Shown here: in pieces, positions 1-64,000 of the stretch
Layout of the letters: each line of letters opens with the position of its first letter
Numbering within the stretch: position 1 is the stretch's first letter
From: an uncultured Oscillospiraceae bacterium
Lineage (GTDB): Bacteria; Bacillota; Clostridia; Oscillospirales; Oscillospiraceae
NCBI GenBank assembly: GCA_947632175.1
Contig: CANROC010000006.1
Span: 62,001-126,000, forward strand
DNA: 64,000 nucleotides
Reading direction: 5' to 3'
Program-made: the position numbers and the translations under genes
Notes under the pieces: model-generated
The model's input: the letters and a program-made list of their open reading frames with translations, nothing else
Told to the model about the DNA's origin: nothing
The model's database searches: none

Positions 1-459
1 AACAACTCCTCCGGCTCCGGCAGCTCCTCGAGCGGCTCTTCCGGCTCCGGCAGTTCTTCTGCCAGTTCTTCCAGCAGTTCTTCCGGCAGCTCCTCCGGCA
101 CCACCACCAAGCAAAACGGGCACACCGTTACGGAGGTGTCCGGGACCATTCTTTCGTCCTCCGGCGAGGAGCTTGCCTATTCCAAGATCATCGACATCAA
201 GGCTTACGCTTACAGCTATTCCGCCGGCTCCATCACCGCCAGCGGCGCGCCGGTCCAGGTGGGTATCGTGGCCATGCTGCGCAGTACTCTTCCCCAGGGG
301 ACCCATGTGTATGTGGTGACCAACGACGGGAAGTACACCTACGGGCCCGCGGTGGTGGGCGACGTCCCCGGCGGGGATATCATCGACCTCTTCTTCAACA
401 CGGAGGAGGAGTGCTACGCTTTCGGCGTGCGCCAGGCGAAGGTCTACGTGCTGGACTGA
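1..459 (+). CDS. 3D-domain (cell-wall-associated) protein, 5' truncated
   Basis: The frame is open from base 1, so the true start lies outside the window. The visible 152 residues begin with about 35 residues that are almost only Ser and Gly (a flexible linker). They end in a compact domain like the 3D domain (double-psi beta-barrel) of YabE/YocH/RlpA-type wall proteins: a TAYs-like strand (KAYAYSYSAG), a GIVAMLR strand, a QGTHVYVV strand, then VVGDVPGG and IIDLFF with the conserved aspartates, closing on VYVL. The family acts on or binds peptidoglycan. The protein is probably exported, but its N-terminus is not visible. A perfect terminator follows directly. Confidence 0.8.
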   Translation, partial: NNSSGSGSSSSGSSGSGSSSASSSSSSSGSSSGTTTKQNGHTVTEVSGTILSSSGEELAYSKIIDIKAYAYSYSAGSITASGAPVQVGIVAMLRSTLPQGTHVYVVTNDGKYTYGPAVVGDVPGGDIIDLFFNTEEECYAFGVRQAKVYVLD

Positions 460-479
460 ATTTCTTACATAGGCGTCAA

Positions 480-515
480 GGCGCCGCGTCCCGAGTGGAC
501 GCGGCGCCTTAAGTT
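480..515 (+). terminator. Rho-independent terminator
   Basis: A perfect 11-bp stem (GGCGCCGCGTC, 480-490, pairing with 498-508) with a 7-nt loop is followed by TTAAGTTTT, 20 bp after the stop of the 3D-domain gene. Confidence 0.85.
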
Positions 516-529
516 TTGCGAGAAAACCC

Positions 530-583
530 TTGACAAGGGGAGGGGACGGGTGTATAGTACACAGGACAGTTCACAAAGTGAAC
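530..583 (+). promoter_or_regulatory. sigma-A promoter and MarR-type operator
   Basis: TTGACA (530-535), a 17-bp spacer and TATAGT (553-558) form a near-consensus promoter. Eleven bases after the -10 box lies the perfect palindrome GTTCACAAAGTGAAC (569-583), placed where a bound repressor would block transcription. It precedes the marR gene, so autoregulation of the marR-degV operon is likely (inference). Confidence 0.8.
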
Positions 584-598
584 GAAATGGAGGCGGCT

Positions 599-1027
599 AT
601 GGAACCATCGGAGGAGCTTCTCGGCGCGTGGCTGGAGCTGACGGTCAACATCCGGGGGAACAGGATCCTGAAGGAGCTGTCCCTCAACGAGAGCATGGTC
701 CTGCGGCTCCTGCTCCGGGAGGAGGGGGAGGTCTGGACGGCCTCGGCGCTGGGGGAGAGGCTGAAGCTTCTGAAATCCCAGACCCACGCGGTGCTGGCGG
801 GGCTGGAGGGGCGGGGCCTCATCCGGCGTCTGCCGGGGACACAGGACAAGCGGACCGTCACCGTCGCGGCTACGGAAGAGGGCCGGCGGGTCTATGAGTG
901 GGAGCATGCCCTGGTCATGGCGCTGATGGATAAGGTCGCTGGGGCCCTGGGGGAGGAGAAAGCTCTGGAGCTCACGGGGCTCATCAAAAAGGCATTGATC
1001 GCCGCCGAGGCGGCACAGGAGGTTTGA
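599..1027 (+). CDS. MarR-family transcriptional regulator
   Basis: 142 aa. A winged-helix regulator: a recognition-helix region (LTVNIRGNRILKELSLNESM, then WTASALGERLKLLKSQTHAV) and a wing (GLIRRLPGTQDKRTVTVAATEEG), the usual MarR DNA-binding layout. I chose the ATG at 599 because GGAGG at 589-593 sits 5 bases before it. The ATG at 587 is an alternative, and the frame upstream of that runs through the promoter. The gene lies under a strong promoter with a palindromic operator and ends 1 base before the DegV gene, so the two form one operon. The ligand is unknown. Confidence 0.9.
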   Translation: MEPSEELLGAWLELTVNIRGNRILKELSLNESMVLRLLLREEGEVWTASALGERLKLLKSQTHAVLAGLEGRGLIRRLPGTQDKRTVTVAATEEGRRVYEWEHALVMALMDKVAGALGEEKALELTGLIKKALIAAEAAQEV

Positions 1028-1028
1028 A

Positions 1029-1865
1029 ATGGTCAGGATCATCACGGATTCCGGGTGCGATCTTACCCGGGAGGAGGCAGAAAAGCTGGGCGTCCAGGTC
1101 ATCCCCATCACCGTCACCTTCGGCGAGGAGGAGTACCGGGACGGCGTGACGCTCACGACAGCGCAGTTTTACGAAAAGCTTGTGCAGGCCAGGGAGCTGC
1201 CCCACACAAGCCAGATCCCGCCCTACGTCTACGGGGAGGTCTTCAAAGAATGCGTCGAGGCGGGGGACACGGCGGTATGCCTGTCGCTGTCCTCAAAGCT
1301 CTCCGGGTCTTACCAGAACGCGGCGGCCACGGCGGAGGACTTTGAGGGCGTCTACGCCGTCGATACCATGAACGTGTGCATCGGCCAGCAGTGCCTGGTG
1401 CGCCTTGCCGCCCGCCTGCGGGACGAGGGGCTGGACGCCGCCGGGATCGCCGCGCGACTTGTGGAGGTCCGGGGCCGGGTCCGTGTGCTGGCGCTTCTGG
1501 ATACGCTGGAATACCTCAAAAAAGGCGGACGCATCTCGCCTACTGTGGCTTTCGCCGGGGAGGTGCTGGGCATCAAGCCCGTGGTCAGCGTCACCGACGG
1601 CGAGGTGGCCCTGGTGGGGAAGGCCAGGGGGTCCAAAAACGGGAACAATCTTCTGCGCAAGCTCATCGAGGAGACGGGGCCCATTGATTTCTCCCTGCCC
1701 TGCGTGCTGGGCTACACGGGCTTCGGCGACGAGCTGCTGCGCCGCTACATGGAGGACAACGCCGACCTCTTCGAGGGCCACACGGATATCCCCATCTCCC
1801 CCATCGGCGCCACCGTAGGCACGCACATCGGCCCGGGGTGTGTGGGCGCGGCGTATTTTAACTAA
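1029..1865 (+). CDS. DegV family protein (fatty-acid-binding)
   Basis: 278 aa, the usual DegV length. It starts with the family signature MVRIITDSGCDL, has the TSQIPP segment and LSSKLSGSYQNA (binding-pocket serines), then DTLEYLKKGGRIS and a C-terminal GTHIGPGCVGAAYF. DegV (FakB-like) proteins bind a fatty acid and present it to a FakA kinase for use in phospholipid synthesis. No FakA is visible here. It is the second gene of the marR operon, which suggests regulation by a lipid-like or stress ligand (inference). Two further DegV paralogues lie in this window (22223 and 27101). Confidence 0.92.
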   Translation: MVRIITDSGCDLTREEAEKLGVQVIPITVTFGEEEYRDGVTLTTAQFYEKLVQARELPHTSQIPPYVYGEVFKECVEAGDTAVCLSLSSKLSGSYQNAAATAEDFEGVYAVDTMNVCIGQQCLVRLAARLRDEGLDAAGIAARLVEVRGRVRVLALLDTLEYLKKGGRISPTVAFAGEVLGIKPVVSVTDGEVALVGKARGSKNGNNLLRKLIEETGPIDFSLPCVLGYTGFGDELLRRYMEDNADLFEGHTDIPISPIGATVGTHIGPGCVGAAYFN

Positions 1866-2190
1866 GCCTGCCCACTCCGAGCGGTTGTCCCCGACCTGGG
1901 AGGGGCTAGAGGGGCGTGCACAGGAAATTTTGCCCCTCCAAGGTCGGGGCAGCGCGAAGCGCCGAGGTGGTGATGAGCGCGTACATCTGTCGCCTCCGGC
2001 GACGCCTTCCCCCTGCGGGGAAGGCAACCCTTTCGCCGCTTCGCGCCACCTCCCCTAAAGGGGAGGCTAAAATGGTTGCGGCGCTCCGCGCCGCCTTTTT
2101 AAAAAATTGCGCCGCAAAGCGGCGCAAAACCTTTTAAATAGCCCCTCCCTCCGGGAGGGGTGCCCGAGCGAAGCGATGGGCAGAGTGGGT
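1866..2190. repeat. palindrome-rich intergenic repeat block
   Basis: About 325 bp without a convincing gene, made of successive hairpins: CCTTCCCCCTGCGGGGAAGG (about 2007-2026), a CTCCCCTAAAGGGGAG stem (about 2050-2065), a GGCGCTCCGCGCC stem, TTGCGCCGCAAAGCGGCGCAA (about 2106-2126) and CCCCTCCCTCCGGGAGGGG (about 2142-2160). The outer ends are partly complementary (CCCACTC near 1871, GAGTGGG near 2183). It resembles the mobile intergenic palindromic repeats common in Clostridia. Short ORFs inside it are not credible genes. Confidence 0.6.
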
Positions 2191-2215
2191 GCGTCCGGCG
2201 TAATTTGAGGCAATT

Positions 2216-2249
2216 TGAAAAATGCACGGGCGGGTTCTAAACCCGCCCG
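2216..2249 (-). terminator. Rho-independent terminator of the ECF S-component gene
   Basis: Read on the minus strand, GGGCGGGT...ACCCGCCC (stem 2228-2235 with 2241-2248) is followed by GTGCATTTTTC. It sits 20 bp after the stop of the leftward gene. Confidence 0.75.
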
Positions 2250-2268
2250 TTTAGCGTCTTCCTTTGGG

Positions 2269-2796
2269 TTACGCTTTCATGAGTTTGTCGAACTGCTTTT
2301 TGAGGCCCAGGGGGTAGGCGAGGAGGGGGGCGAAGACGACGCCGAGGGCGGCCTGGAGGATCTCGAAGGGGAGCTTGACCATGGCCACGCTCCAGCTCTT
2401 GGCGCCGTAGAAGAAAGTACGACCAACTGTGTAGCCGGCGACCATGATGACCGCGCCCACAAGCACCGCCACGATTGCGCCCAGGATGTTCTTGTCCCGA
2501 AAGACCTTGTGGACGAGGAGGGAGATGACCACCGCCTGGAGGCCGTGGGTCACCAGGGAAACGAACATGGGCTCCGGGTAAAAGAGCATGTCGCCCAGAA
2601 AAGCCCCGAGGCCGCCTACGGCGAAGGCCCCCACGGGGTCTAAGAGCAGGGATGCGAGGCAAATGACCGTGTCGTTGAAGTAGAGGTGCCCGCCGGGGAC
2701 GGGGACGCTCAGGATCTCCATACTCAGCAGAATGTTCATGGCCATCAAAAGGGCCGTCAATGCCATCCACTTGGCGGAATATTTTTTTGTCTGCAC
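2269..2796 (-). CDS. ECF transporter S component (vitamin uptake)
   Basis: 175 aa with about five or six hydrophobic segments, the size and pattern of substrate-binding S subunits of energy-coupling-factor transporters (which use the shared EcfAA'T module encoded elsewhere). Start chosen at GTG (VQTKKYSAKW): AAGGAGG lies 8 bases upstream, and the longer frame runs into the divergent regulator's promoter. It is divergent from a MocR-type gene. MocR/PdxR regulators sense pyridoxal phosphate, so a vitamin B6-related substrate is plausible but inferred. No residue visible here fixes the substrate. Confidence 0.8.
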   Translation of the reverse strand: MQTKKYSAKWMALTALLMAMNILLSMEILSVPVPGGHLYFNDTVICLASLLLDPVGAFAVGGLGAFLGDMLFYPEPMFVSLVTHGLQAVVISLLVHKVFRDKNILGAIVAVLVGAVIMVAGYTVGRTFFYGAKSWSVAMVKLPFEILQAALGVVFAPLLAYPLGLKKQFDKLMKA

Positions 2797-2809
2797 GGGA
2801 AATTCCTCC

Positions 2810-2837
2810 TTGACTTTTGGGTTGACTTTATTATAAT
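2810..2837 (+). promoter_or_regulatory. sigma-A promoter of the MocR-type gene
   Basis: TTGACT (2810-2815), 16 bp, TATAAT (2832-2837), pointing right toward the gene at 2889. It overlaps the ribosome-binding region of the divergent ECF gene. Confidence 0.65.
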
Positions 2838-2888
2838 GAAATCTGGTCCCAATAAAATAGCCAAAAAAGGAATTTAAAATCATACCAG

Positions 2889-3968
2889 ATGGTGACATAC
2901 GATTTAAAAAAGGACAAAAAAACGCCCCTCTACCTGGGGCTTTACGACAACCTCCGGGAGGACATCCGCGCCGGCGTTCTCAGGGCGGGGGAGCGGTTGC
3001 CCTCCAAGCGGACGCTGGCCGAGCACCTGGGGGTGTCGGTGGTGACGGTGGACGCGGCGTATAAGCTCCTCATCGACGAGGGCTACGCCGTGAGCCGGGA
3101 GCGCAGCGGCTACTTCGTGGCAAAGATCGCCCCCGGTCCCACGGCCCCGGCGAGGGCAGGGAAGCCCGCCAGGGCCGTGAAGACGAAGCCCCCGGCGGAC
3201 CTGGGCTTTCGCTTTTCCTCCCTCACCAAGCTCATGCGGGAGGTCATCACCGAGTACGGGGAACGGCTCCTCATGAAGCCAACCGCCACCGGGTGCCGGG
3301 AGCTCCGGGAGGCCATCGCGGGATTTCTCCTGCGCTACCGGGGGATGCGGGCGGAGCCGGAACGGATCGTGGTGGGATCGGGGGCGGAGTATCTCTACGG
3401 GATGCTGGTCCAGCTTTTGGGCAGGGAGAAGCTCTATGCCGTGGAGGACCCGGGCTACATGAAGATCCGCCGTGTTTACGCCGCCCAGGGGGCGCGGGTG
3501 ACGCTTCTGCCCCTGGAGGGGGACGGCGTGGCCTCGGCGGCGCTTGCTGACTGCGGCGCGGATGTGCTCCACGTCACGCCCTACCACAGCTACCCCACAG
3601 GCATCACCGCCTCGGCGGAGAAGCGGCGGGAGTACCTGAGCTGGGCCTCAATGGGGGAGAGGGTCGTCGTCGAGGACGACTTCGACTCCGAGTTCGCCCT
3701 GACCCGCCGGCCGCAGGAGACGCTTTTTTCCATGGACGGCGGGGAGCGCGTTGTCTATCTCAACACCTTCTCCCACTCCCTGGCCCCCTCCATGCGCATG
3801 GGCTACATGGTCCTGCCGGAGAGGCTCATGGAGGAATACGAGGAGAAGCTTGGCTTTTACGCCTGCTCCGTGCCCCTCTTCGACCAGTACGTCCTGGCCG
3901 AGTTCATCGACCGGGGGCTCTTTGAGCGGCATTTGAACCGGGTGAGAAGAAAGCTCAGAAATATGTAG
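2889..3968 (+). CDS. MocR/GntR-type regulator, C-terminally truncated and lacking the PLP lysine
   Basis: 359 aa; relatives are usually about 450-480. Residues 10-75 are a GntR winged helix (LPSKRTLAEHLGVSVVTVD). From about residue 105 a fold-type-I aminotransferase domain follows, with GSGAEYLYG, a conserved EDDFDSEF and the segment NTFSHSLAPSMRMGY. In this family that segment reads FSK(S/T)L, with the Lys forming the Schiff base with pyridoxal phosphate; here it is His (codon 3774-3776, about residue 296). The protein stops at HLNRVRRKLRNM, where relatives continue with a C-terminal subdomain. It may be a decaying gene or a PLP-independent variant. The AT-richer metallo-beta-lactamase gene starts 17 bases later, which suggests insertion caused the truncation. 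Confidence 0.85.
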   Translation: MVTYDLKKDKKTPLYLGLYDNLREDIRAGVLRAGERLPSKRTLAEHLGVSVVTVDAAYKLLIDEGYAVSRERSGYFVAKIAPGPTAPARAGKPARAVKTKPPADLGFRFSSLTKLMREVITEYGERLLMKPTATGCRELREAIAGFLLRYRGMRAEPERIVVGSGAEYLYGMLVQLLGREKLYAVEDPGYMKIRRVYAAQGARVTLLPLEGDGVASAALADCGADVLHVTPYHSYPTGITASAEKRREYLSWASMGERVVVEDDFDSEFALTRRPQETLFSMDGGERVVYLNTFSHSLAPSMRMGYMVLPERLMEEYEEKLGFYACSVPLFDQYVLAEFIDRGLFERHLNRVRRKLRNM

Positions 3969-3985
3969 AAAGAGGTTCGAGCTAT

Positions 3986-4750
3986 ATGGATGACTGGTTT
4001 ACCGTTGAGAAAATTGACGCTCAGACTTTTGTAATCAGTGAATACAAGCATTGGGAAGAGACACACTGTTATCTCCTTTGCGGGCAAGAAAAGGCGCTTT
4101 TAATCGATACGGGTTTGGGCGTATCAAATATCCGGAAAACCGTTGACAGGCTGACAGAATTGCCTGTTATGGCAGCTACGACCCATATACACTGGGACCA
4201 CATAGGCGGACACCGGTATTTTGATCATATCGCTGTGCATGAGCTGGAGAAAGATTGGCTTGCCGGTAAGTTTCCCATACCTCTGCAGGTTGTCAAAAAT
4301 AATCTAACAAAATATCCCTGCGATTTTCCGGCAGAGTTTGAGCTTGAAGCCTATCGCATTTTTCAAGGTGAGCCGCAAAGAGTGTTGAGCGACGGCGACT
4401 GGCTGGATTTGGGTGATCGCAGGATCCGTGTCGTTCACACGCCGGGACACTCCCCCGGACACTGCTGTTTCTATGAGCCGGATAGAGGGTATCTCTTTTC
4501 CGGAGACTTGATTTACAAAGGCTGTCTCGACGCGTTTTATCCGACCACGGACCCACAGCTCTTCTATGATTCCGTAAAGCGCGTGCGGACATATGAAATC
4601 ACGAGAATTTTACCCGGGCATCATCAGTTAAATATTCCCGTTTCCCTGATAGACGAAGTTGAAAGCGGATTTGCGCAGCTTGAGCGGGACGGAAAGCTCA
4701 AACAGGGGAGCGGGCTGTTCGAGTTTGAGAATTTTCAAATCCATATCTAA
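3986..4750 (+). CDS. metallo-beta-lactamase-fold hydrolase
   Basis: 254 aa. The zinc-binding pattern is complete: THIHWDHIGGH (HxHxDH, about residue 67), TPGHSPGH (about 153), the bridging Asp in FSGDLIY and a final LPGHHQ histidine. The family hydrolyses esters, thioesters or similar substrates. The sequence is closer to generic glyoxalase II-like proteins than to true beta-lactamases, and the substrate is unknown. No signal peptide, so cytoplasmic. Base composition is noticeably more AT-rich than the flanking genes, and it follows a truncated regulator, both consistent with acquisition. Confidence 0.85.
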   Translation: MDDWFTVEKIDAQTFVISEYKHWEETHCYLLCGQEKALLIDTGLGVSNIRKTVDRLTELPVMAATTHIHWDHIGGHRYFDHIAVHELEKDWLAGKFPIPLQVVKNNLTKYPCDFPAEFELEAYRIFQGEPQRVLSDGDWLDLGDRRIRVVHTPGHSPGHCCFYEPDRGYLFSGDLIYKGCLDAFYPTTDPQLFYDSVKRVRTYEITRILPGHHQLNIPVSLIDEVESGFAQLERDGKLKQGSGLFEFENFQIHI

Positions 4751-4751
4751 C

Positions 4752-4790
4752 GCATAGAGCGCACAGCAGAAACGCGTGCGCTCTATATGC
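4752..4790. terminator. hairpin after the MBL gene, shared with 24.66 kb
   Basis: GCATAGAGCGCAC pairs with GTGCGCTCTATATGC directly after the stop. No long T-run follows. A near-identical hairpin stands at 24659-24699. Confidence 0.6.
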
Positions 4791-4813
4791 GCTTATGGGG
4801 CGGCCCGTTCGTG

Positions 4814-5026
4814 TCACTGGAACGACCAGTTTTGGTAGTTGTCCACGAAGGCGCGCATCTCGTCGGCGGAGCGGATGCCGTGGGTCTCCTGGATGAGCTG
4901 GGCACGCTGGGCGTCGCTGAGGGCGGAGAAGCGCTCGTAGGCCGCGAAATTGCGGGCCAGGGAGGCGGTCAGCCCCAGAGGCATCGCGTCGTTGTAAAGA
5001 TCGCCGAGAAATGTGAAGTTTTCCAT
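4814..5026 (-). CDS. small conserved hypothetical protein
   Basis: 70 aa (MENFTFLGDLYND...), probably two or three helices, with an ALSDAQRAQLIQETHGI segment. I do not recognise a named domain. It is last in a leftward cluster after the XRE gene, and GAGGTGAGTG stands just upstream of its ATG. No signal peptide or membrane segment. Confidence 0.65.
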   Translation of the reverse strand: MENFTFLGDLYNDAMPLGLTASLARNFAAYERFSALSDAQRAQLIQETHGIRSADEMRAFVDNYQNWSFQ

Positions 5027-5080
5027 ACACTCACCTCGCCCTTAGTGTTCCCAAAGGGCGGGGCGAATATTTGCGCTGTC

Positions 5081-5287
5081 TTAAAAGAAAAAGAGCTCCT
5101 CGAATTTTTTGTCCAGGGCGATGCACAAGATGAGCGCCAGCTTCGCCGTGGGATTGAACTGTCCCGTCTCGATGGAGCTGATGGTGTTGCGGGATACGCC
5201 CACCATGTCCGCCAGCTGCTGTTGCGAAAGGCCCTGCTCCGCCCGGACCTCTTTCAGGCGGTTTTTTAAGATCAATCTGTCGTCCAT
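5081..5287 (-). CDS. XRE-family small HTH regulator
   Basis: 68 aa, almost entirely one helix-turn-helix domain: LKEVRAEQGLSQQQLADMVG followed by VSRNTISSIETG, ending in the FEELFFF tail typical of the YgzD/HTH_3 single-domain repressors found next to small membrane proteins. It is the third gene in a leftward operon after two DUF6442 genes. It is the probable repressor acting on the duplicated operator upstream of the operon (inference). Confidence 0.9.
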   Translation of the reverse strand: MDDRLILKNRLKEVRAEQGLSQQQLADMVGVSRNTISSIETGQFNPTAKLALILCIALDKKFEELFFF

Positions 5288-5311
5288 GCCGTCTCTCCGT
5301 TCGCTTCCATG

Positions 5312-5632
5312 TCAGATACAAAGAGAGACGATGTATCCCACCGCCGCGATCACCACCGCGAGCGACGCGATGATCGCGATGACAAGCCGCGATTTCTGGG
5401 GGCGCAGCTTATACTCAGCCCAATTTAACGCCGCCGAGCTGACGAAATTGATCGCCAAAAATCCAAAATTCAGCTTGTGCTTGAAAAAAATCTCCGTGAC
5501 AAAGAACGCAAACGACAAAATAAGAACAACCGCCATTCCTTTATGCAGGTATGTTTTTCTGACGTCCGCGCTGTAAGGGTCGCTGTTTTTGAACTCGCTC
5601 TTGCTTTTTTCCAAAATTTCTGTTTTGTCCAT
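5312..5632 (-). CDS. DUF6442-like membrane protein
   Basis: 106 aa. Starts with MDKTEILEKSKSE and is followed by a short charged stretch and about two or three transmembrane segments (GMAVVLILSFAFFVTEIFF; IAIIASLAVVIAAVGYIV). This layout matches the DUF6442 small membrane proteins typically linked to a YgzD-type HTH gene. Function unknown. It is a paralogue of the gene at 5646, 13 bases upstream in the operon. Confidence 0.8.
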   Translation of the reverse strand: MDKTEILEKSKSEFKNSDPYSADVRKTYLHKGMAVVLILSFAFFVTEIFFKHKLNFGFLAINFVSSAALNWAEYKLRPQKSRLVIAIIASLAVVIAAVGYIVSLCI

Positions 5633-5645
5633 AGTTACCCTCCGT

Positions 5646-5975
5646 TCACCCTAAAAAGCTCACAACAAAAATTGCCGTGAAGCACCCGAAGAACACCCAG
5701 AAAAGCGAGGCAAACATGATGTCGAGCCGCGATTTCAGCTTCGCCGCCTTGTAGGTATAGACCGTGGCGATCATGCCAAAATAGATCATCATGTTGTCCG
5801 CCATGTATTTCATCGGCTGATCAAATACGAGCCCGAACACCGCCATGGCGATGCCGCAGATCATGATCCCTACCGCCGCGCCCAGCTGCCACGCCCTGGC
5901 GGTGATCTGCGCCTCGCGCTCGTCGCCGCCGCGGTTTTCTTGTCTGCTTTTTTCCAGTATCTCGTTTTTGTCCAT
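5646..5975 (-). CDS. DUF6442-like membrane protein
   Basis: 109 aa. Begins MDKNEILEKSRQENRGGDERE, then three to four hydrophobic segments (AAVGIMICGIAMAVFGLVF; MMIYFGMIATVYTY; LFWVFFGCFTAIFVVSF). First gene of the leftward operon, with GAGGAGG 7-8 bases before the ATG. Its role is unknown. The tight link with an XRE regulator suggests a regulated small membrane system. Confidence 0.82.
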   Translation of the reverse strand: MDKNEILEKSRQENRGGDEREAQITARAWQLGAAVGIMICGIAMAVFGLVFDQPMKYMADNMMIYFGMIATVYTYKAAKLKSRLDIMFASLFWVFFGCFTAIFVVSFLG

Positions 5976-5995
5976 AGAAAAGCCTCCTCAAAAAT

Positions 5996-6046
5996 GCCAA
6001 GTTTTCTTGTCATCATCATGATAACATCGCCAAGTATACTTGTCAA
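5996..6046 (-). promoter_or_regulatory. promoter with duplicated 15-bp operator
   Basis: On the minus strand: TTGACA (6046-6041), a 17-bp spacer and TATCAT (6023-6018). Two copies of the same site, GCCAAGTATACTTGT (6029-6043, inside the spacer) and GCCAAGTTTTCTTGT (5996-6010, downstream of the -10), lie 33 bp apart on the same face. This is a good candidate operator pair for the XRE protein of the operon. Confidence 0.75.
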
Positions 6047-6097
6047 GAGGAGGCGGGAAAAAATTTCTGGCGCACCGTAATATTTGCGCTTTCAGGC

Positions 6098-6126
6098 TTG
6101 ACTTGACGGCAAAAAAAGTGTATTTT
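6098..6126 (+). promoter_or_regulatory. candidate mgtE promoter
   Basis: TTGACT (6098-6103), 17 bp, TATTTT (6121-6126). This would give a leader of about 180 nt before mgtE. Confidence 0.5.
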
Positions 6127-6184
6127 TTAGAGAGGAAAAAGCCCTTTCGGGAAAACTAATCAAGTGATCAAGTGAGGTGAGACC

Positions 6185-6259
6185 ATGGACGCTGGCAGTA
6201 CAGGCGGCACAGTCGGACGAGAACGTTTGTTCAGGCCCGGCGTCTTCGGCCGCGCCTGA
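6185..6259 (+). CDS. possible 24-aa leader peptide upstream of mgtE
   Basis: An ATG with a GAGGTGAGACC ribosome site opens a 25-codon frame (MDAGSTGGTV then GRERLFRPGVFGRA) ending 55 bases before mgtE. The second half lies over a hairpin (TTCAGGC at about 6230 with GCCTGAA at about 6254). Leader peptides are known to control Mg2+ transporter genes in enteric bacteria (mgtL). Similar control here is only a suggestion. Confidence 0.4.
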   Translation: MDAGSTGGTVGRERLFRPGVFGRA

Positions 6260-6278
6260 AAAGCGAGCTCTGATCGTG

Positions 6279-6311
6279 CCTTGTCGGAATTACTTTTGAA
6301 AGGAGACAAGG
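6279..6311 (+). promoter_or_regulatory. hairpin enclosing the mgtE ribosome-binding site
   Basis: CCTTGTC (6279-6285) pairs with GACAAGG (6305-6311). The loop holds the AAAGGAG ribosome site, 4 bases before the ATG region. It could tie translation to the leader state. I do not recognise the conserved M-box core. Confidence 0.4.
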
Positions 6312-6314
6312 TCA

Positions 6315-7691
6315 ATGGCGGAGAACAGCACCATTTTGGCCTCGACCATCGAGGCCCTCATTGAAAGCAAGAAATATCCCACCTTAAAGGACATCTTCGT
6401 CACCATGCAGCCGGCGGATATCGCCCTGACACTGGGGGAACTGGAGGAGAACCGGCTGCCGCTGATGTTCCGGCTCCTGCCCAAGGAGCTGGCGGCGGAG
6501 ACCTTCATCGAGATGGACCCGGAGGAGCAGGAGCTTCTCATCCGGGGCTTCTCGGACGCGGAGCTCAAGGAGGTCGTGGACGAGCTCTACGTGGACGACG
6601 CGGTGGACCTCATCGAGGAGATGCCGGCCAACGTGGTGCGGCGTATTTTGAAGTCCGCCGACCCGGAGATGCGCCGGACCATCAACGAGCTTTTGAATTA
6701 CCCCGAGGACTCCGCCGGCTCTATCATGACCACGGAGTACGTCTCCCTGCGCCCGGAGATGACCGCCGAGGAGGCCATCAAGCGCATCCGCCGGGGCGCG
6801 GTGGACAAGGAGACCATCTACACCTGCTACGTGACGGACAAAAACCGCAAGCTCATCGGCTACGTGACCCTCAAATCCCTCATCCTGGCGGAGGACGACA
6901 CGCAGATCACCGACATCATGGGCACGGACACCATCTCCGTCACCACCACCGACGACCAGGAGGAGGTGGCGGGCACCTTCCAGAAGTACGACCTCTCGGC
7001 CCTGCCGGTGGTGGACAAGGAGGAGCGCCTGGTGGGCATCGTCACCGTAGACGACGCCATCGACGTCATGGAGGAGGAGGCCACCGAGGACATCGAGAAG
7101 ATGGCCGCCATCACCCCCACGGACAAGCCGTACCTCAAGCTGACGCCCTTTGATATCTGGAAGTCCCGCATCCCGTGGCTATTGCTCCTGATGGTGTCCG
7201 CCACCTTCACGGGCATCATCATCAGCTCCTTTGAAGATGCCCTGGCCGCTTCTGTGGCCCTGACGGCTTTCATCCCCATGCTCATGGACACCGGCGGCAA
7301 CACCGGTTCCCAGGCGTCCGTCACCGTCATCCGCGCGTTGTCCCTGGGGGACCTGGAGTTCCGGGACTTTTTCAAGGTGGTTTGGAAGGAGCTGCGCGTG
7401 GCGGTGCTGTGCGCCGTCTCCCTGGCGGTGGTGAACTTCGGGAAGATCCAGCTGGTGGACGTGTGGATCATGGGGAATACAAGTATCACCGTCACCGTGA
7501 ATCTGGTGGTTTGCGTCACACTGGCGTTCACCGTCATCGTGGCCAAGCTGGTGGGGTGCTCCCTGCCGCTGTTGGCCAAAAAGCTGGGGTTCGACCCCGC
7601 CGTCATGGCCAGCCCGTTCATCACGACCATCGTGGACGCCCTGAGCCTGCTCATCTATTTCCAGGTCGCCAGAGTGCTCTTAGGACTTTGA
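6315..7691 (+). CDS. mgtE: magnesium transporter MgtE
   Basis: 458 aa, full length for MgtE. The N-terminal helical domain (about residues 20-130, LLPKELAAETFIEMDPEEQ) is followed by two CBS domains (about 135-255; VSLRPEMTAEEAIKRIRR, then DLSALPVVDKEERLVGIVTV) and a C-terminal five-helix channel domain with the family signature PMLMDTGGNTGSQAS and FITTIVDALSLLIYF. It forms a dimeric, Mg2+-gated channel in the membrane, closed when the CBS region binds Mg2+. A GAAAGGAG site precedes the ATG. It is monocistronic and lies behind an unusually long leader. Confidence 0.97.
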   Translation: MAENSTILASTIEALIESKKYPTLKDIFVTMQPADIALTLGELEENRLPLMFRLLPKELAAETFIEMDPEEQELLIRGFSDAELKEVVDELYVDDAVDLIEEMPANVVRRILKSADPEMRRTINELLNYPEDSAGSIMTTEYVSLRPEMTAEEAIKRIRRGAVDKETIYTCYVTDKNRKLIGYVTLKSLILAEDDTQITDIMGTDTISVTTTDDQEEVAGTFQKYDLSALPVVDKEERLVGIVTVDDAIDVMEEEATEDIEKMAAITPTDKPYLKLTPFDIWKSRIPWLLLLMVSATFTGIIISSFEDALAASVALTAFIPMLMDTGGNTGSQASVTVIRALSLGDLEFRDFFKVVWKELRVAVLCAVSLAVVNFGKIQLVDVWIMGNTSITVTVNLVVCVTLAFTVIVAKLVGCSLPLLAKKLGFDPAVMASPFITTIVDALSLLIYFQVARVLLGL

Positions 7692-7712
7692 GGAAAAAAT
7701 CGAAAAAACCAC

Positions 7713-7741
7713 TTGACATCATCCGTGCCCTGTGATATTAT
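7713..7741 (+). promoter_or_regulatory. tRNA-Leu promoter
   Basis: TTGACA (7713-7718), 17 bp, TATTAT (7736-7741), 10 bases before the tRNA 5' end. Confidence 0.8.
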
Positions 7742-7751
7742 ACTTGAGCAC

Positions 7752-7839
7752 GCGCGAGTGGTGGAATTGGCAGACTCGCTAGATTCAGGTTCTAGTGTGC
7801 ATTACGCACGTGGGGGTTCAAGTCCCCCCTCGCGCACCA
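7752..7839 (+). tRNA. tRNA-Leu (anticodon CAG)
   Basis: 88 nt. The acceptor GCGCGAG pairs with CTCGCGC, followed by an encoded ACCA. The D arm is typical (GTGGAATTGGCAGAC), the anticodon stem CTAGA/TCTAG carries the loop TTCAGGT with CAG at 34-36, a long variable arm (GTGTGCATTACGCAC) marks a class II tRNA, and the T loop is GTTCAAG. It reads CUG. Confidence 0.97.
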
Positions 7840-7847
7840 TCATCAGT

Positions 7848-7931
7848 GGGGAAGAGGCAGAAGCCAAAGGCTTTTGCCTCTTCCCTTATTTTATAAAAAA
7901 GAACGTCCGTTTTTCGGGCGTTCTTTTTTTG
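7848..7931 (+). terminator. two tandem terminators after the tRNA
   Basis: A long stem GGGGAAGAGGCAG...GCCTCTTCCC (7848-7885) is followed by TTATTTTAT. A second hairpin GAACGTCCG...CGGGCGTTC (7901-7923) is followed by seven Ts. Together they insulate the tRNA from what follows. Confidence 0.85.
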
Positions 7932-8092
7932 TGTCAGCAGATAAAAACCCGCCGGCACAGAGGGGTGTGACGGCGGGTGCGGGGAAATAGGGGTTGAGGA
8001 CAGGTTATACTATATCATGAGTTTCACGATTTGTCAACAAGAATTGTTAAAAAAAGTATTTTTATATTGAAAAAAGTCCGGATATGAAAAAT
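7932..8092. other. AT-rich spacer without a gene
   Basis: Between the tRNA terminators and the left inverted repeat. I see no coding frame or strong promoter. A leftward transcript from the promoter at 8147-8175 would run through it. Confidence 0.5.
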
Positions 8093-8118
8093 CTGTCGCA
8101 GAACTTCCCCTTCTGAGA
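8093..8118 (+). repeat. left 26-bp inverted repeat (IRL) of the invertible cassette
   Basis: Bases 8093-8118 (CTGTCGCAGAAC...TTCTGAGA) are the exact reverse complement of 9550-9575, 26 of 26 positions. They lie outside the recombinase gene and its upstream region. Confidence 0.95.
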
Positions 8119-8146
8119 CAGACCCATTCGCACCTTTTACTTTTGT

Positions 8147-8175
8147 ATTGTAACTCATTGTCAATAAATTTTCAA
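8147..8175 (-). promoter_or_regulatory. outward-facing promoter inside the cassette
   Basis: On the minus strand TTGAAA (8175-8170), 17 bp, TACAAT (8152-8147). In this orientation it points left, away from the SLH genes, toward the tRNA terminators and with no gene to serve. After inversion it would drive 9911 with a leader of about 385 nt. Confidence 0.65.
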
Positions 8176-8333
8176 CCCCTTGAAGCACGATTTTTTAAAT
8201 TTTTTATCAACAGCCAATTGGCGGGCTTTAAAATATCAGATGACGTGAGGCCGGATGTCCCCGGCCATGAAAAATGAGCCGTCAAATGAGCCGTCGTGGC
8301 GGCTTGTTTGACAATTTCAACGGAGGTAACAGT

Positions 8334-9443
8334 ATGTCAAAAAGAGGAGAGAATATTTTCAAACGCAAGGACGGGCGCTGGGAGGCAAGATACATCAAAT
8401 GCCGCGAGACGTCCGGGAAGATCAAGTTCGGCTACTGCTACGGCAAGACCTACCGGGAGGCCAGGGAAAAGGCGGCGCGGTGCAAGGCCGCCCTGGTCAA
8501 CGGGAGCCCGCAGCCGGGTTACAGCCAGCGCCGGTTTTCCTTTTTCTGTGAGGCATGGCTGCGGGACCAGAAACAGCGGGTGAAGGAGTCCTCCTACGTC
8601 AAGTACAGCTCCGTTTTGGCGCTCCACATCCTCCCGAAGCTGGGCGCCTGCCCGCCGCTGAAGCTCAATACCGGTCTCGTGGACCGGTTCCGCCAGGAGC
8701 TCATGGACGAGGGCCTGTCGGCGGCCACGGTGCGGGACACGCTGGTGGTCCTGCGGTCGGTCCTGAAGTTCACGGCGGCCTCGTTTCCGGGGGCCTTCCC
8801 GGCCCTGGAGATCCGGTATCCCAAAGAGCCAAAAAAGGAGGCGCGTGTGCTCTCCGTAGAGGAACAGCGCCGGTTTATGGCGTGTTTGCGGGAGAATATG
8901 GACGAGTGTAAGCTGGGGATCCTGCTGGCGCTTTTGACGGGCCTGCGGGTCGGAGAAATCTGCGCTCTGCGGTGGGAGCACATCTGTCTGAAGGACAAGC
9001 TCCTGCGTGTGGAGGGGACCATGCAGCGCCTCCAGAATACAGAAGGCGGAGAGGCCGGAAAGACAAAGGTGGTCATCGGCTGTCCCAAGAGCGAATCCTC
9101 CCGGAGGACAATCCCGCTTCCGGACAGCGTCGCGGCCCTGTGCGCGCAGCTTGACCCGGGGGACCCGGAGGCGTTCATCCTCACGGGGACGCGGGCGTAT
9201 ATGGAGCCGCGCAAGCTCCAGCGGCGGCTCAAGAAGCTGACGGAGGAGTGCGGCCTGGAGGGGGTCCATTTCCATACGCTCCGGCACAGCTTTGCCACCA
9301 GATGCATGGAGGTGGGCTTCGAGATCAAGAGCCTTTCGGAGATACTGGGCCATGCCAGTACCTCCATCACCCTGGACCGCTATGTCCATGCCTCCATGGA
9401 GGTCAAGCGCGATCAGATGAACCGTTTGGCGGCGGCGGTCTGA
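8334..9443 (+). CDS. tyrosine recombinase (site-specific invertase/integrase)
   Basis: 369 aa from the ATG at 8334, chosen for CGGAGG 8-9 bases upstream; the frame is open further up without a ribosome site. The N-terminal part is an AP2-like arm-binding domain (NIFKRKDGRWEARY), followed by a SAM-like core-binding domain (about 65-160) and a catalytic domain with Arg in LTGLRVGEICALRW (about 205), HTLRHS (about 315), the LGHAS histidine and the nucleophile Tyr in DRYVH (about 350). It is the only gene between two perfect 26-bp inverted repeats, so inversion of its own segment is a more likely role than phage integration. Its own promoter is not clear. Confidence 0.92.
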   Translation: MSKRGENIFKRKDGRWEARYIKCRETSGKIKFGYCYGKTYREAREKAARCKAALVNGSPQPGYSQRRFSFFCEAWLRDQKQRVKESSYVKYSSVLALHILPKLGACPPLKLNTGLVDRFRQELMDEGLSAATVRDTLVVLRSVLKFTAASFPGAFPALEIRYPKEPKKEARVLSVEEQRRFMACLRENMDECKLGILLALLTGLRVGEICALRWEHICLKDKLLRVEGTMQRLQNTEGGEAGKTKVVIGCPKSESSRRTIPLPDSVAALCAQLDPGDPEAFILTGTRAYMEPRKLQRRLKKLTEECGLEGVHFHTLRHSFATRCMEVGFEIKSLSEILGHASTSITLDRYVHASMEVKRDQMNRLAAAV

Positions 9444-9549
9444 ACGGTTGAGCCGTCAATTTTTGCAGTCAACATAAAAGAACCAAAGCGGCGAAAATCA
9501 GAAATCCGCCCGTCCCGCAAGGCAAAACCGCCCTCCGCCCGGCCGCTTT

Positions 9550-9575
9550 TCTCAGAAGGGGAAGTTCTGCGACAG
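9550..9575 (-). repeat. right 26-bp inverted repeat (IRR) of the invertible cassette
   Basis: Exact reverse complement of 8093-8118. It lies 106 bases after the recombinase stop and 335 bases before the first SLH gene. Confidence 0.95.
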
Positions 9576-9910
9576 GTGCGGGGGCGGATGGCGGTCCGCA
9601 TGGCGGCGCGGATGCGCGGCTGGCGCGGACTGCGGGATCGCCCTTACGGAACGCGTTTCCTCCCGCCGCTTCGCGCGTGGGGAACGGTAGGAGGGGGCGC
9701 TTTCTTGCTCTTCTTCAGAGGGCGCCTTTTCACCTCACAATGATCGATCCGGCGGACAAACGGGTCCCGCGACATTTCGGCAGATGGAACGGGGTACCGT
9801 CCGCGGGGTCGGTCCAGTGAAGGCGAACGCGCGGAACGTGAGCCGGAACTGAGGTGGACCCATTGCACTGAAAATCGCAAAAACTTTTATTATCTGAAAG
9901 GAGCCATATT
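9576..9910 (+). other. GC-rich leader region of the SLH operon
   Basis: 335 bp with no credible gene. It has many short inverted repeats and a weak terminator-like stem (GGGCGC at about 9696 with GGCGCC at about 9720, then TTTT). AAAGGAG stands before the ATG at 9911. A weak TTGCAC / TTTATT pair near 9864-9892 is too close to the ribosome site to be a convincing promoter, so the fixed region seems to lack a strong promoter of its own. Confidence 0.5.
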
Positions 9911-11866
9911 ATGAGGAAAAAAGTACTTACCCTGATCATGGCGCTGGCGATGCTTCTTAGTCTCGTCCCCACTGCCCTGGCGGCCGATTTCAAGGACCAG
10001 GACGAGGTGGAGGATTGGGCTGAGCATGCCGTTGACCGCTGGAGCGGAGTCGGCGTCATCAAAGGCGACGAAAACGGCAACTTCAACCCCACCGGCGATC
10101 TGACCCGCGCGGAGGCCGCGCAGGTCCTCGTGAACCTTTTGAAGCTGGAGGGCACTGCCGACCTGTCCGGTTTCGCTGACTACGCCACGGCCGTTAAGGA
10201 CCATTGGGCTGTTCCCGTGCTGGAGGCCGTTGTGGCCGCCGGCATCATGAACGGCACCGATAAGGGCCTGGAGCCGGAATCCACGGTCACCCGCGAGCAG
10301 ATGCTCACCATGATCTGCCGCGGCCTGCACCTGGAGCCCGCCCCCAAGGACGCCGAGACCGACATCCCCGACATTGATGACGCCGCCGAGTGGAGCCGCG
10401 GCTACATTATCGCGCTCAACAAGATGGGCGTCGTCAACGGCGTGGACAATGAGGGCTCCGCCGCTCCTCTGACCGACATCAGCCGCGACGCGGCCGTCAC
10501 CGTTCTTGACCGTCTCATCGGCGGCTACGCCAGCGAGGACGGCCAGTCGGTCGAGATCGAGGAAGGTAAGATCACCCTGATCGTGGCCGACAACGTGAAG
10601 GTCGAGGGCACTGCCGATCCCGAGCTTCCCATCGTTGTGGCCGGCACGGCCAACACCGTTGACATGGAGAAGGTCGAGGGCGCTCCCGCCGTCCAGGTCA
10701 CCGTCTCCGAGGTCAAGATCGAGAACGCCCCCGTGGGCACCACCGTTGCCGCTGCCGAGGGCGCCACCGACGTCACCGTCGGCGACCAGACCGTCGAGCC
10801 CGGCGAGCCCCCCGTCGTCGTCAAAGAAGAGAAAGAGCCCGAACCCACCACCCCCGGTGGCCAGGTGCCTCCGGCACCGACCGACAACGTCAAGGACACT
10901 GATATTGACGCGATAATCGATGATGGACGCAACGCTGTCAACAATAAGATGAAGGGGGACGATGGCATTCCCTATGCCGTTATCCCTGAGTTTGAGGGGA
11001 CCGGCACTCGCCAGGTCAAGGTCATCGTCTACGACAGCACCGCCACAATCGGTGCCATTAAAGAGGATATCATCGACACACTGGTCAATGCGCTCAAGGA
11101 AAATGCCAGCGAGGTGAGCACTATCACCGCCGTCAAGGATATCAACGGAACAGATGTCGCTGAGGAGACCAATGGGCTGTACAAGAAGACCCTTACTCTT
11201 GGCAGCAGCATTACCGAAAATGATGTCATCCTGTTCGTCAAGGCTCTCGTGGGTCAGAATTACAGCATAGGTACAAACATCAGCGGACTTATTGGCAAGA
11301 ACGGCTTCACCGTTGAGGTTGACGACGTTGAAACCGGCAGCATTGACACCAAGGTCCAGTACCAGGTCTCTTTCGAGATGGCGAGCCTGGACGACGTTAT
11401 CGCGGATGAAATCCCCAACATCAGCAAGAAGATGACGGACAAGGCGTATGCGTCCTGCACATGGGACGGCACTGCACACACCCTGAACGTCACCATCACT
11501 AATGGTGAAACTCCGGTTGGAACAGTATACAATGACATTGGCACCGCTCTTTGCGACGCGTTCAACCTGGTCCGCAAGCAGCTGAGCGAGGTCAAAGATG
11601 CAGTTAACACTGAAAAAAGTAGCACGCTTGAGATTGGTAGTCCTATCAGCGGGACAAATTTGATTGCCTTTATCAAGGGCCTGAGCCTCAAGAAAACCGC
11701 TGATTCCACCACAACGACCCTGCTCGCGCTTATGCAGACTGGCCGTGCTTCCGTAATCAATGGTCTTAAGGGTTACGAGTTCCAGATCAGCGTTACCGCC
11801 CAGAGTAGTCTTCCCGAAGGTGCCAGCAGCGGCACACAGACCTACACCATTAAGTTCGCTGAGTGA
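9911..11866 (+). CDS. SLH-domain surface (S-layer-like) protein
   Basis: 651 aa. A Sec signal peptide (MRKKVLTLIMALAMLLSLVP...ALAA, cleavage near residue 25) is followed by three SLH repeats (about 28-90, 90-150, 155-215; GDENGNFNPTGDLTRAEAAQ is typical), which bind pyruvylated wall polymers. Next come a beta-rich stretch, a Pro/Glu linker (about 295-325) and two divergent copies of a domain of about 150 aa (DIDAIIDDGRNAVNNK... and LDDVIADEIPNISKK...). No enzymatic motif is seen. It is probably an abundant envelope protein, cotranscribed with the giant SLH protein downstream. Its only plausible strong promoter is the invertible one. Confidence 0.92.
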   Translation: MRKKVLTLIMALAMLLSLVPTALAADFKDQDEVEDWAEHAVDRWSGVGVIKGDENGNFNPTGDLTRAEAAQVLVNLLKLEGTADLSGFADYATAVKDHWAVPVLEAVVAAGIMNGTDKGLEPESTVTREQMLTMICRGLHLEPAPKDAETDIPDIDDAAEWSRGYIIALNKMGVVNGVDNEGSAAPLTDISRDAAVTVLDRLIGGYASEDGQSVEIEEGKITLIVADNVKVEGTADPELPIVVAGTANTVDMEKVEGAPAVQVTVSEVKIENAPVGTTVAAAEGATDVTVGDQTVEPGEPPVVVKEEKEPEPTTPGGQVPPAPTDNVKDTDIDAIIDDGRNAVNNKMKGDDGIPYAVIPEFEGTGTRQVKVIVYDSTATIGAIKEDIIDTLVNALKENASEVSTITAVKDINGTDVAEETNGLYKKTLTLGSSITENDVILFVKALVGQNYSIGTNISGLIGKNGFTVEVDDVETGSIDTKVQYQVSFEMASLDDVIADEIPNISKKMTDKAYASCTWDGTAHTLNVTITNGETPVGTVYNDIGTALCDAFNLVRKQLSEVKDAVNTEKSSTLEIGSPISGTNLIAFIKGLSLKKTADSTTTTLLALMQTGRASVINGLKGYEFQISVTAQSSLPEGASSGTQTYTIKFAE

Positions 11867-11907
11867 ACCTTATAATCTTTACGTCATAATACCTACGTCC
11901 GGGGGGC

Positions 11908-11935
11908 GGGGCCTTTCGGCCTTGCCCCCCGGTCA
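11908..11935 (+). promoter_or_regulatory. intercistronic hairpin
   Basis: GGGGGGCGGGGCC ... GGCCTTGCCCCCC forms a very stable stem between the two SLH genes. It lacks a T-run, so it may act as a partial terminator or an mRNA-stabilising or processing structure that sets different levels for the two proteins. Confidence 0.5.
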
Positions 11936-11954
11936 ACGCATATAGGAGGAACTC

Positions 11955-14900
11955 ATGAAACTGCATTGTAAAAGAGCGACTGCGGTTTTACTGGCGCTGG
12001 TGATGATGCTGGCGCTTGTACCCGCGACAGTGTTTGCGGCGGCGGTTGAACCCGGACCAGACAACCTGGACGGGCTGTTTACGGAGCTGCCGGAGGGGTG
12101 GAGTTTTACCTCTCGGGTGGGTAGTATCGGCTACGATACTGGGAAGGAAGGTGGAGAATGGAAGAAATCTGATTTCACACACAACGGAAACACGGTATAT
12201 GAGAGCATCTCAGAATTACCTGAGACGCCGAACCAGGCATCTGCATCCTGGCTCACACCATCCGATACAAGTAAAGAGTATTACGTTTCTTTTGAATATG
12301 CCTTTCTTAAGGGCGCAGACAGCGCGGCTGAATTCAGCTTCGGACAAAGTTACAGCTATAGATTGACCTCCCTGTCTAACACGGGGACACCTCTGGAGGG
12401 TATTTCTGACCCGACAGAGTTGGAGAGCGTTACATGGCAGACAGCCAATATTACTGTGCCTGCTACTCGCGGAATCGGGTTGCTCCACAAGCTGAATGGT
12501 GCCGCCGGAGGCTCGGAAAAGGTCTATGTTTCCAATTTCAAGGTCTATGATGAAGTACCGCAGGAATGGAAGGCCACCGTCCAAGTGACGGTGACCACGG
12601 ACCATCTCGACCTGTCAGGTTTCACATATGTGAGCGGCGGTAACGGCAACATACAAATCAAAGAGGAAACCCAATGCCCAATCACCCTTGAAACCACTTT
12701 AGACAAGACGGTGACAGTGGGGCAAGTAAAGCTCAAAGAAAACGTAGAATTCATAAAATGGGAGACGGATATTCCCGAGGGCGAGTGGACCGCCACGGAC
12801 AGCAGTGGTTTTTCCTGGAAAGTGAGCAAAGGGGGTACATACTCCATCACCCTGCATACTGTAAAACACGCACCGGCCGCCCTGCCCGGCAATATCCAAC
12901 TGCTCAAACAAGAGGGTGACGCATGGAATCCCGTTCAAATCAAGGGCAGTGGAAATCAGACTGTTACCACGCTTCCAACTGACGCGTTCTCAAATTATTG
13001 GTGGTATGACTGGTCTTACGGAACCGTTGACGGCCAGAAACTGCGGTTGCAGTATTCAGGGACCGCCGAGAACACCGAGGTAAGACTGTACGATGACGAA
13101 AATCCTGTTGAGGTTCAGAGCGTAGAGGACGGGTCCTTCTACTATGAGATCGCCCCCAACGACACCGAGCACCTGTTGAAGATGGTCGTGACCTCGTCGG
13201 AGGAAGGCTCTGTACCATCTACAGTAACAGTTTTCTTGTGGCCGACCATGACCTGGGATGAGGCGTTTGGCACGGACACGGACGGCGTGAAGAAGATCAA
13301 TAACCTGGACAACGACTATTTGTCTTCGACCTGGATGGACGGCTCCACGGTCAAAACGCGCAACTGGAAGCCGGATGTGGTAAGCCGGGGCGCGGATGCG
13401 GAGTGGAACAGTCATGCTGAGTGCATGACTTTTGACTTCAACCCGACGCCCCCCACGATCACCATCGACGGGGACGACTACGACATCAAAGACGAAAACC
13501 ATCAAATAGTATTTACCTCTGCGGCGCTGGAGGGCGGCGCCGGCTTTGTAAGCCGTGAGATCACTTTCACCGCAAAAACTCCGGGAACCCTTATGTACGA
13601 CTTCCTGGTGTACACACCCGAAGACAAGAGAATACAGATTTCCAATTATTATAAAATGGGTTCCGATTCTGAAAAGCGTGACGATCTGTTGCCAGACGAA
13701 CCCAACTCAGACGTTACGAGGCAGAACATCGCTTGGACCACCCACAGCTTTACTATAGAAGAGGCCGGAGAAACATATCGAATCGCCGTCACCGACCCGG
13801 ACAATGGCGGCGGCTTTATGGCCATCTCCAATCTGAAATTCCTCTCCGAGAAGAAGAATATCACCTTCCATAAAGACGGCGAGGGAGACGGCACCATTAC
13901 AGGCGCGCAGGACGGCGACTTTTATGTCGGTCAAAACCTTGAACTAACCGCCACACCCAACGACACGTCAGTATTCTTGGGGTGGTATGATGGAGATAAC
14001 AATCTTCTTACCCTCTCTACAATTTACTCATTCCAAATTGAAAGCAGTACCCCCACAACAATCAAGGCAAAGTTTGGTCCAAAAGCCAGTAATGTGGCGC
14101 AGATCGGGACGACTCTTTATTCTTCGCTGGACGAGGCGCTGAAAACCGCAGAGACCAATCCCGGGCCCGAGGACAAAACAGTCAAGGTCGTCGCCAAGGA
14201 CCTGAGGATCACTGAGGACACGACCATCCCGGCGGGGGTCACGGTCGTTCTGCCCTGCTCCGCCAGTGACATGGGCTATCTGGTGGGTGACGGAATTAAT
14301 CACTCCCCCGACGGCACGGTGCTGAACCCTGCCACCGGCGCGAAGCCCACGACCTACTGCACCCTGACCGTGGCGGACGGTAAGACGCTCACGATTCAGG
14401 GCACCCTGCTGGTCAACGCCGAGGTGGGCCGTCCCGGCGGCGGCCACTACGACCAGGACGTGAACGGCGGCTGCGCCGTGGTGCAGCTCTCACCGAATAG
14501 CAAGATCGTCGTGGAAAGCGGCGGCCTGCTGGACGTGTTCGGCTATGTCCGCGGCACCGGCACCGTTACCGTCAAGACCGGCGGCACAGCCTCGGACCTT
14601 TACGTAGTCCGCAACTGGCGCGGAGGCTCCCAGGCGTTCGCCATATACCCCATTGTCTACCCCATGAACCAGGAGGACATGCACAACATTGAGGTAGAAA
14701 CTGTCATTGAAAGCGGCGGCAGGCTTGAGGGCAGCGTGAGAATGTATGCCGGCGGCTATTTCAATTACACAAGGTTCCCGCAGATCGACGGGACGAACGG
14801 GCTGATCCGCGGCGGCAAGGTCACCAAGACGCTGGTGCCCAAGGATCAGACGGAGAAGAAGGTCGATGACCGAGAGAAGATCGTGCTGGAAGGGAACGGC

Positions 14901-17900
14901 AGCATTTCTTACAGCGCTCTTATGATCGTCGGCCTGGAGATGAGCACCGGCGACTTCCTGTTCCCCATTGACGGCGACATGGATTTTGAGGTCAACGGCA
15001 CGTGGAATATCACAGATCAACTCAAGTTCATGCCCGGCGCCATCGTCACGCTGAAAGACGGCGCCAAAGTGACGATTGCCGCCGAGACACAGAGAAGTCA
15101 GGACAAGCACGCCCAGAAGCCCGCCGAGCAGATCAAGGGCAACAACGTCGTTTTCTATGACACAACCTTCCAGGACAATATGTCTGTTTCCGTCAAGGAT
15201 ACAAATTATCCCACAACTCAGCGTGGCGACGCGAAGCTGGTGATGGAGGGCGGTACGACGCTTACGGCGAACGGCGCATTTGCGGGCAAGATCGAGATCG
15301 CCGAAAGTGCCACAGAGGAGCATCCCGCGACCGTGACCTTCAACGGCGGCGTCTCCGTGACCTCACCGGAGGCCAATGACTACTGCAAGTTGATAGACGG
15401 GTCTACAAACCCGACCCCAAGAAGAGAACTCACCTTCAAAGCCACCATTGACGGCTATGAAGTGCAGTCCGGCAAGACCTACACCTGCTGGAAAGAGGGC
15501 GAAACCACCGTCATCAAGGTTGCTGAGGACGGCAATGCGACCAATTCCGTTGACTACAACGGCGCTGCCCAGAAGTGGGCGGATGATGGTGCCAGCTATG
15601 AGTACAAGTCCGCGGCCGAGGGCGGCACGTGGACCGGCGAGGCCAAGAATGCCGGCACCTACTCCGTCCGCAAGGTCACGCAGGGCACCGGCTACAAGCT
15701 CGTCGAGGTGCTCGGCACGCTGACAATCGAGCCCGTTGTTGCCGAGTTTGAACTTGATGGGACGAGCACCTTCCCCTACGACGGGCTGGCGCACACGGTC
15801 ACGGCGAAAGTCACCAACAAGATTAGCGATGACGATGTCACCGTGACCCTGTCCGGCTACACCGGAACCGATGCGCAGACCTACACCGCCACCGTCACCA
15901 GTCTCGGCGGCGAGGCGGCAAAGAACTACACCATCGGGGACAATAAGACGCTTTCCTGGGAAATCACCAAGGCGCAGCTGACCCTCACATGGGACACAAG
16001 GACAACTTTCACCTATGATAAGCAAACGCATACCGTCAGCGCTACGCTTTCCGGTCAGCAGAACGACGAGGATGTCACCGTCACGCTCTCCGAGAACACT
16101 TATACGGACGCCGGAACTTATCAGGCGAAAGCGACGATCAACTACGGCGACGGCACTAAGGCCAGCAACTACACGGAACCGGCCAACCTCACCCAAGAGT
16201 GGAGCATCACTCAGGCCGAAGCGCCGACGTTCGACTTCCCGACGGTGACGCAGGAAGTCACCTATAAGCCCGACGGGAAGCTTGAGGACGTAGAGCTGTC
16301 CTTCACGTCCAACGAATACGGAACATTCGCGTGGACGGACGGCAACATTAAGCCCACCGTGACGCAGAAGACGTACAGCGTGACTTTCACGCCGAGCGCG
16401 GAGACCATTCAGAATTACAAGGACATTCCAACCAAGACCCAGATGGTCACTATCGACGTCCAGAAGGGCGAGCAGGCCGCGCCGGAGGGCGTCGCGGCAC
16501 ATGATGAGCAAACCATTCCCGGAAATGACGGTTACATCACCGGCGTGGATGAGACGATGGAGTGGAAAAAGGCCGATGCTGGCGATAACGCATGGCAGGC
16601 CGTGACAGGAACGCAAATCAACAATTTAGCGGCGGGCAGCTACAACGTTCGGTACAAGGCCAACGACAACCAGAACGCCGGCACGCCGACTAAGGTGACT
16701 GTCAACAAATATAACCCCACAGCGGAGGCACAGCCCACAGCGAGCATCGACTATAAGGCCGAAGAGCTCACCGGGCTCGCGGCTGGCGATTACAAAATCA
16801 ATGGCACGACGGATGTCACCGTAGACGAAACCGGAAAAATCAAGATCCATGAGGATTGGATCGGCCAGACCATTTCCATCGTCAAGAAGGGCGACGGCAC
16901 GCACACCGTAGACAGCAACGCTCTGATGCTGGACATCCCCGCCCGTCCTGACGCGCCCACCGACCTTAAGGGCGGCTATACCTCCAAGCCCGATGCCGCC
17001 GACGGCAAAGTGACGGGCCTTGACGGTACCGCGGCCTATGAGTACAGCACTGACGGCACCGCGTGGAATAAGCTCACCGGCGAGACCAAGCTGGCGAAAG
17101 GGACCTATCAGGTGCGCCTTGCCGCCACTGACAAAGATTTCCACAGCGAGACCGCACAGGTCGAGGTGAAGGACCCCACGGTGGAGGTGGTCCCGGAGAT
17201 TTCCATTGACTATGGAGCAGAGAAGCTGACCGGGTTTGAGTCCGGAACCTACACTGTCAACGGCACACAAATCACCGTGACGGATAATAAGGCCGACATC
17301 AACCCCGATTGGTTTGGAACCACTGTAAAAATCGTCAAGAAGGGAACCTATCCCACAAGCATCGACAGCGCGGAGAAGAAGCTTGCGATTCCCGCCCGTC
17401 CCGCCGCGCCAAGTGTTACCATGGAGCGCATCAGCGAGGCCGGACAGTCCGACGGTGGCATCACCGTCACGAATCCCGCGCAGGGCATGACCTACGAGTA
17501 CCGCAAGGGAACCGACGGCCAGTGGACGGACATGGTGAATGCGGCGGCCGACGGCCTTTCCGAGGACACCTATTACGTCCGCGTGAAGGCCGGAGCGGAT
17601 CACTTCGCCGGGAACACCGCCGAGGTTAAAGTCACCCACAAGGGGTCGCAGGAGGCGCCTGAGCTCACCGTCACCTCGCCCGAAGCTATCGGCCAGACGG
17701 GGTCCGTCAAAGGACTGACCACCGCCATGGAGTGGAGCGAGGAACAGAACGGCACTTATACCCAGTTTACCGAGGGAAAGATCGCGGAGCTTGAAGCGAT
17801 CGAGGGCGATTTGCACCTCTGGGTCCGCATGGCGGAGACGGAGACGCTGGCACACAGCGAGGCGGTGGAGATCACCGTCACGGCGTTCGTCCCCACGGTC

Positions 17901-19451
17901 ATGGAGACGCCCACGGATATCGCCATCGACTACGCCAAGGAGCAGTTGACCGGCCTCACCGAGGGCAGCTACAGGATTACCGTGGACGGCGAGGACACCA
18001 CCGTGACCGTGACGGGGACCGTGTTCGATATTCAGGACGGCTGGTTCGGCAAGGAGATCAAAATCGTCAAGGCCGGCGACCAGATCGTCAGCGTGGACGG
18101 GGAGACTGTCACGGTGACCGTTCCCGCCCGGCCCGACGCGCCGGAGGGGCTTGAGGGGAAGACGCCCACCTCCAGCGTGGGGACCGACGGGTCCATCACG
18201 GGGCTCGACGGCGAGACGGCTTACGAGTACAAGGCGGCTGACGGCGAGTGGCAGGATGTGGAAGCCGGCAAGGAGACTATCGAGGGCCTTGCCGTGGGGT
18301 TCTATGACGTCCGGATCAAGGCCACGGAGGAGGCTTTCGCCAGCGAGAGCGTGCGCGTGGAAGTCAAAGAGTACGTCGCGCCTCCGATCCCCGTCATTCC
18401 CCCTGACACCACCGAGACCGTCACCAACCCCGACGGCTCTACCACCACGACGACCACCGAGGCCGACGGGACCAAGACCGAGACGACGACCCAGACCGAC
18501 GGGACCGTCACCGAGAAAGTCACCGAGCCCGACGGCTCCGCCGTTGAGACGACCACCACTCCCGAGGGCGTCACCGGCCAGGTGACCACCGACGCCCAGG
18601 GCGAGATCACGTCCGCCGAGGTGGTGATCCCCGAGGCGAGGGACGACGAGGTCGTCACCGCGCCCGTGGAGGTCCCCGCCGCCAAGAGCGCCGAGGAGGC
18701 CCCGGAAATCAGCGTCAAGACAGGCTCCGAGGACACCACGAAGGTGGAGATCCCCGTCACCGAGGTCGGCCCCGGCACCGTCGCCGTGGTCGTCCACGAG
18801 GACGGCACGGAGGAGGTCGTCCGCGACTGCGTCATCAGTGAGAACGGCGTCGTGCTCAACGTTGAGGGCGACGTGACGCTGAAGATCGTGGACAACACCC
18901 AGACCTTCAAGGATGTGGAGCCCGTGGACCACTGGGCCACGGATGAGGTGGAGTTCGTCGCCGCGCGTGAGCTCTTCAACGGCAAGGAGGAGAACATGTT
19001 CGACCCCGACGGCGACATGACCCGCGGGATGCTGGTCACGGTCCTGCACCGGCTGGCCTATGAGCCCGACGCCGTGAAGACCAGCTTCGGCGATGTGAAC
19101 GCCAACGAGTATTACGCGGAGGCCGTGTCCTGGGCCGCCGGACTCGGCGTCGTCAACGGCAAGGGGGAGAACTCCTTCGCGCCGGAGGAGGACATCACCC
19201 GCGAGGACCTGGCGGTGATCCTGTACCGCTACGCCGAGAAGATGGGCTATGATCTGACGCAAAACGGCACGTACAGCAGCTTTGCGGACGCCGGTGACAT
19301 CAGCGGCTACGCCCGCGAGGCCATGGATTGGGCCGTGAGCGTGGGCCTCATCGCCGGCAAGGAGAACGGACGCCTCGCGCCTCAGGAGAACGCCACCCGC
19401 GCCCAGGTCGCCGCGATCTTCATGCGGTTTTGTAAAAATGTGATCAAGTAA
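11955..19451 (+). CDS. giant modular SLH surface protein
   Basis: 2498 aa, with AGGAGGAACTC before the ATG. A signal peptide (LLALVMMLALVPATVFA, cleavage near 28) leads into several beta-sandwich-like regions, an InlB B/Listeria-Bacteroides-type repeat (about 633-700; TFHKDGEGDGTI, GQNLELTATPND), a beta-helix-like region (about 760-1130), MBG-like modules (about 1195-1500; KNAGTYSV), and roughly four units of 130-160 aa each that contain [Y/T]EY...G.W and IDY..E.LTG motifs (about 1508-2150). A Thr-rich linker with DG repeats (about 2151-2215) and three C-terminal SLH repeats (about 2317-2498) close it. A probable adhesin or S-layer-linked fibre anchored to wall polymer. It is second in the operon. 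Confidence 0.92.
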   Translation: MKLHCKRATAVLLALVMMLALVPATVFAAAVEPGPDNLDGLFTELPEGWSFTSRVGSIGYDTGKEGGEWKKSDFTHNGNTVYESISELPETPNQASASWLTPSDTSKEYYVSFEYAFLKGADSAAEFSFGQSYSYRLTSLSNTGTPLEGISDPTELESVTWQTANITVPATRGIGLLHKLNGAAGGSEKVYVSNFKVYDEVPQEWKATVQVTVTTDHLDLSGFTYVSGGNGNIQIKEETQCPITLETTLDKTVTVGQVKLKENVEFIKWETDIPEGEWTATDSSGFSWKVSKGGTYSITLHTVKHAPAALPGNIQLLKQEGDAWNPVQIKGSGNQTVTTLPTDAFSNYWWYDWSYGTVDGQKLRLQYSGTAENTEVRLYDDENPVEVQSVEDGSFYYEIAPNDTEHLLKMVVTSSEEGSVPSTVTVFLWPTMTWDEAFGTDTDGVKKINNLDNDYLSSTWMDGSTVKTRNWKPDVVSRGADAEWNSHAECMTFDFNPTPPTITIDGDDYDIKDENHQIVFTSAALEGGAGFVSREITFTAKTPGTLMYDFLVYTPEDKRIQISNYYKMGSDSEKRDDLLPDEPNSDVTRQNIAWTTHSFTIEEAGETYRIAVTDPDNGGGFMAISNLKFLSEKKNITFHKDGEGDGTITGAQDGDFYVGQNLELTATPNDTSVFLGWYDGDNNLLTLSTIYSFQIESSTPTTIKAKFGPKASNVAQIGTTLYSSLDEALKTAETNPGPEDKTVKVVAKDLRITEDTTIPAGVTVVLPCSASDMGYLVGDGINHSPDGTVLNPATGAKPTTYCTLTVADGKTLTIQGTLLVNAEVGRPGGGHYDQDVNGGCAVVQLSPNSKIVVESGGLLDVFGYVRGTGTVTVKTGGTASDLYVVRNWRGGSQAFAIYPIVYPMNQEDMHNIEVETVIESGGRLEGSVRMYAGGYFNYTRFPQIDGTNGLIRGGKVTKTLVPKDQTEKKVDDREKIVLEGNGSISYSALMIVGLEMSTGDFLFPIDGDMDFEVNGTWNITDQLKFMPGAIVTLKDGAKVTIAAETQRSQDKHAQKPAEQIKGNNVVFYDTTFQDNMSVSVKDTNYPTTQRGDAKLVMEGGTTLTANGAFAGKIEIAESATEEHPATVTFNGGVSVTSPEANDYCKLIDGSTNPTPRRELTFKATIDGYEVQSGKTYTCWKEGETTVIKVAEDGNATNSVDYNGAAQKWADDGASYEYKSAAEGGTWTGEAKNAGTYSVRKVTQGTGYKLVEVLGTLTIEPVVAEFELDGTSTFPYDGLAHTVTAKVTNKISDDDVTVTLSGYTGTDAQTYTATVTSLGGEAAKNYTIGDNKTLSWEITKAQLTLTWDTRTTFTYDKQTHTVSATLSGQQNDEDVTVTLSENTYTDAGTYQAKATINYGDGTKASNYTEPANLTQEWSITQAEAPTFDFPTVTQEVTYKPDGKLEDVELSFTSNEYGTFAWTDGNIKPTVTQKTYSVTFTPSAETIQNYKDIPTKTQMVTIDVQKGEQAAPEGVAAHDEQTIPGNDGYITGVDETMEWKKADAGDNAWQAVTGTQINNLAAGSYNVRYKANDNQNAGTPTKVTVNKYNPTAEAQPTASIDYKAEELTGLAAGDYKINGTTDVTVDETGKIKIHEDWIGQTISIVKKGDGTHTVDSNALMLDIPARPDAPTDLKGGYTSKPDAADGKVTGLDGTAAYEYSTDGTAWNKLTGETKLAKGTYQVRLAATDKDFHSETAQVEVKDPTVEVVPEISIDYGAEKLTGFESGTYTVNGTQITVTDNKADINPDWFGTTVKIVKKGTYPTSIDSAEKKLAIPARPAAPSVTMERISEAGQSDGGITVTNPAQGMTYEYRKGTDGQWTDMVNAAADGLSEDTYYVRVKAGADHFAGNTAEVKVTHKGSQEAPELTVTSPEAIGQTGSVKGLTTAMEWSEEQNGTYTQFTEGKIAELEAIEGDLHLWVRMAETETLAHSEAVEITVTAFVPTVMETPTDIAIDYAKEQLTGLTEGSYRITVDGEDTTVTVTGTVFDIQDGWFGKEIKIVKAGDQIVSVDGETVTVTVPARPDAPEGLEGKTPTSSVGTDGSITGLDGETAYEYKAADGEWQDVEAGKETIEGLAVGFYDVRIKATEEAFASESVRVEVKEYVAPPIPVIPPDTTETVTNPDGSTTTTTTEADGTKTETTTQTDGTVTEKVTEPDGSAVETTTTPEGVTGQVTTDAQGEITSAEVVIPEARDDEVVTAPVEVPAAKSAEEAPEISVKTGSEDTTKVEIPVTEVGPGTVAVVVHEDGTEEVVRDCVISENGVVLNVEGDVTLKIVDNTQTFKDVEPVDHWATDEVEFVAARELFNGKEENMFDPDGDMTRGMLVTVLHRLAYEPDAVKTSFGDVNANEYYAEAVSWAAGLGVVNGKGENSFAPEEDITREDLAVILYRYAEKMGYDLTQNGTYSSFADAGDISGYAREAMDWAVSVGLIAGKENGRLAPQENATRAQVAAIFMRFCKNVIK

Positions 19452-19466
19452 CAAGGGAAAATCCGC

Positions 19467-19518
19467 GGAAAGCCCCCGCGAAAGGCCTTCGGACCTTTCA
19501 CCGGGGGCTTTCCCTTTG
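19467..19518 (+). terminator. terminator of the SLH operon
   Basis: GGAAAGCCCCCG (19467-19478) pairs with CGGGGGCTTTCC (19502-19513), with an inner AAAGGCC/GGACCTTT stem and a TTCG loop, 16 bases after the stop. Confidence 0.8.
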
Positions 19519-19583
19519 CCGCCGCACATGCGGGAAATCGCTTAGGCTGTCATGCGAAAAACAGGCAGAACTCGGCAAAAGCC

Positions 19584-19612
19584 TTGATTTATTCGCGCTT
19601 ACGGCGTATAAT
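19584..19612 (+). promoter_or_regulatory. sigma-A promoter of the glycosyltransferase operon
   Basis: TTGATT (19584-19589), 17 bp, TATAAT (19607-19612), 32 bases before the ATG. Confidence 0.75.
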
Positions 19613-19644
19613 AGGCCGGTAATACGTTCGAACGGAGAGATGAA

Positions 19645-20601
19645 ATGGACAAGATAGCCGTTTTGATCCCCTGCTATAACGAGAGCCTGACCGTGGCCAA
19701 GGTGGTGGAGGACTGGAAGCGCGCCCTGCCGGAGGCGGTGGTCTATGTGTACGACAACAACTCCACCGACGGCACGGCGGACATCGCCCGCAAGGCCGGC
19801 GCCGTGGTGCGGCACGAGTACCAGCAGGGCAAGGGCAATGTGATCCGCCGTATGTTCCGGGAGGTGGACGCCCAGGTCTACCTTATGGTGGACGGGGACG
19901 ACACGTATCCCGCCGACTGCGCCCGGGAAATGGCGGACCTGGTGCTCCACCGGCAGGCGGACATGGTGGTGGGGGACAGGCTGTCCTCCACGTACTTCAC
20001 GGAGAACAAGCGGCCTTTCCACAACTTCGGCAACTCCCTGGTGCGCTTCGCCATCAACACGCTTTTTAAGGCCGACATCCGGGACATCATGACCGGCTGC
20101 CGGGCGTTCAGCTTTGAGTTCGTCAAGACCTTCCCGGTGCTGTCCTCCGGCTTTGAGATCGAGACGGAGATGACCATCCACGCGCTGGATAAGAACATGA
20201 AGATCGACCAGGTGGTGATCCCTTACCGGGACAGGCCGGCGGGGAGCCAGTCCAAGCTCAATACGGTGAGGGACGGTATGAAGGTCCTGCGGACCATTTT
20301 GAAACTCCATAGGAACTACAAGCCCTGCGCCTTCTTCGGCTTCATCGCGCTGCTTTTGATGCTCCTGGCGGCGGGATTTTTTATCCCCGTGTTGGTCACT
20401 TACATCCGCACGGGGCTGGTGCCCAATTTCCCGACGCTCATTGTCTGCGGCTTTACCGCCATTGCCGCGCTTCTGTCGTTTTTCGCGGGGCTCCAGCTCC
20501 AGAATGCCGTGCAGAAGAATAAACAGGACTTCGAGCTGGAGCGTATCCAGATGAATTGGCGCTTCCGGGAGCTCCTGAAAGGGGAGGATACGAATGAGTA
20601 A
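19645..20601 (+). CDS. GT2 glycosyltransferase with C-terminal membrane anchor
   Basis: 318 aa. A GT-A domain of the polyprenyl-phosphate glycosyltransferase type: IAVLIPCYNES at the start, DNNSTDGTADIA (about 37-48), the DXD-like metal site in MVDGDDTYP (about 83) and GDRLSS. Two transmembrane helices follow near the C-terminus (FFGFIALLLMLLAAGFFIPV; IVCGFTAIAALLSFFAGL). Such enzymes load a sugar onto undecaprenyl phosphate at the inner membrane face. It overlaps the next gene by 8 bases, so the two are translationally coupled. Next to two huge SLH proteins, a role in S-layer or wall glycosylation is plausible (inference). Confidence 0.88.
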   Translation: MDKIAVLIPCYNESLTVAKVVEDWKRALPEAVVYVYDNNSTDGTADIARKAGAVVRHEYQQGKGNVIRRMFREVDAQVYLMVDGDDTYPADCAREMADLVLHRQADMVVGDRLSSTYFTENKRPFHNFGNSLVRFAINTLFKADIRDIMTGCRAFSFEFVKTFPVLSSGFEIETEMTIHALDKNMKIDQVVIPYRDRPAGSQSKLNTVRDGMKVLRTILKLHRNYKPCAFFGFIALLLMLLAAGFFIPVLVTYIRTGLVPNFPTLIVCGFTAIAALLSFFAGLQLQNAVQKNKQDFELERIQMNWRFRELLKGEDTNE

Positions 20602-22165
20602 GCGTCTGCGGACCTGGCTGGACGCCCACACCCTGTTTTTTTACCCTGTCTGCGTGCTGGTGACGGCGCTTCTCGCGCTGACGGCTGGGATCTGGTGGGT
20701 CTTTGCGGGTCTTGGAGCGATCCTGCTCTTCGCTTTTCGTCCCGGCTCCGTCTTGCACCGGGCCACGATGGAGACATGCCAGCGCTGGAAGGTCCTGGTC
20801 GCCGTTCTGGCGGCGGCCGCCACATCGATCGCCTGCCTCTTGCCCATGGGGGTATTCCCCATCTGGAACGGAGAACAGCCGGCGCACCGGAACCAATACG
20901 AGCTCATGGCGGAGGCCATCCTGGACGGGCGGATCGAGTTTGCCTACGGCGATGAGGACACGCTGAAAGACCTGGAGAACCCCTACGATCCGGACGAGCG
21001 GAAGGAGGCGGGAGTCTACTACCACTGGGACCACGCCTACTACAAGGGGCACTATTATATGTACTTCGGCATCGTGCCTGTGCTTCTCGTCTTCGTTCCC
21101 TATAGGCTCCTGACGGGGACCTCGTTGACCACCTACCACGCCACGCAGCTTTTTACACTTTTCATCATCGCGGGTATATTCGCCCTTTTCTGGATGGCGG
21201 CGCGGCTGTTCTTCCGGAAACTGCCCTTTGACGTGTATATTGCCCTCTCGGTGGCTTTTTCGGTCATGAGCGTCTGGTATGCCTGCGCCGAGCCTGCCCT
21301 CTATTGTACCGCCATCACCGCCGCCGTGGCGCTGGAGGTGTGGAGCCTTTTCTTCTTCATCCGCGCCGTCTGGGGTGAGACACGGGAGAACCGCCAGATC
21401 GTGCTGGCCGGCGTGGGCGCGCTCCTGGGGGCGTTGGTTTTCGGCTGTCGGCCCACGGTGGCGCTGGCAAACCTGTTGGTCATTCCGATGCTTTGGGCCT
21501 TTTTGAAAAAACACTCCGTGACCTGGAAGCTCCTGGGGAAGCTTGCGCTGGCGGCGCTCCCTTATGTGGTGATCGGCGCGGCGCTGATGGTCTATAACTA
21601 CGTCCGGTTTGAGGACCCCTTTGAGTTCGGCCAGGCGTATCAACTTACCGTGGCGGATCAGCATAACTACCGCGTCAGCCTGGACGGAGAGACCCTCCTG
21701 CGGGTAATCAATGGAACGGCCAACAACCTCTTTGCGCTGGGAGGGGTCAAAACGACGTTCCCGTATCTGCGGACCGCCAGCGCATTTTCCAATTTCCCCA
21801 TCCTCTTTTTGAGCGTCTTCGCTTTTCTCCCGGCGCTGAACGCCGGACGGGAACACCGTTTGGGTTCACTGCTCACGGGGTTGGTGGTCACGGTGCTGGT
21901 CATCAGTGCCTTTGAGATCGTCTGGACCCCTTATCTTCTGGAGCGCTACCGGTCGGATATCTATTTCCTCCTGGGCATCCTGTGCTTCCTCACTGTGGGG
22001 CTGTGGTGCGGCTCCCTGGGGGAGAAAGGGCGGCGGAGACTTGCTTTCGTCTCTACGTCTCTGGCGGCGGCAACGCTTGTTTCGGCCGTCCTCCTGTTCG
22101 TCTACACCGCGGGGATCAACTATCCGAGTGTGTATGAGATTGGAAGCTTCCTGGGCCTTTCGTGA
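20594..22165 (+). CDS. polytopic membrane protein, possible GT-C glycosyltransferase
   Basis: 523 aa with about ten to twelve hydrophobic helices and a long extracytoplasmic loop after the third (about 92-150: NGEQPAHRNQYELMAEAILD, then YYHWDHAYYKGHYYMYFG). This is the layout of GT-C fold enzymes that use lipid-linked sugars; an acidic residue in the first loop would be catalytic, but I cannot assign it. Coupled to the GT2 gene, it would transfer the sugar made there to an exported acceptor. It could instead be an O-antigen-ligase-like protein. Confidence 0.7.
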   Translation: MSKRLRTWLDAHTLFFYPVCVLVTALLALTAGIWWVFAGLGAILLFAFRPGSVLHRATMETCQRWKVLVAVLAAAATSIACLLPMGVFPIWNGEQPAHRNQYELMAEAILDGRIEFAYGDEDTLKDLENPYDPDERKEAGVYYHWDHAYYKGHYYMYFGIVPVLLVFVPYRLLTGTSLTTYHATQLFTLFIIAGIFALFWMAARLFFRKLPFDVYIALSVAFSVMSVWYACAEPALYCTAITAAVALEVWSLFFFIRAVWGETRENRQIVLAGVGALLGALVFGCRPTVALANLLVIPMLWAFLKKHSVTWKLLGKLALAALPYVVIGAALMVYNYVRFEDPFEFGQAYQLTVADQHNYRVSLDGETLLRVINGTANNLFALGGVKTTFPYLRTASAFSNFPILFLSVFAFLPALNAGREHRLGSLLTGLVVTVLVISAFEIVWTPYLLERYRSDIYFLLGILCFLTVGLWCGSLGEKGRRRLAFVSTSLAAATLVSAVLLFVYTAGINYPSVYEIGSFLGLS

Positions 22166-22186
22166 AAGCGGCATAATGTGAAATAA

Positions 22187-22220
22187 AAGCGCGGCCTTCC
22201 CGAGAAGAGCCGCGCTTGTT
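22187..22220. terminator. bidirectional terminator
   Basis: AAGCGCGGC (22187-22195) pairs with GCCGCGCTT (22209-22217), with AT-rich flanks on both sides. It lies between the convergent glycosyltransferase operon and the leftward DegV gene. Confidence 0.75.
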
Positions 22221-22222
22221 AT

Positions 22223-23122
22223 TTATGTCAGATCCGCTTTTCTCACGATGCCGAAGCCCAGGGGATAGGGGCCGGTGTGGACGGAGATGGCGGCGCCGAT
22301 GTGGTAAATGTCCAGCGGCTGGTCGTGGCCGATGGAGCGCAGATGCTCCCGGATCACATCCCGGAAGACCTCCCCCTCGGCGTAGTCATAGCCGTAGCCG
22401 ATGCACGCCACGTACTCATCGGGCCTTTGGAAGGTGGCGGTGACGTACTTGGTCACCAGCTTGCCCACCATGTCCATGGACTTCTTCCGGGACCTGGTGA
22501 TGCCGGAGGGGAAGATTTCCCCCTCCTTCAGGGTGATGAGCGGCCGGATGCCCAAAAGCGCCCCGGCCATGCCGGTGAGCTTGCCGATGCGCCCGCCGGC
22601 GCGGAGGTAGTCAAGATTGCCCACGGTGAACAGGATGCGCCCGGAGGGGAGAATGTCCGTCAGACGCTTGACCGACGCCTCAAAATCGAACCCGGCGTCA
22701 CGGAGTTTACATAACTCAAGAACCACCAAACCCTGGAGCACCGTGTCCACGGTGGAGTCGATGACGGCGCACTTACGGTCGGGGTGCTCCTCCAGGAAAA
22801 TGTCCCGCGCGGCGCGGGCCACGTCGTAGCAGGAGGAGAACTTGCGGGTGATGGTGAGGCAGATCACGTCCTCCCCGGCCTTGGCCGCCTCCTCAAAGGC
22901 CGCCAGGAAGTCCGAGGTGGGGGGCATGGAGCTCTTGGGGAACTGGCCGGGGTGGTCCACCATCCACTTATAAAAGTCGGCCTTAGAGATGTCCACGTTT
23001 TCCTTGATGTAAGTCTTGTCATCCATGGTCACGTAAAAGGGGACTACATGGATGTTCTTTTCCCGGCAGATTTCCTCGGGAAGATCGCAGGAGCCGTCGG
23101 AGATGATCCTGTATGAAGCCAT
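22223..23122 (-). CDS. DegV family protein
   Basis: 299 aa. The start at MASYRIISDGSCDLP is chosen because AAGGAAG lies 8 bases upstream; the longer frame includes the promoter. It has the DegV layout: KSSMPPTSDF, LTITRKFSSCYDVA (ligand-pocket serines), GNLDYLRAGGRIG and an HTGPYPLGFGIV end. It presumably binds a fatty acid for the FakA kinase. Monocistronic, with its own promoter. Confidence 0.92.
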   Translation of the reverse strand: MASYRIISDGSCDLPEEICREKNIHVVPFYVTMDDKTYIKENVDISKADFYKWMVDHPGQFPKSSMPPTSDFLAAFEEAAKAGEDVICLTITRKFSSCYDVARAARDIFLEEHPDRKCAVIDSTVDTVLQGLVVLELCKLRDAGFDFEASVKRLTDILPSGRILFTVGNLDYLRAGGRIGKLTGMAGALLGIRPLITLKEGEIFPSGITRSRKKSMDMVGKLVTKYVTATFQRPDEYVACIGYGYDYAEGEVFRDVIREHLRSIGHDQPLDIYHIGAAISVHTGPYPLGFGIVRKADLT

Positions 23123-23158
23123 GATCCACACTTCCTTACAATACATCATTGTACTTTC

Positions 23159-23187
23159 ATTATATCCCATTAACTGGACGTCTACAA
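23159..23187 (-). promoter_or_regulatory. sigma-A promoter of the DegV gene
   Basis: On the minus strand TTGTAG (23187-23182), 17 bp, TATAAT (23164-23159). Confidence 0.7.
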
Positions 23188-23339
23188 TATGCAACAATTT
23201 CTCCAAATGTACCGTTAAACCGAACACACTGCCGGGTTTATGTTCATCGTTTCTCAATTTTATTAAAAGAAGTGCGGGAGTATTTCGCCGTATCAGCGTC
23301 TAATAAGTGAAAGGGCGAGAAGCCCGGGGAGGTGAGCCG

Positions 23340-23900
23340 ATGGACAGCGGAGCGGAGAGCTACCGGCGTTTTCTGGATGGGGACGATACGGGCCTTACGG
23401 ATATCGTCCGGGAGTACCGGGACGGGCTGACGCTGTACCTTGTGAAGCTCACAGGCGACATCTTCGCGGCCGAGGAGATCATGGAGCAGGTGTTTTTCAC
23501 GCTGGTCGCCAAAAAGCCCCGCTTTTCCGGGAAAAGCTCTTTCAAAACGTGGCTCTATATCATTGGGCGCAACGCCGCTTTGGACGCCTTGCGCAGACGC
23601 CGGCATCTGGCCGACACACCGCCGGAGGATGTTCCGGAGGCGCTCATGGAGGAGGAGAGCGTAGAGCGGGACTACCTGCGGCAGGAGCGGCGCGTGGCGG
23701 TCCACCGGGCGCTGAAAAAGCTTCCGCCTCAGTACCGTCAGGCGCTGTACCTTGCGTATTTCGAGGACATGACCGCCGCCGAGATCGCCGCCGTGATGAA
23801 AAAGAGCCGCCACCAGACGGAAAACCTTTTGTACAGGGCCCGCGCGGCCCTGAAAGCGGAGCTTAAAAAGGAGGGCATCGATCGTTATGAAGAGCTATGA
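23340..23900 (+). CDS. ECF-type sigma-70 family RNA polymerase sigma factor
   Basis: 186 aa from the ATG at 23340, chosen for GGGAGGTGA 5 bases upstream. Region 2 spans about 10-85 (FAAEEIMEQVFFTLVAKKP, FKTWLYIIGRNAALDALRR). Region 4 is at about 125-175 (LPPQYRQALYLAYFEDMTAA then EIAAVMKKSRHQTENLLYRA). It directs RNA polymerase to a stress or envelope regulon. It overlaps the next gene by 14 bases, the usual coupling of a sigma factor with its membrane regulator. Confidence 0.92.
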   Translation: MDSGAESYRRFLDGDDTGLTDIVREYRDGLTLYLVKLTGDIFAAEEIMEQVFFTLVAKKPRFSGKSSFKTWLYIIGRNAALDALRRRRHLADTPPEDVPEALMEEESVERDYLRQERRVAVHRALKKLPPQYRQALYLAYFEDMTAAEIAAVMKKSRHQTENLLYRARAALKAELKKEGIDRYEEL

Positions 23901-24651
23901 GGAGATCGCCGTCTCCGCCCTGGAGCGGGGACGGGCATATGAAACAAGAATGAAAGCCAAACGGAGGACGGCAGGACGCGTGTGCCTGTGCTCCTTTACC
24001 GCCGTGGCGCTGATTGGGCTGGGAGCGTGGCAGTTCGGAGGCCCGGAGGGCATGGACGCGGTGTTGGTTGGGTCCGCCGTGTCCACTTCGAATCCCGTGT
24101 CGGACCGTGAGACAAGCCCCACGCCCACAGCTCCCCCGGAAACCGGCGCGGAAGCGGGGAACCTCCCGCTTGACGAGACAGACCCCGCGCCCACGCAGCC
24201 CCGGGAGACCGGCGGGGAGGCGGGAGGCTTCTGCCTCCCGGTGGGGGGAGGAGAGGAGATGACGGAGCCCATGCCCGTGATCTCCAGCTATGGCGACGGC
24301 GCCGAGGTATGTTACGCCGCCCCACAAAACGGGCAGATATTCCGCTCTATCCCCCTTTCCGGGGCGATGAACGAGTACGGGGACACGGTCCGCTACAATG
24401 TGCGTGTGGACGTATTCAAAAACGGGGAGCCACTTGACCTGTCCTCCCCGGAGGTAGTCAAGATGGCGGCGGATTTCTTTTCCGCCCAGGACATCATCTC
24501 GTGCATGGAGGACTATTTCGACGGCCAGGAGCACCATTACACTCTTTCCATCCACGCCTCCTTTGCCCAGCTCCAAAAGCTGACGCCCCCGGAGGGATAC
24601 GGATTTATGCTGTTCCTCCGGGATGAACAGCAAAACGACCTAAACGCTTAG
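23887..24651 (+). CDS. putative membrane-bound anti-sigma/regulator
   Basis: 254 aa. A short cytoplasmic N-terminus (about 35 residues, no zinc-binding HxxxCxxC) precedes one transmembrane helix (VCLCSFTAVALIGLGAWQF) and an extracytoplasmic part. That part has a Pro/Thr/Glu-rich linker (about 70-135) and a C-terminal soluble domain (YNVRVDVFKNGEPLDL...) I do not recognise. Position and topology make it the likely partner of the sigma factor upstream. The assignment rests on context rather than on a known anti-sigma fold. Confidence 0.75.
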   Translation: MKSYEEIAVSALERGRAYETRMKAKRRTAGRVCLCSFTAVALIGLGAWQFGGPEGMDAVLVGSAVSTSNPVSDRETSPTPTAPPETGAEAGNLPLDETDPAPTQPRETGGEAGGFCLPVGGGEEMTEPMPVISSYGDGAEVCYAAPQNGQIFRSIPLSGAMNEYGDTVRYNVRVDVFKNGEPLDLSSPEVVKMAADFFSAQDIISCMEDYFDGQEHHYTLSIHASFAQLQKLTPPEGYGFMLFLRDEQQNDLNA

Positions 24652-24658
24652 TTAAGAA

Positions 24659-24699
24659 GCATATAGAGCGCACAGCAAAAACGCTGTGCGCTCTATGCC
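24659..24699. terminator. hairpin after the sigma operon, shared with 4.75 kb
   Basis: GCATATAGAGCGCACAGC pairs with GCTGTGCGCTCTATGC around an AAAAAC loop. It is the same hairpin type as at 4752-4790. Confidence 0.65.
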
Positions 24700-24748
24700 T
24701 TGCGTGGCATCAACAAGTCGGTTTAAAGCTTATAGTCACTTTTATACC

Positions 24749-25588
24749 TTATTCCGGCACGAACCCCTCGAAGATGACCACACAGCCGGCGTTTTCGAGC
24801 TCTCGCAGTCGGTTCGGGTCGCGGACGGTCCAGCTGACCTCGTGGACGTTGTAGAGCCGGCGCATGAGGTCCAGGACGGGGACATCGCGGTCTATGTGGT
24901 TGTAGGCGATGAAGTCCGGGGAGGTCACGGGCGTGGTCAGGAGGTTTGTCAGGGTGAAGCGCTGGGAGGGGGAGAGATGGGCCGGGGCGGAGCGCTGGAA
25001 GTTCTCACTGAGCTGTCCCCGGATGACGTCGGGATACTCCCGCTTGAGCCACCAGAGGACATTGGGGTCGAAAGACTCCAGGCAGTAGGGACCGTTATAC
25101 CGGTCCATCCGTTCCATAACGGCACGCACAAGCGGCTGGGCATTGCCCCCGTGGGTCTTGAGCTCGATAATCAGCGGTGTCTTGCCGGAGAAGACCCGCA
25201 GGACATCCTCAAAGAGCGGGATCGTTTCCTCAGACCCGAGAAGAGGGAAGTCGGCAAGATCCTCCGCCGTCAGGTCCTCCACCAGGGCGGACCGCCCGGT
25301 AACGCGGGCAAGGTCGCTGTCGTGGACCACGCACAGTGACCCGTCGCGCATGAGATGGACGTCCAATTCCGCCCCGAAGCCGTGCTCCACGGCGGCGCGG
25401 AAAGCGGACAGGGAGTTTTCCGGACGTCCCTCGTCTAAATCATGTAAGCCTCTGTGAGCAAAGCGGTGTCCGGCGAAATGTTCCCATCCGGGAAAACCCC
25501 GCCTGGGAGCCAGGGAGACGGCTCCGATCACACCCAGCGACGCGGTGGCGGCGGCGAGAGTGAGCGCCGCTTTCGTTGTTTTTTTCAT
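24749..25588 (-). CDS. glycerophosphodiester phosphodiesterase
   Basis: 279 aa. An N-terminal hydrophobic segment (AALTLAAATASLGVIGAVSL) acts as signal or anchor. It precedes a GDPD TIM barrel: FAHRGLHD (catalytic His-Arg), PENSLSAFRAAVEHG, ELDVHLMRDGSLCVVHDSDL (metal ligands and second His), LIIELKTHG, and YNHIDRDVP near the end. It hydrolyses glycerophosphodiesters to glycerol-3-phosphate and an alcohol. The start at MKKTTK is chosen for GAGAGG 7 bases upstream. It follows the MFS gene by 11 bases, so uptake and hydrolysis are probably coupled. Confidence 0.92.
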   Translation of the reverse strand: MKKTTKAALTLAAATASLGVIGAVSLAPRRGFPGWEHFAGHRFAHRGLHDLDEGRPENSLSAFRAAVEHGFGAELDVHLMRDGSLCVVHDSDLARVTGRSALVEDLTAEDLADFPLLGSEETIPLFEDVLRVFSGKTPLIIELKTHGGNAQPLVRAVMERMDRYNGPYCLESFDPNVLWWLKREYPDVIRGQLSENFQRSAPAHLSPSQRFTLTNLLTTPVTSPDFIAYNHIDRDVPVLDLMRRLYNVHEVSWTVRDPNRLRELENAGCVVIFEGFVPE

Positions 25589-25599
25589 ACCAGCACCTC

Positions 25600-26946
25600 T
25601 CAATCATCCATATCCTCGAAGGCCGCCAGGCCCCGCTTGGGCTCGGCCTTGGTGTCGCCATGCTTCACAAAGAGCATGGTGACGAAGCTCAGCCCTACAA
25701 AGAAGGCGGCGTAGGGGAACAGTGTCCAATAACCGACGGCCCCCATCAGGGTGCCGACCAGCGCGGGGGTGATCACCTGGGCCGCCATGGAGGCGGTGTA
25801 GTAGTAGCCGGTGAACTTGCCCACATCGGAGCCGCGGCACATCTCCACCACCATGGGCAGAGAGTTGACGTTGATAGCCGCCCAGGCCAGACCCACCAGG
25901 GCGAAGACGACGTACATGATAAAGTTGATGGAGTCAAATACGTTGGTCAAGATTCCGCCCAGCAGGAAGCAGGCGGCCAGCAGGGCGACACCGCCCAGAA
26001 TGGTCTTTTTCCGGCCAATCTTGGAGGCCACGATGCCGATGGGGATGTAGCTGACGATAGCCCCGGCGGTAGCCACCAAAAGGCAGGTGGACGCGCCGCC
26101 CAGACCCTCGCCCATGACCTTGGCGATGTACCGTGTAAACCAGGTGGTGACGCCGTTGTAGCCCACGAACCAGAGGGCGATGGAGGCCAGCAGGAAGCCC
26201 AGACTGCGCTTGACCGGCGCGGGCAGCGCCTCATGGCCGGAGCCGTCGTCCTCCGCCAGGTTCCACTCGGGGTGCTTGGCCTCCAGCGCCTGGTTCTCGG
26301 CGGCCAGCTTGGGCTCCCGGATGGTGACCAGCAGCACGATCACCGCCACGGCCATAATACCGGACACGATCAAAAAGAGGGGCTGATAGTTCACATGCTC
26401 CAGCGCCTTCACCTTGTCGGTGGGGTACATAACGGCGGCGATAGCCAGATAGATGATGCCGCCCACGGCCCCCATGAGGTTGATGATGGCGTTGCCCTTG
26501 GACCGGAGGGGCTTGGGCGTCACGTCGGGCATGAGAGCCACGGCGGGGGAGCGGTAGATGCCCATGGCGATGAGCAGAAGTCCCAGTACCACCACAAAGG
26601 ACACGAACTTGTAGGGCGCGGCCTCGGCGGCGTAGCTGTTGTCCAGAATGGGCAGGATGTTCATTAAGATCACCGCGGCGGCGGTGCCCGCCAGGATGTA
26701 GGGCGTGCGGCGGCCTAATTTGCCGGGCTTGGTGCGGTCAGACAGGCCGCCGAACAGGGGCAGCAGGAACAGGGCCAGCACATTGTCCGCCGCCATGATG
26801 ACGCCGGAAATCGTCTCGTTCAGATGAAAGGTGTTGCCGAGGATCAGTTGGATCACGTTGTCGTACATCTGCCAAAAGGCGCTGATGGACAAAAACGCCA
26901 ACCCCACCAGGACGGTGCGCTTGTTGTTGAGCTTCAGCTTTTCCAT
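25600..26946 (-). CDS. MFS transporter (GPH/SLC45-like)
   Basis: 448 aa, about 12 transmembrane helices. The loop motif FGGLSDRTKPGKLGRRTPYI after helix 2 and the IGRKK motif in the second half mark the major facilitator superfamily; the first resembles sugar:cation and sucrose-type carriers. GGAGG lies 5 bases from the ATG. It is transcribed with the GDPD gene, so its substrate may be a glycerophosphodiester or a sugar released from one (inference). Confidence 0.88.
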   Translation of the reverse strand: MEKLKLNNKRTVLVGLAFLSISAFWQMYDNVIQLILGNTFHLNETISGVIMAADNVLALFLLPLFGGLSDRTKPGKLGRRTPYILAGTAAAVILMNILPILDNSYAAEAAPYKFVSFVVVLGLLLIAMGIYRSPAVALMPDVTPKPLRSKGNAIINLMGAVGGIIYLAIAAVMYPTDKVKALEHVNYQPLFLIVSGIMAVAVIVLLVTIREPKLAAENQALEAKHPEWNLAEDDGSGHEALPAPVKRSLGFLLASIALWFVGYNGVTTWFTRYIAKVMGEGLGGASTCLLVATAGAIVSYIPIGIVASKIGRKKTILGGVALLAACFLLGGILTNVFDSINFIMYVVFALVGLAWAAINVNSLPMVVEMCRGSDVGKFTGYYYTASMAAQVITPALVGTLMGAVGYWTLFPYAAFFVGLSFVTMLFVKHGDTKAEPKRGLAAFEDMDD

Positions 26947-26987
26947 GATATCCTCCTATTTTCTATTTTTGAAATTCTTTTACAAAT

Positions 26988-27016
26988 ATATTAACAGAGA
27001 ATGAAGAAAAAAGCAA
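26988..27016 (-). promoter_or_regulatory. sigma-A promoter of the MFS-GDPD operon
   Basis: On the minus strand TTGCTT (27016-27011), 17 bp, TAATAT (26993-26988). Confidence 0.7.
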
Positions 27017-27051
27017 TACATTTTTTGTGCAAAATGCCCCAAAATTGACAA

Positions 27052-27089
27052 AAAGAGGGCAGGAAATTCGTTTCCCGCCCTCTTTTTTA
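27052..27089 (-). terminator. terminator of the MelB-GH36-DegV operon
   Basis: AAAGAGGGC...GCCCTCTTT with an inner GGAAA/TTTCC stem and a TTCG loop. T-runs stand on both sides, so it works in both directions. Confidence 0.85.
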
Positions 27090-27100
27090 TGCTTTTGACG

Positions 27101-27973
27101 TTACCAACCGGCGTTTTCGTCCTTGGCCACGTAGAAGACTCCCAGTGTGCCTGGGCCGCAGTGGATGGTGACGACGCTCCCGGCGCGGGTGACGTGAACG
27201 TTTTTGAAGACGCCAAGAGAGCGCACCTTGTCCGCGATCTCGTCGATGATCTCCTGGGGCAGGCGCCCGGTGTGGGAGACGAAGACGTGGTCGGGGTCGG
27301 CGTTTCTCAAAAGGGGTTCCAGGTCCTCGTAGTACTTGCGGATGACGTCCGGCTGTTTGCCCCGATACTTCTTGGCCACGCCCAGGCCGCCGTCCTTCAC
27401 CAAAATCTTCGGCTTGATCTTCAGGGCGCTGCCGATGAGGGCGGTGGCCGCCGAGCACCGGCCGCCCCGGTGGATGTAGTTGAGCTCCTCGATGACGGAG
27501 GTGGTGCGGACCTTGGGGATGAAAGAGTTTACATAACTCTCCAATGCCCGCAGATCCGTCTCCCCAGCCTCGATGCGCTCCGCGGCCTTCAGGATGAGAA
27601 GCCCGATGCCGGTGCAGAGATTCCGGGAGTCGATAACCGCCACGTGGTCGGTATAATCCAGATTCTCCGCCGCCATTTTGAAGATAGAGCAGGAGGCGGA
27701 AAGACCTGTGGAGATGCCGAAGAAGATGACGTCGTCCCCGGCCTCCACCGCCTCACGCAAAGCGTTTTCCGCGTCGCCCACGGAGAAAGCGGCGGTGACG
27801 GGGGTGGTGTTGTGCTCGTCAGACCAGGCGTAGAGCTCGTCGGGAGTGATGTTTTGCCAGTCCACATAGGTCTTGTCCCCCATGTTCACATAGAGAGGGA
27901 TGACGCGGATGCGATACTTTTCCCAAAGCTCCGGCGTCAGGTCGTTGGTGCTGTCGGCGTAAATTTTGATCAT
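27101..27973 (-). CDS. DegV family protein
   Basis: 290 aa from MIKIYADSTNDLTPEL, the DegV signature. Further marks are TTPVTAAFSVGD, FFGISTGLSASCSIF (pocket serines), EELNYIHRGGRCSA and HCGPGTLGVFYVA. It lies 10 bases downstream of a GH36 gene in a sugar-utilisation operon, an unusual setting for a fatty-acid-binding protein. GGAGGCTCTT precedes the ATG. Third DegV in this window. Confidence 0.92.
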   Translation of the reverse strand: MIKIYADSTNDLTPELWEKYRIRVIPLYVNMGDKTYVDWQNITPDELYAWSDEHNTTPVTAAFSVGDAENALREAVEAGDDVIFFGISTGLSASCSIFKMAAENLDYTDHVAVIDSRNLCTGIGLLILKAAERIEAGETDLRALESYVNSFIPKVRTTSVIEELNYIHRGGRCSAATALIGSALKIKPKILVKDGGLGVAKKYRGKQPDVIRKYYEDLEPLLRNADPDHVFVSHTGRLPQEIIDEIADKVRSLGVFKNVHVTRAGSVVTIHCGPGTLGVFYVAKDENAGW

Positions 27974-27983
27974 AAGAGCCTCC

Positions 27984-29591
27984 TTACAGATCAAGCATGT
28001 CTTTGGGTACCGGCAGGATCTGCTCCTCACCGTCCAGAGTGAAAGTAAGGACAAACCTGTCGGCGTCAAAGCGCACGTTTTCGGCGTCGTTGAAGAGATG
28101 GACAAGCTCCTTATACGCCGCCCTCTGGGCGTAGGTGTAGGAGCCGGGGTCGTCGGAGATGAGGAACACCCCGCCCAGAAGGGCGTTGACCCGCGCCAGA
28201 AGGAGCTTCTGGTCGTCCCGGAGGGAGATATTCTCCTCCCGGAGAAAGAAGACATCCGGGTCGTTGATATGCGCCCTGCCGCAAAGCTCCCGGCGGAAGA
28301 GTGTGTTGAGAATGGCGTTTTTGGAGCTGACATGCTCCCGGTGTGTGAGGTCGGCGAAGGGCGCGCCGTCCCACTCCAGGCACGCGTCGCAGCTGATGCG
28401 GCAGTATTCCACCTTCCCGAAGGCTGGCATCACAGGCACGCCGCACCCCAAGATGGGCGTATCGCCGCACTCTGTACGCAAAAAGTCCATGGCCCGGATC
28501 ATCCGCGCCGCCCGCGTCTCGGTCTCCGTTCCGAAAACCGCCGCGCCGTAGAGGAAGTCCAGCTTCAGTAGGTCGAAGCCCCACTCGTGGATCACACGGC
28601 GGAGGACCTGACGCAGATAGTCCAGAAGCTCCGGCTTGTCGATATCCAGCGCCACGAAGCCGCCCCAGTTGTCGCCCATGAACCAGGGCTCACCATTGAC
28701 CTCTACCACCCAGTCCGGGTGCTCCCGCACCAGGGCGGAGTCCTTGTGGGCGATGAAGGGCGAAAGCCACAGCCCTGCCTTAAATCCGGCCCCGTGGATC
28801 TCCTCCACCAGCGCTCTCATGCCGGAGGGGAACTTCACCGGGTCGCACTCCAGCCAGTCTCCCACGAAGGGCTGCCAGCCGTCGTCGATCTGAAAGAGGT
28901 TGCCGGGGGCGAGGAGCTTCTTACAGCCCTCCAGGTCCTGGCGGATGGTTTCCTCGGTGATGCCGGTGAAGCGGTTATACCAGCTGGTGTAGCCCCGCAG
29001 GGGCTTGGCCGGCAGAGGCTTGACGCCCATGGCCTCAAACCACCCGTCGAAGACCTGGTCCTCGGACCCCTTGGCAAAGTACAGGTCAAAAATGGGATAG
29101 TCCCCGCCGCAGGCAAGGCCCGCGCAATCGCGCTCCACGGTGAGAAAAGCGATCTCGGCGTCGTAGGTGAACATGGTGTAGCCGGGCTTTTCGTCCAGAG
29201 AGCCGATGAGCTTGAATTCTGTCCCGCGCCGCACGTAGCACCAGGAAAAGCCGTGGGTCACGCCGGGGCGGCAGGGGTATTTTACAAAATGGTAGTCCCC
29301 GTACCGGTCAAAACCGTGCTCGGCCACCGTTGCTTTCGGCACCCGCCGCAGGTCCCAGATGCGGTCGGTGAGGGAATACTCGGGGCACGTGGTCCAGGTC
29401 TGGTAGCCGTTCATAAAGACACGGGACCCCTCCACCGCCGCCAGCGGCATCCTGGCGGTGACGGACTTGATGTGTCCTTGGGGCAGGGGAGCGGTGATGC
29501 GCAGAGCCTCCCCCCAATTGGCATTCGCGTTCCCGGAGAGGGTCAGGTCCCCCGTATCCGTGGCTACAACGGCTTTCCATGTGAAAAGCAT
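27984..29591 (-). CDS. GH36-type alpha-galactosidase-like glycoside hydrolase
   Basis: 535 aa, on the short side for GH36. A beta-rich N-terminal domain (about 1-175; MNGYQTWTTCPEY) is followed by a TIM barrel: FQIDDGWQPFVGDW, GLWLSPFIAHKDS, the nucleophile Asp in FDLLKLDFLYGA (about 340) and the acid/base region EYCRISCDACLEWD (about 395). No signal peptide, so it cleaves an imported alpha-galactoside in the cytoplasm. It follows the MelB-type symporter directly (1 base apart), a classical uptake-plus-hydrolysis pair. Substrate not certain. Confidence 0.9.
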   Translation of the reverse strand: MLFTWKAVVATDTGDLTLSGNANANWGEALRITAPLPQGHIKSVTARMPLAAVEGSRVFMNGYQTWTTCPEYSLTDRIWDLRRVPKATVAEHGFDRYGDYHFVKYPCRPGVTHGFSWCYVRRGTEFKLIGSLDEKPGYTMFTYDAEIAFLTVERDCAGLACGGDYPIFDLYFAKGSEDQVFDGWFEAMGVKPLPAKPLRGYTSWYNRFTGITEETIRQDLEGCKKLLAPGNLFQIDDGWQPFVGDWLECDPVKFPSGMRALVEEIHGAGFKAGLWLSPFIAHKDSALVREHPDWVVEVNGEPWFMGDNWGGFVALDIDKPELLDYLRQVLRRVIHEWGFDLLKLDFLYGAAVFGTETETRAARMIRAMDFLRTECGDTPILGCGVPVMPAFGKVEYCRISCDACLEWDGAPFADLTHREHVSSKNAILNTLFRRELCGRAHINDPDVFFLREENISLRDDQKLLLARVNALLGGVFLISDDPGSYTYAQRAAYKELVHLFNDAENVRFDADRFVLTFTLDGEEQILPVPKDMLDL

Positions 29592-30974
29592 TCAGTTTTC
29601 CTCCTTTTTGGCTTTGAGCGTATCGCAGATCTCCTGCACCCGCTGATCGGTGAGAGTGAATTTTTTCGCGAAGAAGATGAAAGCAATGACAAGCCCCAAA
29701 ATGGGCAGGACGGTCATCAAAAGTCTGAGGCCCGTGATGGTGGAGGCGGACTGGGCGATGATCTCGCCGGTCTCCTCCGTGTCGCCCTCAAGGCCGATGA
29801 GGTCAAGGCCGATACCGGTGATGAAGACGGCGAGGCCGGAGGCGGCCTTCACCACGAAAGTCTGCATGGAGAAGATGACGGACTCCTCCCGCCGGCCCGT
29901 CTTCAGCTCCCCGTAGTCCACGGAGCTGGAGAGGAACACGGTTGTCAGCACCGTGAGGATGCCGTTGGCGGCAAAGACCAGCGCCCCGCACACGCAGATG
30001 AGGACCATGTTGGCGGAAAGCCCCGCGAAGCACACGGCCAGGATGAGAGCGTAGCCCAGCATGGCGGTACCCAAGGCGGCCTTGAAGATCTGAGTGTTGC
30101 CCAGCTTTCTGCGCAGCAGGGGATAGACCACCATCATGCCGAGGATCTGGAAGACGCCGCCCACCATGGTAAAGAGCGTGTAGTTGCCTTTCCAACCGGT
30201 GCCGCCGATGTCGTACTTGAAGAAGTAGATGACGAGGTTGGAGGTGAGATAGAGAGCCGCGTTGATGAGCAGGATCGCCAGCACCGTGATCATCGCCTGG
30301 TCGTTGCGGAAAAGGGCCTTGAACATCTGAGGGACGGTGGACGTCTCCATCTTCCCAATGTCGTGCTCACGGACCTTCAGGGCACAGATAATCTCAGCGA
30401 TAACAAAGAGGACCGCCACGATCAGCGCCAGAAGCGCGAAGCCGCGCCGCTCGCTGTCCCCGCCCAGGAAGGCCACCGCCATGACGGTGCCCACTTGGAT
30501 GAGCGCCGAGCCCACGCCGGCGCAGGTGCGGCCGATGACGGATAGATTCTCCCGGTCGGCGGGGGTGGAGGTGATGGCGGGAATCATGGACCAGTAGGGG
30601 ATGTCCATCATGGTGTAGGTGACGCCCCAAAGTATGTAGACAACCGTGAAGAACACCATGAGCCCTGTTCCCTTGAGATTTGGGGCGGCAAAGAGAGCGT
30701 AAAGCGTAAAGGCGTTGAGTACCGTGCCCGAGATGAGCCAGGGCCGGAAACGGCCCCATTTCGTCCTGGTCTTGGCCACCAGGATGCCCATAAAGGGGTC
30801 GTTGAGCGCGTCAAATACCCGGGCCAGCATGAGGATCGTCCCCACGAACGTGGCGGACAGGCCGAGAAGGTCCTGGTAGTAGTACATGACATAGGTGGCC
30901 GACAGCGCGTACACCATGTCCTTTCCCACCGCGCCGATCCCAAACGCTGCCTTCTGCGATGCGGTCAGTTTCAT
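29592..30974 (-). CDS. MelB-type (GPH) sugar:cation symporter
   Basis: 460 aa, 12 transmembrane helices. GPH-family marks: GAVGKDMVYALSATYVMYYY at the start, FDALNDPFMGILVAKTRTKW (the cation/sugar site Asp residues) and DIPYWSMIPAITSTPADREN. The start at MKLTASQK is chosen for GGGAGG 7 bases upstream. First gene of the operon with GH36 and DegV. It imports an oligosaccharide with Na+ or H+. Confidence 0.92.
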   Translation of the reverse strand: MKLTASQKAAFGIGAVGKDMVYALSATYVMYYYQDLLGLSATFVGTILMLARVFDALNDPFMGILVAKTRTKWGRFRPWLISGTVLNAFTLYALFAAPNLKGTGLMVFFTVVYILWGVTYTMMDIPYWSMIPAITSTPADRENLSVIGRTCAGVGSALIQVGTVMAVAFLGGDSERRGFALLALIVAVLFVIAEIICALKVREHDIGKMETSTVPQMFKALFRNDQAMITVLAILLINAALYLTSNLVIYFFKYDIGGTGWKGNYTLFTMVGGVFQILGMMVVYPLLRRKLGNTQIFKAALGTAMLGYALILAVCFAGLSANMVLICVCGALVFAANGILTVLTTVFLSSSVDYGELKTGRREESVIFSMQTFVVKAASGLAVFITGIGLDLIGLEGDTEETGEIIAQSASTITGLRLLMTVLPILGLVIAFIFFAKKFTLTDQRVQEICDTLKAKKEEN

Positions 30975-31028
30975 AAGCGTTCCTCCCATTTCGTGCGCCT
31001 TGGCGGACACACTGTCGCTTTAATCCCT

Positions 31029-31057
31029 ATTATGCACGATTTGCCGGAATTTAGCAA
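31029..31057 (-). promoter_or_regulatory. sigma-A promoter of the MelB-GH36-DegV operon
   Basis: On the minus strand TTGCTA (31057-31052), 17 bp, CATAAT (31034-31029). Confidence 0.65.
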
Positions 31058-31085
31058 GGGGAAAACAGAGAGTTTCCACAAAATT

Positions 31086-31130
31086 CACAAAAAAGCGCGT
31101 CCTAAAATTGCAAGGCCGCGCTGTTTATTT
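31086..31130 (-). terminator. bidirectional terminator
   Basis: AGCGCG (31094-31099) with CGCGCT (31117-31122), an A-run before it and T-rich sequence after it. It lies after the methyltransferase remnant. Confidence 0.6.
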
Positions 31131-31137
31131 TTGAGCC

Positions 31138-31838
31138 TTACGCTTCACAGCGCTTTCGACAAATATACAGGAGGTGGCTTGTGCCGCCCAACAGCTCACG
31201 TTTCTCGGAAAACGCCAGATACCATTCCGCGAAAGCCTTAAATTCCTCGTCTGACATGGAGAAATCCGGACGCTTTTCGATTGGCTCCAACAGCCCGTCA
31301 ACACCTGTCGTGGTGATATGATCGACCGGCTTATCCTGAAACAGCCGCTCAAATTCCGTCACATCATATCCTGTAAAGAGCTGCTCTTTAAAATGTCTCA
31401 CCTTGTGGTCATCCGTGAAATTTTCTGCCTGACCCGCGGCCCAGTTTCCGTAAAGGTAGTTCGCGTACATGATGGCGAAAACCGAGATAAAGGCGAAAAA
31501 CAGGACCCCGCCCGGCTTCGTGACCCGGATCGCCTCGTCGATGGCGCGATCGATCTCTTCCGCCTCATAGAGATGATACATGGGGCCGAGGACCAACGTC
31601 ACATCAAACAGCCCGTCCGCAAATCGGCCGAGATCTGTGGCGTCGCCCTGAAAGGCGCGACGGAGTATCTGCCCGTTCCGGCTCCAACCTCCAAAACCCT
31701 GGAGCGCTTGTCCGCGTAGCGATGGATATATGCCATGGTCGTATTGTACTCAAGCTGACCGTGCCGGTTCTTTTGAAGCCGGCTGTCTTCATCAATTTGA
31801 TCGTAATAGCCGCTTACGATTTCTTCCCTCGTGCTCAT
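31138..31838 (-). pseudogene. class I SAM-dependent methyltransferase, decayed
   Basis: Two frames hold one protein. The first (31838-31599) has the N-terminus and motif I (VLEVGAGTGRYS), then runs out of frame. The second (from about 31650 in another frame, open to 31138) has GDATDLGRFADGLFDVTLVL, GPMYHLYEAEE and the intact C-terminus. Relatives have about 35-45 residues between GRYS and the GDA segment. Here they are missing and the frame is shifted, so an internal deletion has destroyed the SAM pocket. Lower GC than its neighbours. Confidence 0.85.
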
Positions 31839-31861
31839 AAGCTTCTTTCCCTCTATAAAAA

Positions 31862-32626
31862 TCAGCCCCGGTCAAGAGCGATGAGGCGCTTCACGGCCTC
31901 CACGCCCACCTTGACGGCGGCGGAGGTGTCGTGGGACTCGGCCTGGTCGAGGCCGGCGGCCTCGCGCTCCTGGTTCCAGACCACGTGGAAGCAGCTCCCG
32001 CACCGCACATGGAGGGCGTTGGCCGCCACGAAGAGAGCGGCGGACTCCATCTCGCTGGCCTTGACGCCCAGCCGCCGCCACGCCTCCCATTTTTGCAGGA
32101 GCTCGTAGGAAACAGGGCTCTTCTCCGGGGAGTGCTGGCCGTAGAAGCTGTCCTTGCACTGCACCACGCCCACATGGGTGCGGTAGCCCAGGTCGAGAGC
32201 GGCCCCCCGCAGGGCAGAGGCCACGTCGAAGTCCGGGACGGCGGGGTATTCTATAGGCGCGTATTCCAGGCTCGTGTGCTCGTAGCGCACGGCCCCCGTA
32301 GCCACCACCACGTCCCCGGCCTGGACCTCCAGGGCGATGCCGCCGCAGGTGCCCACCCGCACGAAAGTGTCCGCGCCGATGGCCGTCAGCTCCTCCAGAG
32401 CGATAGCGGCGGAGGGCCCGCCGATGCCGGTGGAGCAGACGGAGACCTTTTCCCCCAGAAGCGTCCCGGTGTAGGTGGTGAACTCCCGGTTGCGCGCCAC
32501 GAACCGCGCCCCGTCAAAGAGCGCCGCGATGGCCTCGCATCGTCCCGGGTCGCCGGGGAGGATCACATACCGCCCCACGTCCCCGGCCTCGCACTGGATG
32601 TGGTACTGCTTTTCATGCCGGATCAT
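31862..32626 (-). CDS. nucleoside phosphorylase (uridine phosphorylase-like)
   Basis: 254 aa of the PNP/UDP family: [11 protein letters not shown] (phosphate loop), [26 protein letters not shown] (glycine-rich phosphate/ribose site) and [13 protein letters not shown] (the ribose-binding Met-Glu). It splits a nucleoside with phosphate into base and ribose-1-phosphate. Uridine is most likely from the overall pattern, but purine specificity cannot be excluded. It lies 12 bases after the M42 peptidase gene in one operon. GGAGGCGCGGTC precedes the ATG. Confidence 0.88.
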
Positions 32627-32638
32627 GACCGCGCCTCC

Positions 32639-33676
32639 TTATTCTTGCGTGATGTATGCCATCAGCAGGGCGTAAGTGTTCCTGAGACCGTCCATGTGCG
32701 TGCGCTCATAGCCGTGGGAATTTTGCGTGCCGGGTCCGATGCAGGCGTGGCGCACGTCGTGGCCGGCGGCCACGGAGGTGTCGCCGTCGGACCCGTAATG
32801 CGGGGTGAAGACGTCCATGACGTAGTCAACGCCCGCGCGCTTGGCCGCGGCGCGCAGCTCGTTTGTCAGCTCGTAGTGGTAGGGGTAGCGGGAATCCTTG
32901 GCGAAGATGCTGACCTTGCGTTCGTCGGAGGTCTGCTGCGGCCCTGTTGGGGCGATATCCACAGCCAGAATGTCCCGGACCTCCTCCGGCAGGACGGTAG
33001 TCCCGTGGCCGATCTCCTCGTAGACGGAGAAGTACGCCAGCACCTTGCGGGGAAGCCTGGTCCCGCCGTCCCTGACGGCCTTCATGGCGCACAGAAGCAG
33101 GGCGGCGTTGGCCTTGTCGTCGATGAAGCGGGACTTGAGATAGCCGTTGGAGACGGTCAGGCGCGGCTCCAGGGCGATCATATCACCGGACTCGATGCCC
33201 AGGGCCGCCGCGTCGGCGGCGGACTTCACATCCTCGTCCAGCAGGACGCAGACGTTTTTCCGAAAATCGCCGGGAGCGGCGCGCAGCTCCTCCTCCGTGA
33301 CGTGGATGGAGTTGGGCGTCCGACAGACCGAGCCCGTGACGACCTTCCCGTCCCGTGTGTGGACGCGCACGTTCTCCGTGACGCAGTAGAAAGGATAGAG
33401 CCCGCCCACGGGGCAGACGTTCAGCGTCCCGTCGGCGTTCAGGTGCCGCACCATGAGCCCAATATCGTCCACATGCGCCGTCACGGCCAGGCAGTTCCCC
33501 TCGCCTCCGAGATCCGCGATCACCCCGCCCTTGTGCGTCACGGACACAGGAAACCCAAGCCCCTCGATCTCCCGCACCAGATAGTCCTGGATCTCCCGAA
33601 ACTGTCCGGTGGTGGAGTCGATGTCCAAAAGCCCCTTAAATTGCGCGAGGAAGTAGTCCTCATCCAACACAAACAT
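32639..33676 (-). CDS. M42 family metallopeptidase (aminopeptidase)
   Basis: 345 aa. The co-catalytic two-metal site is complete: TAHVDDIG (about 70), FIDDKANA (bridging Asp), FSVYEEIGHG (catalytic Glu pair), AVDIAPTG, and NSHGYERTH near the C-terminus. Family members (FrvX/TET-like) form cytoplasmic oligomeric aminopeptidases that trim peptides. First gene of an operon with the nucleoside phosphorylase. Confidence 0.92.
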   Translation of the reverse strand: MFVLDEDYFLAQFKGLLDIDSTTGQFREIQDYLVREIEGLGFPVSVTHKGGVIADLGGEGNCLAVTAHVDDIGLMVRHLNADGTLNVCPVGGLYPFYCVTENVRVHTRDGKVVTGSVCRTPNSIHVTEEELRAAPGDFRKNVCVLLDEDVKSAADAAALGIESGDMIALEPRLTVSNGYLKSRFIDDKANAALLLCAMKAVRDGGTRLPRKVLAYFSVYEEIGHGTTVLPEEVRDILAVDIAPTGPQQTSDERKVSIFAKDSRYPYHYELTNELRAAAKRAGVDYVMDVFTPHYGSDGDTSVAAGHDVRHACIGPGTQNSHGYERTHMDGLRNTYALLMAYITQE

Positions 33677-33707
33677 AAAAACGCCTCTTTCTCTTTAATT
33701 TACCCCC

Positions 33708-33736
33708 ATTTTACCAAATCCCTGCCGGGGATTCAA
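33708..33736 (-). promoter_or_regulatory. sigma-A promoter of the M42-phosphorylase operon
   Basis: On the minus strand TTGAAT (33736-33731), 17 bp, TAAAAT (33713-33708). The -35 box overlaps the stop codon of the upstream erm gene. Confidence 0.7.
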
Positions 33737-34509
33737 CCCCTTTTCACCGCAAGCCAGTATCGGAAAAGGCAAAGCCACTGAATATACAAAATGTCTCCGG
33801 ACCGCTTGATCGGCGGGAGACCCGCCATTCTCAGCGCCGCCGCGATCTGCGCCTTTGTGAGCGGGGATCGGAGACCATAAGAATCGCGACGGAGGCCGTG
33901 GGACACGAAGCTGTAAAATTCACGCCTTTGCGCCGGCAGAATGTCCGGTTTTTCCTTGCGTTTCAGCTCCAACAGCACCGCGTCCACCCCTGGGGCGGGG
34001 TGAAAATCCTCGCGCCGAAAATGATAGACGATCCTGACCTCAAAAAACGGCTTGAGCAGCAGAGAATTTAAATTTTCCTTTGGCAGTCCGCAAAAGCGCT
34101 TGGCCGCGCCCTTCTCCATCACAAGCCAGATACCGCAGGGGAGATTTGCGGCGCCGGTCAGCTTACGAATGATTTCGGTCGTCCTTGAAAAAGGAATGTT
34201 TGAAAAGACCTTATACGGGGATTCCGGCAATCTGCATTTCAAAAAATCCGCATGATAAAGCCGGACGTTCGCCGGGACATGGGGGAGAAAGTGTTGGTAC
34301 AATTTTACGTCGATCTCGTATGCGACGACCTCTTTGCAGTGTTCTGACAACACTTTTGTGATGTGGCCTTTCCCGGCACCGATCTCCAGAACCGTGTCCT
34401 GGGCGGAAATATCCGTTTTTTGAAGGAGCCGCTCAAGGAGCGCCCGACTGGTCAAAAAATTCTGCGATACGCTATAGGGCAGACTGCCCCTATGTTGATT
34501 TTTGGACAT
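33733..34509 (-). CDS. erm: Erm-type 23S rRNA (adenine-N6) methyltransferase
   Basis: 258 aa from MSKNQHRG; longer starts are possible and no clear ribosome site is seen. KsgA/Erm fold: YSVSQNFLTS, motif I VLEIGAGKGHITKVL, acidic loop YEIDVKLYQH, and motif IV FSNIPFSRTTEIIRKLT. The NIPF form is characteristic of Erm rather than KsgA (NLPY). A C-terminal helical domain follows. It should methylate A2058 of 23S rRNA and give MLS resistance if expressed. An internal hairpin (GCCGG/CCGGC) lies in the leader just upstream of the start, where erm genes often have attenuators. The -35 box touches the IS110 element upstream. Confidence 0.88.
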   Translation of the reverse strand: MSKNQHRGSLPYSVSQNFLTSRALLERLLQKTDISAQDTVLEIGAGKGHITKVLSEHCKEVVAYEIDVKLYQHFLPHVPANVRLYHADFLKCRLPESPYKVFSNIPFSRTTEIIRKLTGAANLPCGIWLVMEKGAAKRFCGLPKENLNSLLLKPFFEVRIVYHFRREDFHPAPGVDAVLLELKRKEKPDILPAQRREFYSFVSHGLRRDSYGLRSPLTKAQIAAALRMAGLPPIKRSGDILYIQWLCLFRYWLAVKRG

Positions 34510-34568
34510 AAAAATTACCATGCCGGAGCGGCACCGGCACAAATAGGGATGAAAACAGACGCCGCAAA

Positions 34569-34598
34569 ATTATCTGTTTTCAGGTATAATAGCGTCAA
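34569..34598 (-). promoter_or_regulatory. erm promoter at the IS110 edge
   Basis: On the minus strand TTGACG (34598-34593), 18 bp, GATAAT (34574-34569). The inverted repeat GAAAACAGA (34551-34559)/TCTGTTTTC (34573-34581) spans the -10 region. A TATAAT on the plus strand (34585-34590) points the other way. Confidence 0.55.
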
Positions 34599-34780
34599 GA
34601 GAGGCAGACTACAAAGCACGGGGAGGTGAGTTGTACGCAACTCATCAGTCGCAAAGGCAGTATAAAAATCAGTGTAAGCACCGCTATTCAAGCACAAATA
34701 AGAGGGTCTTTTGAGTCCGCACAGTAAGAATTGTAAAATACTTCTGTATTTTTGTGTGGCGGTGCAGTCACTGCCTCTCT
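34598..34780 (+). ncRNA. candidate IS110 bridge RNA
   Basis: 183 nt upstream of the IS110 transposase are closed by a perfect 10-bp stem (AGAGAGGCAG at 34598-34607 with CTGCCTCTCT at 34771-34780). Inside are a hairpin GAGTTG-TACG-CAACTC (about 34627-34642), then a second domain closed by GCACCGC (34678-34684) with GCGGTGC (34759-34765) that contains AAAATAC-TTCT-GTATTTT. Size, position and a two-domain layout match the target- and donor-binding loops of known IS110 bridge RNAs. Which loop bases guide is not resolved. Confidence 0.65.
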
Positions 34781-34804
34781 CTTTAATTTAGAAGGAGGCG
34801 CGGC

Positions 34805-36076
34805 ATGAAACTCACTTACCCCATCTGCTGTGGCGTCGATGTTCACAAGACCTTTCTCGTCGCTACGGTCATCACAAGCGATGGCATCATTCCTCACTAC
34901 CATCAAAAACGGTTCTCTACCTTCTACCGCGGCCTTGTCGCTTTCAAACAGTGGCTGCTCGACTACAACTGCAAAGATGTCTGTATGGAGAGCACCGGAA
35001 AGTATTGGGTCCCCGTCTGGAACGTCCTTGAGGGGGATATCCATGTATGCCTCGCGAACCCCAAATGGGTCTCCGCTGTGAAGGGCAACAAGGATGACAA
35101 GAAGGATTCCAAATGGATCGGCGACCTGTTCCGTATGGGCCTTGTTCCGGGCAGTTACATCCCCGCCAAGGATATCCGTGTTCTTCGCGAATTCACAAGA
35201 TACCGCAGCAAGCTCGTATCCATGCGTTCCAGTGAGAAGAACCGTTTTCAAAACGCTTTCACTGTGTGTAACCTGACGCTGGATGCTGTTGTTTCGGATA
35301 TGTTTGGAAAATCCGCCACTGCCATTGAGGATTATCTATTGACGGCAGATACCGTTGATCCGGAACAGTGTCTTTCTTTGCTGCGGGGTTCTCTGAAGAA
35401 GAAAGCCTCAGATGTGGTCGAAGCCGTCCAGGGCTTCAATATGACCCCGGAGCAAAAGGAACGGGTGCGCATCGTACAGGGCCATTTTGCGGACATTGAC
35501 CGTCGTATCCGGCAAATAGACCAAATCGTTGACCGCCTCCTTGAGAGGTATGAGGGGCAGATCTCCCTGCTCTGCACAATACCGGGGATTGACCGCCGCA
35601 TTGCCATTACGATCCTCTCGGAGATCGGTACGGATATGTCCCAATTCGGCTCCTCCAAGCGTTTGTGTAATTGGGCGGGGCTGGCTCCGGCCAACAATCA
35701 GTCTGCCGGCAAGAAGAAATCCGTCAGGGTCTCACGCGCCGGAGTTTACTTAAAGCCGGCTTTGGTGGAGGCCGCCCATGCCGCAGTCAAATCTACCGAG
35801 AAGCAGCCGTATTACCGCCTCAAGTATGAACGCCTTTTGAAGCGCAGGGGCAAGAAACGTGCTGTCGTTGCCATAGCAAGGATGATCCTGACCGCCATTT
35901 TCGCTATGCTTCAAACCGGCGAGGTATTCAATCCAACGGACCTTAACAAATTTGACATGCCCGAAAACCTCCAACGTAAACGACTCATTTCCTCTGCGAA
36001 AGAGGCTGTCGCTCTCCTTGTTTCGCTTGGACTTGTTCCGGAGGATTCCATTTCTTTAGAGCCTTTATCTGCTTAA
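34805..36076 (+). CDS. IS110-family transposase
   Basis: 423 aa. An N-terminal DEDD RuvC-like domain (GVDVHKTFLVATV, CMESTGKYWVPVW, NPKWVSAVKGNKDDKKDSKW) is followed by a helical middle part and a C-terminal Transposase_20 domain (LLCTIPGIDRRIAITILSEI, then LCNWAGLAPANNQSAGKKKS) with the catalytic Ser region SVRVSRAGVYLKPALVEAA. It uses a bridge RNA to recombine donor and target DNA. GAAGGAGGC precedes the ATG. Full length, so it may be active. Confidence 0.95.
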   Translation: MKLTYPICCGVDVHKTFLVATVITSDGIIPHYHQKRFSTFYRGLVAFKQWLLDYNCKDVCMESTGKYWVPVWNVLEGDIHVCLANPKWVSAVKGNKDDKKDSKWIGDLFRMGLVPGSYIPAKDIRVLREFTRYRSKLVSMRSSEKNRFQNAFTVCNLTLDAVVSDMFGKSATAIEDYLLTADTVDPEQCLSLLRGSLKKKASDVVEAVQGFNMTPEQKERVRIVQGHFADIDRRIRQIDQIVDRLLERYEGQISLLCTIPGIDRRIAITILSEIGTDMSQFGSSKRLCNWAGLAPANNQSAGKKKSVRVSRAGVYLKPALVEAAHAAVKSTEKQPYYRLKYERLLKRRGKKRAVVAIARMILTAIFAMLQTGEVFNPTDLNKFDMPENLQRKRLISSAKEAVALLVSLGLVPEDSISLEPLSA

Positions 36077-36520
36077 CTGTATCTACTTCCTTGCCTCCCC
36101 GTCGGGGGCTTGCTTTGCTATGCCTTTTTCCTGGCCTGCTCTACGTTTTGCGGCCGTTAATCGTTTTCACAGTAATACACCTCATTTGCAGTTCACAGAC
36201 GCAAAAAAGGCGCAATAATACCGTTCATTCAAATTCGGTAATACCGCGCCTTATTTACGAATGCGAACGACGCCCATGAGATGTACCCCTTTTTTTCATT
36301 CGACAGAAGCTTTCGACCGATACCGCCAAAGCCTTTTTCGGAATAGCATATGTCAGAACGCGTGTCAATTCATTATTTTCTTATATTCTAAATGTCAAGT
36401 TGCGTGAGGGGACATTCTCTTGATATTGCCTCAAAAAACTGATAAAATTTGAAATAACGATGTTATTTTCATTTGACCTGTATCTTTTTTATCCTTTCTG
36501 ACTCCAATGGTTGAAACGAG
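36077..36520 (+). other. non-coding region after the IS110 transposase
   Basis: 444 bp without a credible gene. It has a CCCCGTCGGGG hairpin near 36104, a terminator-like stem AAGGCGC (36207-36213)/GCGCCTT (36246-36252) followed by ATTT, and an AT-rich stretch before the sigma gene that should hold its promoter. No clear sigma-A consensus is seen there, as expected if the sigma factor reads its own promoter. Confidence 0.5.
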
Positions 36521-36529
36521 GTGGTGGAT

Positions 36530-37015
36530 TTGCAAGAATTTGAAGTCATATTTAAAGATTTCAGCCCTGTCGTCTTTCGATTCCTGCTCTCGCTTTGTGG
36601 TGATGAGAATTTAGCCGAAGAACTGACTTCCGAAACATTTTATCAGGCATATTTGCATATCGGAAAATTTCGCGGGGATTGTAAAATCGAAACATGGCTA
36701 TGTCAAATCGCGAAAAACGCTTTATACAGGGAACAAAAGCGGCGAAGAAGGATCTCCGGGTAGGATGAACTTGAAAGCGTCGGGGAAGACAGCAAGCTTT
36801 TCGAGGCGGTAACAGATAAAGAACAAGCGATGCGGATACATAAGCGTTTGCATCTGTTAAAGGAACCGTATAGGGAGGTCTTTATGTTGCGGGTGTTTGG
36901 AGAATTGAGTTTCAGAGAAATAGCGGATATATGTGGAAAATCAGAGGTTTGGGCAAAAGTAACTTTTTATCGGGCAAAAAACAAACTGATCGACGACATG
37001 GAGGGAAAATCATGA
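36530..37015 (+). pseudogene. ECF sigma factor interrupted by an in-frame amber codon
   Basis: One continuous frame apart from a TAG at 36761-36763. Before it is region 2 (FLLSLCGDENLAEELTSETF, ETWLCQIAKNALYREQKRR); after it region 4 (LKEPYREVFMLRVFGELSFR, EIADICGKSEVWAKVTFYRA). The stop lies in the flexible linker between the domains. The start is taken as TTG at 36530, with GAGGTGG 5 bases upstream; GTG at 36521 or 36524 is possible. The last bases overlap the anti-sigma ATG (ATGA). Either a recent nonsense mutation, a sequencing error, or readthrough. Confidence 0.8.
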
Positions 37016-37701
37016 AGGTTACTTGCGGTATCGTTGAAGATTTGCTCCCTTTGTATATGGAGGATATGTGTTCGGAAGAAAGCAAAGCCGCCTTGGAGGA
37101 GCATATAGAGGCATGTCCCGCGTGCAGTGAAAAAGCGGCAAGGATGAAAAACGGCGCCGTTATCCCCCAAATGAAAAATCAGGATAGAAGATTTCCGATA
37201 GCCGACTACGTCAAAAAGGTCAAGCGGCATCGGATACGTGTGGGAATATCGGCCGCTCTTATTTGTGCGCTTGCGGTCTGCGTCCTCGTTTTATTGGGCC
37301 TTACAATAATTGACATGCGCAGAGAGGCGAATCCATACATCTTTGAAGTTGAAAACGGCGTTTATGATCTTACATCCGCTGCCCTGGAATGTACAGCGGA
37401 GGATATAGGGCAATATATATTCTATACAAACTCTACCAAAATTGAGATGACCGTGAAAAATGATGACGATTTTCACGGCACGGTTATGCTCTGGGACACG
37501 CAGTACGGCGACAACTTTATACAAATCAATGACGTAGATGAAAAAGCGGATACTTGTATTTTTACAGCCTGCTCCGCGGCAAAACGATACAAAATAACCT
37601 GTGAAGGCCTTGCGGGAGCAACCATTACCGTCTGTGACGGCAGAACAGTAAATTTTTGGAATAGCTTTATCCATGTTGTGAATGGTCTAACAGGGAAGTA
37701 G
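37012..37701 (+). CDS. zinc-finger anti-sigma factor
   Basis: 229 aa from MKVTCGIVEDLLPLYMEDMC. An anti-sigma zinc-finger domain is clear: ALEEHIEACPACSEKA (HxxxCxxC). One transmembrane helix (AALICALAVCVLVLLGLTII, about 85-105) and an extracytoplasmic C-terminal domain with no known enzyme motif follow. It would hold the upstream ECF sigma factor at the membrane. The ATGA overlap couples their translation. With the sigma gene broken, its role is uncertain. Confidence 0.9.
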   Translation: MKVTCGIVEDLLPLYMEDMCSEESKAALEEHIEACPACSEKAARMKNGAVIPQMKNQDRRFPIADYVKKVKRHRIRVGISAALICALAVCVLVLLGLTIIDMRREANPYIFEVENGVYDLTSAALECTAEDIGQYIFYTNSTKIEMTVKNDDDFHGTVMLWDTQYGDNFIQINDVDEKADTCIFTACSAAKRYKITCEGLAGATITVCDGRTVNFWNSFIHVVNGLTGK

Positions 37702-37768
37702 CGCATTTGGGTTTCCGTTCAAGTCGGGAAAGCCTTTTGACACTTTTGATATTATTCCTCGGGAAAAG

Positions 37769-37835
37769 GAAGAGCCAGAACGAATATCCCGTTGACCATG
37801 TAAACGGTCACCAGGTTCGTCTGGCTCTTCTTTTG
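37769..37835 (-). terminator. large inverted repeat at the integrase 3' end / prophage edge
   Basis: GAAGAGCCAGA-ACGAA (37769-37784) pairs with TTCG-TCTGGCTCTTC (37816-37830), with a one-base bulge. The integrase stop codon (37808) lies in the loop. On the minus strand CTTTTCCC follows, so it may terminate integrase mRNA. The left attachment site should lie in about 37702-37810 but cannot be fixed without the other end. Confidence 0.5.
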
Positions 37836-39325
37836 GTGGAGCTGGTGATTCGCTCGTCGAACTCACCAGCTTCAATTTTTGCAAGGTCTACCGACTTGAG
37901 CTTACCGTCTGCGCCCGTGATATTGAAATAGATGAGGAGGTGGTCGTCGTACAAGTAAACCTCGGAGACGAAGTCAGTGATAATCCGTCTGCGGTAGTCC
38001 TGCTCGCTCTCGCCCGGGTACGGGTCGAGGCGCTGCATGAGCATAAAGAGAATCTGGTCTTGACTGTAAGCGAGGCGTTTCCCTTTCAGGAAGGCAAGCT
38101 CGCCGCGAATAACGGTCTGCTCGTTTTCCAGGCCTTGCAGCCTCGCGGGAAGCGTCTTTGTCGAGACCCCCGACTCGATGGCCCGCAGCACGTTTGCGAT
38201 GGCCTTCTCGTTGTCCGCCAGCTTTTTCTCGTAGAAGGCAATCTCGGAAGCGGTATCGTTTTGGTGCTCTTGCGCCGCGTAGACCTTCTTCGCGAGGTCC
38301 TCTAAGACGTCGGCCTGCAGGATATACCTGACGGTATCGTCTACGACCTCTTTCTCGAGGCGGTCGCGCCCGACCTGCTTTTTATCGCAGGTCCGCGTCT
38401 TCCCGCGAGCTTTGGAGCAGTAGTAGTAATACCACTTATTACCGCTTTTCCCCGTTCCGCTGACTCCCTGCATGGGCGTCTTACAATGACCGCAGAAGAG
38501 CCGACCGGACAAGAGGTATTCCGCCTTCGGCGACTTCGGTTTTTTGCGGGTCCTGCGGCGTTCCATCTCGGCCTGCGCCAGGTAGAAGACTTCGGGCTCG
38601 ATTATCGCGGGGATTCCTCCCTCGACCACGATGTCGTTGTACTTGTATTCTCCGATGTACTTCCGATTTTTGATGATTTTGTTGATACTGTTTTTGTTGA
38701 AGGCGTTCCCCTGAGCGGTACGCAGCCCGCGGGAATTCAGGAGCTCGCAGATGGACGCATTTGGCTCTCCCTTAATATATAAGTCGAAGATGGTACGGAC
38801 CGTCTGGGCGGCCTCAGGGTCAATCTGGAAGTGCTTCTGCTCGTCGGTATAATATCCGAGCGGCCGACCGGCTCCCGTGCTTTGGCATTTCAAAGCGCTC
38901 TCCCGCATTCCCCGCTTGATTTTCTGCGCGAGCTCCGCCGAGTAGTATTCCGCGAGGCCTTCCATAAGGCTCTCAAGGATTATTCCCTCGGGGCCTTCGG
39001 GAATCGCTTCCGCAGCATAGAAAATCTGGACGCCGTTCTGCTTGAGCTCCCGCTTATAAATCGCGCTGTCGTACTTATTCCGAGCGAAGCGGTCCGTCTT
39101 GTAGACGACCACCGCCTCAAAGCGGCGCTTCTTCGCGTCGGAGATGAGCCGCTGGAATTCAGGCCGCTCGTCGGTCTTCCCCGAGATATGCCGGTCGCAG
39201 TAGGTATCGATTACGGTCAAGCCGCGATTCTTGCAAAAATCGGTGCAGACTCTAAGCTGCCCTTCGATGCTCTGGTCTGTCTGTCTCGGACCGGCGGAAT
39301 ACCGGGCGTAGATGACCGCGTTCAT
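37808..39325 (-). CDS. large serine recombinase (phage integrase)
   Basis: 505 aa. The N-terminal resolvase domain has the nucleophile Ser in VIYARYSAG (about residue 10), then QLRVCTDFC, DRHISGKTDERPEF, YKTDRFARN and EGLAEYYS. A recombinase domain (about 165-270) is followed by a zinc ribbon (about 285-335; LFCGHCKTPM and later Cys residues) and a coiled coil (about 350-440). GGGAGG stands before the ATG. It integrates the phage at one end of the element. It is the outermost gene, as usual. Confidence 0.95.
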   Translation of the reverse strand: MNAVIYARYSAGPRQTDQSIEGQLRVCTDFCKNRGLTVIDTYCDRHISGKTDERPEFQRLISDAKKRRFEAVVVYKTDRFARNKYDSAIYKRELKQNGVQIFYAAEAIPEGPEGIILESLMEGLAEYYSAELAQKIKRGMRESALKCQSTGAGRPLGYYTDEQKHFQIDPEAAQTVRTIFDLYIKGEPNASICELLNSRGLRTAQGNAFNKNSINKIIKNRKYIGEYKYNDIVVEGGIPAIIEPEVFYLAQAEMERRRTRKKPKSPKAEYLLSGRLFCGHCKTPMQGVSGTGKSGNKWYYYYCSKARGKTRTCDKKQVGRDRLEKEVVDDTVRYILQADVLEDLAKKVYAAQEHQNDTASEIAFYEKKLADNEKAIANVLRAIESGVSTKTLPARLQGLENEQTVIRGELAFLKGKRLAYSQDQILFMLMQRLDPYPGESEQDYRRRIITDFVSEVYLYDDHLLIYFNITGADGKLKSVDLAKIEAGEFDERITSSTKRRARRTW

Positions 39326-39349
39326 AGGCTTTCCGCCTCCCTTCTAAAA

Positions 39350-39362
39350 ATAACGTCGTTAT
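39350..39362. promoter_or_regulatory. 13-bp palindrome upstream of the integrase
   Basis: ATAACGTCGTTAT, a perfect odd palindrome 25 bases before the integrase start. Possible operator for a phage regulator. Confidence 0.4.
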
Positions 39363-39379
39363 GGTACTCCAGAAGCTCT

Positions 39380-40069
39380 CTACGCGGCGGAAATCGGGGG
39401 GGGGGGTAAAACCCTTCCTTCCAGAGAAGCCAGCCAGCGGGCCGTAAAAGCGTCCTGAGGGGCATTCAGTATTTGCGGCGAAACGAACACTTTCATGGAA
39501 GGAGTGATTGTTATGAGGCCGGAATCGAAGGCCTTATCGTAGAACGTGTTAAGGCAGATTCCGTTGTCCGGGCTTACCCGGTCCGCCTCGCTCCTGCATT
39601 TGGAGTACGGCTTGATATGACTTGCGACGAGCATTGTCGGCACCGCGCAGCCGGAAATATAACACCGGTCGTCGTAGGCCGAGAATACCGCCTTCTTGAA
39701 AAAGAGGCGCTCCCGCGTGACCCGTCTGTGGTCCGTCAAGTCCGAGAGAGGTCTGGCCCCGTGCAGCGGAGTCGCGTCGAACAGGTCGAGCCCCGTCAGC
39801 GTCTCGGCCTCTATACTGAGCGAGCCCCAGTCATGCTTGAATTCCTCGTAAATCAGCTTGTCGGCCTTCGCCACGTTACGGAGGCCCGAGCCGACGCGAG
39901 GGTCAAGGTACCGAAAATTCTGCATGCGCATTACGATTGAGGCGACCGAGTGCGGAATTATATCGGAGACTTGCTGAATGACCTTATTCGTCGGCCGTAT
40001 CTGTTTAAGAGGAGTGACGCAGTAAAGCGCGTAGGCGATAACAATATCTTCTCGGCTCCAGGAGGTCAC
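39380..40069 (-). CDS. HNH endonuclease-like protein
   Basis: 229 aa. The C-terminal half matches HNH_2-type nucleases linked to restriction (VASHIKPYSKC, NGICLNTFYDKAFD, then GLITITPS). The N-terminal half has RLFFKKAVFSAYDDRCYISG. It overlaps the repressor gene by 4 bases (ATGA), so the two are cotranscribed in the lysogen and it may defend the lysogen against other phages (inference). An 11-base C-run near its 3' end encodes Pro residues; slippage would change only the last few codons. Confidence 0.8.
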   Translation of the reverse strand: MTSWSREDIVIAYALYCVTPLKQIRPTNKVIQQVSDIIPHSVASIVMRMQNFRYLDPRVGSGLRNVAKADKLIYEEFKHDWGSLSIEAETLTGLDLFDATPLHGARPLSDLTDHRRVTRERLFFKKAVFSAYDDRCYISGCAVPTMLVASHIKPYSKCRSEADRVSPDNGICLNTFYDKAFDSGLITITPSMKVFVSPQILNAPQDAFTARWLASLEGRVLPPPPISAA

Positions 40070-40464
40070 TTTGATTCCTCCTCCAGGCGAATGGCGGTCA
40101 AGAGAAGCTCCATGCGGCGCTTGACGTCCAAGTTGTTGAAGATTCGGAGAAGCTCGGCCTCCTCTTTAGACCGCTGCTGCTCAATGCGAATCTCGCCCGA
40201 GTTTTGGCCGATAACGCCGTTATTCGTGCCGACGGAATTGACGCTGACGCTCGTCTCGGTCCACCCCATAATATAATCGACGGTCGTGTCGAGAGCGTCC
40301 GCGAGCTTCTGCATTTTATCGGTGCGAAGGGTCTTGATATATCCGGTCTCCCACTTGCGGACGGTGCTCGCGCCTACGCCGACTTTATCGCCGAGCTCTT
40401 GCAGCGTGAGTCCGAGATTCGTCCTTAAATAATGAATTCGGTCGCCCATTGTCATTGAAATCAC
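40066..40464 (-). CDS. CI-like phage repressor (XRE family)
   Basis: 132 aa. The N-terminal HTH (IHYLRTNLGLTLQELGDKVG, VGASTVRKWETG) is followed by a short linker and a C-terminal helical part (SKEEAELLRIFNNLDVKRRM). No peptidase (Ser/Lys) domain of LexA/CI type, so induction must work otherwise. It is divergent from the early genes and sits next to paired operator-like palindromes. Start taken at the upstream ATG; MTMGDRIHYL is possible. Confidence 0.88.
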   Translation of the reverse strand: MISMTMGDRIHYLRTNLGLTLQELGDKVGVGASTVRKWETGYIKTLRTDKMQKLADALDTTVDYIMGWTETSVSVNSVGTNNGVIGQNSGEIRIEQQRSKEEAELLRIFNNLDVKRRMELLLTAIRLEEESK

Positions 40465-40475
40465 CTCTGCGAACT

Positions 40476-40594
40476 ATTATAACACGGTTTTGTCGCAAAG
40501 GGAATAGGAAATGTCAGAAAAGAAAAAATTTTTCCAAAAGGCTATTTACAAATCCAACCCGAGGCGTTATAATCAATTTGTCCTTTGGGACAAA
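40476..40594. promoter_or_regulatory. divergent lysogeny/lysis promoters and operator
   Basis: Leftward: a TATAAT (40481-40476) with a poor -35 box for the repressor. Rightward: TTTACA (40545-40550), 17 bp, TATAAT (40568-40573). Just after the rightward -10 lies TTTGTCCTTTGGGACAAA (40577-40594), a near-perfect palindrome and the likely CI operator. Confidence 0.65.
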
Positions 40595-40632
40595 AACCTG
40601 CGGGTCACACTAACGGAAAGGAGGACCGCCGC

Positions 40633-40848
40633 ATGATAAACACTCGATTACTTCAGGCTCACATGATTCTGAAGGGGCTTACCGTAAAAGACCTTGCGGA
40701 CGCGCAAGGCTGGAGTTTGCGGACTGCCTACCGCAGAATCAACGGAGCGACTGCCTTCACGGTACCAGAAGTGCAGAAAACGAAAGAGCTTTTGGAGCTT
40801 GACCCTCCGACGACCAACGCAATTTTTTTTGCGGCTGATTTGTCCTAA
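40633..40848 (+). CDS. small phage HTH protein (Cro-like)
   Basis: 71 aa from MINTRLLQAHMILKGLTVKD. A single helix-turn-helix (LADAQGWSLRTAYRRINGAT) and little else, the size and place of a Cro-like early regulator. AAAGGAGG stands 8 bases upstream of the ATG. First rightward gene after the early promoter. Confidence 0.75.
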   Translation: MINTRLLQAHMILKGLTVKDLADAQGWSLRTAYRRINGATAFTVPEVQKTKELLELDPPTTNAIFFAADLS

Positions 40849-40856
40849 AAGACAAA
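40839..40856. promoter_or_regulatory. second copy of the repressor operator
   Basis: TTTGTCCTAAAAGACAAA at the 3' end of the Cro-like gene has the same half-sites (TTTGTC/GACAAA) as the operator at 40577. Confidence 0.6.
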
Positions 40857-40857
40857 A

Positions 40858-41070
40858 ATGCGCCGAGAGCTCGCCGATACCGCTCTTGCAAGAGAAAACC
40901 TAATGCTCGACCGTCTCTGCTCCGCGCTTGAGACGTTTTATGAGAACCCCAAAAATCAAGAGGCCTATCTGGCCTGGAAGAAAAACAAGGAGGCAAAATC
41001 AAATGCAAATCACCGTTACCCTGGACCTGACCAAGGAGAATCTGGACAAGCTGAAGGCCTTGTGCCCTGA
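40858..41070 (+). CDS. possible small phage protein
   Basis: 70 aa frame (MRRELADTALARENLMLDRL, then ETFYENPKNQEAYLAWKKNK). The first 50 residues look like a plausible helical phage protein, but the end runs over the start of the next gene and no clear ribosome site precedes it. Uncertain. Confidence 0.4.
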   Translation: MRRELADTALARENLMLDRLCSALETFYENPKNQEAYLAWKKNKEAKSNANHRYPGPDQGESGQAEGLVP

Positions 41071-41395
41071 CGCGCAGCTTCCCGGTCAAATGAGTCTGTT
41101 CGACTCCCCTTCAAAGTCGACCGTCGAACAGGAGACCACCGGCGCGGACGCGCCGAAGACCGAAGACCTCAAGCCTGAGGCTCCTGCCTCCGCTGAGGCT
41201 CCCGCCCCTGAGGAGAGCAAGCCGGTCACGAAGACCGACATCCGCGCCGTCGCGCTCAAGCTCTCCAAGGCCGGCAAACAGAAAGAGCTCGCCGCGGCCT
41301 TCGCGAAGTTTAGCTGCAAGAAGCTCTCCGACTTCGACTCTCGCCCGGAAGACTATCCGGCCCTTATGAAAGAGCTGGTGAGTATCGATGGCTAA
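41003..41395 (+). CDS. phage protein of unknown function
   Basis: 130 aa from MQITVTLDLTKENLDKL, with AAGGAGG upstream. A short N-terminal part, an acidic Pro/Ala/Glu-rich linker (about 40-78), and a C-terminal helical domain (VALKLSKAGKQKELAAAFAK, FSCKKLSDFDSRPED). Proteins of this layout precede DUF2800 genes in Clostridium phages, where the C-terminal part resembles a small DNA- or protein-binding motif. Overlaps the next gene by 8 bases. Confidence 0.7.
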   Translation: MQITVTLDLTKENLDKLKALCPDAQLPGQMSLFDSPSKSTVEQETTGADAPKTEDLKPEAPASAEAPAPEESKPVTKTDIRAVALKLSKAGKQKELAAAFAKFSCKKLSDFDSRPEDYPALMKELVSIDG

Positions 41396-42551
41396 GCACG
41401 CGTTCCTGTCTGCGAGCCGGGCCCATCAGTGGCTCGAGTGCACGCCGAGCGCCATGCTTGAGCTGCAATTCCCGGCGACCACGAGCGAGTACGCCGAAGA
41501 GGGCACCGCGGCCCACGAGCTCGCCGAGCTGACTGCGAGATATTTCCTCGGCGAGGTCTCCGAGGTCGACTTCGAGGCCCGCCGCGACGAGCTGGCCAAA
41601 GGTCCTTACTACTCTGCGGAAATGCAGGAGTGCGCCAACGACTACGCGAGGCTCATTCTCGATAAGGTTACGGAGGCGCGGAAAACCTGCGAGGACGCCT
41701 TCGTGGAGCTTGAGGTCAAAGTCGACTTCTCCAAGTACGTCAAAGAGGGCTTCGGCACGGGCGACTGTATCATCGTTGCGGACAAGACCCTTGAAATTGT
41801 GGACTTCAAGTACGGCAAGGGCGTTCGCGTTGAGGCTGAGGGCAATCCGCAGATGAGGCTCTACGCCGTCGGCGCCTACCTCGCTTATAACGCGCTCTAT
41901 GACTTCGAGCTCGTCCGTATGACCATCTTCCAGCCTCGCCTTTCCGGCGTGCAAAGCTCCGACGAAATCACCGTCAAGGAGCTCCTGACCTGGGCTGAGA
42001 AGTACGTTAAGCCTCGCGCTCGGCTGGCCTATAAGGGCGAGGGCGAATTCGCTCCGTCCGAGGACGTCTGCCGATTCTGCCGGGCCAAAGCTCAGTGCAA
42101 AGCCCGGACCGAAAAGAATCTCGCCCTCTTCGACGAGTCGCCCGACACGTTTCTGCTGACTCCTGACGAGGCCGGCAAGATTCTTGAAAAGGCTGCGGAT
42201 ATTCAGTCCTGGCTGACCGACCTTCAAAACCTGGTCTCGTCCACGCTGCTTGACGGCAAGCCGGTCGAGGGCTGGAAGATGGTCGAGGGCCGCAGCAATC
42301 GCAAGTTTGCCGACGAGCTGAAAGTCGCCGAGGCTATGAAGGCTGCCGGTTATGACGAGGCGCTCCTGTACGAGCGCAAGCTGATTACCCTGACTCAAAT
42401 GGAAAAGGACTTCGGCAAGAAGGCTGTGGCCGAGGTGCTCGGCGGCCTCATCGTAAAGCCGCAAGGCAAGCCGACGCTCGCGCCTCAGTCCGATAAACGT
42501 CCTGAGTATAAGCCTGAGGCTGAAATCCTCAAGGCTTTCGAGGAGGCATAA
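41388..42551 (+). CDS. DUF2800 phage protein (Cas4/RecB-like nuclease)
   Basis: 387 aa. N-terminal SASRAHQWLECTPSAMLE; PD-(D/E)XK-like core with EEGTAAHELAE and EIVDFKYGKG; a cysteine pattern DVCRFCRAKAQCKARTE that may hold an Fe-S cluster, as in Cas4 and AddB-type nucleases. Probably an exonuclease for phage recombination or replication together with the DUF2815 protein two genes downstream. Confidence 0.88.
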   Translation: MAKHAFLSASRAHQWLECTPSAMLELQFPATTSEYAEEGTAAHELAELTARYFLGEVSEVDFEARRDELAKGPYYSAEMQECANDYARLILDKVTEARKTCEDAFVELEVKVDFSKYVKEGFGTGDCIIVADKTLEIVDFKYGKGVRVEAEGNPQMRLYAVGAYLAYNALYDFELVRMTIFQPRLSGVQSSDEITVKELLTWAEKYVKPRARLAYKGEGEFAPSEDVCRFCRAKAQCKARTEKNLALFDESPDTFLLTPDEAGKILEKAADIQSWLTDLQNLVSSTLLDGKPVEGWKMVEGRSNRKFADELKVAEAMKAAGYDEALLYERKLITLTQMEKDFGKKAVAEVLGGLIVKPQGKPTLAPQSDKRPEYKPEAEILKAFEEA

Positions 42552-42554
42552 CCG

Positions 42555-43130
42555 ATGAGGTCTGAAGCGGCAAGACGTAGAACAATGGCAAGAATCCGGC
42601 TCATCAAAACGCAATGGGTCATCATCGGCATTTTGCTTCTCGCCCTCGTCATCTCGCTTGCGACACGGCCGAGCCCGTCCGCCGCTTCACAAGAGCCTCC
42701 TGAGACGTCGGCGCCGGTCGTCGCCGCGCCCGAAGTAACTGGGCCCGCGGAGACCGAGCTCGACGTCGCGGAAGAGCCTACCGCCCCGGAAGAGTCCGAG
42801 CTCATACAGCTCGGAAGTTTTAAGACCACCGCCTATTGCACGTGCGTCAAGTGCTGCGGGATATGGAGCAGCGAGCACCCGTCCAGAATCGGCACCGACT
42901 ACGTGCAGAAAACGGCGACCGGCACGATACCGACCGAGGGCCGGACTATCGCGGTCGACCCCGATGTAATACCGTTCGGTACAGTCGTGATTATCGACGG
43001 ACACGAGTACATCGCGGAAGACACCGGAAGCGCGGTCGTCGGAAACACCATCGACATCTACTTCGCGTCCCATGACGCCGCTCTTCAGTACGGCGTTCAA
43101 ACAAAAACTATTTATATTAAAGGAGAATGA
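42555..43130 (+). CDS. phage 3D-domain protein with N-terminal membrane anchor
   Basis: 191 aa. An N-terminal transmembrane segment (VIIGILLLALVISLA, about 22-37), a Pro/Glu-rich linker (about 40-90) and a C-terminal 3D domain: FKTTAYCTCVKCCGIW, TIAVDPDVIPFGTVVII, HEYIAEDTGSAVVGNTIDIYF with the three conserved Asp. Likely a cell-wall-remodelling enzyme (lytic transglycosylase-like) facing outward. Odd in the middle of a replication module, between DUF2800 and DUF2815. AGGAGG lies 8 bases before the ATG. Confidence 0.88.
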   Translation: MRSEAARRRTMARIRLIKTQWVIIGILLLALVISLATRPSPSAASQEPPETSAPVVAAPEVTGPAETELDVAEEPTAPEESELIQLGSFKTTAYCTCVKCCGIWSSEHPSRIGTDYVQKTATGTIPTEGRTIAVDPDVIPFGTVVIIDGHEYIAEDTGSAVVGNTIDIYFASHDAALQYGVQTKTIYIKGE

Positions 43131-43133
43131 ATT

Positions 43134-43691
43134 ATGTCTACTCAGATTACCACTGGAAAGGTCCGCTTCTCTTACGTCAACCTGTTTACCCCTCGCGCCG
43201 CTCAGGAAGGCGCCAAGGAGAAGTACAGCGTCACCCTGCTCATTCCGAAGAGCGACAAGGCCACGCTGCAAAAAATCAAGGCCGCTATCGAAGAGGCCAA
43301 GACCAAGTACCTCACCGGCCACAACGGCAAGAAGCTCCCCGCTAATCTCAAGAGCACCCTGCACGACGGCGACGGCGAGCGCCCGAACGGCGGCGAGTTT
43401 GGCGAGGAGTGCAAGGGCTGCTATGTGATGACCGTCAGCTCCAACAATCAGCCGGTCATCGTCAACGCGGACAAGACCCCGCTGACCGACCCCCGCGAGC
43501 TCTATTCCGGCTGCTACGGCCGCGCCATCATCAACTTCTACGTCTACGATACCCAGGGCAATAAGGGTATCTCCGCCGGCCTCAACGGCGTTATGAAGCT
43601 CTACGACGGCGAGCCTCTGGGCGGCGGTGTGGTCACCGATTCCGACTGGGACGACGGCTGGGAGGACACCGACGACGACCTCCTCGGCTAA
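43134..43691 (+). CDS. DUF2815 protein (phage ssDNA-binding-like)
   Basis: 185 aa. ITTGKVRFSYVNLFTPRAA, YSVTLLIPKSDKATLQKIK and an acidic C-terminal tail (SDWDDGWEDTDDDLLG). An OB-fold single-strand-binding role is usual for this family in Clostridium and Bacillus phages, and the acidic tail is typical of SSB proteins. Lies 3 bases after the 3D-domain gene. Confidence 0.85.
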   Translation: MSTQITTGKVRFSYVNLFTPRAAQEGAKEKYSVTLLIPKSDKATLQKIKAAIEEAKTKYLTGHNGKKLPANLKSTLHDGDGERPNGGEFGEECKGCYVMTVSSNNQPVIVNADKTPLTDPRELYSGCYGRAIINFYVYDTQGNKGISAGLNGVMKLYDGEPLGGGVVTDSDWDDGWEDTDDDLLG

Positions 43692-43717
43692 AAGCTATCC
43701 CAGGAGCTCCAGAACGG

Positions 43718-43803
43718 CCCGTATCGCGTTTTACAGAAAAAGGAGGATAAGTATAAGCCTTTGACCGTAGGACGCGATACGGGTCAAATATAGAGCCCGT
43801 ATC
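43718..43803 (+). repeat. inverted repeat in the leader of the phage DNA polymerase
   Basis: CCCGTATCGCGT (43718-43729) is the exact reverse complement of 43772-43783, and a third partial copy (CCCGTATC, about 43796-43803) lies just before the polymerase ribosome site. Could be a protein-binding site, an mRNA hairpin or part of an origin. Confidence 0.6.
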
Positions 43804-43819
43804 AAGGAAGGAGACCGCC

Positions 43820-45766
43820 ATGAAAACATTGGCAATCGATATTGAGACCTATTCCTCGGTCTCTCTGCAAAAGTGCGGCGTCTACGCCTACGCGGCAAGC
43901 CCTGACTTCGAGATTCTGCTTTTCGGGTACGCTTGGGACGACGGCCCGGTCGAGGTCATCGACCTTGCCAGAGGGCAGGCACTTCCCCAGGAGCTCCAGG
44001 ACGCCCTCTATGACCCTGAAATCCTGAAGACGGCGTTTAATGCGTCCTTTGAGCGGACTTGCCTCAGCGCGTATCTGGGCAAGACCACGCCGCCCGAGCA
44101 ATGGAGCTGCACCGCCGTTATGGCCCGCGAGCTCGGCCTTCCCGGAAGTTTGGAGGCCGTCGGCGAGGTCATCGGCTTGCCGGAAGATAAGCAGAAGTCG
44201 AAGACCGGCCGCGCGCTGATTCGGTACTTCTCGATACCCTGTAAGCCCACGAAGAGTAACGGCAACCGGACCCGCAATCTTCCAGCCCACGACCCCGACC
44301 GCTGGGCGATGTACGTCGAGTATAACCGGCAGGACGTCGAGGCCGAGCGAGCTATCCGTAAGAAGCTCTCCCGTTTTCCTATCTTCGAGAAGGAGCAGCC
44401 CTTATGGATTCACGACCAGCACATCAACGACCGCGGCGTTGGCGTAGACCTCGCCTTCGCGGCCAAGGCCGTCGAGATTGACGGTATCATCAAGGCCAGA
44501 CTCCTCGACCAGGCGAAAGAGCTGACGGGGCTCGAGAATCCGAAGAGCACCGTGCAGCTCAAAAGCTGGATTGAGGACACGGCCGGAATCGAGGTCGAGA
44601 GCCTCAATAAAAAGAGTATCGCGGGCGTGCGGGCGGACGCCGGTTGCGACGCCGTGGACCAGATGCTCGACATCCGCGCGGGCCTCGCCAAGACTTCGAC
44701 CGAAAAATATAACGCTATGCTCCGGACGGCTTGCCCTGACGGGCGAATCCGCGGCCTTACTCAGTTTTACGGCGCCGCGAGGACGGGACGCTGGGCTGGT
44801 CGTCTGGTGCAGATGCAAAACCTGCCCCAGAATAAAATGTCCGACCGCGACCTTGATACCGCGCGGCAGCTTGTCGCCGCAGGCGACCTCGATACCCTCG
44901 AGCTCCTCTTTGACGACATTGCCGGAACGCTCTCGCAGCTCATCCGCACGGCGTTTGTCCCGAAGGCCGGTCACCGGTTTATCGTCGCCGACTTCTCCGC
45001 AATCGAGGCGAGGGTTATCGCGTGGCTCGCTGGCGAGGAGTGGCGCATGGACGTCTTTAATACGCATGGCAAAATCTACGAGGCCTCGGCCGAGCAGATG
45101 TTCCACTTGCCAAAGGGGTCCGTCAAGAAGGGCGACCCTATGAGGCAGAAGGGAAAAATCGCCGAGCTCGCCCTCGGTTACGGCGGCAGCGTCGGCGCTC
45201 TGAAATCTATGGGCGCTCTTGAGATGGGCCTGACCGAGGAAGAGCTGAAACCGCTTGTGAACAGCTGGCGCGCGGCGAATCCAGCCATTACCAAATTTTG
45301 GTGGGACACCGACAACGCCGCAAGGAAGACGATTCAGACGAAGGTCCCGACCAAACTGCCCTTCGGCATGGGCTTCTACAAGCAAGGGCCACTGCTCAAG
45401 CTGCGCCTTCCGAGCGGCCGCGAGCTCAGCTACGTCAAGCCCCGTATCGACGACGACAGTATCACTTACGAGGGCACGATTCAAAGCTCCGGCGGCTGGG
45501 GCCGTATCGAGTCCTACGGGCCGAAGCTCGTGGAGAACATCGTCCAGGCGACGGCCCGCGACTGTCTCGCGGTCGCGATAGACCGCTTGGAGCGCGCCGG
45601 TTTTCCGGTCGTGTTCCATGTTCACGACGAAGTCATTTGCGAGGTGCCTATCGGCGTCAGCTCCGCGAAGGAGCTCGGGGCGATAATGTCCGAGCCCATC
45701 GATTGGGCCGAGGGTCTGCCGCTCAGGGCCGACGCCTATGAGTGCGAATACTACAGAAAGGACTAA
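43820..45766 (+). CDS. phage family A DNA polymerase
   Basis: 648 aa. N-terminal 3'-5' exonuclease (MKTLAIDIETYSS, FNASFERTCLSAYL, YNRQDVEAERAI) and polymerase domain with motif A DFSAIEARVIAW, motif B KIAELALGYGGSVGAL and motif C FHVHDEVICEV. Shorter than cellular Pol I and lacking its 5'-3' exonuclease, as in phage enzymes. Replicates phage DNA together with the VapE-type protein. GGAAGGAG precedes the ATG. Confidence 0.95.
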   Translation: MKTLAIDIETYSSVSLQKCGVYAYAASPDFEILLFGYAWDDGPVEVIDLARGQALPQELQDALYDPEILKTAFNASFERTCLSAYLGKTTPPEQWSCTAVMARELGLPGSLEAVGEVIGLPEDKQKSKTGRALIRYFSIPCKPTKSNGNRTRNLPAHDPDRWAMYVEYNRQDVEAERAIRKKLSRFPIFEKEQPLWIHDQHINDRGVGVDLAFAAKAVEIDGIIKARLLDQAKELTGLENPKSTVQLKSWIEDTAGIEVESLNKKSIAGVRADAGCDAVDQMLDIRAGLAKTSTEKYNAMLRTACPDGRIRGLTQFYGAARTGRWAGRLVQMQNLPQNKMSDRDLDTARQLVAAGDLDTLELLFDDIAGTLSQLIRTAFVPKAGHRFIVADFSAIEARVIAWLAGEEWRMDVFNTHGKIYEASAEQMFHLPKGSVKKGDPMRQKGKIAELALGYGGSVGALKSMGALEMGLTEEELKPLVNSWRAANPAITKFWWDTDNAARKTIQTKVPTKLPFGMGFYKQGPLLKLRLPSGRELSYVKPRIDDDSITYEGTIQSSGGWGRIESYGPKLVENIVQATARDCLAVAIDRLERAGFPVVFHVHDEVICEVPIGVSSAKELGAIMSEPIDWAEGLPLRADAYECEYYRKD

Positions 45767-45769
45767 CTT

Positions 45770-46105
45770 ATGAAAATATCTGATTTTAACAAAGTCGTCA
45801 AGGAGCAGCTTCTGACATGCGAGCACGTCCTTATCGGCAAGGGCCAGGAGTACGCGCCCGACGCCGTGGACGAGAACGACATCGACCGACTCGCCCACTT
45901 CAAGAAGGCCGCGGCGATTATCAGCGGCACGCAGAAAGAGGCTCTGCTCGGCATGTTGGCAAAGCATCTTGTTTCCGTCTCCGATATGTGCGTCGACGGA
46001 AACGAGTACGGGCTCGAGAGGTGGCAGGAGAAAATCACCGACAGCATAAATTACCTGCTGCTCCTCCGGGCTATCGTCGAAGAGGAGGCAAAGAAAAATG
46101 GATAA
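45770..46105 (+). CDS. small phage protein (DUF6378-like)
   Basis: 111 aa, helical: IGKGQEYAPDAVDENDIDR, LAHFKKAAAIISGTQKEALL, RWQEKITDSINYLLLLRAI. The pattern looks like small phage proteins near nucleotide-metabolism genes, some of which are MazG-like, but I see no clear metal-binding EExxE motif. Overlaps thyX by 8 bases. Confidence 0.7.
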   Translation: MKISDFNKVVKEQLLTCEHVLIGKGQEYAPDAVDENDIDRLAHFKKAAAIISGTQKEALLGMLAKHLVSVSDMCVDGNEYGLERWQEKITDSINYLLLLRAIVEEEAKKNG

Positions 46106-46862
46106 AATCAAGGTCGCCATACTTAATCCTACGGCCATCAGCGAGGCTGAGAAGATGATGGTCTGCGCCGCGCGCCTCACGCAGCGCGGGCATAAGGTCA
46201 AAGACCTGGACGACTTCCTGGCGCTTTACGACGCCGAGTATACCGAAAAAACCGTCCAGGCCATGGCCAAGCTGCCCCATCCCACGATTCAGAAGTTTGG
46301 CGTCATCAACGTCGTGGTCGTCGGGGCTTCGAGGAGATTCCTCGCTCAGATTACCCGTCACCAGAACGAGGTCAAGTTTATGTCCGCGTCGCTCCAGTAC
46401 AGCGACTATTCCAGCGACGCCGACTTTGTGGTGCCTTATGAGCTCCTGGACAGTCAAATGCGCTTCGGCTATCTGTCCCAGTGCCAGGAGGCCATGCGGA
46501 AGTACAAGCTCCTGGTCGACTACGACGTGGACAACGACGCCGCCGGCTACGTGGCGCCGCAAGGCTTGAGAAACGTCCTGATTATCAGCGCGACCCCGTA
46601 TCAGTGGAAGCACATGATAAGCCAGCGTGTTTGCCGCCGTAACACCGACGAGACCCGCTACGTCATGCTCCGAATCTGGGAGCAGCTCTTTGAGCTCGCG
46701 CCCGGATTCTTCTCCAGGGCGACCACCGGCCCCTTCTGCATGAAGGGCGTCTGCACCGAGGGTAAAATGGCTTGCGGCAATCCGCTCTGGGCCGAGGCCA
46801 CGCCCACCGAGATTCTCAAGACGGACTTCCCGCTTCTCATGGAAGAAGGTGCGCTCGAATGA
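46098..46862 (+). CDS. thyX: flavin-dependent thymidylate synthase ThyX
   Basis: 254 aa. The ThyX signature is present in a variant form: ITRHQNEVKFMSASLQYSDYS, in place of the usual RHRxxSxNExSxRY. YVAPQGLRNVLIISATPYQW (substrate-binding) and the R-rich ISQRVCRRNTDETR region follow. Makes dTMP from dUMP with FAD and methylenetetrahydrofolate. Sits with dUTPase and dCMP deaminase, the two sources of dUMP, as a dTMP supply module. Confidence 0.92.
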   Translation: MDKIKVAILNPTAISEAEKMMVCAARLTQRGHKVKDLDDFLALYDAEYTEKTVQAMAKLPHPTIQKFGVINVVVVGASRRFLAQITRHQNEVKFMSASLQYSDYSSDADFVVPYELLDSQMRFGYLSQCQEAMRKYKLLVDYDVDNDAAGYVAPQGLRNVLIISATPYQWKHMISQRVCRRNTDETRYVMLRIWEQLFELAPGFFSRATTGPFCMKGVCTEGKMACGNPLWAEATPTEILKTDFPLLMEEGALE

Positions 46863-47263
46863 AGATAAGGCTGATTGACTTCAACGGTCCGGCGCCCGTA
46901 AGGGCCCACGAAAACGACGCGGGGGCTGACGTGTTCAGCCCTCGCGACCAGACGATATATCCCGGCCAGGTTTACAAGCTGCCCCTCGGCTTCGGCCTTG
47001 AGCTTCCTGATGGTCTCGTGGGCTTCATATTCCCGCGAAGCAGCTTGAGCGCGCAGGGTATCGTCTGCGAGCTTCCTCCTATCGATTCGGGGTATCGCGG
47101 CGAGGTCCACGCCATCGTCTCGAACGTCGGCAACGACGGCTATGACATCAAGAAGGGAGACCGTATCGGCCAGCTCGTTATTATGCCGGTAGTGCTTCCC
47201 GAGTTTACTTACGAAAGGTCTGCCGAGCGCGGCGCCGGAGCGTTTGGCAGCAGCGGCCGATGA
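46859..47263 (+). CDS. dut: dUTPase
   Basis: 134 aa from MKIRLIDFNG, overlapping the thyX stop (ATGA). Trimeric dUTPase motifs: DAGADVFS (I), PRSSLSAQG (II), PPIDSGYRGEV (III), KKGDRIGQLVI (IV) and RGAGAFGSSGR (V). Hydrolyses dUTP to dUMP, feeding ThyX and keeping uracil out of phage DNA. Confidence 0.96.
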   Translation: MKIRLIDFNGPAPVRAHENDAGADVFSPRDQTIYPGQVYKLPLGFGLELPDGLVGFIFPRSSLSAQGIVCELPPIDSGYRGEVHAIVSNVGNDGYDIKKGDRIGQLVIMPVVLPEFTYERSAERGAGAFGSSGR

Positions 47264-47553
47264 ACAGAAAGCAGCGCCGCGCGGCCGTTAAGCGCGGCGT
47301 AACCGCAACCGACCTCAGGCAGGAACAGTTGGCCGGAATCCGTTTCGCGGTCAAGTGTTACTCCGTCGCGGTCGCTATGGTCCTTCACGATAAGCTCGGC
47401 TTCGGCGCGGTGAGACTTAATCGCGTGATGGGGTGGATTCAGGATATGTTCGACTCCATTCAAAGGGACTACGTAAAAATCGGCGACCTTGAGGAGACCC
47501 TGCACGAGGAGTGCGGAATCGTATTTAAGGACGGTGAATCAAATGCGAATTGA
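47260..47553 (+). CDS. small phage protein, unknown
   Basis: 97 aa, beginning with a very basic stretch (MNRKQRRAAVKRGV), then helical (AVKCYSVAVAMVLHDKLGFG). Overlaps dut by 4 and the deaminase gene by 11 bases, so it is part of the same transcript. Similar proteins are frequent next to dCMP deaminase in Clostridium phages. No known function. Confidence 0.75.
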   Translation: MNRKQRRAAVKRGVTATDLRQEQLAGIRFAVKCYSVAVAMVLHDKLGFGAVRLNRVMGWIQDMFDSIQRDYVKIGDLEETLHEECGIVFKDGESNAN

Positions 47554-47965
47554 CAAAGACAACTACTACCTGAATATCGCCGCCGCGGTCGCGGCCCGCT
47601 CTACCTGCCTTCGGAGACAGTACGGCGCCGTGATAGTCGCCGGCGACGAAATCATAGCGACCGGCTATAACGGGGCGCCGAGGGGCGAAGAGAATTGCTG
47701 CGACCGCGGTACCTGCTACTGCCGCGAGCACTCGCGGCCTATCGACGAGCACGCCGCCAGGCACGGAGACCAGTACGGGACCTGCGTCGCCGTTCACGCC
47801 GAGCAGAACGCCATTATCAGCGCCGCCCGACGGGATATGCGAGGAGCGACCTTATATCTCGCCTGCCTTGACGAGACCGTCGACCCCGCGCCCTGCAATA
47901 TCTGTGACCGCATGATAAAGAACGCGGGTATTACTCGCGTAGTGACGAGAGCGGGGTCCTTCTGA
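47543..47965 (+). CDS. dCMP deaminase
   Basis: 140 aa from MRIDKDNYYL. Zinc deaminase motifs: CVAVHAEQNAIISAA (HAE) and CLDETVDPAPCNICDRMI (PCxxC). NGAPRGEENCCDRG and CREHS are typical of the dCMP type. Converts dCMP to dUMP for ThyX. Confidence 0.95.
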   Translation: MRIDKDNYYLNIAAAVAARSTCLRRQYGAVIVAGDEIIATGYNGAPRGEENCCDRGTCYCREHSRPIDEHAARHGDQYGTCVAVHAEQNAIISAARRDMRGATLYLACLDETVDPAPCNICDRMIKNAGITRVVTRAGSF

Positions 47966-50367
47966 TGGGGAAATTACAGTATGACGGCCTCGTGACCATC
48001 GCGACCGGCAGCTCGCGCAGGTCAACGAATTGGCGCAATAAAGAAATACTTTGGTCCGACTTCGTTCAAAAGCTCGGAAACGTAACGAGGACTCAAGAGA
48101 CTCAGGCGGAATACGCCCGCATGCCGAAAGAGGAGCGGGACAACGCGAAGGACGTCGGCGGCTTCGTAGGCGGCACTCTTCGCGGCGGCCGCCGTAAAAT
48201 CGACGCCGTAGTCCAGCGCCGGCTCATCACCCTTGACATGGACTCTATCACAGCCGGCGAGGACCCATGGCCTACGGTGCAGCTCGTCTTCGGAAATGCC
48301 GCCGTGCTTTACAGCACGCACAGTCACACGCCGAAAGCTCCGAGGCTGAGACTCGTTATGCCGCTCTCGCGACCGGTCTCGCCCGAGGAGTATGAGGCAA
48401 TCGCTCGCAGAATAGCCGGCGATGTCGGAATCGACATGTGCGACGATACCACCTATGAGCCCCATCGCCTGATGTACTGGGCGAGCGCTTCTGCGGACGC
48501 CGAATTCAGGTACGAGGTCCAGGACGGCCCATGGCTCAACGCCGACGAGATTCTCGCCAGATACGCCGACTGGAAGGACCCGACTCAGTGGCCCGTATCG
48601 AGCCGAAAGTCCGGTACGATTCAGCGGCTCGCGGACAAGCAGGGAGACCCGACCGCGAAAGACGGTATCGTCGGCGCGTTCTGCCGGATTTACTCGGTCG
48701 AGGACGCCATCGAGGCCTTCTTGCAGGAGGTCTATAAAAAGGGCGACGGCGGCCGCTATACCTACACCGGAGGCTCCACCTCCGGCGGCCTCGTTATCTA
48801 CGAGGACGGGAAATTCGCGTACAGCCATCACAGTACCGACCCGGCTTGCGGCAAGCTCTGCAACGCTTTTGACCTGGTCCGTATTCACCTCTTCGGGAAG
48901 GACGACGAGGGCAAGCCCTCGAACACAGCGACGAACAACCTGCCCTCGTACAAGAATATGGTCAAGTGGATTGAGACCAACTGCGAGACGGTCATGAAGG
49001 AGCTGCAAAGCAAGCAGCTCGACTACATCGTCCAGCTCTTCGGCGAGGGCGACGAGGCCCCCGATATGAACTGGGTCTCGCAGCTCGAGGTCAATCCGAA
49101 GACCGGGCACGCGGCGACCACGGTCGAGAATATCCGTATTATCGTCAAGAACGACCCGCGCTTTAAGGGCACCTTCTACTTCGACGAATTCATGGAGCGG
49201 CCTATGGTCTGCGGCGATTTGCCGTGGCGGAAGGCCGAGGCCAAGCCTCGCTCCTGGGACGACACGGACGACGCCGGCGTCCACAATATCCTCGAGAAGG
49301 ATTATAAAATCGACAGTCTGCCGAAGACCCGCGAGGGTATCGACCTGGCGCTCGCGGACGTCAGCCGGCACCCGGTCCGCGAATACCTGAAGAGCCTCAT
49401 CTGGGACGGAGTCAAGCGCGCGGAGACAATCTTTATCGACTATCTCGGCGCCGAGGATTCTCGCTACGTGAGGACGGTCACCAGGAAGGCGCTCATCGGC
49501 GCGGCCGCGCGGATTCTCTCGCCCGGCTGCAAGCACGACCACATGCTCGTCCTCGTCGGTCCTCAGGGCTGCAGGAAGTCCACGACTTTGAAAAAGCTCG
49601 GCAAGGACTGGTTTTCCGACTCCCTTTATACGATGTCGGGCAAGGACGCCTACGAGCAGCTTCAAGGCAACTGGATTATCGAGCTCGGAGAAATGGCCGC
49701 GACCCGTAAAGCCGAGATAGAGCAGATAAAACAATTCGTCTCCAAGCAGGAGGACAACTACCGCGCCGCCTACGCGAGGCGGACTATGTGTCACCCGAGA
49801 CAGTGCGCCTTCTTCGGCACGACCAACGACGAGGAGTTTTTGAGAGACCCTACCGGGGCGAGACGCTTCTGGCCGGTCGTCGTCACGAACGCGGGGCGCG
49901 AGCTCGGCGATAAGCTGACCGCGGCCATCGTCGACCAGGTATGGGCCGAGGTCGTGTCCTACTATGAGGCCGGCGAGACCTGGTACCTCGACAGCGCGGT
50001 CGAAGCGCTCGCGAGGAAAGTCCAGGCCGACCATACAGAGGCCAACGGCAAGCTCGGTCTGATTGAGAACTTTCTCGGCGTATTACTGCCGGAAGGCTGG
50101 GACACCTGGGACCTGGACAAGCGTCTTATGTTCTGGGGCGGCGGCTTCGGCGACGAGCGGAAAGGCACGATACCGCGGACGAAGGTCTGCGCTCTGGAAA
50201 TCTGGCAGGAGCTCTTCAAGGGCGACCCGAAAGGCTACACGCAGGCCCAGGCCAGAGAGATTATCGGCCTGCTCAGAATGATTCCCGGCTGGCGTCTCTC
50301 CACCTCCGTCAATTGCGGAGCAATCTACGGAAGGCAAAGGGGCTTCGTGAAAGAGGTAGCAGAGTAG
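47965..50367 (+). CDS. VapE-type primase-helicase
   Basis: 800 aa. The N-terminal part looks like an archaeo-eukaryotic-type primase region (RRLITLDMDSITAGED, LYSTHSHTPKAPRLRLVMPL). A C-terminal virulence-associated-E ATPase domain follows (about 480-700; Walker A VLVGPQGCRKSTTLKKLG, IIELGEMAATRKAEIEQIK, FFGTTNDEEFLRDPTGARRFW). Unwinds and primes phage DNA. ATG overlaps the deaminase stop (TGATG). Gene-end bases are part of a repeated element (see 50353). Confidence 0.92.
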   Translation: MGKLQYDGLVTIATGSSRRSTNWRNKEILWSDFVQKLGNVTRTQETQAEYARMPKEERDNAKDVGGFVGGTLRGGRRKIDAVVQRRLITLDMDSITAGEDPWPTVQLVFGNAAVLYSTHSHTPKAPRLRLVMPLSRPVSPEEYEAIARRIAGDVGIDMCDDTTYEPHRLMYWASASADAEFRYEVQDGPWLNADEILARYADWKDPTQWPVSSRKSGTIQRLADKQGDPTAKDGIVGAFCRIYSVEDAIEAFLQEVYKKGDGGRYTYTGGSTSGGLVIYEDGKFAYSHHSTDPACGKLCNAFDLVRIHLFGKDDEGKPSNTATNNLPSYKNMVKWIETNCETVMKELQSKQLDYIVQLFGEGDEAPDMNWVSQLEVNPKTGHAATTVENIRIIVKNDPRFKGTFYFDEFMERPMVCGDLPWRKAEAKPRSWDDTDDAGVHNILEKDYKIDSLPKTREGIDLALADVSRHPVREYLKSLIWDGVKRAETIFIDYLGAEDSRYVRTVTRKALIGAAARILSPGCKHDHMLVLVGPQGCRKSTTLKKLGKDWFSDSLYTMSGKDAYEQLQGNWIIELGEMAATRKAEIEQIKQFVSKQEDNYRAAYARRTMCHPRQCAFFGTTNDEEFLRDPTGARRFWPVVVTNAGRELGDKLTAAIVDQVWAEVVSYYEAGETWYLDSAVEALARKVQADHTEANGKLGLIENFLGVLLPEGWDTWDLDKRLMFWGGGFGDERKGTIPRTKVCALEIWQELFKGDPKGYTQAQAREIIGLLRMIPGWRLSTSVNCGAIYGRQRGFVKEVAE

Positions 50368-50533
50368 CAGGTTTTGGGCCAACTTTTTCGCGGAGAGGGT
50401 AGGCCGGATTGAAAAACGAGGTAGCAGAGTAGCGCTTTGCGACCTGATTTTTGAGAAGTGCTACCGACTCTGCTACCTCGAAAAACCCTTGTATATCAAG
50501 GCTTTTCAGCTATTGGTAGTAGAAGTAGCAGAG
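50353..50533 (+). repeat. iteron-like repeats after the primase-helicase gene
   Basis: GAGGTAGCAGAGTAGC occurs at 50353-50368 (over the gene's stop codon) and 50418-50433. Its inverted form ACTCTGCTACCTC is at 50467-50479, and a shorter copy AAGTAGCAGAG at 50523-50533. The second and third copies form a long stem (about 14 bp plus inner pairs). Position next to the replication protein suggests an origin or regulatory site. Confidence 0.6.
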
Positions 50534-50660
50534 AAAACCTAAAAACATTTTTTGAAAAAGTAAGTAGGTAAAGAGCGAAAAAACGCACACACCCCGTATT
50601 ACACGTATATATAAGGAAATTTTGTTACACGCGCTACTCGACTACCTGAAGGAGGAAATC
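50534..50660. other. AT-rich spacer downstream of the iterons
   Basis: About 130 bp, AT-rich, with no gene. Could serve as the unwinding region if the repeats are an origin. Confidence 0.4.
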
Positions 50661-50945
50661 ATGTACGAAAGCGATTTTGAGAGAAAACTGTGTACGTATA
50701 TCAAGTCTCTCGGCGGCAAAGCGTTTAAGTGGGTGAGCCCCGGGGCGCGGGGCGTGCCCGACCGAATCGCGATACTGCCGGGGGGAAGAATCATTTTTAT
50801 AGAGGTCAAGCGTCCGGGCCTGAGCGACGGCATGAGCATTCGGCAAAAGAAGGTGCGGGAGCTTCTGGAAAAGCTCGGCTGTACGGTCTGGCGAATATCC
50901 GATATGGACGACCTGAAAGCGAGGCTGAGAGATTATGGAGTATAA
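50661..50945 (+). CDS. VRR-NUC domain nuclease
   Basis: 94 aa from MYESDFERKLCTYIKSLG, with GAAGGAGG upstream. A minimal VRR-NUC (PD-(D/E)XK) protein: WVSPGARGVPDRIAILPGGR and IIFIEVKRPG hold the catalytic D...ExK, with a basic end (KLGCTVWRISDMDDLKARL). Usually next to a SNF2-like helicase in phages, as here; it overlaps that gene by 11 bases. Confidence 0.92.
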   Translation: MYESDFERKLCTYIKSLGGKAFKWVSPGARGVPDRIAILPGGRIIFIEVKRPGLSDGMSIRQKKVRELLEKLGCTVWRISDMDDLKARLRDYGV

Positions 50946-52296
50946 GCCGTATTACTACCAGGCCTTCGCCGAGAAGTTTATTCTCGATAATCCCGAGGCG
51001 GGGCTTCTGCTGGATATGGGCATGGGCAAAACGGCGATAAGCCTGACCGCGGCGGACAAGCTGCTGAACGACTACTTCGCCGTGAGGAAGGTCCTCGTTA
51101 TTGCGCCGCTGAAACCGGCTCGCGAGACCTGGCCGCCGGAAATCAAAAAGTGGGACCACCTGCGGCATTTGAGGGTCTCGCTGATTCTCGGGTCAAAGGA
51201 AGAGCGGCTTGCGGCGTTGGAGCGGGATGCTGATATTTATATCGTCAACCGGGAGAACGTCGTCTGGCTCGTCGACCACTACAAAAAGAAGTGGCCTTTC
51301 GATATGGTCATCGTCGACGAGCTGTCGAGCTTCAAGTCGAGCAAGGCGCAGCGCTTCCGGGCTCTTAAGCGGGTACGGCCGTATATCTCGCGAATTGTCG
51401 GCCTGACCGGGACGCCGTCGTCTAACGGGCTGATGGACTTATGGCCGGAAATGTACCTGCTGGACGAGGGCAAAGCTCTCGGCAAGACGCTGACGAATTA
51501 TCGGAGCACTTACTTTTTGCCGGACAAGCGGAACGCGACGACGATTTTCTCCTGGAAACCGAAACCCGGCGCAGAGGAGGAAATCTACGAGCGGCTCGAA
51601 GGGCTTTGTATCAGCATGAAGTCCAGCGACTATTTGCAGCTTCCCGAGAGGCTGATGCTGCGGCGGGAATTCGAGCTGTCGGAAAAGGGGCTGACTCTTT
51701 ATAAGACCCTGGAGCGCGACACCCTGCTTCCCTTCGCGGACGGAGATATTGACGCGCCGACCGCGGCCATTCTTACGAATAAGCTCTTGCAGGCCGCGGG
51801 CGGAGCGGCTTACGACGAGAACGGCAACGCGAGAGAGCTGCACACGGACAAGCTGGACGCTCTCGACGTTCTTATCGAGGAGGCGAACGGCCAGCCCGTT
51901 TTGGTGTTTTACAATTTTCGGCACGAGCGGGACAGAATCATGGCCCGGTACCCCGAGGCGGTCGACATCAAGGAAAAGGACGCGGTCTCTCGGTGGAACG
52001 AGGGAAAAATCCCGATAATGCTGGCGCACCCCGCGAGCGCCGGTCACGGGCTGAATCTTCAGGCCGGAGGGCATATCGCGATATGGTATAGCCTGCCTAC
52101 GAGTCTTGAGCTTTTCCAACAGGCGAACAAGCGGCTGCACCGGCCGGGGCAAAAAGAGACGGTCCTGATTCACGTCATACTTATGAAGGGCACGTACGAT
52201 TACAGAGTATTGGATAACATCTTGACGCCGAAAGAAGAGAGGCAGAATCTTCTTCTCGAGGCGCTGAAAGCGAAAATTAAGGAGGTAGTATCATGA
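50935..52296 (+). CDS. SNF2-family DEAD-like helicase
   Basis: 453 aa. Walker A LLLDMGMGKTAISLTAAD, VIAPLKPARETWPPEI, motif II MVIVDELSSFKSS (DExx form), motif III GLTGTPSSNGLMDLWPEMYL, and a second RecA-like domain with QANKRLHRPGQKETV (motif VI). A phage DNA translocase acting with the VRR-NUC protein in replication, recombination or host DNA attack. Confidence 0.93.
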   Translation: MEYKPYYYQAFAEKFILDNPEAGLLLDMGMGKTAISLTAADKLLNDYFAVRKVLVIAPLKPARETWPPEIKKWDHLRHLRVSLILGSKEERLAALERDADIYIVNRENVVWLVDHYKKKWPFDMVIVDELSSFKSSKAQRFRALKRVRPYISRIVGLTGTPSSNGLMDLWPEMYLLDEGKALGKTLTNYRSTYFLPDKRNATTIFSWKPKPGAEEEIYERLEGLCISMKSSDYLQLPERLMLRREFELSEKGLTLYKTLERDTLLPFADGDIDAPTAAILTNKLLQAAGGAAYDENGNARELHTDKLDALDVLIEEANGQPVLVFYNFRHERDRIMARYPEAVDIKEKDAVSRWNEGKIPIMLAHPASAGHGLNLQAGGHIAIWYSLPTSLELFQQANKRLHRPGQKETVLIHVILMKGTYDYRVLDNILTPKEERQNLLLEALKAKIKEVVS

Positions 52297-52715
52297 CTAC
52301 GGCGGAAGCGAAGGAGTTTTTGAATCGTGGCTATCGGGCGAAGGAGCGAATCGCGGCAAAGCAGGAGCGAATCGACCATTGGCGGCAAATCGCCGAATCT
52401 ATCACGGCCGAGATAAAGCCGTCGGGCGGCGTTTCCACGTCTCCGTCTAAAAAGATAGAGAATTGCGTCTGCAATATCGTCGACCTGCAGGACGAGATTC
52501 AGTCTGAAATCGACGAGCTCGTCGCGGTGGAGCGAGAGGTCGAGAAGGCTATCGTCGCGGCGGTCGTCGACCCTACGCTGCTGGCCGTATTGGAGATGCG
52601 GTATTTGAACTATCTCAAGTGGGAGGAAATCGCGGTGCGGCTTGACGTGACTTTCCGTTGGACGATGTCGCTGCATAAAAAAGCCCTGGAAATTTTTTCG
52701 GCAAAAGCGCTCTAA
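52293..52715 (+). CDS. DUF1492/ArpU-like phage late regulator
   Basis: 140 aa. Coiled N-terminal half (AAKQERIDHWRQIAESITAE) and a C-terminal sigma-region-4-like HTH (LAVLEMRYLNYLKWEEIAVR, LDVTFRWTMSLHKKALEIF). Such proteins sit before the terminase genes and turn on late transcription. Overlaps the helicase gene by 4 bases. Confidence 0.85.
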   Translation: MTTAEAKEFLNRGYRAKERIAAKQERIDHWRQIAESITAEIKPSGGVSTSPSKKIENCVCNIVDLQDEIQSEIDELVAVEREVEKAIVAAVVDPTLLAVLEMRYLNYLKWEEIAVRLDVTFRWTMSLHKKALEIFSAKAL

Positions 52716-52880
52716 TTCACATTCCCCTTGCGATATAATATATAATCAGAAGAATCGGCCGGAGGATAAACCGCCGATTCTTTTTGCTATCCGGGTACAA
52801 GCGGCGAGCTTTACTTCCGCTTTTACCGGTAAGGCGTCGCGTGGGCCTCCGGCGCGGCACCTTACCTATTATCTGAAAGG
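52716..52880 (+). promoter_or_regulatory. late-gene start region with a terminator
   Basis: An AT-rich GATATAATATATAATC sequence (possible -10 boxes near 52733-52746) is followed at once by the hairpin AGAATCGGC (52751-52759)/GCCGATTCT (52773-52781) with a T-run. An early terminator with a late promoter nearby fits activation by the ArpU-like protein just upstream; details are inferred. Confidence 0.55.
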
Positions 52881-52889
52881 GTGGTGAGC

Positions 52890-53474
52890 GTGGCAAATGG
52901 TATGACGCCAAAGCAGAGGCGCTTCGTAGACGAATACCTGATTGACCTGAACGCCACGCAAGCGGCTATTCGGGCAGGGTACAGTAAAAAGACCGCAGGA
53001 TATATTGCAAAAGAACTCCTCCGAAAACCTCCGATTGCGGCAGAAGTTGAAAAACGCAAGCAAAAACTGACGAAAAAGTTGGAAATTACCCAGGAAAAAG
53101 TCCTCCAGGAGCTCGCAGCTATCGCTTTTGCGAACGGGGCCGATTACGCGAAGGTCATCACGACCGGACCGGCCACCGAAGTAAGAATGACGGCGACCGA
53201 CGACTTGCCGCCGGAAAAGCTGCCGGCCATCGCCGGTATCAAGGCGAATCAGTACGGCGTTGAGGTCAAGCTGCATGATAAGGTCAAGGCCCTTGAGCTT
53301 CTCGGTAAATATCTCGGCACGTTCGATGGCGCGGTCGCGCAGGAGCAGACGGAAAACAACCTCTTCGAGGCAATAGAGTCTGTCGGAAAGGGGGGATTCG
53401 ATGATTTACCGGAGATTCAGCAAACGCCAGAAGATGACGCTCCTCTGGTGGAAGATGGAGAAATACCGGAATAA
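52890..53474 (+). CDS. terS: terminase small subunit
   Basis: 194 aa from GTG (VANGMTPKQRRFVDEYLIDL). N-terminal HTH region of the Terminase_2 family (ATQAAIRAGYSKKTAGYIAK, ELLRKPPIAAEVEKRK), central helices and an acidic C-terminus. Recognises phage DNA for packaging. Start chosen for AAAGGGTGGTGA upstream; GTG at 52881 is possible. Overlaps terL by about 74 bases. Confidence 0.88.
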   Translation: MANGMTPKQRRFVDEYLIDLNATQAAIRAGYSKKTAGYIAKELLRKPPIAAEVEKRKQKLTKKLEITQEKVLQELAAIAFANGADYAKVITTGPATEVRMTATDDLPPEKLPAIAGIKANQYGVEVKLHDKVKALELLGKYLGTFDGAVAQEQTENNLFEAIESVGKGGFDDLPEIQQTPEDDAPLVEDGEIPE

Positions 53475-54624
53475 GGACGGCCTTATTTGCGACGGCTCTA
53501 TCCGGTCCGGCAAGACGGTCTCCATGACGGTCGGCTTCATTCTTTGGAGTATGACCCGTTTTAATAATCAGAGTTTTGCTATTTGCGGACGGACTATCGA
53601 GGCTCTCCGGCGCAACGTGATAATCCACGTCCCGACCTGGCTCGAGGGGCTTTTCACCGTGACCGAGCGGCGCAGCGAAAACAAAATGATAATCACGGTC
53701 GGCGGCCGGTCGAATACTTACTACCTCTTCGGAGGTCGGGACGAATCCAGCTACACGCTGATTCAGGGCATAACGCTCGCCGGCGTCCTGTTTGACGAGG
53801 TCGCGCTTATGCCGAGGTCGTTCGTCGAGCAGGCTATGGCCCGGTGTTCGGTCTCCGGCAGCAAGTTTTGGTTTAACTGTAACCCGGAGAGCCCCGGCCA
53901 CTGGTTTTATAAAGAATGGATATTGCGGTATAAGGACCGCAATATGCTTTATCTCCATTTTACGATGGACGACAACCTGAGCCTCGACGAGCGAATCAAG
54001 GCCAGATACGAAGGTATGTACTCCGGCGTGTTTTACGACCGGTATATCCGCGGACTCTGGACGGTCGCCGAGGGTCTCATATATACCATGTTCAATAAGG
54101 ACTTCCACGTCGTACCGTCCACGCCGCGGGAGTATGACGATTATTATATCTCCTGCGACTATGGCACCCTGAATCCGACCTCGGCCGGTCTGTGGGGCTT
54201 GTATCAGGGAAAATGGTACCGGGTCCGGGAGTATTACTACGACGGCCGAAAAGCGAGGTACCAACGGACGGACGAGGAGCACTACGCGGCAATCGAAGAG
54301 CTCGCGGCCGGTTTACCGATTCGGAAATTCGTCGTTGACCCTTCGGCCGCGTCCTTTATCGAAGTTATTCGCCGGCATAACCGATTCAGAGTCGAGCAGG
54401 CGTCTAACAAGGTCCTTGACGGTATTCGCGACGTCGCTACGCGGTTGAACGCGGGCGACATTTTTATTTGCGACTGCTGCAAGGACTGCATTCGCGAGTT
54501 TGGCCTTTACCGCTGGGACGAGAAAGCGGCGGAAGACCGGCCGCTCAAAACCGACGACCACGCGATGGACGATGTGAGGTACTTCGTCCGAGCAGCGTTC
54601 GCGCCGTCGAGATTCAGTTTTTAA
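53401..54624 (+). CDS. terL: terminase large subunit (PBSX type)
   Basis: 407 aa. ATPase with Walker A LICDGSIRSGKTVSMTVGFI, Walker B GVLFDEVALMPRSF, coupling FNCNPESPGHWFYKEWI, and a C-terminal RNase H-like nuclease with SCDYGTLNPTSAGLWGL (first Asp), VVDPSAASFIEVIRRH and KTDDHAMDDVRY (last Asp). Pumps and cuts DNA during packaging. Confidence 0.95.
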   Translation: MIYRRFSKRQKMTLLWWKMEKYRNKDGLICDGSIRSGKTVSMTVGFILWSMTRFNNQSFAICGRTIEALRRNVIIHVPTWLEGLFTVTERRSENKMIITVGGRSNTYYLFGGRDESSYTLIQGITLAGVLFDEVALMPRSFVEQAMARCSVSGSKFWFNCNPESPGHWFYKEWILRYKDRNMLYLHFTMDDNLSLDERIKARYEGMYSGVFYDRYIRGLWTVAEGLIYTMFNKDFHVVPSTPREYDDYYISCDYGTLNPTSAGLWGLYQGKWYRVREYYYDGRKARYQRTDEEHYAAIEELAAGLPIRKFVVDPSAASFIEVIRRHNRFRVEQASNKVLDGIRDVATRLNAGDIFICDCCKDCIREFGLYRWDEKAAEDRPLKTDDHAMDDVRYFVRAAFAPSRFSF

Positions 54625-54637
54625 GGAGGTGCATTGA

Positions 54638-56137
54638 ATGCCTTTATTCAGAAGACCGATAGAGCAGGAGCTTTTCAAGCACCGCCTGAGGAACGGACGG
54701 CCGATGACCGAGCTCCAGTTTTTCGCGAAGGAGCTGACCGCCTGGCTGGCGTCGCCCGCGCGAAAGGAAATGCTCGACGGCGACCGGTACTATATGGGCG
54801 AGCACGATATTCTCGCCCGGAAGCGTACGGCCATCGGCCCCGACGGCAAGCTCATTCCCGTCGACAATATGCCGAACAACCGTATTGTGGACAATCAGTA
54901 CGCGAAACACGTTGACCAGAAGGCCAACTACCTTCTCGGACAGCCTATTTCCTTTCAGGCCGATAATGACGCCTATGTGACCGAGGTCAAGAAGGTCCTC
55001 GGTATGAAGTTTATGAGGACTCTCAGAAACGCGGGCGTCGAGATGCTCAACAGCGGTATCGCCTGGCTTTACCCCTACTACGGCAGAGACGGCGAGCTCG
55101 TCTTCCGGCTTTTCCCCGGTTACGAAATCTTGCCGTTTTGGGCCGACGCCGCGCATACCGAGCTCGACGCGGCGCTCAGGTATTACCCCGTCGAGGTCTA
55201 CGAGGGCCAGGAGGACAAGAAAATCGTTTTCAAGGTGGATATATTCAAGCCTGATGGCGTGAGTACGTACATCTTTGAGAACGGCGAGCTCAGGCCCGAC
55301 TCCGATTCTACCCCGCAAAGCTATGTCACGGTAAGCACGCCGGACGGCAAAGGCGCCGCCTTTAACTGGGAGCGCTTCCCGCTTATCGCTATCAAATACA
55401 ACGCCAAGGAGATTCCCCTGATTCGCCGCGGGCGGTCGCTGCAGGACGCGATAAACCTCCTGCAATCCGACTTCGTGAACAGCATGGAGGAGGACGTGCG
55501 GAATACCGTCCTCGTCCTGAAGAATTACGACGGCCAGGACCTCGGGGAATTTCGGCGCAACCTCACGACCTACGGAGCTATCAAGGTCCGCACGGTCGAG
55601 GGTACGGACGGCGGCGTGGACAGTTTGGAGATAACCGTAAACGCCGATAACTACAAGACCGTTCTCGACTTGCTTAAAAAGGCCCTTATCGAAAACCTCA
55701 GAAGCTACGACGCCAAAGACGAGCGTATGGGTAATAACCCAAATCAAATGAACATACAAAGCATGTACGCGGACATCGACCTCGACGCGAACGCGATGGA
55801 GACCGAATTGCAGGCGGCTTTTGAGGAAATTCTCTGGTTCGTTAACGCTTATCTTGCGAACGCGGGCAAGGGCTCTTTTGAAAACGAGGATATTACCGTT
55901 ATCTTTAACCGCGATATTCTCATTAACGAAACCGAGGCAATCGACAACTGCTCGAAGTCCGTCGGCATTATCTCTGACGAGACCATCGTCGCCATGCACC
56001 CCTGGGTCGATGACCCCGCGGCCGAGCTCGGCCGACTGGAAAAGCAGAAGGCCGAGGCCGAGAGCGACGCTTACCGGCAGGCCTTCGAGACGGCTCAGCA
56101 GCGGCGGGCTTCCGGCGGTGAGATAAATGAAGAATAG
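54638..56137 (+). CDS. phage portal protein (SPP1 gp6-like)
   Basis: 499 aa. Starts MPLFRRPIEQELFKHRLRNG; family marks include YYMGEHDILARKR, NNRIVDNQYAKHVDQKANYL, GIAWLYPYYGRDGELVFRLF and a long C-terminal helix region ending in QRRASGGEINEE. Forms the dodecameric DNA gate at one capsid vertex. AAGGAGGTGC precedes the ATG. Overlaps the MuF gene by 11 bases. Confidence 0.93.
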   Translation: MPLFRRPIEQELFKHRLRNGRPMTELQFFAKELTAWLASPARKEMLDGDRYYMGEHDILARKRTAIGPDGKLIPVDNMPNNRIVDNQYAKHVDQKANYLLGQPISFQADNDAYVTEVKKVLGMKFMRTLRNAGVEMLNSGIAWLYPYYGRDGELVFRLFPGYEILPFWADAAHTELDAALRYYPVEVYEGQEDKKIVFKVDIFKPDGVSTYIFENGELRPDSDSTPQSYVTVSTPDGKGAAFNWERFPLIAIKYNAKEIPLIRRGRSLQDAINLLQSDFVNSMEEDVRNTVLVLKNYDGQDLGEFRRNLTTYGAIKVRTVEGTDGGVDSLEITVNADNYKTVLDLLKKALIENLRSYDAKDERMGNNPNQMNIQSMYADIDLDANAMETELQAAFEEILWFVNAYLANAGKGSFENEDITVIFNRDILINETEAIDNCSKSVGIISDETIVAMHPWVDDPAAELGRLEKQKAEAESDAYRQAFETAQQRRASGGEINEE

Positions 56138-57530
56138 TGACTACTGGGCCAACCGTATGCGGATTCTCGAAGAATCCTTGCTTGATACGGGCTATGACTA
56201 CGTTCGTAACCTCGAGCGGCAATACGATACTGCGATACGCGATGTCGAGTCTCAAATCTCGGCATGGTACCAGCGCTTTGCCGGCGAAAATGGCATAACG
56301 CTCGCCGAGGCACGAAGGCTGCTGACCACGCGAGAGCTTGACGAATTCCGGTGGACCGTTGAAGAATACATAAAATACGGTCAAGAGAACGCCGTCTCTC
56401 AAGCGTGGCTCCAGCAGCTTGAAAACGCCTCCGCCCGCGTTCACGTGTCGAGGCTTGACAGTATCAAGCTGCAGCTTCAGCAGCAGGCCGAGGCCCTTCA
56501 TGGGGCGCAGTCAGAGGCTCTTAATTCGTCCCTGGGCGAGCTTTACGAAAGAGGCTATTATCATACCGCCTTCGAGCTCCAAAAGGGCGTAGGGGTCGGC
56601 TGGTCGCTCCACGGGCTGACCGATACTCAGATAAGGAAAGTCCTCTCGCGACCGTGGACCCTGGACGGTCAAACGTTCTCCGACCGGATATGGGCCAACA
56701 AGCAAAGCCTCGTCAACACGGTCAACACGCAGCTTACGCAGATGATAATGCGAGGCACGGCGCCGGATAAGGCCGTCAAGGCTATCTCCGACCGCTTCGG
56801 CGTGTCGAAGAGGCAGGCCGGGCGTCTGGTAATGACCGAGAGCGCGGCCTTCGCGAACGAGGCCCGGAAGGATTGCTTTAAGGACCTCGGCGTCGACCAG
56901 TATATCATTGTCGAGACTCTTGACGGCGAGACCTGTCCTTTGTGCGGGCAGCTTGACGGCAAGGTCTACAAGATGAGCGAATACGAGACCGGCGTCACGG
57001 CGCCGCCTTTTCACCCCTGGTGCAGAGGCACGACCGCGCCTTACTTCCCGGATATGGAAGGTCTCGGAGAGCGCTTCGCGCGAGGCGCTGACGGTAAAAC
57101 CTACAAGGTACCGGGGAATATGACCTACGAAGAATGGTACGATAAAGCATTTACAAAACCGGCCGAAATGCGGTATAATATATTTGCTGAGTCTACTCGT
57201 GAACAGCTCAAAGGTTATTCTACTGCTATAAATGCAGGTTTGCAGAATAAACATATTAAAGGTTCAAGTAATTATGACCCGACGCGCGGTACTTTGACTG
57301 CCGACCCGCAAGAGTTGTATGACCTTTATTCTGGCAAAGGAAGATTTATACAAACAAAAGCGGGGGCATGGGCAGAACGAGAGCGCTTTACGCATACTTC
57401 TGAAATCGGTATTTATAGAAGTATGTCTGGTCGGGAGGTACCGACAAACACTGGTATTATTCATTATTCAAAGCGAAAAGGCTGGCACATAGTCCCGGCT
57501 CGTCCGCAGAAAGGAGCACCGCAAAAATGA
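56127..57530 (+). CDS. MuF minor head protein with C-terminal Ntox50-like toxin domain
   Basis: 467 aa. The N-terminal two thirds are a Mu gpF/SPP1 gp7-type head morphogenesis protein (DTAIRDVESQISAWYQRF; RFGVSKRQAGRLVMTESAA; then ETLDGETCPLCGQLDGKVYK and PFHPWCRGTTAPYFPD). From about residue 368 a separate domain begins, LQNKHIKGSSNYDPTRGTLT, DPQELYDLYSGKG, IYRSMSGREVPTNTGIIHYS, KRKGWHIVPARP, matching polymorphic toxin type 50 (Ntox50; predicted RNase, family knowledge). This part is clearly more AT-rich (about 57170 on). It overlaps a small partner gene by 4 bases, like a toxin-immunity pair. Confidence 0.88.
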   Translation: MKNSDYWANRMRILEESLLDTGYDYVRNLERQYDTAIRDVESQISAWYQRFAGENGITLAEARRLLTTRELDEFRWTVEEYIKYGQENAVSQAWLQQLENASARVHVSRLDSIKLQLQQQAEALHGAQSEALNSSLGELYERGYYHTAFELQKGVGVGWSLHGLTDTQIRKVLSRPWTLDGQTFSDRIWANKQSLVNTVNTQLTQMIMRGTAPDKAVKAISDRFGVSKRQAGRLVMTESAAFANEARKDCFKDLGVDQYIIVETLDGETCPLCGQLDGKVYKMSEYETGVTAPPFHPWCRGTTAPYFPDMEGLGERFARGADGKTYKVPGNMTYEEWYDKAFTKPAEMRYNIFAESTREQLKGYSTAINAGLQNKHIKGSSNYDPTRGTLTADPQELYDLYSGKGRFIQTKAGAWAERERFTHTSEIGIYRSMSGREVPTNTGIIHYSKRKGWHIVPARPQKGAPQK

Positions 57531-57739
57531 TTGATATATTAAAGTACGAGGACTTATTGGACTCTCGCATAAAAGTTACTTGCAATGACGGTCAAGTTTT
57601 TGTCGGCACTTGGATTGATTGGACAAGCGCACAGGATAATGACCCAGACCCTGAGTCTATCACACTTGAGCTTGACGACAGCGCACCCATGGAGCTTTAT
57701 GTCTCTGAAATCAAGCAAATCCAGAAAGCCTATAGCTGA
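57527..57739 (+). CDS. small protein after the MuF toxin, candidate immunity protein
   Basis: 70 aa, acidic, beta-rich (EDLLDSRIKVTCNDGQVFVG, TWIDWTSAQDNDPDPESITL, MELYVSEIKQIQKAYS), with a possible Sm-like small barrel. ATG overlaps the toxin gene stop (ATGA), so the two are translationally coupled. It shares the low GC of the toxin domain. Size, position and composition point to the antitoxin of the lysogen; sequence alone does not prove it. Confidence 0.65.
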   Translation: MIDILKYEDLLDSRIKVTCNDGQVFVGTWIDWTSAQDNDPDPESITLELDDSAPMELYVSEIKQIQKAYS

Positions 57740-57838
57740 CCCAGATTGAGTTTTAAGGTCAAAGCCTTAGATTTATACTCTCTTGAAATTAAAGCTCGAT
57801 AACGGAGACTATGGAAGCTCGAAATACAATATGATGAT

Positions 57839-57876
57839 GAAGCGTCAACCGCGAAAGCGGGAGGCGCTTTTTTCAT
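57839..57876 (+). terminator. terminator after the toxin-immunity pair
   Basis: AAGCG ... CCGCGAAAGCGG ... CGCTTTTTTC, a two-part stem with a T-run. A related GCGCTTTTTTCAT end stands at about 59605. Confidence 0.65.
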
Positions 57877-57908
57877 GCCAGTAAATAAATTTTTAGGAGG
57901 TTAATCAA

Positions 57909-58823
57909 ATGCCAAACATTTCAAAAGTGACGGCTCTGATTAACGGTCAATCGCAAACCCTGACCTATAACGAGGGTACGGGTAAATACGAGGCCGTTAT
58001 AACAGCTCCGTCAAAATCAAGCTGGACCATAAACGACGAACACTACTATGACGTGTCCATCACCGCTACGGACAGTGCGAACAACAGCACGACCGTAAAC
58101 GCGAAAGACAAGGCGCTCGGCGAATCCTTAAAGTTGGTCGTCAAAGAGAAGGTCGCGCCGGTTATCTCTATCGTCTCTCCCGCGGGCGGTGCGACGCTTA
58201 CGAACAACAAGCCGCAAATTACCGTGGAGGTCACCGACGACGATTCCGGAATCAATACGGAGAGCTTCTCTCTGGTTATCGATTCCAACGCGGCGGTCAA
58301 ATGGGCTGCGGGTTCTCCGACGACGATTTCAAACGGTTATCGCTGGACCTATACGCCTACTACGGTGCTTCGGGACGGTTCTCATACGATTAAGGTCGAC
58401 GTGTCCGATAACGACGGCAATAAGGCGACGCAGAAAACCGTGACAGTCAAAGTCGATACCACGCCGCCCGTACTGGACGTTACCGCTCCTGCGGACGACA
58501 GTTGGACGAACAAGCTTAGCGGCACCGTCATCGGTACTACCAACGACGTAACCTCTTCACCTGTAACGTTGACGATTACCGTTAACGGAGACGACCAAGG
58601 CGAGGTTACCGTTCAGGAAGGCGGTTCGTTTAGCCATGCGATTACTTATACGCAAGGCGATAACGAAGTCGTTATCAAGGCTACCGACGCGGCCGGTAAA
58701 GAGTCTACCGTTACGCGTACGGTTCACTGCAACACCGTTGCGCCGAAGATTGTCTCGGTCAACATCGAGCCGAACCCCGTCGACGCCGGCAAGACTTATA
58801 CTATCACCGTCGAGGTTGAATAA
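57909..58823 (+). CDS. phage Ig-like repeat protein
   Basis: 304 aa, all beta, about three Ig/cadherin-like domains: VAPVISIVSPAGGATLTNNK, LRDGSHTIKVDVSDNDGNKA, TTPPVLDVTAPADDSWTNKL, EVVIKATDAAGKESTVTRTV, closing with IEPNPVDAGKTYTITVEVE. No signal peptide. Probably a capsid decoration protein or accessory head fibre that binds carbohydrate. GGAGG stands 9-10 bases before the ATG. Confidence 0.8.
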   Translation: MPNISKVTALINGQSQTLTYNEGTGKYEAVITAPSKSSWTINDEHYYDVSITATDSANNSTTVNAKDKALGESLKLVVKEKVAPVISIVSPAGGATLTNNKPQITVEVTDDDSGINTESFSLVIDSNAAVKWAAGSPTTISNGYRWTYTPTTVLRDGSHTIKVDVSDNDGNKATQKTVTVKVDTTPPVLDVTAPADDSWTNKLSGTVIGTTNDVTSSPVTLTITVNGDDQGEVTVQEGGSFSHAITYTQGDNEVVIKATDAAGKESTVTRTVHCNTVAPKIVSVNIEPNPVDAGKTYTITVEVE

Positions 58824-58825
58824 GT

Positions 58826-59134
58826 ATGGCTATTATCGCAATGTACGGTCATTGTGATAGCTTCGACGTGACGTATACGAAAATCGGCGAGAACCTTTGG
58901 GAAACCGAGGTTCCCGCCGATTTATCAGACGGCAAATATGTCGTAGAAATCTATGGGATAGACGAAACCGGTTTTATTGTGTATTGGACCGGTATTCTTT
59001 ATATGTTCGACAGCCGCGTCGTCATGTTGGAGCTTCTTCCGGACTGCGGCGGAATGTTTTGGGACTCTTCTGATACGATTGAGGTGCATTCGTCCCTCGT
59101 TCAAGGCTATAGGAAAGGAGGGTGCGTACCGTGA
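58826..59134 (+). CDS. small phage structural protein, Ig-like
   Basis: 102 aa: MAIIAMYGHCDSFDVTYTKI, PADLSDGKYVVEIYGIDETG, FIVYWTGILYMFDSRVVMLE. A beta-sandwich pattern like small phage proteins annotated with the PF13754-type Ig fold. Follows the Ig protein by 2 bases and overlaps the next start (GTGA). Confidence 0.75.
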   Translation: MAIIAMYGHCDSFDVTYTKIGENLWETEVPADLSDGKYVVEIYGIDETGFIVYWTGILYMFDSRVVMLELLPDCGGMFWDSSDTIEVHSSLVQGYRKGGCVP

Positions 59135-59415
59135 CATGCGGCTCCGCGCCGAACATTCGGTTTGCGCTCGGCGAGCGTAAATTCGTATGGTTTAAGGCGA
59201 TTTCAAAAATCAATCAGCTATTCGCAATAACGGAAGCAAGCTGGGAATTGAAAAAAGTAGATAAAGTCATGGCTTCCGGCGACTGTGAAATTGAGGGAAA
59301 CGATACGGTGCGTATTCTTCTCGAACCTCTTGAACGTGGAGCGTATACCTTATGCGTCAGCTATACCGTTCCGCCGGAGGTCAAGAAAGCGCAGGTGAGC
59401 GTACTTGTCAATTAA
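59131..59415 (+). CDS. small phage protein, Ig-like
   Basis: 94 aa from GTG (VTCGSAPNIRFALGERKFVW), with AAGGAGG 9 bases upstream. Beta-rich, ending in RGAYTLCVSYTVPPEVKKAQ. Third of a run of short beta proteins between the MuF and scaffold genes. Unknown function. Confidence 0.7.
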   Translation: MTCGSAPNIRFALGERKFVWFKAISKINQLFAITEASWELKKVDKVMASGDCEIEGNDTVRILLEPLERGAYTLCVSYTVPPEVKKAQVSVLVN

Positions 59416-59578
59416 AATTGAATCCGTATCGATTACGCCGAACCCGGTAAACACCGGGGAGCAATATATCGTTAGTGTGAAAGTTACGCTCTCTACGTGG
59501 GAGTGGATAAAACAATTCACATGGAATGTCGTAAAACGTTTTTCATGGAAAAACGCTCACGACGGCGAAATTAAATGA
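59405..59578 (+). CDS. very small phage protein (57 aa)
   Basis: Starts at TTG with AGGTGAG 5 bases upstream and overlaps the previous gene by 11 bases. It encodes LSIKIESVSITPNPVNTGEQ, VSVKVTLSTWEWIKQFTWNV, ending NAHDGEIK. The ITPNPVNTGEQYIVSV motif repeats the end of the Ig-like protein at 57909 (IEPNPVDAGKTYTITV), a sign of a common origin. Too short for routine calling. Confidence 0.65.
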   Translation: MSIKIESVSITPNPVNTGEQYIVSVKVTLSTWEWIKQFTWNVVKRFSWKNAHDGEIK

Positions 59579-59584
59579 TGAAGG

Positions 59585-59620
59585 CGTTACCCTATCGGGC
59601 AGCGCTTTTTTCATACCCAA
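59585..59620 (+). terminator. possible terminator before the scaffold gene
   Basis: GGCGTTACCC-TATC-GGGCAGCGC followed by TTTTTTC, imperfect stem. Related to the hairpin at 57839. Confidence 0.45.
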
Positions 59621-59708
59621 ATTACCGCCTCGCGCGGCGGACTACAAATAGCGCGCAGCATTACCGGGACTTGCCGGATAAAAAGGATAGCTGAGACAGG
59701 AGGAAAAA

Positions 59709-60344
59709 ATGTTGGAATGGCTCAAGACGATTCTGGGAGACGCCTACTCCGAGGAGACCGACAAAAAGGTCTCTGAGGAAATCGGCAAAAACTTCGTCGC
59801 CCGCGCGGACTTCAACAACACGAGGGCCGAGCTCAAGACGGCGAAGGACACTATCGCGGACCGCGACAAGCAGCTTGAGACCCTGAAGGGCTCCACCGGC
59901 GACGTGGAGGCGCTCAAGCAGCAAATCGCGACTCTGCAGACGGACAACGCGAACGCGGCGAAGGCCCACGAGGCGGAAATTAAGCGCCTCAAAATCGATA
60001 CCGCCGTCGAGCTCGCTCTGTCTGCGGCTAAGGCGAAAAATGTCAAGGCCGTCAAGGCGCTTCTGGACCTGGAAAAGGCCGAGCTCACGGAGGACGGTAC
60101 GGTCAAGGGGCTCGACGAGCAAATCAAGAAGCTCGCCGCCGCGCCTGACAGCGGATTCCTTTTCGAGACGGCCAACGGTAAGCCCGGATTTACGGGCTTC
60201 AAGCCCGGCGAGAGCAAGGACGGCGCGCCCGCAGGCATGACCCTCGATAAGCTGAGGGCTATGACGCCGCAGGAGCGCTACGACTTCTCTGTACAGCACC
60301 CCGAGGAATACAAATCTTTATATGGAGGGACTCAGAATGCCTAA
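59709..60344 (+). CDS. phage scaffold protein (GP20-like)
   Basis: 211 aa. A long coiled coil (about 30-115: TRAELKTAKDTIADRDKQLE, then LKQQIATLQTDNANAAKAHE) and a C-terminal part rich in Gly/Pro (ANGKPGFTGFKPGESKDGAP), the layout of phage minor structural GP20 scaffolds that guide capsid assembly. ACAGGAGG stands before the ATG. Overlaps the capsid gene by 8 bases. Confidence 0.88.
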   Translation: MLEWLKTILGDAYSEETDKKVSEEIGKNFVARADFNNTRAELKTAKDTIADRDKQLETLKGSTGDVEALKQQIATLQTDNANAAKAHEAEIKRLKIDTAVELALSAAKAKNVKAVKALLDLEKAELTEDGTVKGLDEQIKKLAAAPDSGFLFETANGKPGFTGFKPGESKDGAPAGMTLDKLRAMTPQERYDFSVQHPEEYKSLYGGTQNA

Positions 60345-61542
60345 TATTATTTACGACAATTTCTATCTGTCGAACGAGATTGAGGACCAGTTTAATTCTC
60401 ATCTCGACCTGCAGCAGTTTTGCACCATCGACAGCACGCTTGCCGGCACTGCCGGTATGCTCCGCAAGATTCACGTCTATAAGGCCACTGACGGCACCCA
60501 AAAGCTCGCTATGGGCCAGGGTAACGACAAGGCCATTTCCGTGAGCTTCGCGGAGAGAGAATACCGCATTTTGCTGGCGCAGAATCGCTTCCAGTATTTT
60601 GACGAGGAAGCGATGACTGACCCCATGATTGTACCGGTTGGCACCGCCCATGCCGCGACAGACATGTTCAACACCGTCAACGCGGACGTGTTCGCTGAGT
60701 TTAACAAGGCGACCCTGACCGTGAAGACCGAGACCTTCGACTTCGGCGCGTTTGCCGACGCCGTGGCCATGCTGAATATCGAGGCCACCGACAACGACCC
60801 CGCGCAGACGGCGCCTCAGGTTTTCGGCTTTGTGCACCCGAAGGATATGGCCACTTTGCGCAAGAGCCTCAAGGAGGACCTGAAGTATGTCGAGGCCTTC
60901 GCCCGTACCGGCTATGTCGGCACGGTCGCCGGGGTCAACCTCTACACGAAGAAGGACGCCACTCGCGGCACCGTTATTGTGGCTACCAAGAAGGCCGTCA
61001 CCCTCTTTAATAAGAAGGGCACCGAGGTCGAGCAGAATCGCGACCAGAATATCCGTCAGAATACCGTTTACAGCCGCAAGTATTATCTCGCCGCTATGAC
61101 TGACGAGACCAAGGCGGTCAAAATCGTCGTCGACGGCGCCGACGCCGGCATGGACCCGCAGAAGATGACTCTGCCGACCCGCGGCGATACTATTTACGGC
61201 GTAAATGTTGAGGACCTTATCGGCGCCGACGTGGTGGTCTCTGCTGAGGGCGCGGTAACCGGTACAATCAAGTATAAGACCGGCTATACCGGCTTTACCG
61301 GCAACGGCAAGGGCGAGAGCGGCAACTTCTTCCCGTTCTATGTGAGCGCTCCCGGCAAGCAGATGGAGTTGACGGGTCCGAGCGGCACGGCTAAGACCGT
61401 CGACGTGGAAAAGGACCCCGCCGAGCGTATGTGCGCCGTGAAGCTGTCCAAGGGTACCAGCTCCACCATCAAGGTCAAGATGGACGGCCAGGAGGTCCTT
61501 AACCTGACCTTCACCGGCGCGAACATTATCGCGAAGGGGTAA
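60337..61542 (+). CDS. major capsid protein
   Basis: 401 aa from MPNIIYDNFYLSNEIEDQFN, with GGAGG upstream. An HK97-type capsid pattern: SLKEDLKYVEAFARTGYVGT, VAGVNLYTKKDATRGTVIVA, NTVYSRKYYLAAMTDETKAV. From about residue 265 a beta-rich extension follows (TIYGVNVEDLIGADVVVSAE, ...VKMDGQEVLNLTFTGANI), likely an Ig-like surface domain. It follows the scaffold, as in most head modules. Confidence 0.9.
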   Translation: MPNIIYDNFYLSNEIEDQFNSHLDLQQFCTIDSTLAGTAGMLRKIHVYKATDGTQKLAMGQGNDKAISVSFAEREYRILLAQNRFQYFDEEAMTDPMIVPVGTAHAATDMFNTVNADVFAEFNKATLTVKTETFDFGAFADAVAMLNIEATDNDPAQTAPQVFGFVHPKDMATLRKSLKEDLKYVEAFARTGYVGTVAGVNLYTKKDATRGTVIVATKKAVTLFNKKGTEVEQNRDQNIRQNTVYSRKYYLAAMTDETKAVKIVVDGADAGMDPQKMTLPTRGDTIYGVNVEDLIGADVVVSAEGAVTGTIKYKTGYTGFTGNGKGESGNFFPFYVSAPGKQMELTGPSGTAKTVDVEKDPAERMCAVKLSKGTSSTIKVKMDGQEVLNLTFTGANIIAKG

Positions 61543-61545
61543 GCT

Positions 61546-61935
61546 ATGGACGTTCGCGCGACCGTAATAACCCGACTGACGGCTTTGGGCTATACCGTAA
61601 TGGAGGGAGACCTTGCCGCGCTCGACTACTATATCGGGAAGGCCGAGAACGTGCTGCGCGTGCGGACGAATCAGCTTGCCGTACCCGAGGGGCTTTTCTA
61701 TGTCTGGGCGGATATGGCCGCGGGCATGTTCCTGACCGATAAAAAGGCCGCCGGGGGCCTTAACGACCTTTACGACTTCTCCGCGCCGGCGAAGAGCGTT
61801 TCCGAGGGCGATACCTCCGTCACCTTCGCGCTTGCCGACTCCGGGACCTTCGAGAATCAGTTTGACGCGATGCTCGCCAAAATGGTGAATCCGAGCGAGG
61901 ACATGATTATCGCGTTCAGGAGGTTAGTATGGTGA
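61546..61935 (+). CDS. head-tail connector (gp6/gp15-like)
   Basis: 129 aa, mostly helical: ATVITRLTALGYTVMEGDLA, ALDYYIGKAENVLRVRTNQL, EGLFYVWADMAAGMFL. First connector ring protein by position. Overlaps the next gene by 7 bases. Confidence 0.8.
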   Translation: MDVRATVITRLTALGYTVMEGDLAALDYYIGKAENVLRVRTNQLAVPEGLFYVWADMAAGMFLTDKKAAGGLNDLYDFSAPAKSVSEGDTSVTFALADSGTFENQFDAMLAKMVNPSEDMIIAFRRLVW

Positions 61936-62291
61936 GCACTTACCAGAAAGCGCTCCAGAAGCTCTGGGACGGCCTCTGCGACGTGTATATCAGAGAGACG
62001 GAAGTAAATAAGGCGAACGGCAGAGACGAGCCTGTGTGGCGCCAGACGCTTCACGGGCAGCCCTGCCGTTTGTCTTTCAGCTCCGTCTCCGCGACGACCG
62101 CCCGCGACGAGGCCGCCCTGGTCCAGCAGGTCGTCAAGCTCTTTATCTCGAAGGAGGTCGAGATTCCGCCCAGCTCCAAAATCGTCGTCACGCAGGAAGG
62201 GCGTACGGGGACGTACGTCAATACCGGCGAGCCCGCGGTCTATCACTACCATCAGGAAATCACTCTTGAGCGTAAGGAGACCTGGGCCTGA
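61929..62291 (+). CDS. head closure / stopper protein
   Basis: 120 aa, beta-rich: LWDGLCDVYIRETEVNKANG, RQTLHGQPCRLSFSSVSATT, VVKLFISKEVEIPPSSKIVV. Small beta-barrel stopper by position and size. Joined to its neighbours by 1- and 7-base overlaps. Confidence 0.75.
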   Translation: MVSTYQKALQKLWDGLCDVYIRETEVNKANGRDEPVWRQTLHGQPCRLSFSSVSATTARDEAALVQQVVKLFISKEVEIPPSSKIVVTQEGRTGTYVNTGEPAVYHYHQEITLERKETWA

Positions 62292-62764
62292 TGGCGCGCT
62301 GGGGTCACGGAGATTTTTCCCAGTTTGAGGCCTTCGCGAAGAGCTTCAAAAAGCTCGCCGACCCGGAAATCGACGAGCTCTGTCGGGCTTGCAGCCGCGA
62401 GCTCGCGGCGAGGCTCCTCGCCCTGGTCATACCCGCGACGCCGGTCGGTAAATATCCGAGAAGTACCGGCAAAAAAGGCGGCACACTGCGCCGAGGCTGG
62501 GGCGCGACCAACGCGAAAGAGGCTCTCGCCTATGCCCGCTCGCTCTCCGTCACGAAAAGCGGCGGCAATTATATGGTCGAGGTCATCAATCCGGTCGAAT
62601 ATGCCTCGTACGTGGAATTCGGTCACCGGACCGTAAACGGCGGCTGGGTAGAAGGTCAATACATGCTGACTATCTCGGAGGAGAAGCTGAAAAAAGTCGC
62701 TCCGGCCGTGCTTGAGAAAATGCTTTACCAAAAGCTGAAGGAGGTGTGCGATGGCCGAGATTAG
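62291..62764 (+). CDS. HK97 gp10-like neck/tail-completion protein
   Basis: 157 aa: FEAFAKSFKKLADPEIDELC, VIPATPVGKYPRSTGKKGGT, VEVINPVEYASYVEFGHRTV. The YASYVEFGHR motif is characteristic of the gp10 family. Overlaps the next gene by 14 bases. Confidence 0.88.
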   Translation: MARWGHGDFSQFEAFAKSFKKLADPEIDELCRACSRELAARLLALVIPATPVGKYPRSTGKKGGTLRRGWGATNAKEALAYARSLSVTKSGGNYMVEVINPVEYASYVEFGHRTVNGGWVEGQYMLTISEEKLKKVAPAVLEKMLYQKLKEVCDGRD

Positions 62765-63176
62765 TACGAATATCGTCCGCGACGGTATCACGCTCGCGCT
62801 GCGGGCGGAATATCCCGAGGCTCATATCGAGGCGGACAAGGTGAAGCAGGGGCTCCGGCCGCCTGCTTTTATCGTTCGTCTTGTAGATTCCTCGCAGACG
62901 GCAAGAGGACCGAATCGCTGGCGGCGCGAGCCCCGCTTCGACGTCAGGTATTTTCCTCAGGCCGGCGAAAAGGATTGCCTCGCGGTCGCGGACGCGCTTT
63001 ATCGGGTCCTCGAGGTCATCGACCTTCCCGGCGGCGATAAGCTGCGCGGCGTGGATATGACGCATGAGGTCGTCGACGACGTGCTCCACTTCCTCGTCTC
63101 GTATAAGCACTTCGTTTACCGCGAGGCCGACGAGCCGACGATGGAGGACCTGGAACTTATTCAAGGAGGAAATTGA
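62751..63176 (+). CDS. tail terminator-like protein (DUF6838-like)
   Basis: 141 aa: MAEISTNIVRDGITLALRAE, PPAFIVRLVDSSQTARGPNR, FDVRYFPQAGEKDCLAVADA. By position and pattern the tail terminator that caps the tail tube. Confidence 0.8.
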   Translation: MAEISTNIVRDGITLALRAEYPEAHIEADKVKQGLRPPAFIVRLVDSSQTARGPNRWRREPRFDVRYFPQAGEKDCLAVADALYRVLEVIDLPGGDKLRGVDMTHEVVDDVLHFLVSYKHFVYREADEPTMEDLELIQGGN

Positions 63177-63177
63177 T

Positions 63178-63357
63178 ATGGCAAAAACTACCGTCGCGGA
63201 ATCCGCGACGAGATTCTCCAAGGAGCAGCTTTTGCGGTCTCAGCGCTACGCTAAACGCCGCGACCTGCTGGGCGCGCTCCTGGATGACGGAAAGCGGTAC
63301 ACCTTGAAAGAGGTCGACGCCGCAATCGATAACTTTATGAAAGGCAAGGTGAGATAA
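63178..63357 (+). CDS. small phage protein before the sheath gene
   Basis: 59 aa: MAKTTVAESATRFSKEQLLR, YAKRRDLLGALLDDGKRYTL, KEVDAAIDNFMKGKVR. Helical. AAGGAGG precedes the ATG. Proteins of this type often lie just before the tail sheath in Clostridium myophages. Function unknown. Confidence 0.78.
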   Translation: MAKTTVAESATRFSKEQLLRSQRYAKRRDLLGALLDDGKRYTLKEVDAAIDNFMKGKVR

Positions 63358-63358
63358 C

Positions 63359-64000
63359 ATGGCTCTTGGCGGTGGAATCTGGGCAACGCAGAACAAAGTC
63401 TTGCCCGGCACCTACATCAACTTTTCCAGCGTCGCGAAAGCCTCCGCGACTCTCTCCGAGAGAGGCTTCGCCGCTATGCCGCTCATGCTGGACTGGGGCC
63501 CCGAGGGGCGGGTCTTCACCGTGACTAACGGCGACTTCCAGAAGGACAGCCTCAAGATTTTCGGCCGCGCCTATGCGGACCCGTATATGCTGCCTCTGCG
63601 CGAGCTCTTCCAGTATACGCAGACGCTCTACGCCTACCGTATCAACGGCGGCGGGGCTAAAGCCGAGAACGACTACTGCACCGCGATTTACGGCGGCGCC
63701 GGCGGCAACCGGCTCTTCACGGTCATCGCGAAGAACGTCGACAACGAGGACCTCTTCGACGTCAGCACCTACTTCGGCGACACGCTCGTCGACATGCAGA
63801 CGGTCGAGAAGGCTTCCGACCTCGCGCCGACCGATTACGTGACCTGGAAGACTGAGGCCGTTCTGGCCGAGACCGCGAAGACCCCGCTCGCGGGCGGCTC
63901 CGACGGTAATACCGACTCCGCGGCCTGGCAGGCGGCGCTCGATAAATTCGAGAGCTACAGCTTCAACACTCTCGGCTGCCCCTCCGCGGACACGGTCACG
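63359..64000 (+). CDS. phage tail sheath protein, 3' cut by the window end
   Basis: The first 214 residues are visible: MALGGGIWATQNKVLPGTYI, NFSSVAKASATLSERGFAAM, LMLDWGPEGRVFTVTNGDFQ, YAYRINGGGAKAEND, TVIAKNVDNEDLFDVSTYFG. This is the XkdK-type sheath of PBSX-like contractile tails. It shows that the prophage is a myophage and that the tail module continues to the right. Confidence 0.9.
   Translation, partial: MALGGGIWATQNKVLPGTYINFSSVAKASATLSERGFAAMPLMLDWGPEGRVFTVTNGDFQKDSLKIFGRAYADPYMLPLRELFQYTQTLYAYRINGGGAKAENDYCTAIYGGAGGNRLFTVIAKNVDNEDLFDVSTYFGDTLVDMQTVEKASDLAPTDYVTWKTEAVLAETAKTPLAGGSDGNTDSAAWQAALDKFESYSFNTLGCPSADTVT

Follow-up and report, generated by a model that had tools for sequence, protein, structure and literature searches.

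A putative self-inverting promoter cassette, built around an integrase-type tyrosine recombinase, upstream of SLH surface genes in an uncultured Oscillospiraceae bacterium

Salmonella Hin represents a compact plan for phase variation, in which a recombinase gene and an outward promoter lie together within an invertible segment bounded by inverted sites of ∼26 bp, and inversion moves the promoter to or from genes for a surface structure. FimB and FimE are encoded outside their invertible DNA, and those segments are small. Integrases with two DNA-binding domains, such as those of lambda and Tn916, have core sites that enclose paired direct repeats. At the pneumococcal cod (hsdS) locus, psrA likely lies inside the stretch that is inverted. 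Passages of two papers on the pneumococcal system place the recombinase within the inverted locus (PMC7096588, PMC11868660). According to sections of another paper, recombinases are encoded near the switch and occasionally within it, Hin being given as an example, and Clostridioides difficile RecV is encoded outside its invertible DNA (PMC5903667). For gut Clostridia, excerpts of PMC11892184 link invertons to tyrosine recombinases, with one example in Intestinimonas; as described there, recombinases were counted if they intersected the inverton or lay within 5 kb, and hence these data may include self-containing cases. We found no account of a self-inverting promoter cassette of the integrase type in the literature searched, which consisted mostly of papers readable without a subscription.

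We analyzed a 64,000-nt stretch of DNA (the window) from an uncultured Oscillospiraceae bacterium. One segment of it, 8093–9575 (1,483 bp), is enclosed by inverted repeats (8093–8118 and 9550–9575) that are 26 nt long and 100% complementary; across the range searched (7000–10800), the runner-up inverted repeat with separate arms is 20 nt at 80%. An earlier note on this DNA had described a recombinase gene between identical 26-bp inverted repeats. This is confirmed, the enclosed gene being that of a tyrosine recombinase, which by itself fills the 1.48-kb segment. The features of the locus are as follows.

6315..7691, MgtE-type transporter gene, left of the cassette
7752..7839, tRNA-Leu, left of the cassette
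7947..8037, minus strand, candidate small RNA outside the cassette (promoter plus terminator-like hairpin; kept in the closest relative, G015)
8093..8118, plus strand, left recombination site, a 26-bp inverted repeat arm (repeat search and family site patterns)
8096..8118, make-up of the left site: outer arm TCGCAGAA, 7-nt spacer CTTCCCC, inner arm TTCTGAGA
8175..8147, minus strand, outward promoter TTGAAA-17-TACAAT (promoter scan, 10/12 positions)
8276..8296, plus strand, left candidate arm-type pair, direct repeats 12 nt apart (GCCGTC at 8278 and 8290; the second has GTCG for GTCA)
8334..9443, plus strand, tyrosine recombinase (integrase) of 369 aa, presumed to invert its own segment (ORF list, domain and profile matches)
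9450..9472, plus strand, right candidate arm-type pair, directly past the stop codon (GCCGTC at 9452, CAGTCAA at 9466)
9550..9575, minus strand, right recombination site, a perfect inverted copy of the left (repeat search and family site patterns)
9576..9910, plus strand, fixed leader of the SLH operon, 335 nt (promoterless in the scan, structured RNA, conserved in G015 from 9605)
9911..11866, plus strand, SLH-domain surface protein, 651 aa, predicted first target
11955..19451, plus strand, SLH-domain surface protein, 2498 aa, predicted second target

The two SLH genes presumably form one operon, judging from their spacing. Left of the MgtE gene, the minus strand encodes two adjacent DUF6442 proteins (5312–5975), with a small HTH regulator alongside (5081–5287).

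We consider it highly probable that 8093–9575 is a self-inverting switch, in which an integrase-type recombinase flips the segment, itself and the promoter included, and the promoter drives the SLH operon once inverted. The recombinase would act by cutting and rejoining DNA at two core sites in inverted orientation, each with 8-bp arms and a 7-nt spacer; the arm-type pairs that flank its gene probably assist. Strand exchange across the spacer would then invert the whole segment along with the recombinase gene. In the orientation seen in the window, the promoter would fire leftward into the candidate small-RNA and terminator region; from this geometry, the window is predicted to represent the OFF state. 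After inversion (position x becoming 17668 minus x), the promoter would sit at 9493–9521 on the plus strand, facing the SLH gene, and would read through the leader into the operon, the predicted ON state.

The recombinase ORF opens at 8274, and its likely start is the ATG at 8334, preceded by GGAGGT. The protein matches PF00589 (Phage_integrase; E = 4.5e-25) and PF14659 (SAM-like; E = 1.5e-9), and residues R205, H314, R317, H340 and Y350 are invariant across 13 relatives. From general knowledge of the recombinase family, we take these residues to have catalytic roles. When a profile of 13 family members was used as the query, the best solved structure was the Tn1549 integrase (6en0; E = 1.7e-23, positions 80–368 aligned), and a single-sequence search with the window recombinase gave the archaeal XerC-like protein 4a8e as the top structure. 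In the predicted model (mean pLDDT 80, pTM 0.54), the N-terminus consists of strands 8–10, 16–24 and 30–37 followed by a helix at 40–56, with moderate confidence. The arm-binding domain of Tn916 integrase has its elements in this order; in the sequence itself, the match to such a domain is weak (E = 0.013, below the cut-off). Judged by sequence, the tyrosine recombinase of the window belongs to the integrase type and has what look like arm-type sites; we presume that it does the flipping itself.

Membership in the Hin family was rejected, given the PF00589 domain with its invariant R, H, R, H and Y and no serine catalytic type. The comparison with Hin made in the earlier note applies to the shared plan, with one amendment: Hin is a serine recombinase, whereas the locus here has a tyrosine recombinase, sites with a 7-nt spacer and apparent arm-type sites, which makes Hin a functional analogue rather than a relative. 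With FimB/FimE and RecV, the locus shares a tyrosine recombinase, short inverted repeats and putatively invertible DNA before surface genes, but here the recombinase lies inside that DNA, together with candidate arm sites. Pneumococcal PsrA/CreX is likewise a tyrosine recombinase encoded in the locus it inverts, although it shuffles hsdS coding sequence, whereas the element moved here would be a promoter. The Tn916 and Tn1549 integrases are comparable in the profile match and possibly in the predicted three-strand-plus-helix N-terminus and the candidate paired arm-type repeats; the segment here, however, has room for one gene and moves no conjugative element, and because its two sites are inverted, the reaction would give inversion rather than excision and transfer. 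Inverton group 139 and invertase group 35 of gut Clostridia also tie invertons to nearby tyrosine recombinases, but the two examples quoted from them in the excerpts of PMC11892184 are segments of ∼255 nt.

The paired repeats had been missed in the earlier note. They lie at both ends of the recombinase gene and recur across the family. Before the aligned start, at a distance of 39–83 nt, 22 of 31 elements have a direct-repeat pair of the form GTCA-8 nt-GTCA/G, for which shuffles predict 0.09. Past the aligned end, ≤60 nt away, 23 of 30 have a pair of the form GTCA-8 or 9 nt-GTCA, against an expected 0.05. These repeats resemble arm-type sites and would bind the N-terminus of the recombinase.

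The 31 loci of this set, the window included, are what remains of 33 tblastn places (identity ≥35%, E ≤1e-20) after removal of the duplicates L056 and L058. The 33 places comprised the window, 20 hand-picked regions from the top of the homologue list and 12 of 13 loci from a second search; other homologues, mostly of ≤43% identity (e.g. in G044, G063, G036 and G009), were left out. A site pair was detected by pattern in 22 of the 31 loci, with a TCGCAGA-like outer arm, a 7-nt spacer and an inner arm, the arms being ∼8 bp. In 21 of the 22 elements both sites carry the same spacer, with L062 one base off; across elements, the left spacers come in 21 different forms, and only 3 of 462 between-element comparisons gave a match. 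Sameness within and difference between elements would follow from a requirement of strand exchange for matching spacers in the two sites of an element. This test is biased toward similarity, because the best-matching candidate pair was taken for each element (23-nt score) and the 9 of 31 elements without a pair were dropped. Within an element, the two outer arms agree in 21 cases of 22 and the two inner arms in 11 of 22. Among the nine dropped elements, L045, L052 and L066 have inverted arms by a looser search, L044 runs off its contig, and neither search gave a site pair in L049, L053, L061, L065 or L067. Of these five, L049 is truncated, its match stopping at residue 318 of 369. Extra tandem sites, spaced 31–45 nt apart, occur in L037, L038, L044, L048, L060 and L063, which suggests site duplication or a change in copy number.

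In its own genome (G000), the cassette is single-copy, and the window 26-mer (≤3 mismatches) is found at the two cassette ends and nowhere else; among 149 genomes searched, it is present in G000 and G015. The assembly contains one orientation, and relatives with lost sites exist, which is how things would look if the segment inverted formerly and is now locked in this strain. We think this improbable, as the 26-bp sites are still perfect copies of one another and the reading frame and conserved catalytic residues are intact.

Breaks in the assemblies provide indirect signs of switching in populations. Contig ends were counted for 27 of the 31 loci, the least similar (L052–L055) being left out. 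Six of these 27 contigs stop <500 nt from the recombinase gene, compared to 1.06 expected. Four of the six (L038, L048, L060 and L063) stop 2–54 nt outside a site; little can be read from the other two, L057 ending ∼200 nt beyond a site and L044 inside the gene. In G129, the end of a second contig consists of exactly the 23 nt common to both cassette ends. The G129 ends fit a sample of mixed orientations, but could also reflect the repeat itself or variation in tandem copies. On the switch reading, both orientations would coexist within one population.

The earlier note had called for a search of relatives for orientation variation, and such variation is found. The closest recombinase homologue (88% protein identity) is in G015, a genome of the same genus; its contig is the public record CANPYK010000024.1, from an uncultured Oscillospiraceae MAG. 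The G015 locus (L036) aligns with the window in the forward direction over 7938–8118 (77%) and 9605–10827 (75%), and the cassette between them, 8093–9576, is reversed (85%), with break points at the repeats. Hence, the promoter end of the cassette touches the SLH gene in G015. A reading in which the left-flank difference from G015 breaks synteny was rejected, because the nearest 181 nt (7938–8118) align.

Beyond these 181 nt, G015 (L036, 817–9680) has a stretch that by eye resembles the 3' end of tRNA-Leu, next to a polyvalent-protein gene (2,920-aa ORF; ART-PolyVal and LPD3 domains). The arrangement looks like integration of a mobile element in the tRNA gene beside the switch; ARAGORN found no tRNA on L036.

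A second pair in opposite orientation is formed by G012 and G002, whose cassettes are 97.4% identical. Their SLH-side flanks share 95.8% identity across 6.5 kb, yet are joined to opposite cassette ends. The other flank of G002 was assembled separately, as contig C93; this contig passes through the site into the D end of the cassette and overlaps the G002 cassette contig by 77 nt, the two having been left unjoined in the assembly. In a looser case, homologous surface-gene flanks are on the promoter side in L062 and on the other side in L039, L042 and L045; L046 and L057 have an inverted stretch in common, at different distances. The flank-sharing groups L039/L042/L045, L040/L043 and L060/L062 are each of one orientation. 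For a related cassette of Enterococcus raffinosus, no flip was seen, the four records that carry the locus all having one orientation; a fifth record gave a flank match only. Both orientations of one segment, the observation by which an inverton is recognized, are seen between genomes at orthologous loci, those of the window and G015 and of G012 and G002.

These comparisons bear on the idea that the cassette is the remnant of an integrated mobile element, a prophage or conjugative transposon, with an integrase that sits between repeats by chance and has no role in switching. The Tn1549 match of the family profile would fit such an origin, as would the matches of the window protein to phage integrase families and the tRNA gene that the cassette adjoins. 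Integration, however, creates direct rather than inverted flanking repeats, and the outer site arms are kept at unrelated genomic places; on these two grounds we rejected the idea, which we regard as very improbable indeed. Also against it, orientation varies precisely at the repeats, viral contigs yielded only two relatives, at 26% identity, and none of seven neighbouring window proteins matches a mobile-element family in Pfam (six match something and 20594–22162 nothing). A self-inverting switch remains our preferred reading.

The promoter that the earlier note had placed inside the left end, pointing out, is present, and the fixed region before the SLH genes, said there to have no strong promoter, indeed has none within the scan of 7850–9950: no sigma-70-like site was found on the plus strand past 8234, and hence none in the leader. 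We examined the family for an outward –35 with a 17-nt spacer located 76–83 nt from the outer edge of the left site, for which 25 elements were testable. A clear promoter was seen in 17 of the 25 (score ≥9, with ≤3 of 200 dinucleotide shuffles as good in each case), beginning 77–82 nt from the edge, and a weaker one (score 8; 10–12 of 200 shuffles equal) in L037, L038, L057 and L065. L048, L050, L051 and L055 have no convincing promoter at 76–83 nt; a looser scan gave other outward candidates in these four. Six of the 31 loci lack a left site by pattern, among them L066, where an outward TTGCAA-16-TATAAT can be seen by eye. As judged from these sequences, the position of the outward promoter is conserved across the family.

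According to the earlier note, the promoter in its present orientation points toward nothing but tRNA terminators. This is incomplete, since a stronger minus-strand promoter and a hairpin are also there. The promoter (TTGACA-17-TATAGT, 8037..8009) lies a short way outside the left repeat, and the candidate small RNA (∼60 nt) would end at a stable terminator-like hairpin (7978–7947; z –5.2) followed by a T-run. Across 7000–12000, the tRNA alone attained an Rfam gathering score. Could the inversion be real and its effect different? The cassette promoter might mainly serve the left side, extending the candidate small RNA (8037–7947), and the SLH genes might have an unrecognized promoter of their own or be controlled through the leader. 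The strength of that minus-strand promoter, its hairpin just left of the cassette and their retention in G015 argue for this, as does the highly structured leader. Yet the plus strand of 9576–9910 has no sigma-70-like promoter, and the neighbour that recurs in the family is a large secreted gene (18 of 31 loci), whereas the small-RNA stretch was found in just 2 of 99 genomes searched, G000 and G015. We accordingly see a mainly left-side effect as unlikely, and favour the inverted promoter as the one that would drive the SLH genes. The leader is structured beyond shuffles (z –3.4), and hence a second layer of control is possible. When sought in relatives, the leader gave nothing more than short matches beyond G015. 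A stretch of ∼60 nt in it resembles short stretches elsewhere in G012 and G022, one of which precedes another secreted-protein gene.

We looked within 1.1 kb of the cassette for genes that point away from it, encode ≥500 aa and have a signal-like N-terminus. Such a gene is present in 18 of the 31 loci, and the other 13 show none. It is on the promoter side in 4 loci (L036 by homology, L038, L062 and L065), on the other side in 13 and on both in 1. The count relies on a crude signal-peptide rule, which L057, from the cultured Pseudoflavonifractor sp. 524-17, passes though its gene encodes a transporter, and which L036, counted via its SLH domain, failed because its ORF is extended upstream. A Pfam search of 12 such proteins or neighbours gave SLH in L036 and L038, FctA and DUF7601 in L040, DUF11 in L039 and L062, SpaA in L066, an ABC-2 transporter in L057, and no match for five. 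In L066 (region 1–8344), the cassette lies between two divergent paralogues with 42% identity over 526 aa, which are at nearly equal distances from it (314 and 310 nt) and have a start context in common; inversion would swap which is read. L066 is possibly an either/or switch between surface genes.

Distant relatives that share the layout occur in Enterococcus. We examined 9 of 206 matching plasmid records, with identities of 33–39%. Inverted repeats of 18–29 bp surround the gene in six of the nine, namely L081 (Vescimonas fastidiosa) and L083, L085, L086, L087 and L088 (Enterococcus); the repeat is weak in E. gilvus L084 and poor in the Ruminococcus albus plasmid L082. In L089, the integrase frame breaks early relative to near-identical relatives, and the right side falls outside the repeat test. 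By eye, L081 and all seven Enterococcus loci have a GTCA pair upstream, and five of the seven have one downstream. L083, L084, L087 and L088 are on Enterococcus megaplasmids. Neighbours in Enterococcus include the accessory Sec genes SecA2/SecY2 (L083) and a WxL surface gene cluster (L084).

We are somewhat inclined toward a broader view, in which domestication of integrases of the conjugative-transposon type, in gut Clostridia as well as Enterococcus, has produced a distinct class of self-inverting promoter cassettes. Through the arm sites at the two ends of its gene, the enzyme would sense its own level and orient the reaction. The same cassette would stand before giant surface proteins that are unrelated to one another (SLH, pilin-like, WxL, accessory Sec loci), with some loci toggling two paralogues instead of ON and OFF. 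Gene-filled cassettes of ∼1.5 kb could escape searches tuned to short intergenic invertons. The many natural pairs of site and enzyme, with their differing 7-nt spacers, make spacer homology, the use of arm sites and autoregulation directly testable. If this view is right, the plan of Hin, in which a single flipping segment combines enzyme and promoter, has an independent origin around a tyrosine recombinase of the integrase type, and a portable module has spread through gut Bacillota, phase-varying very large surface proteins.
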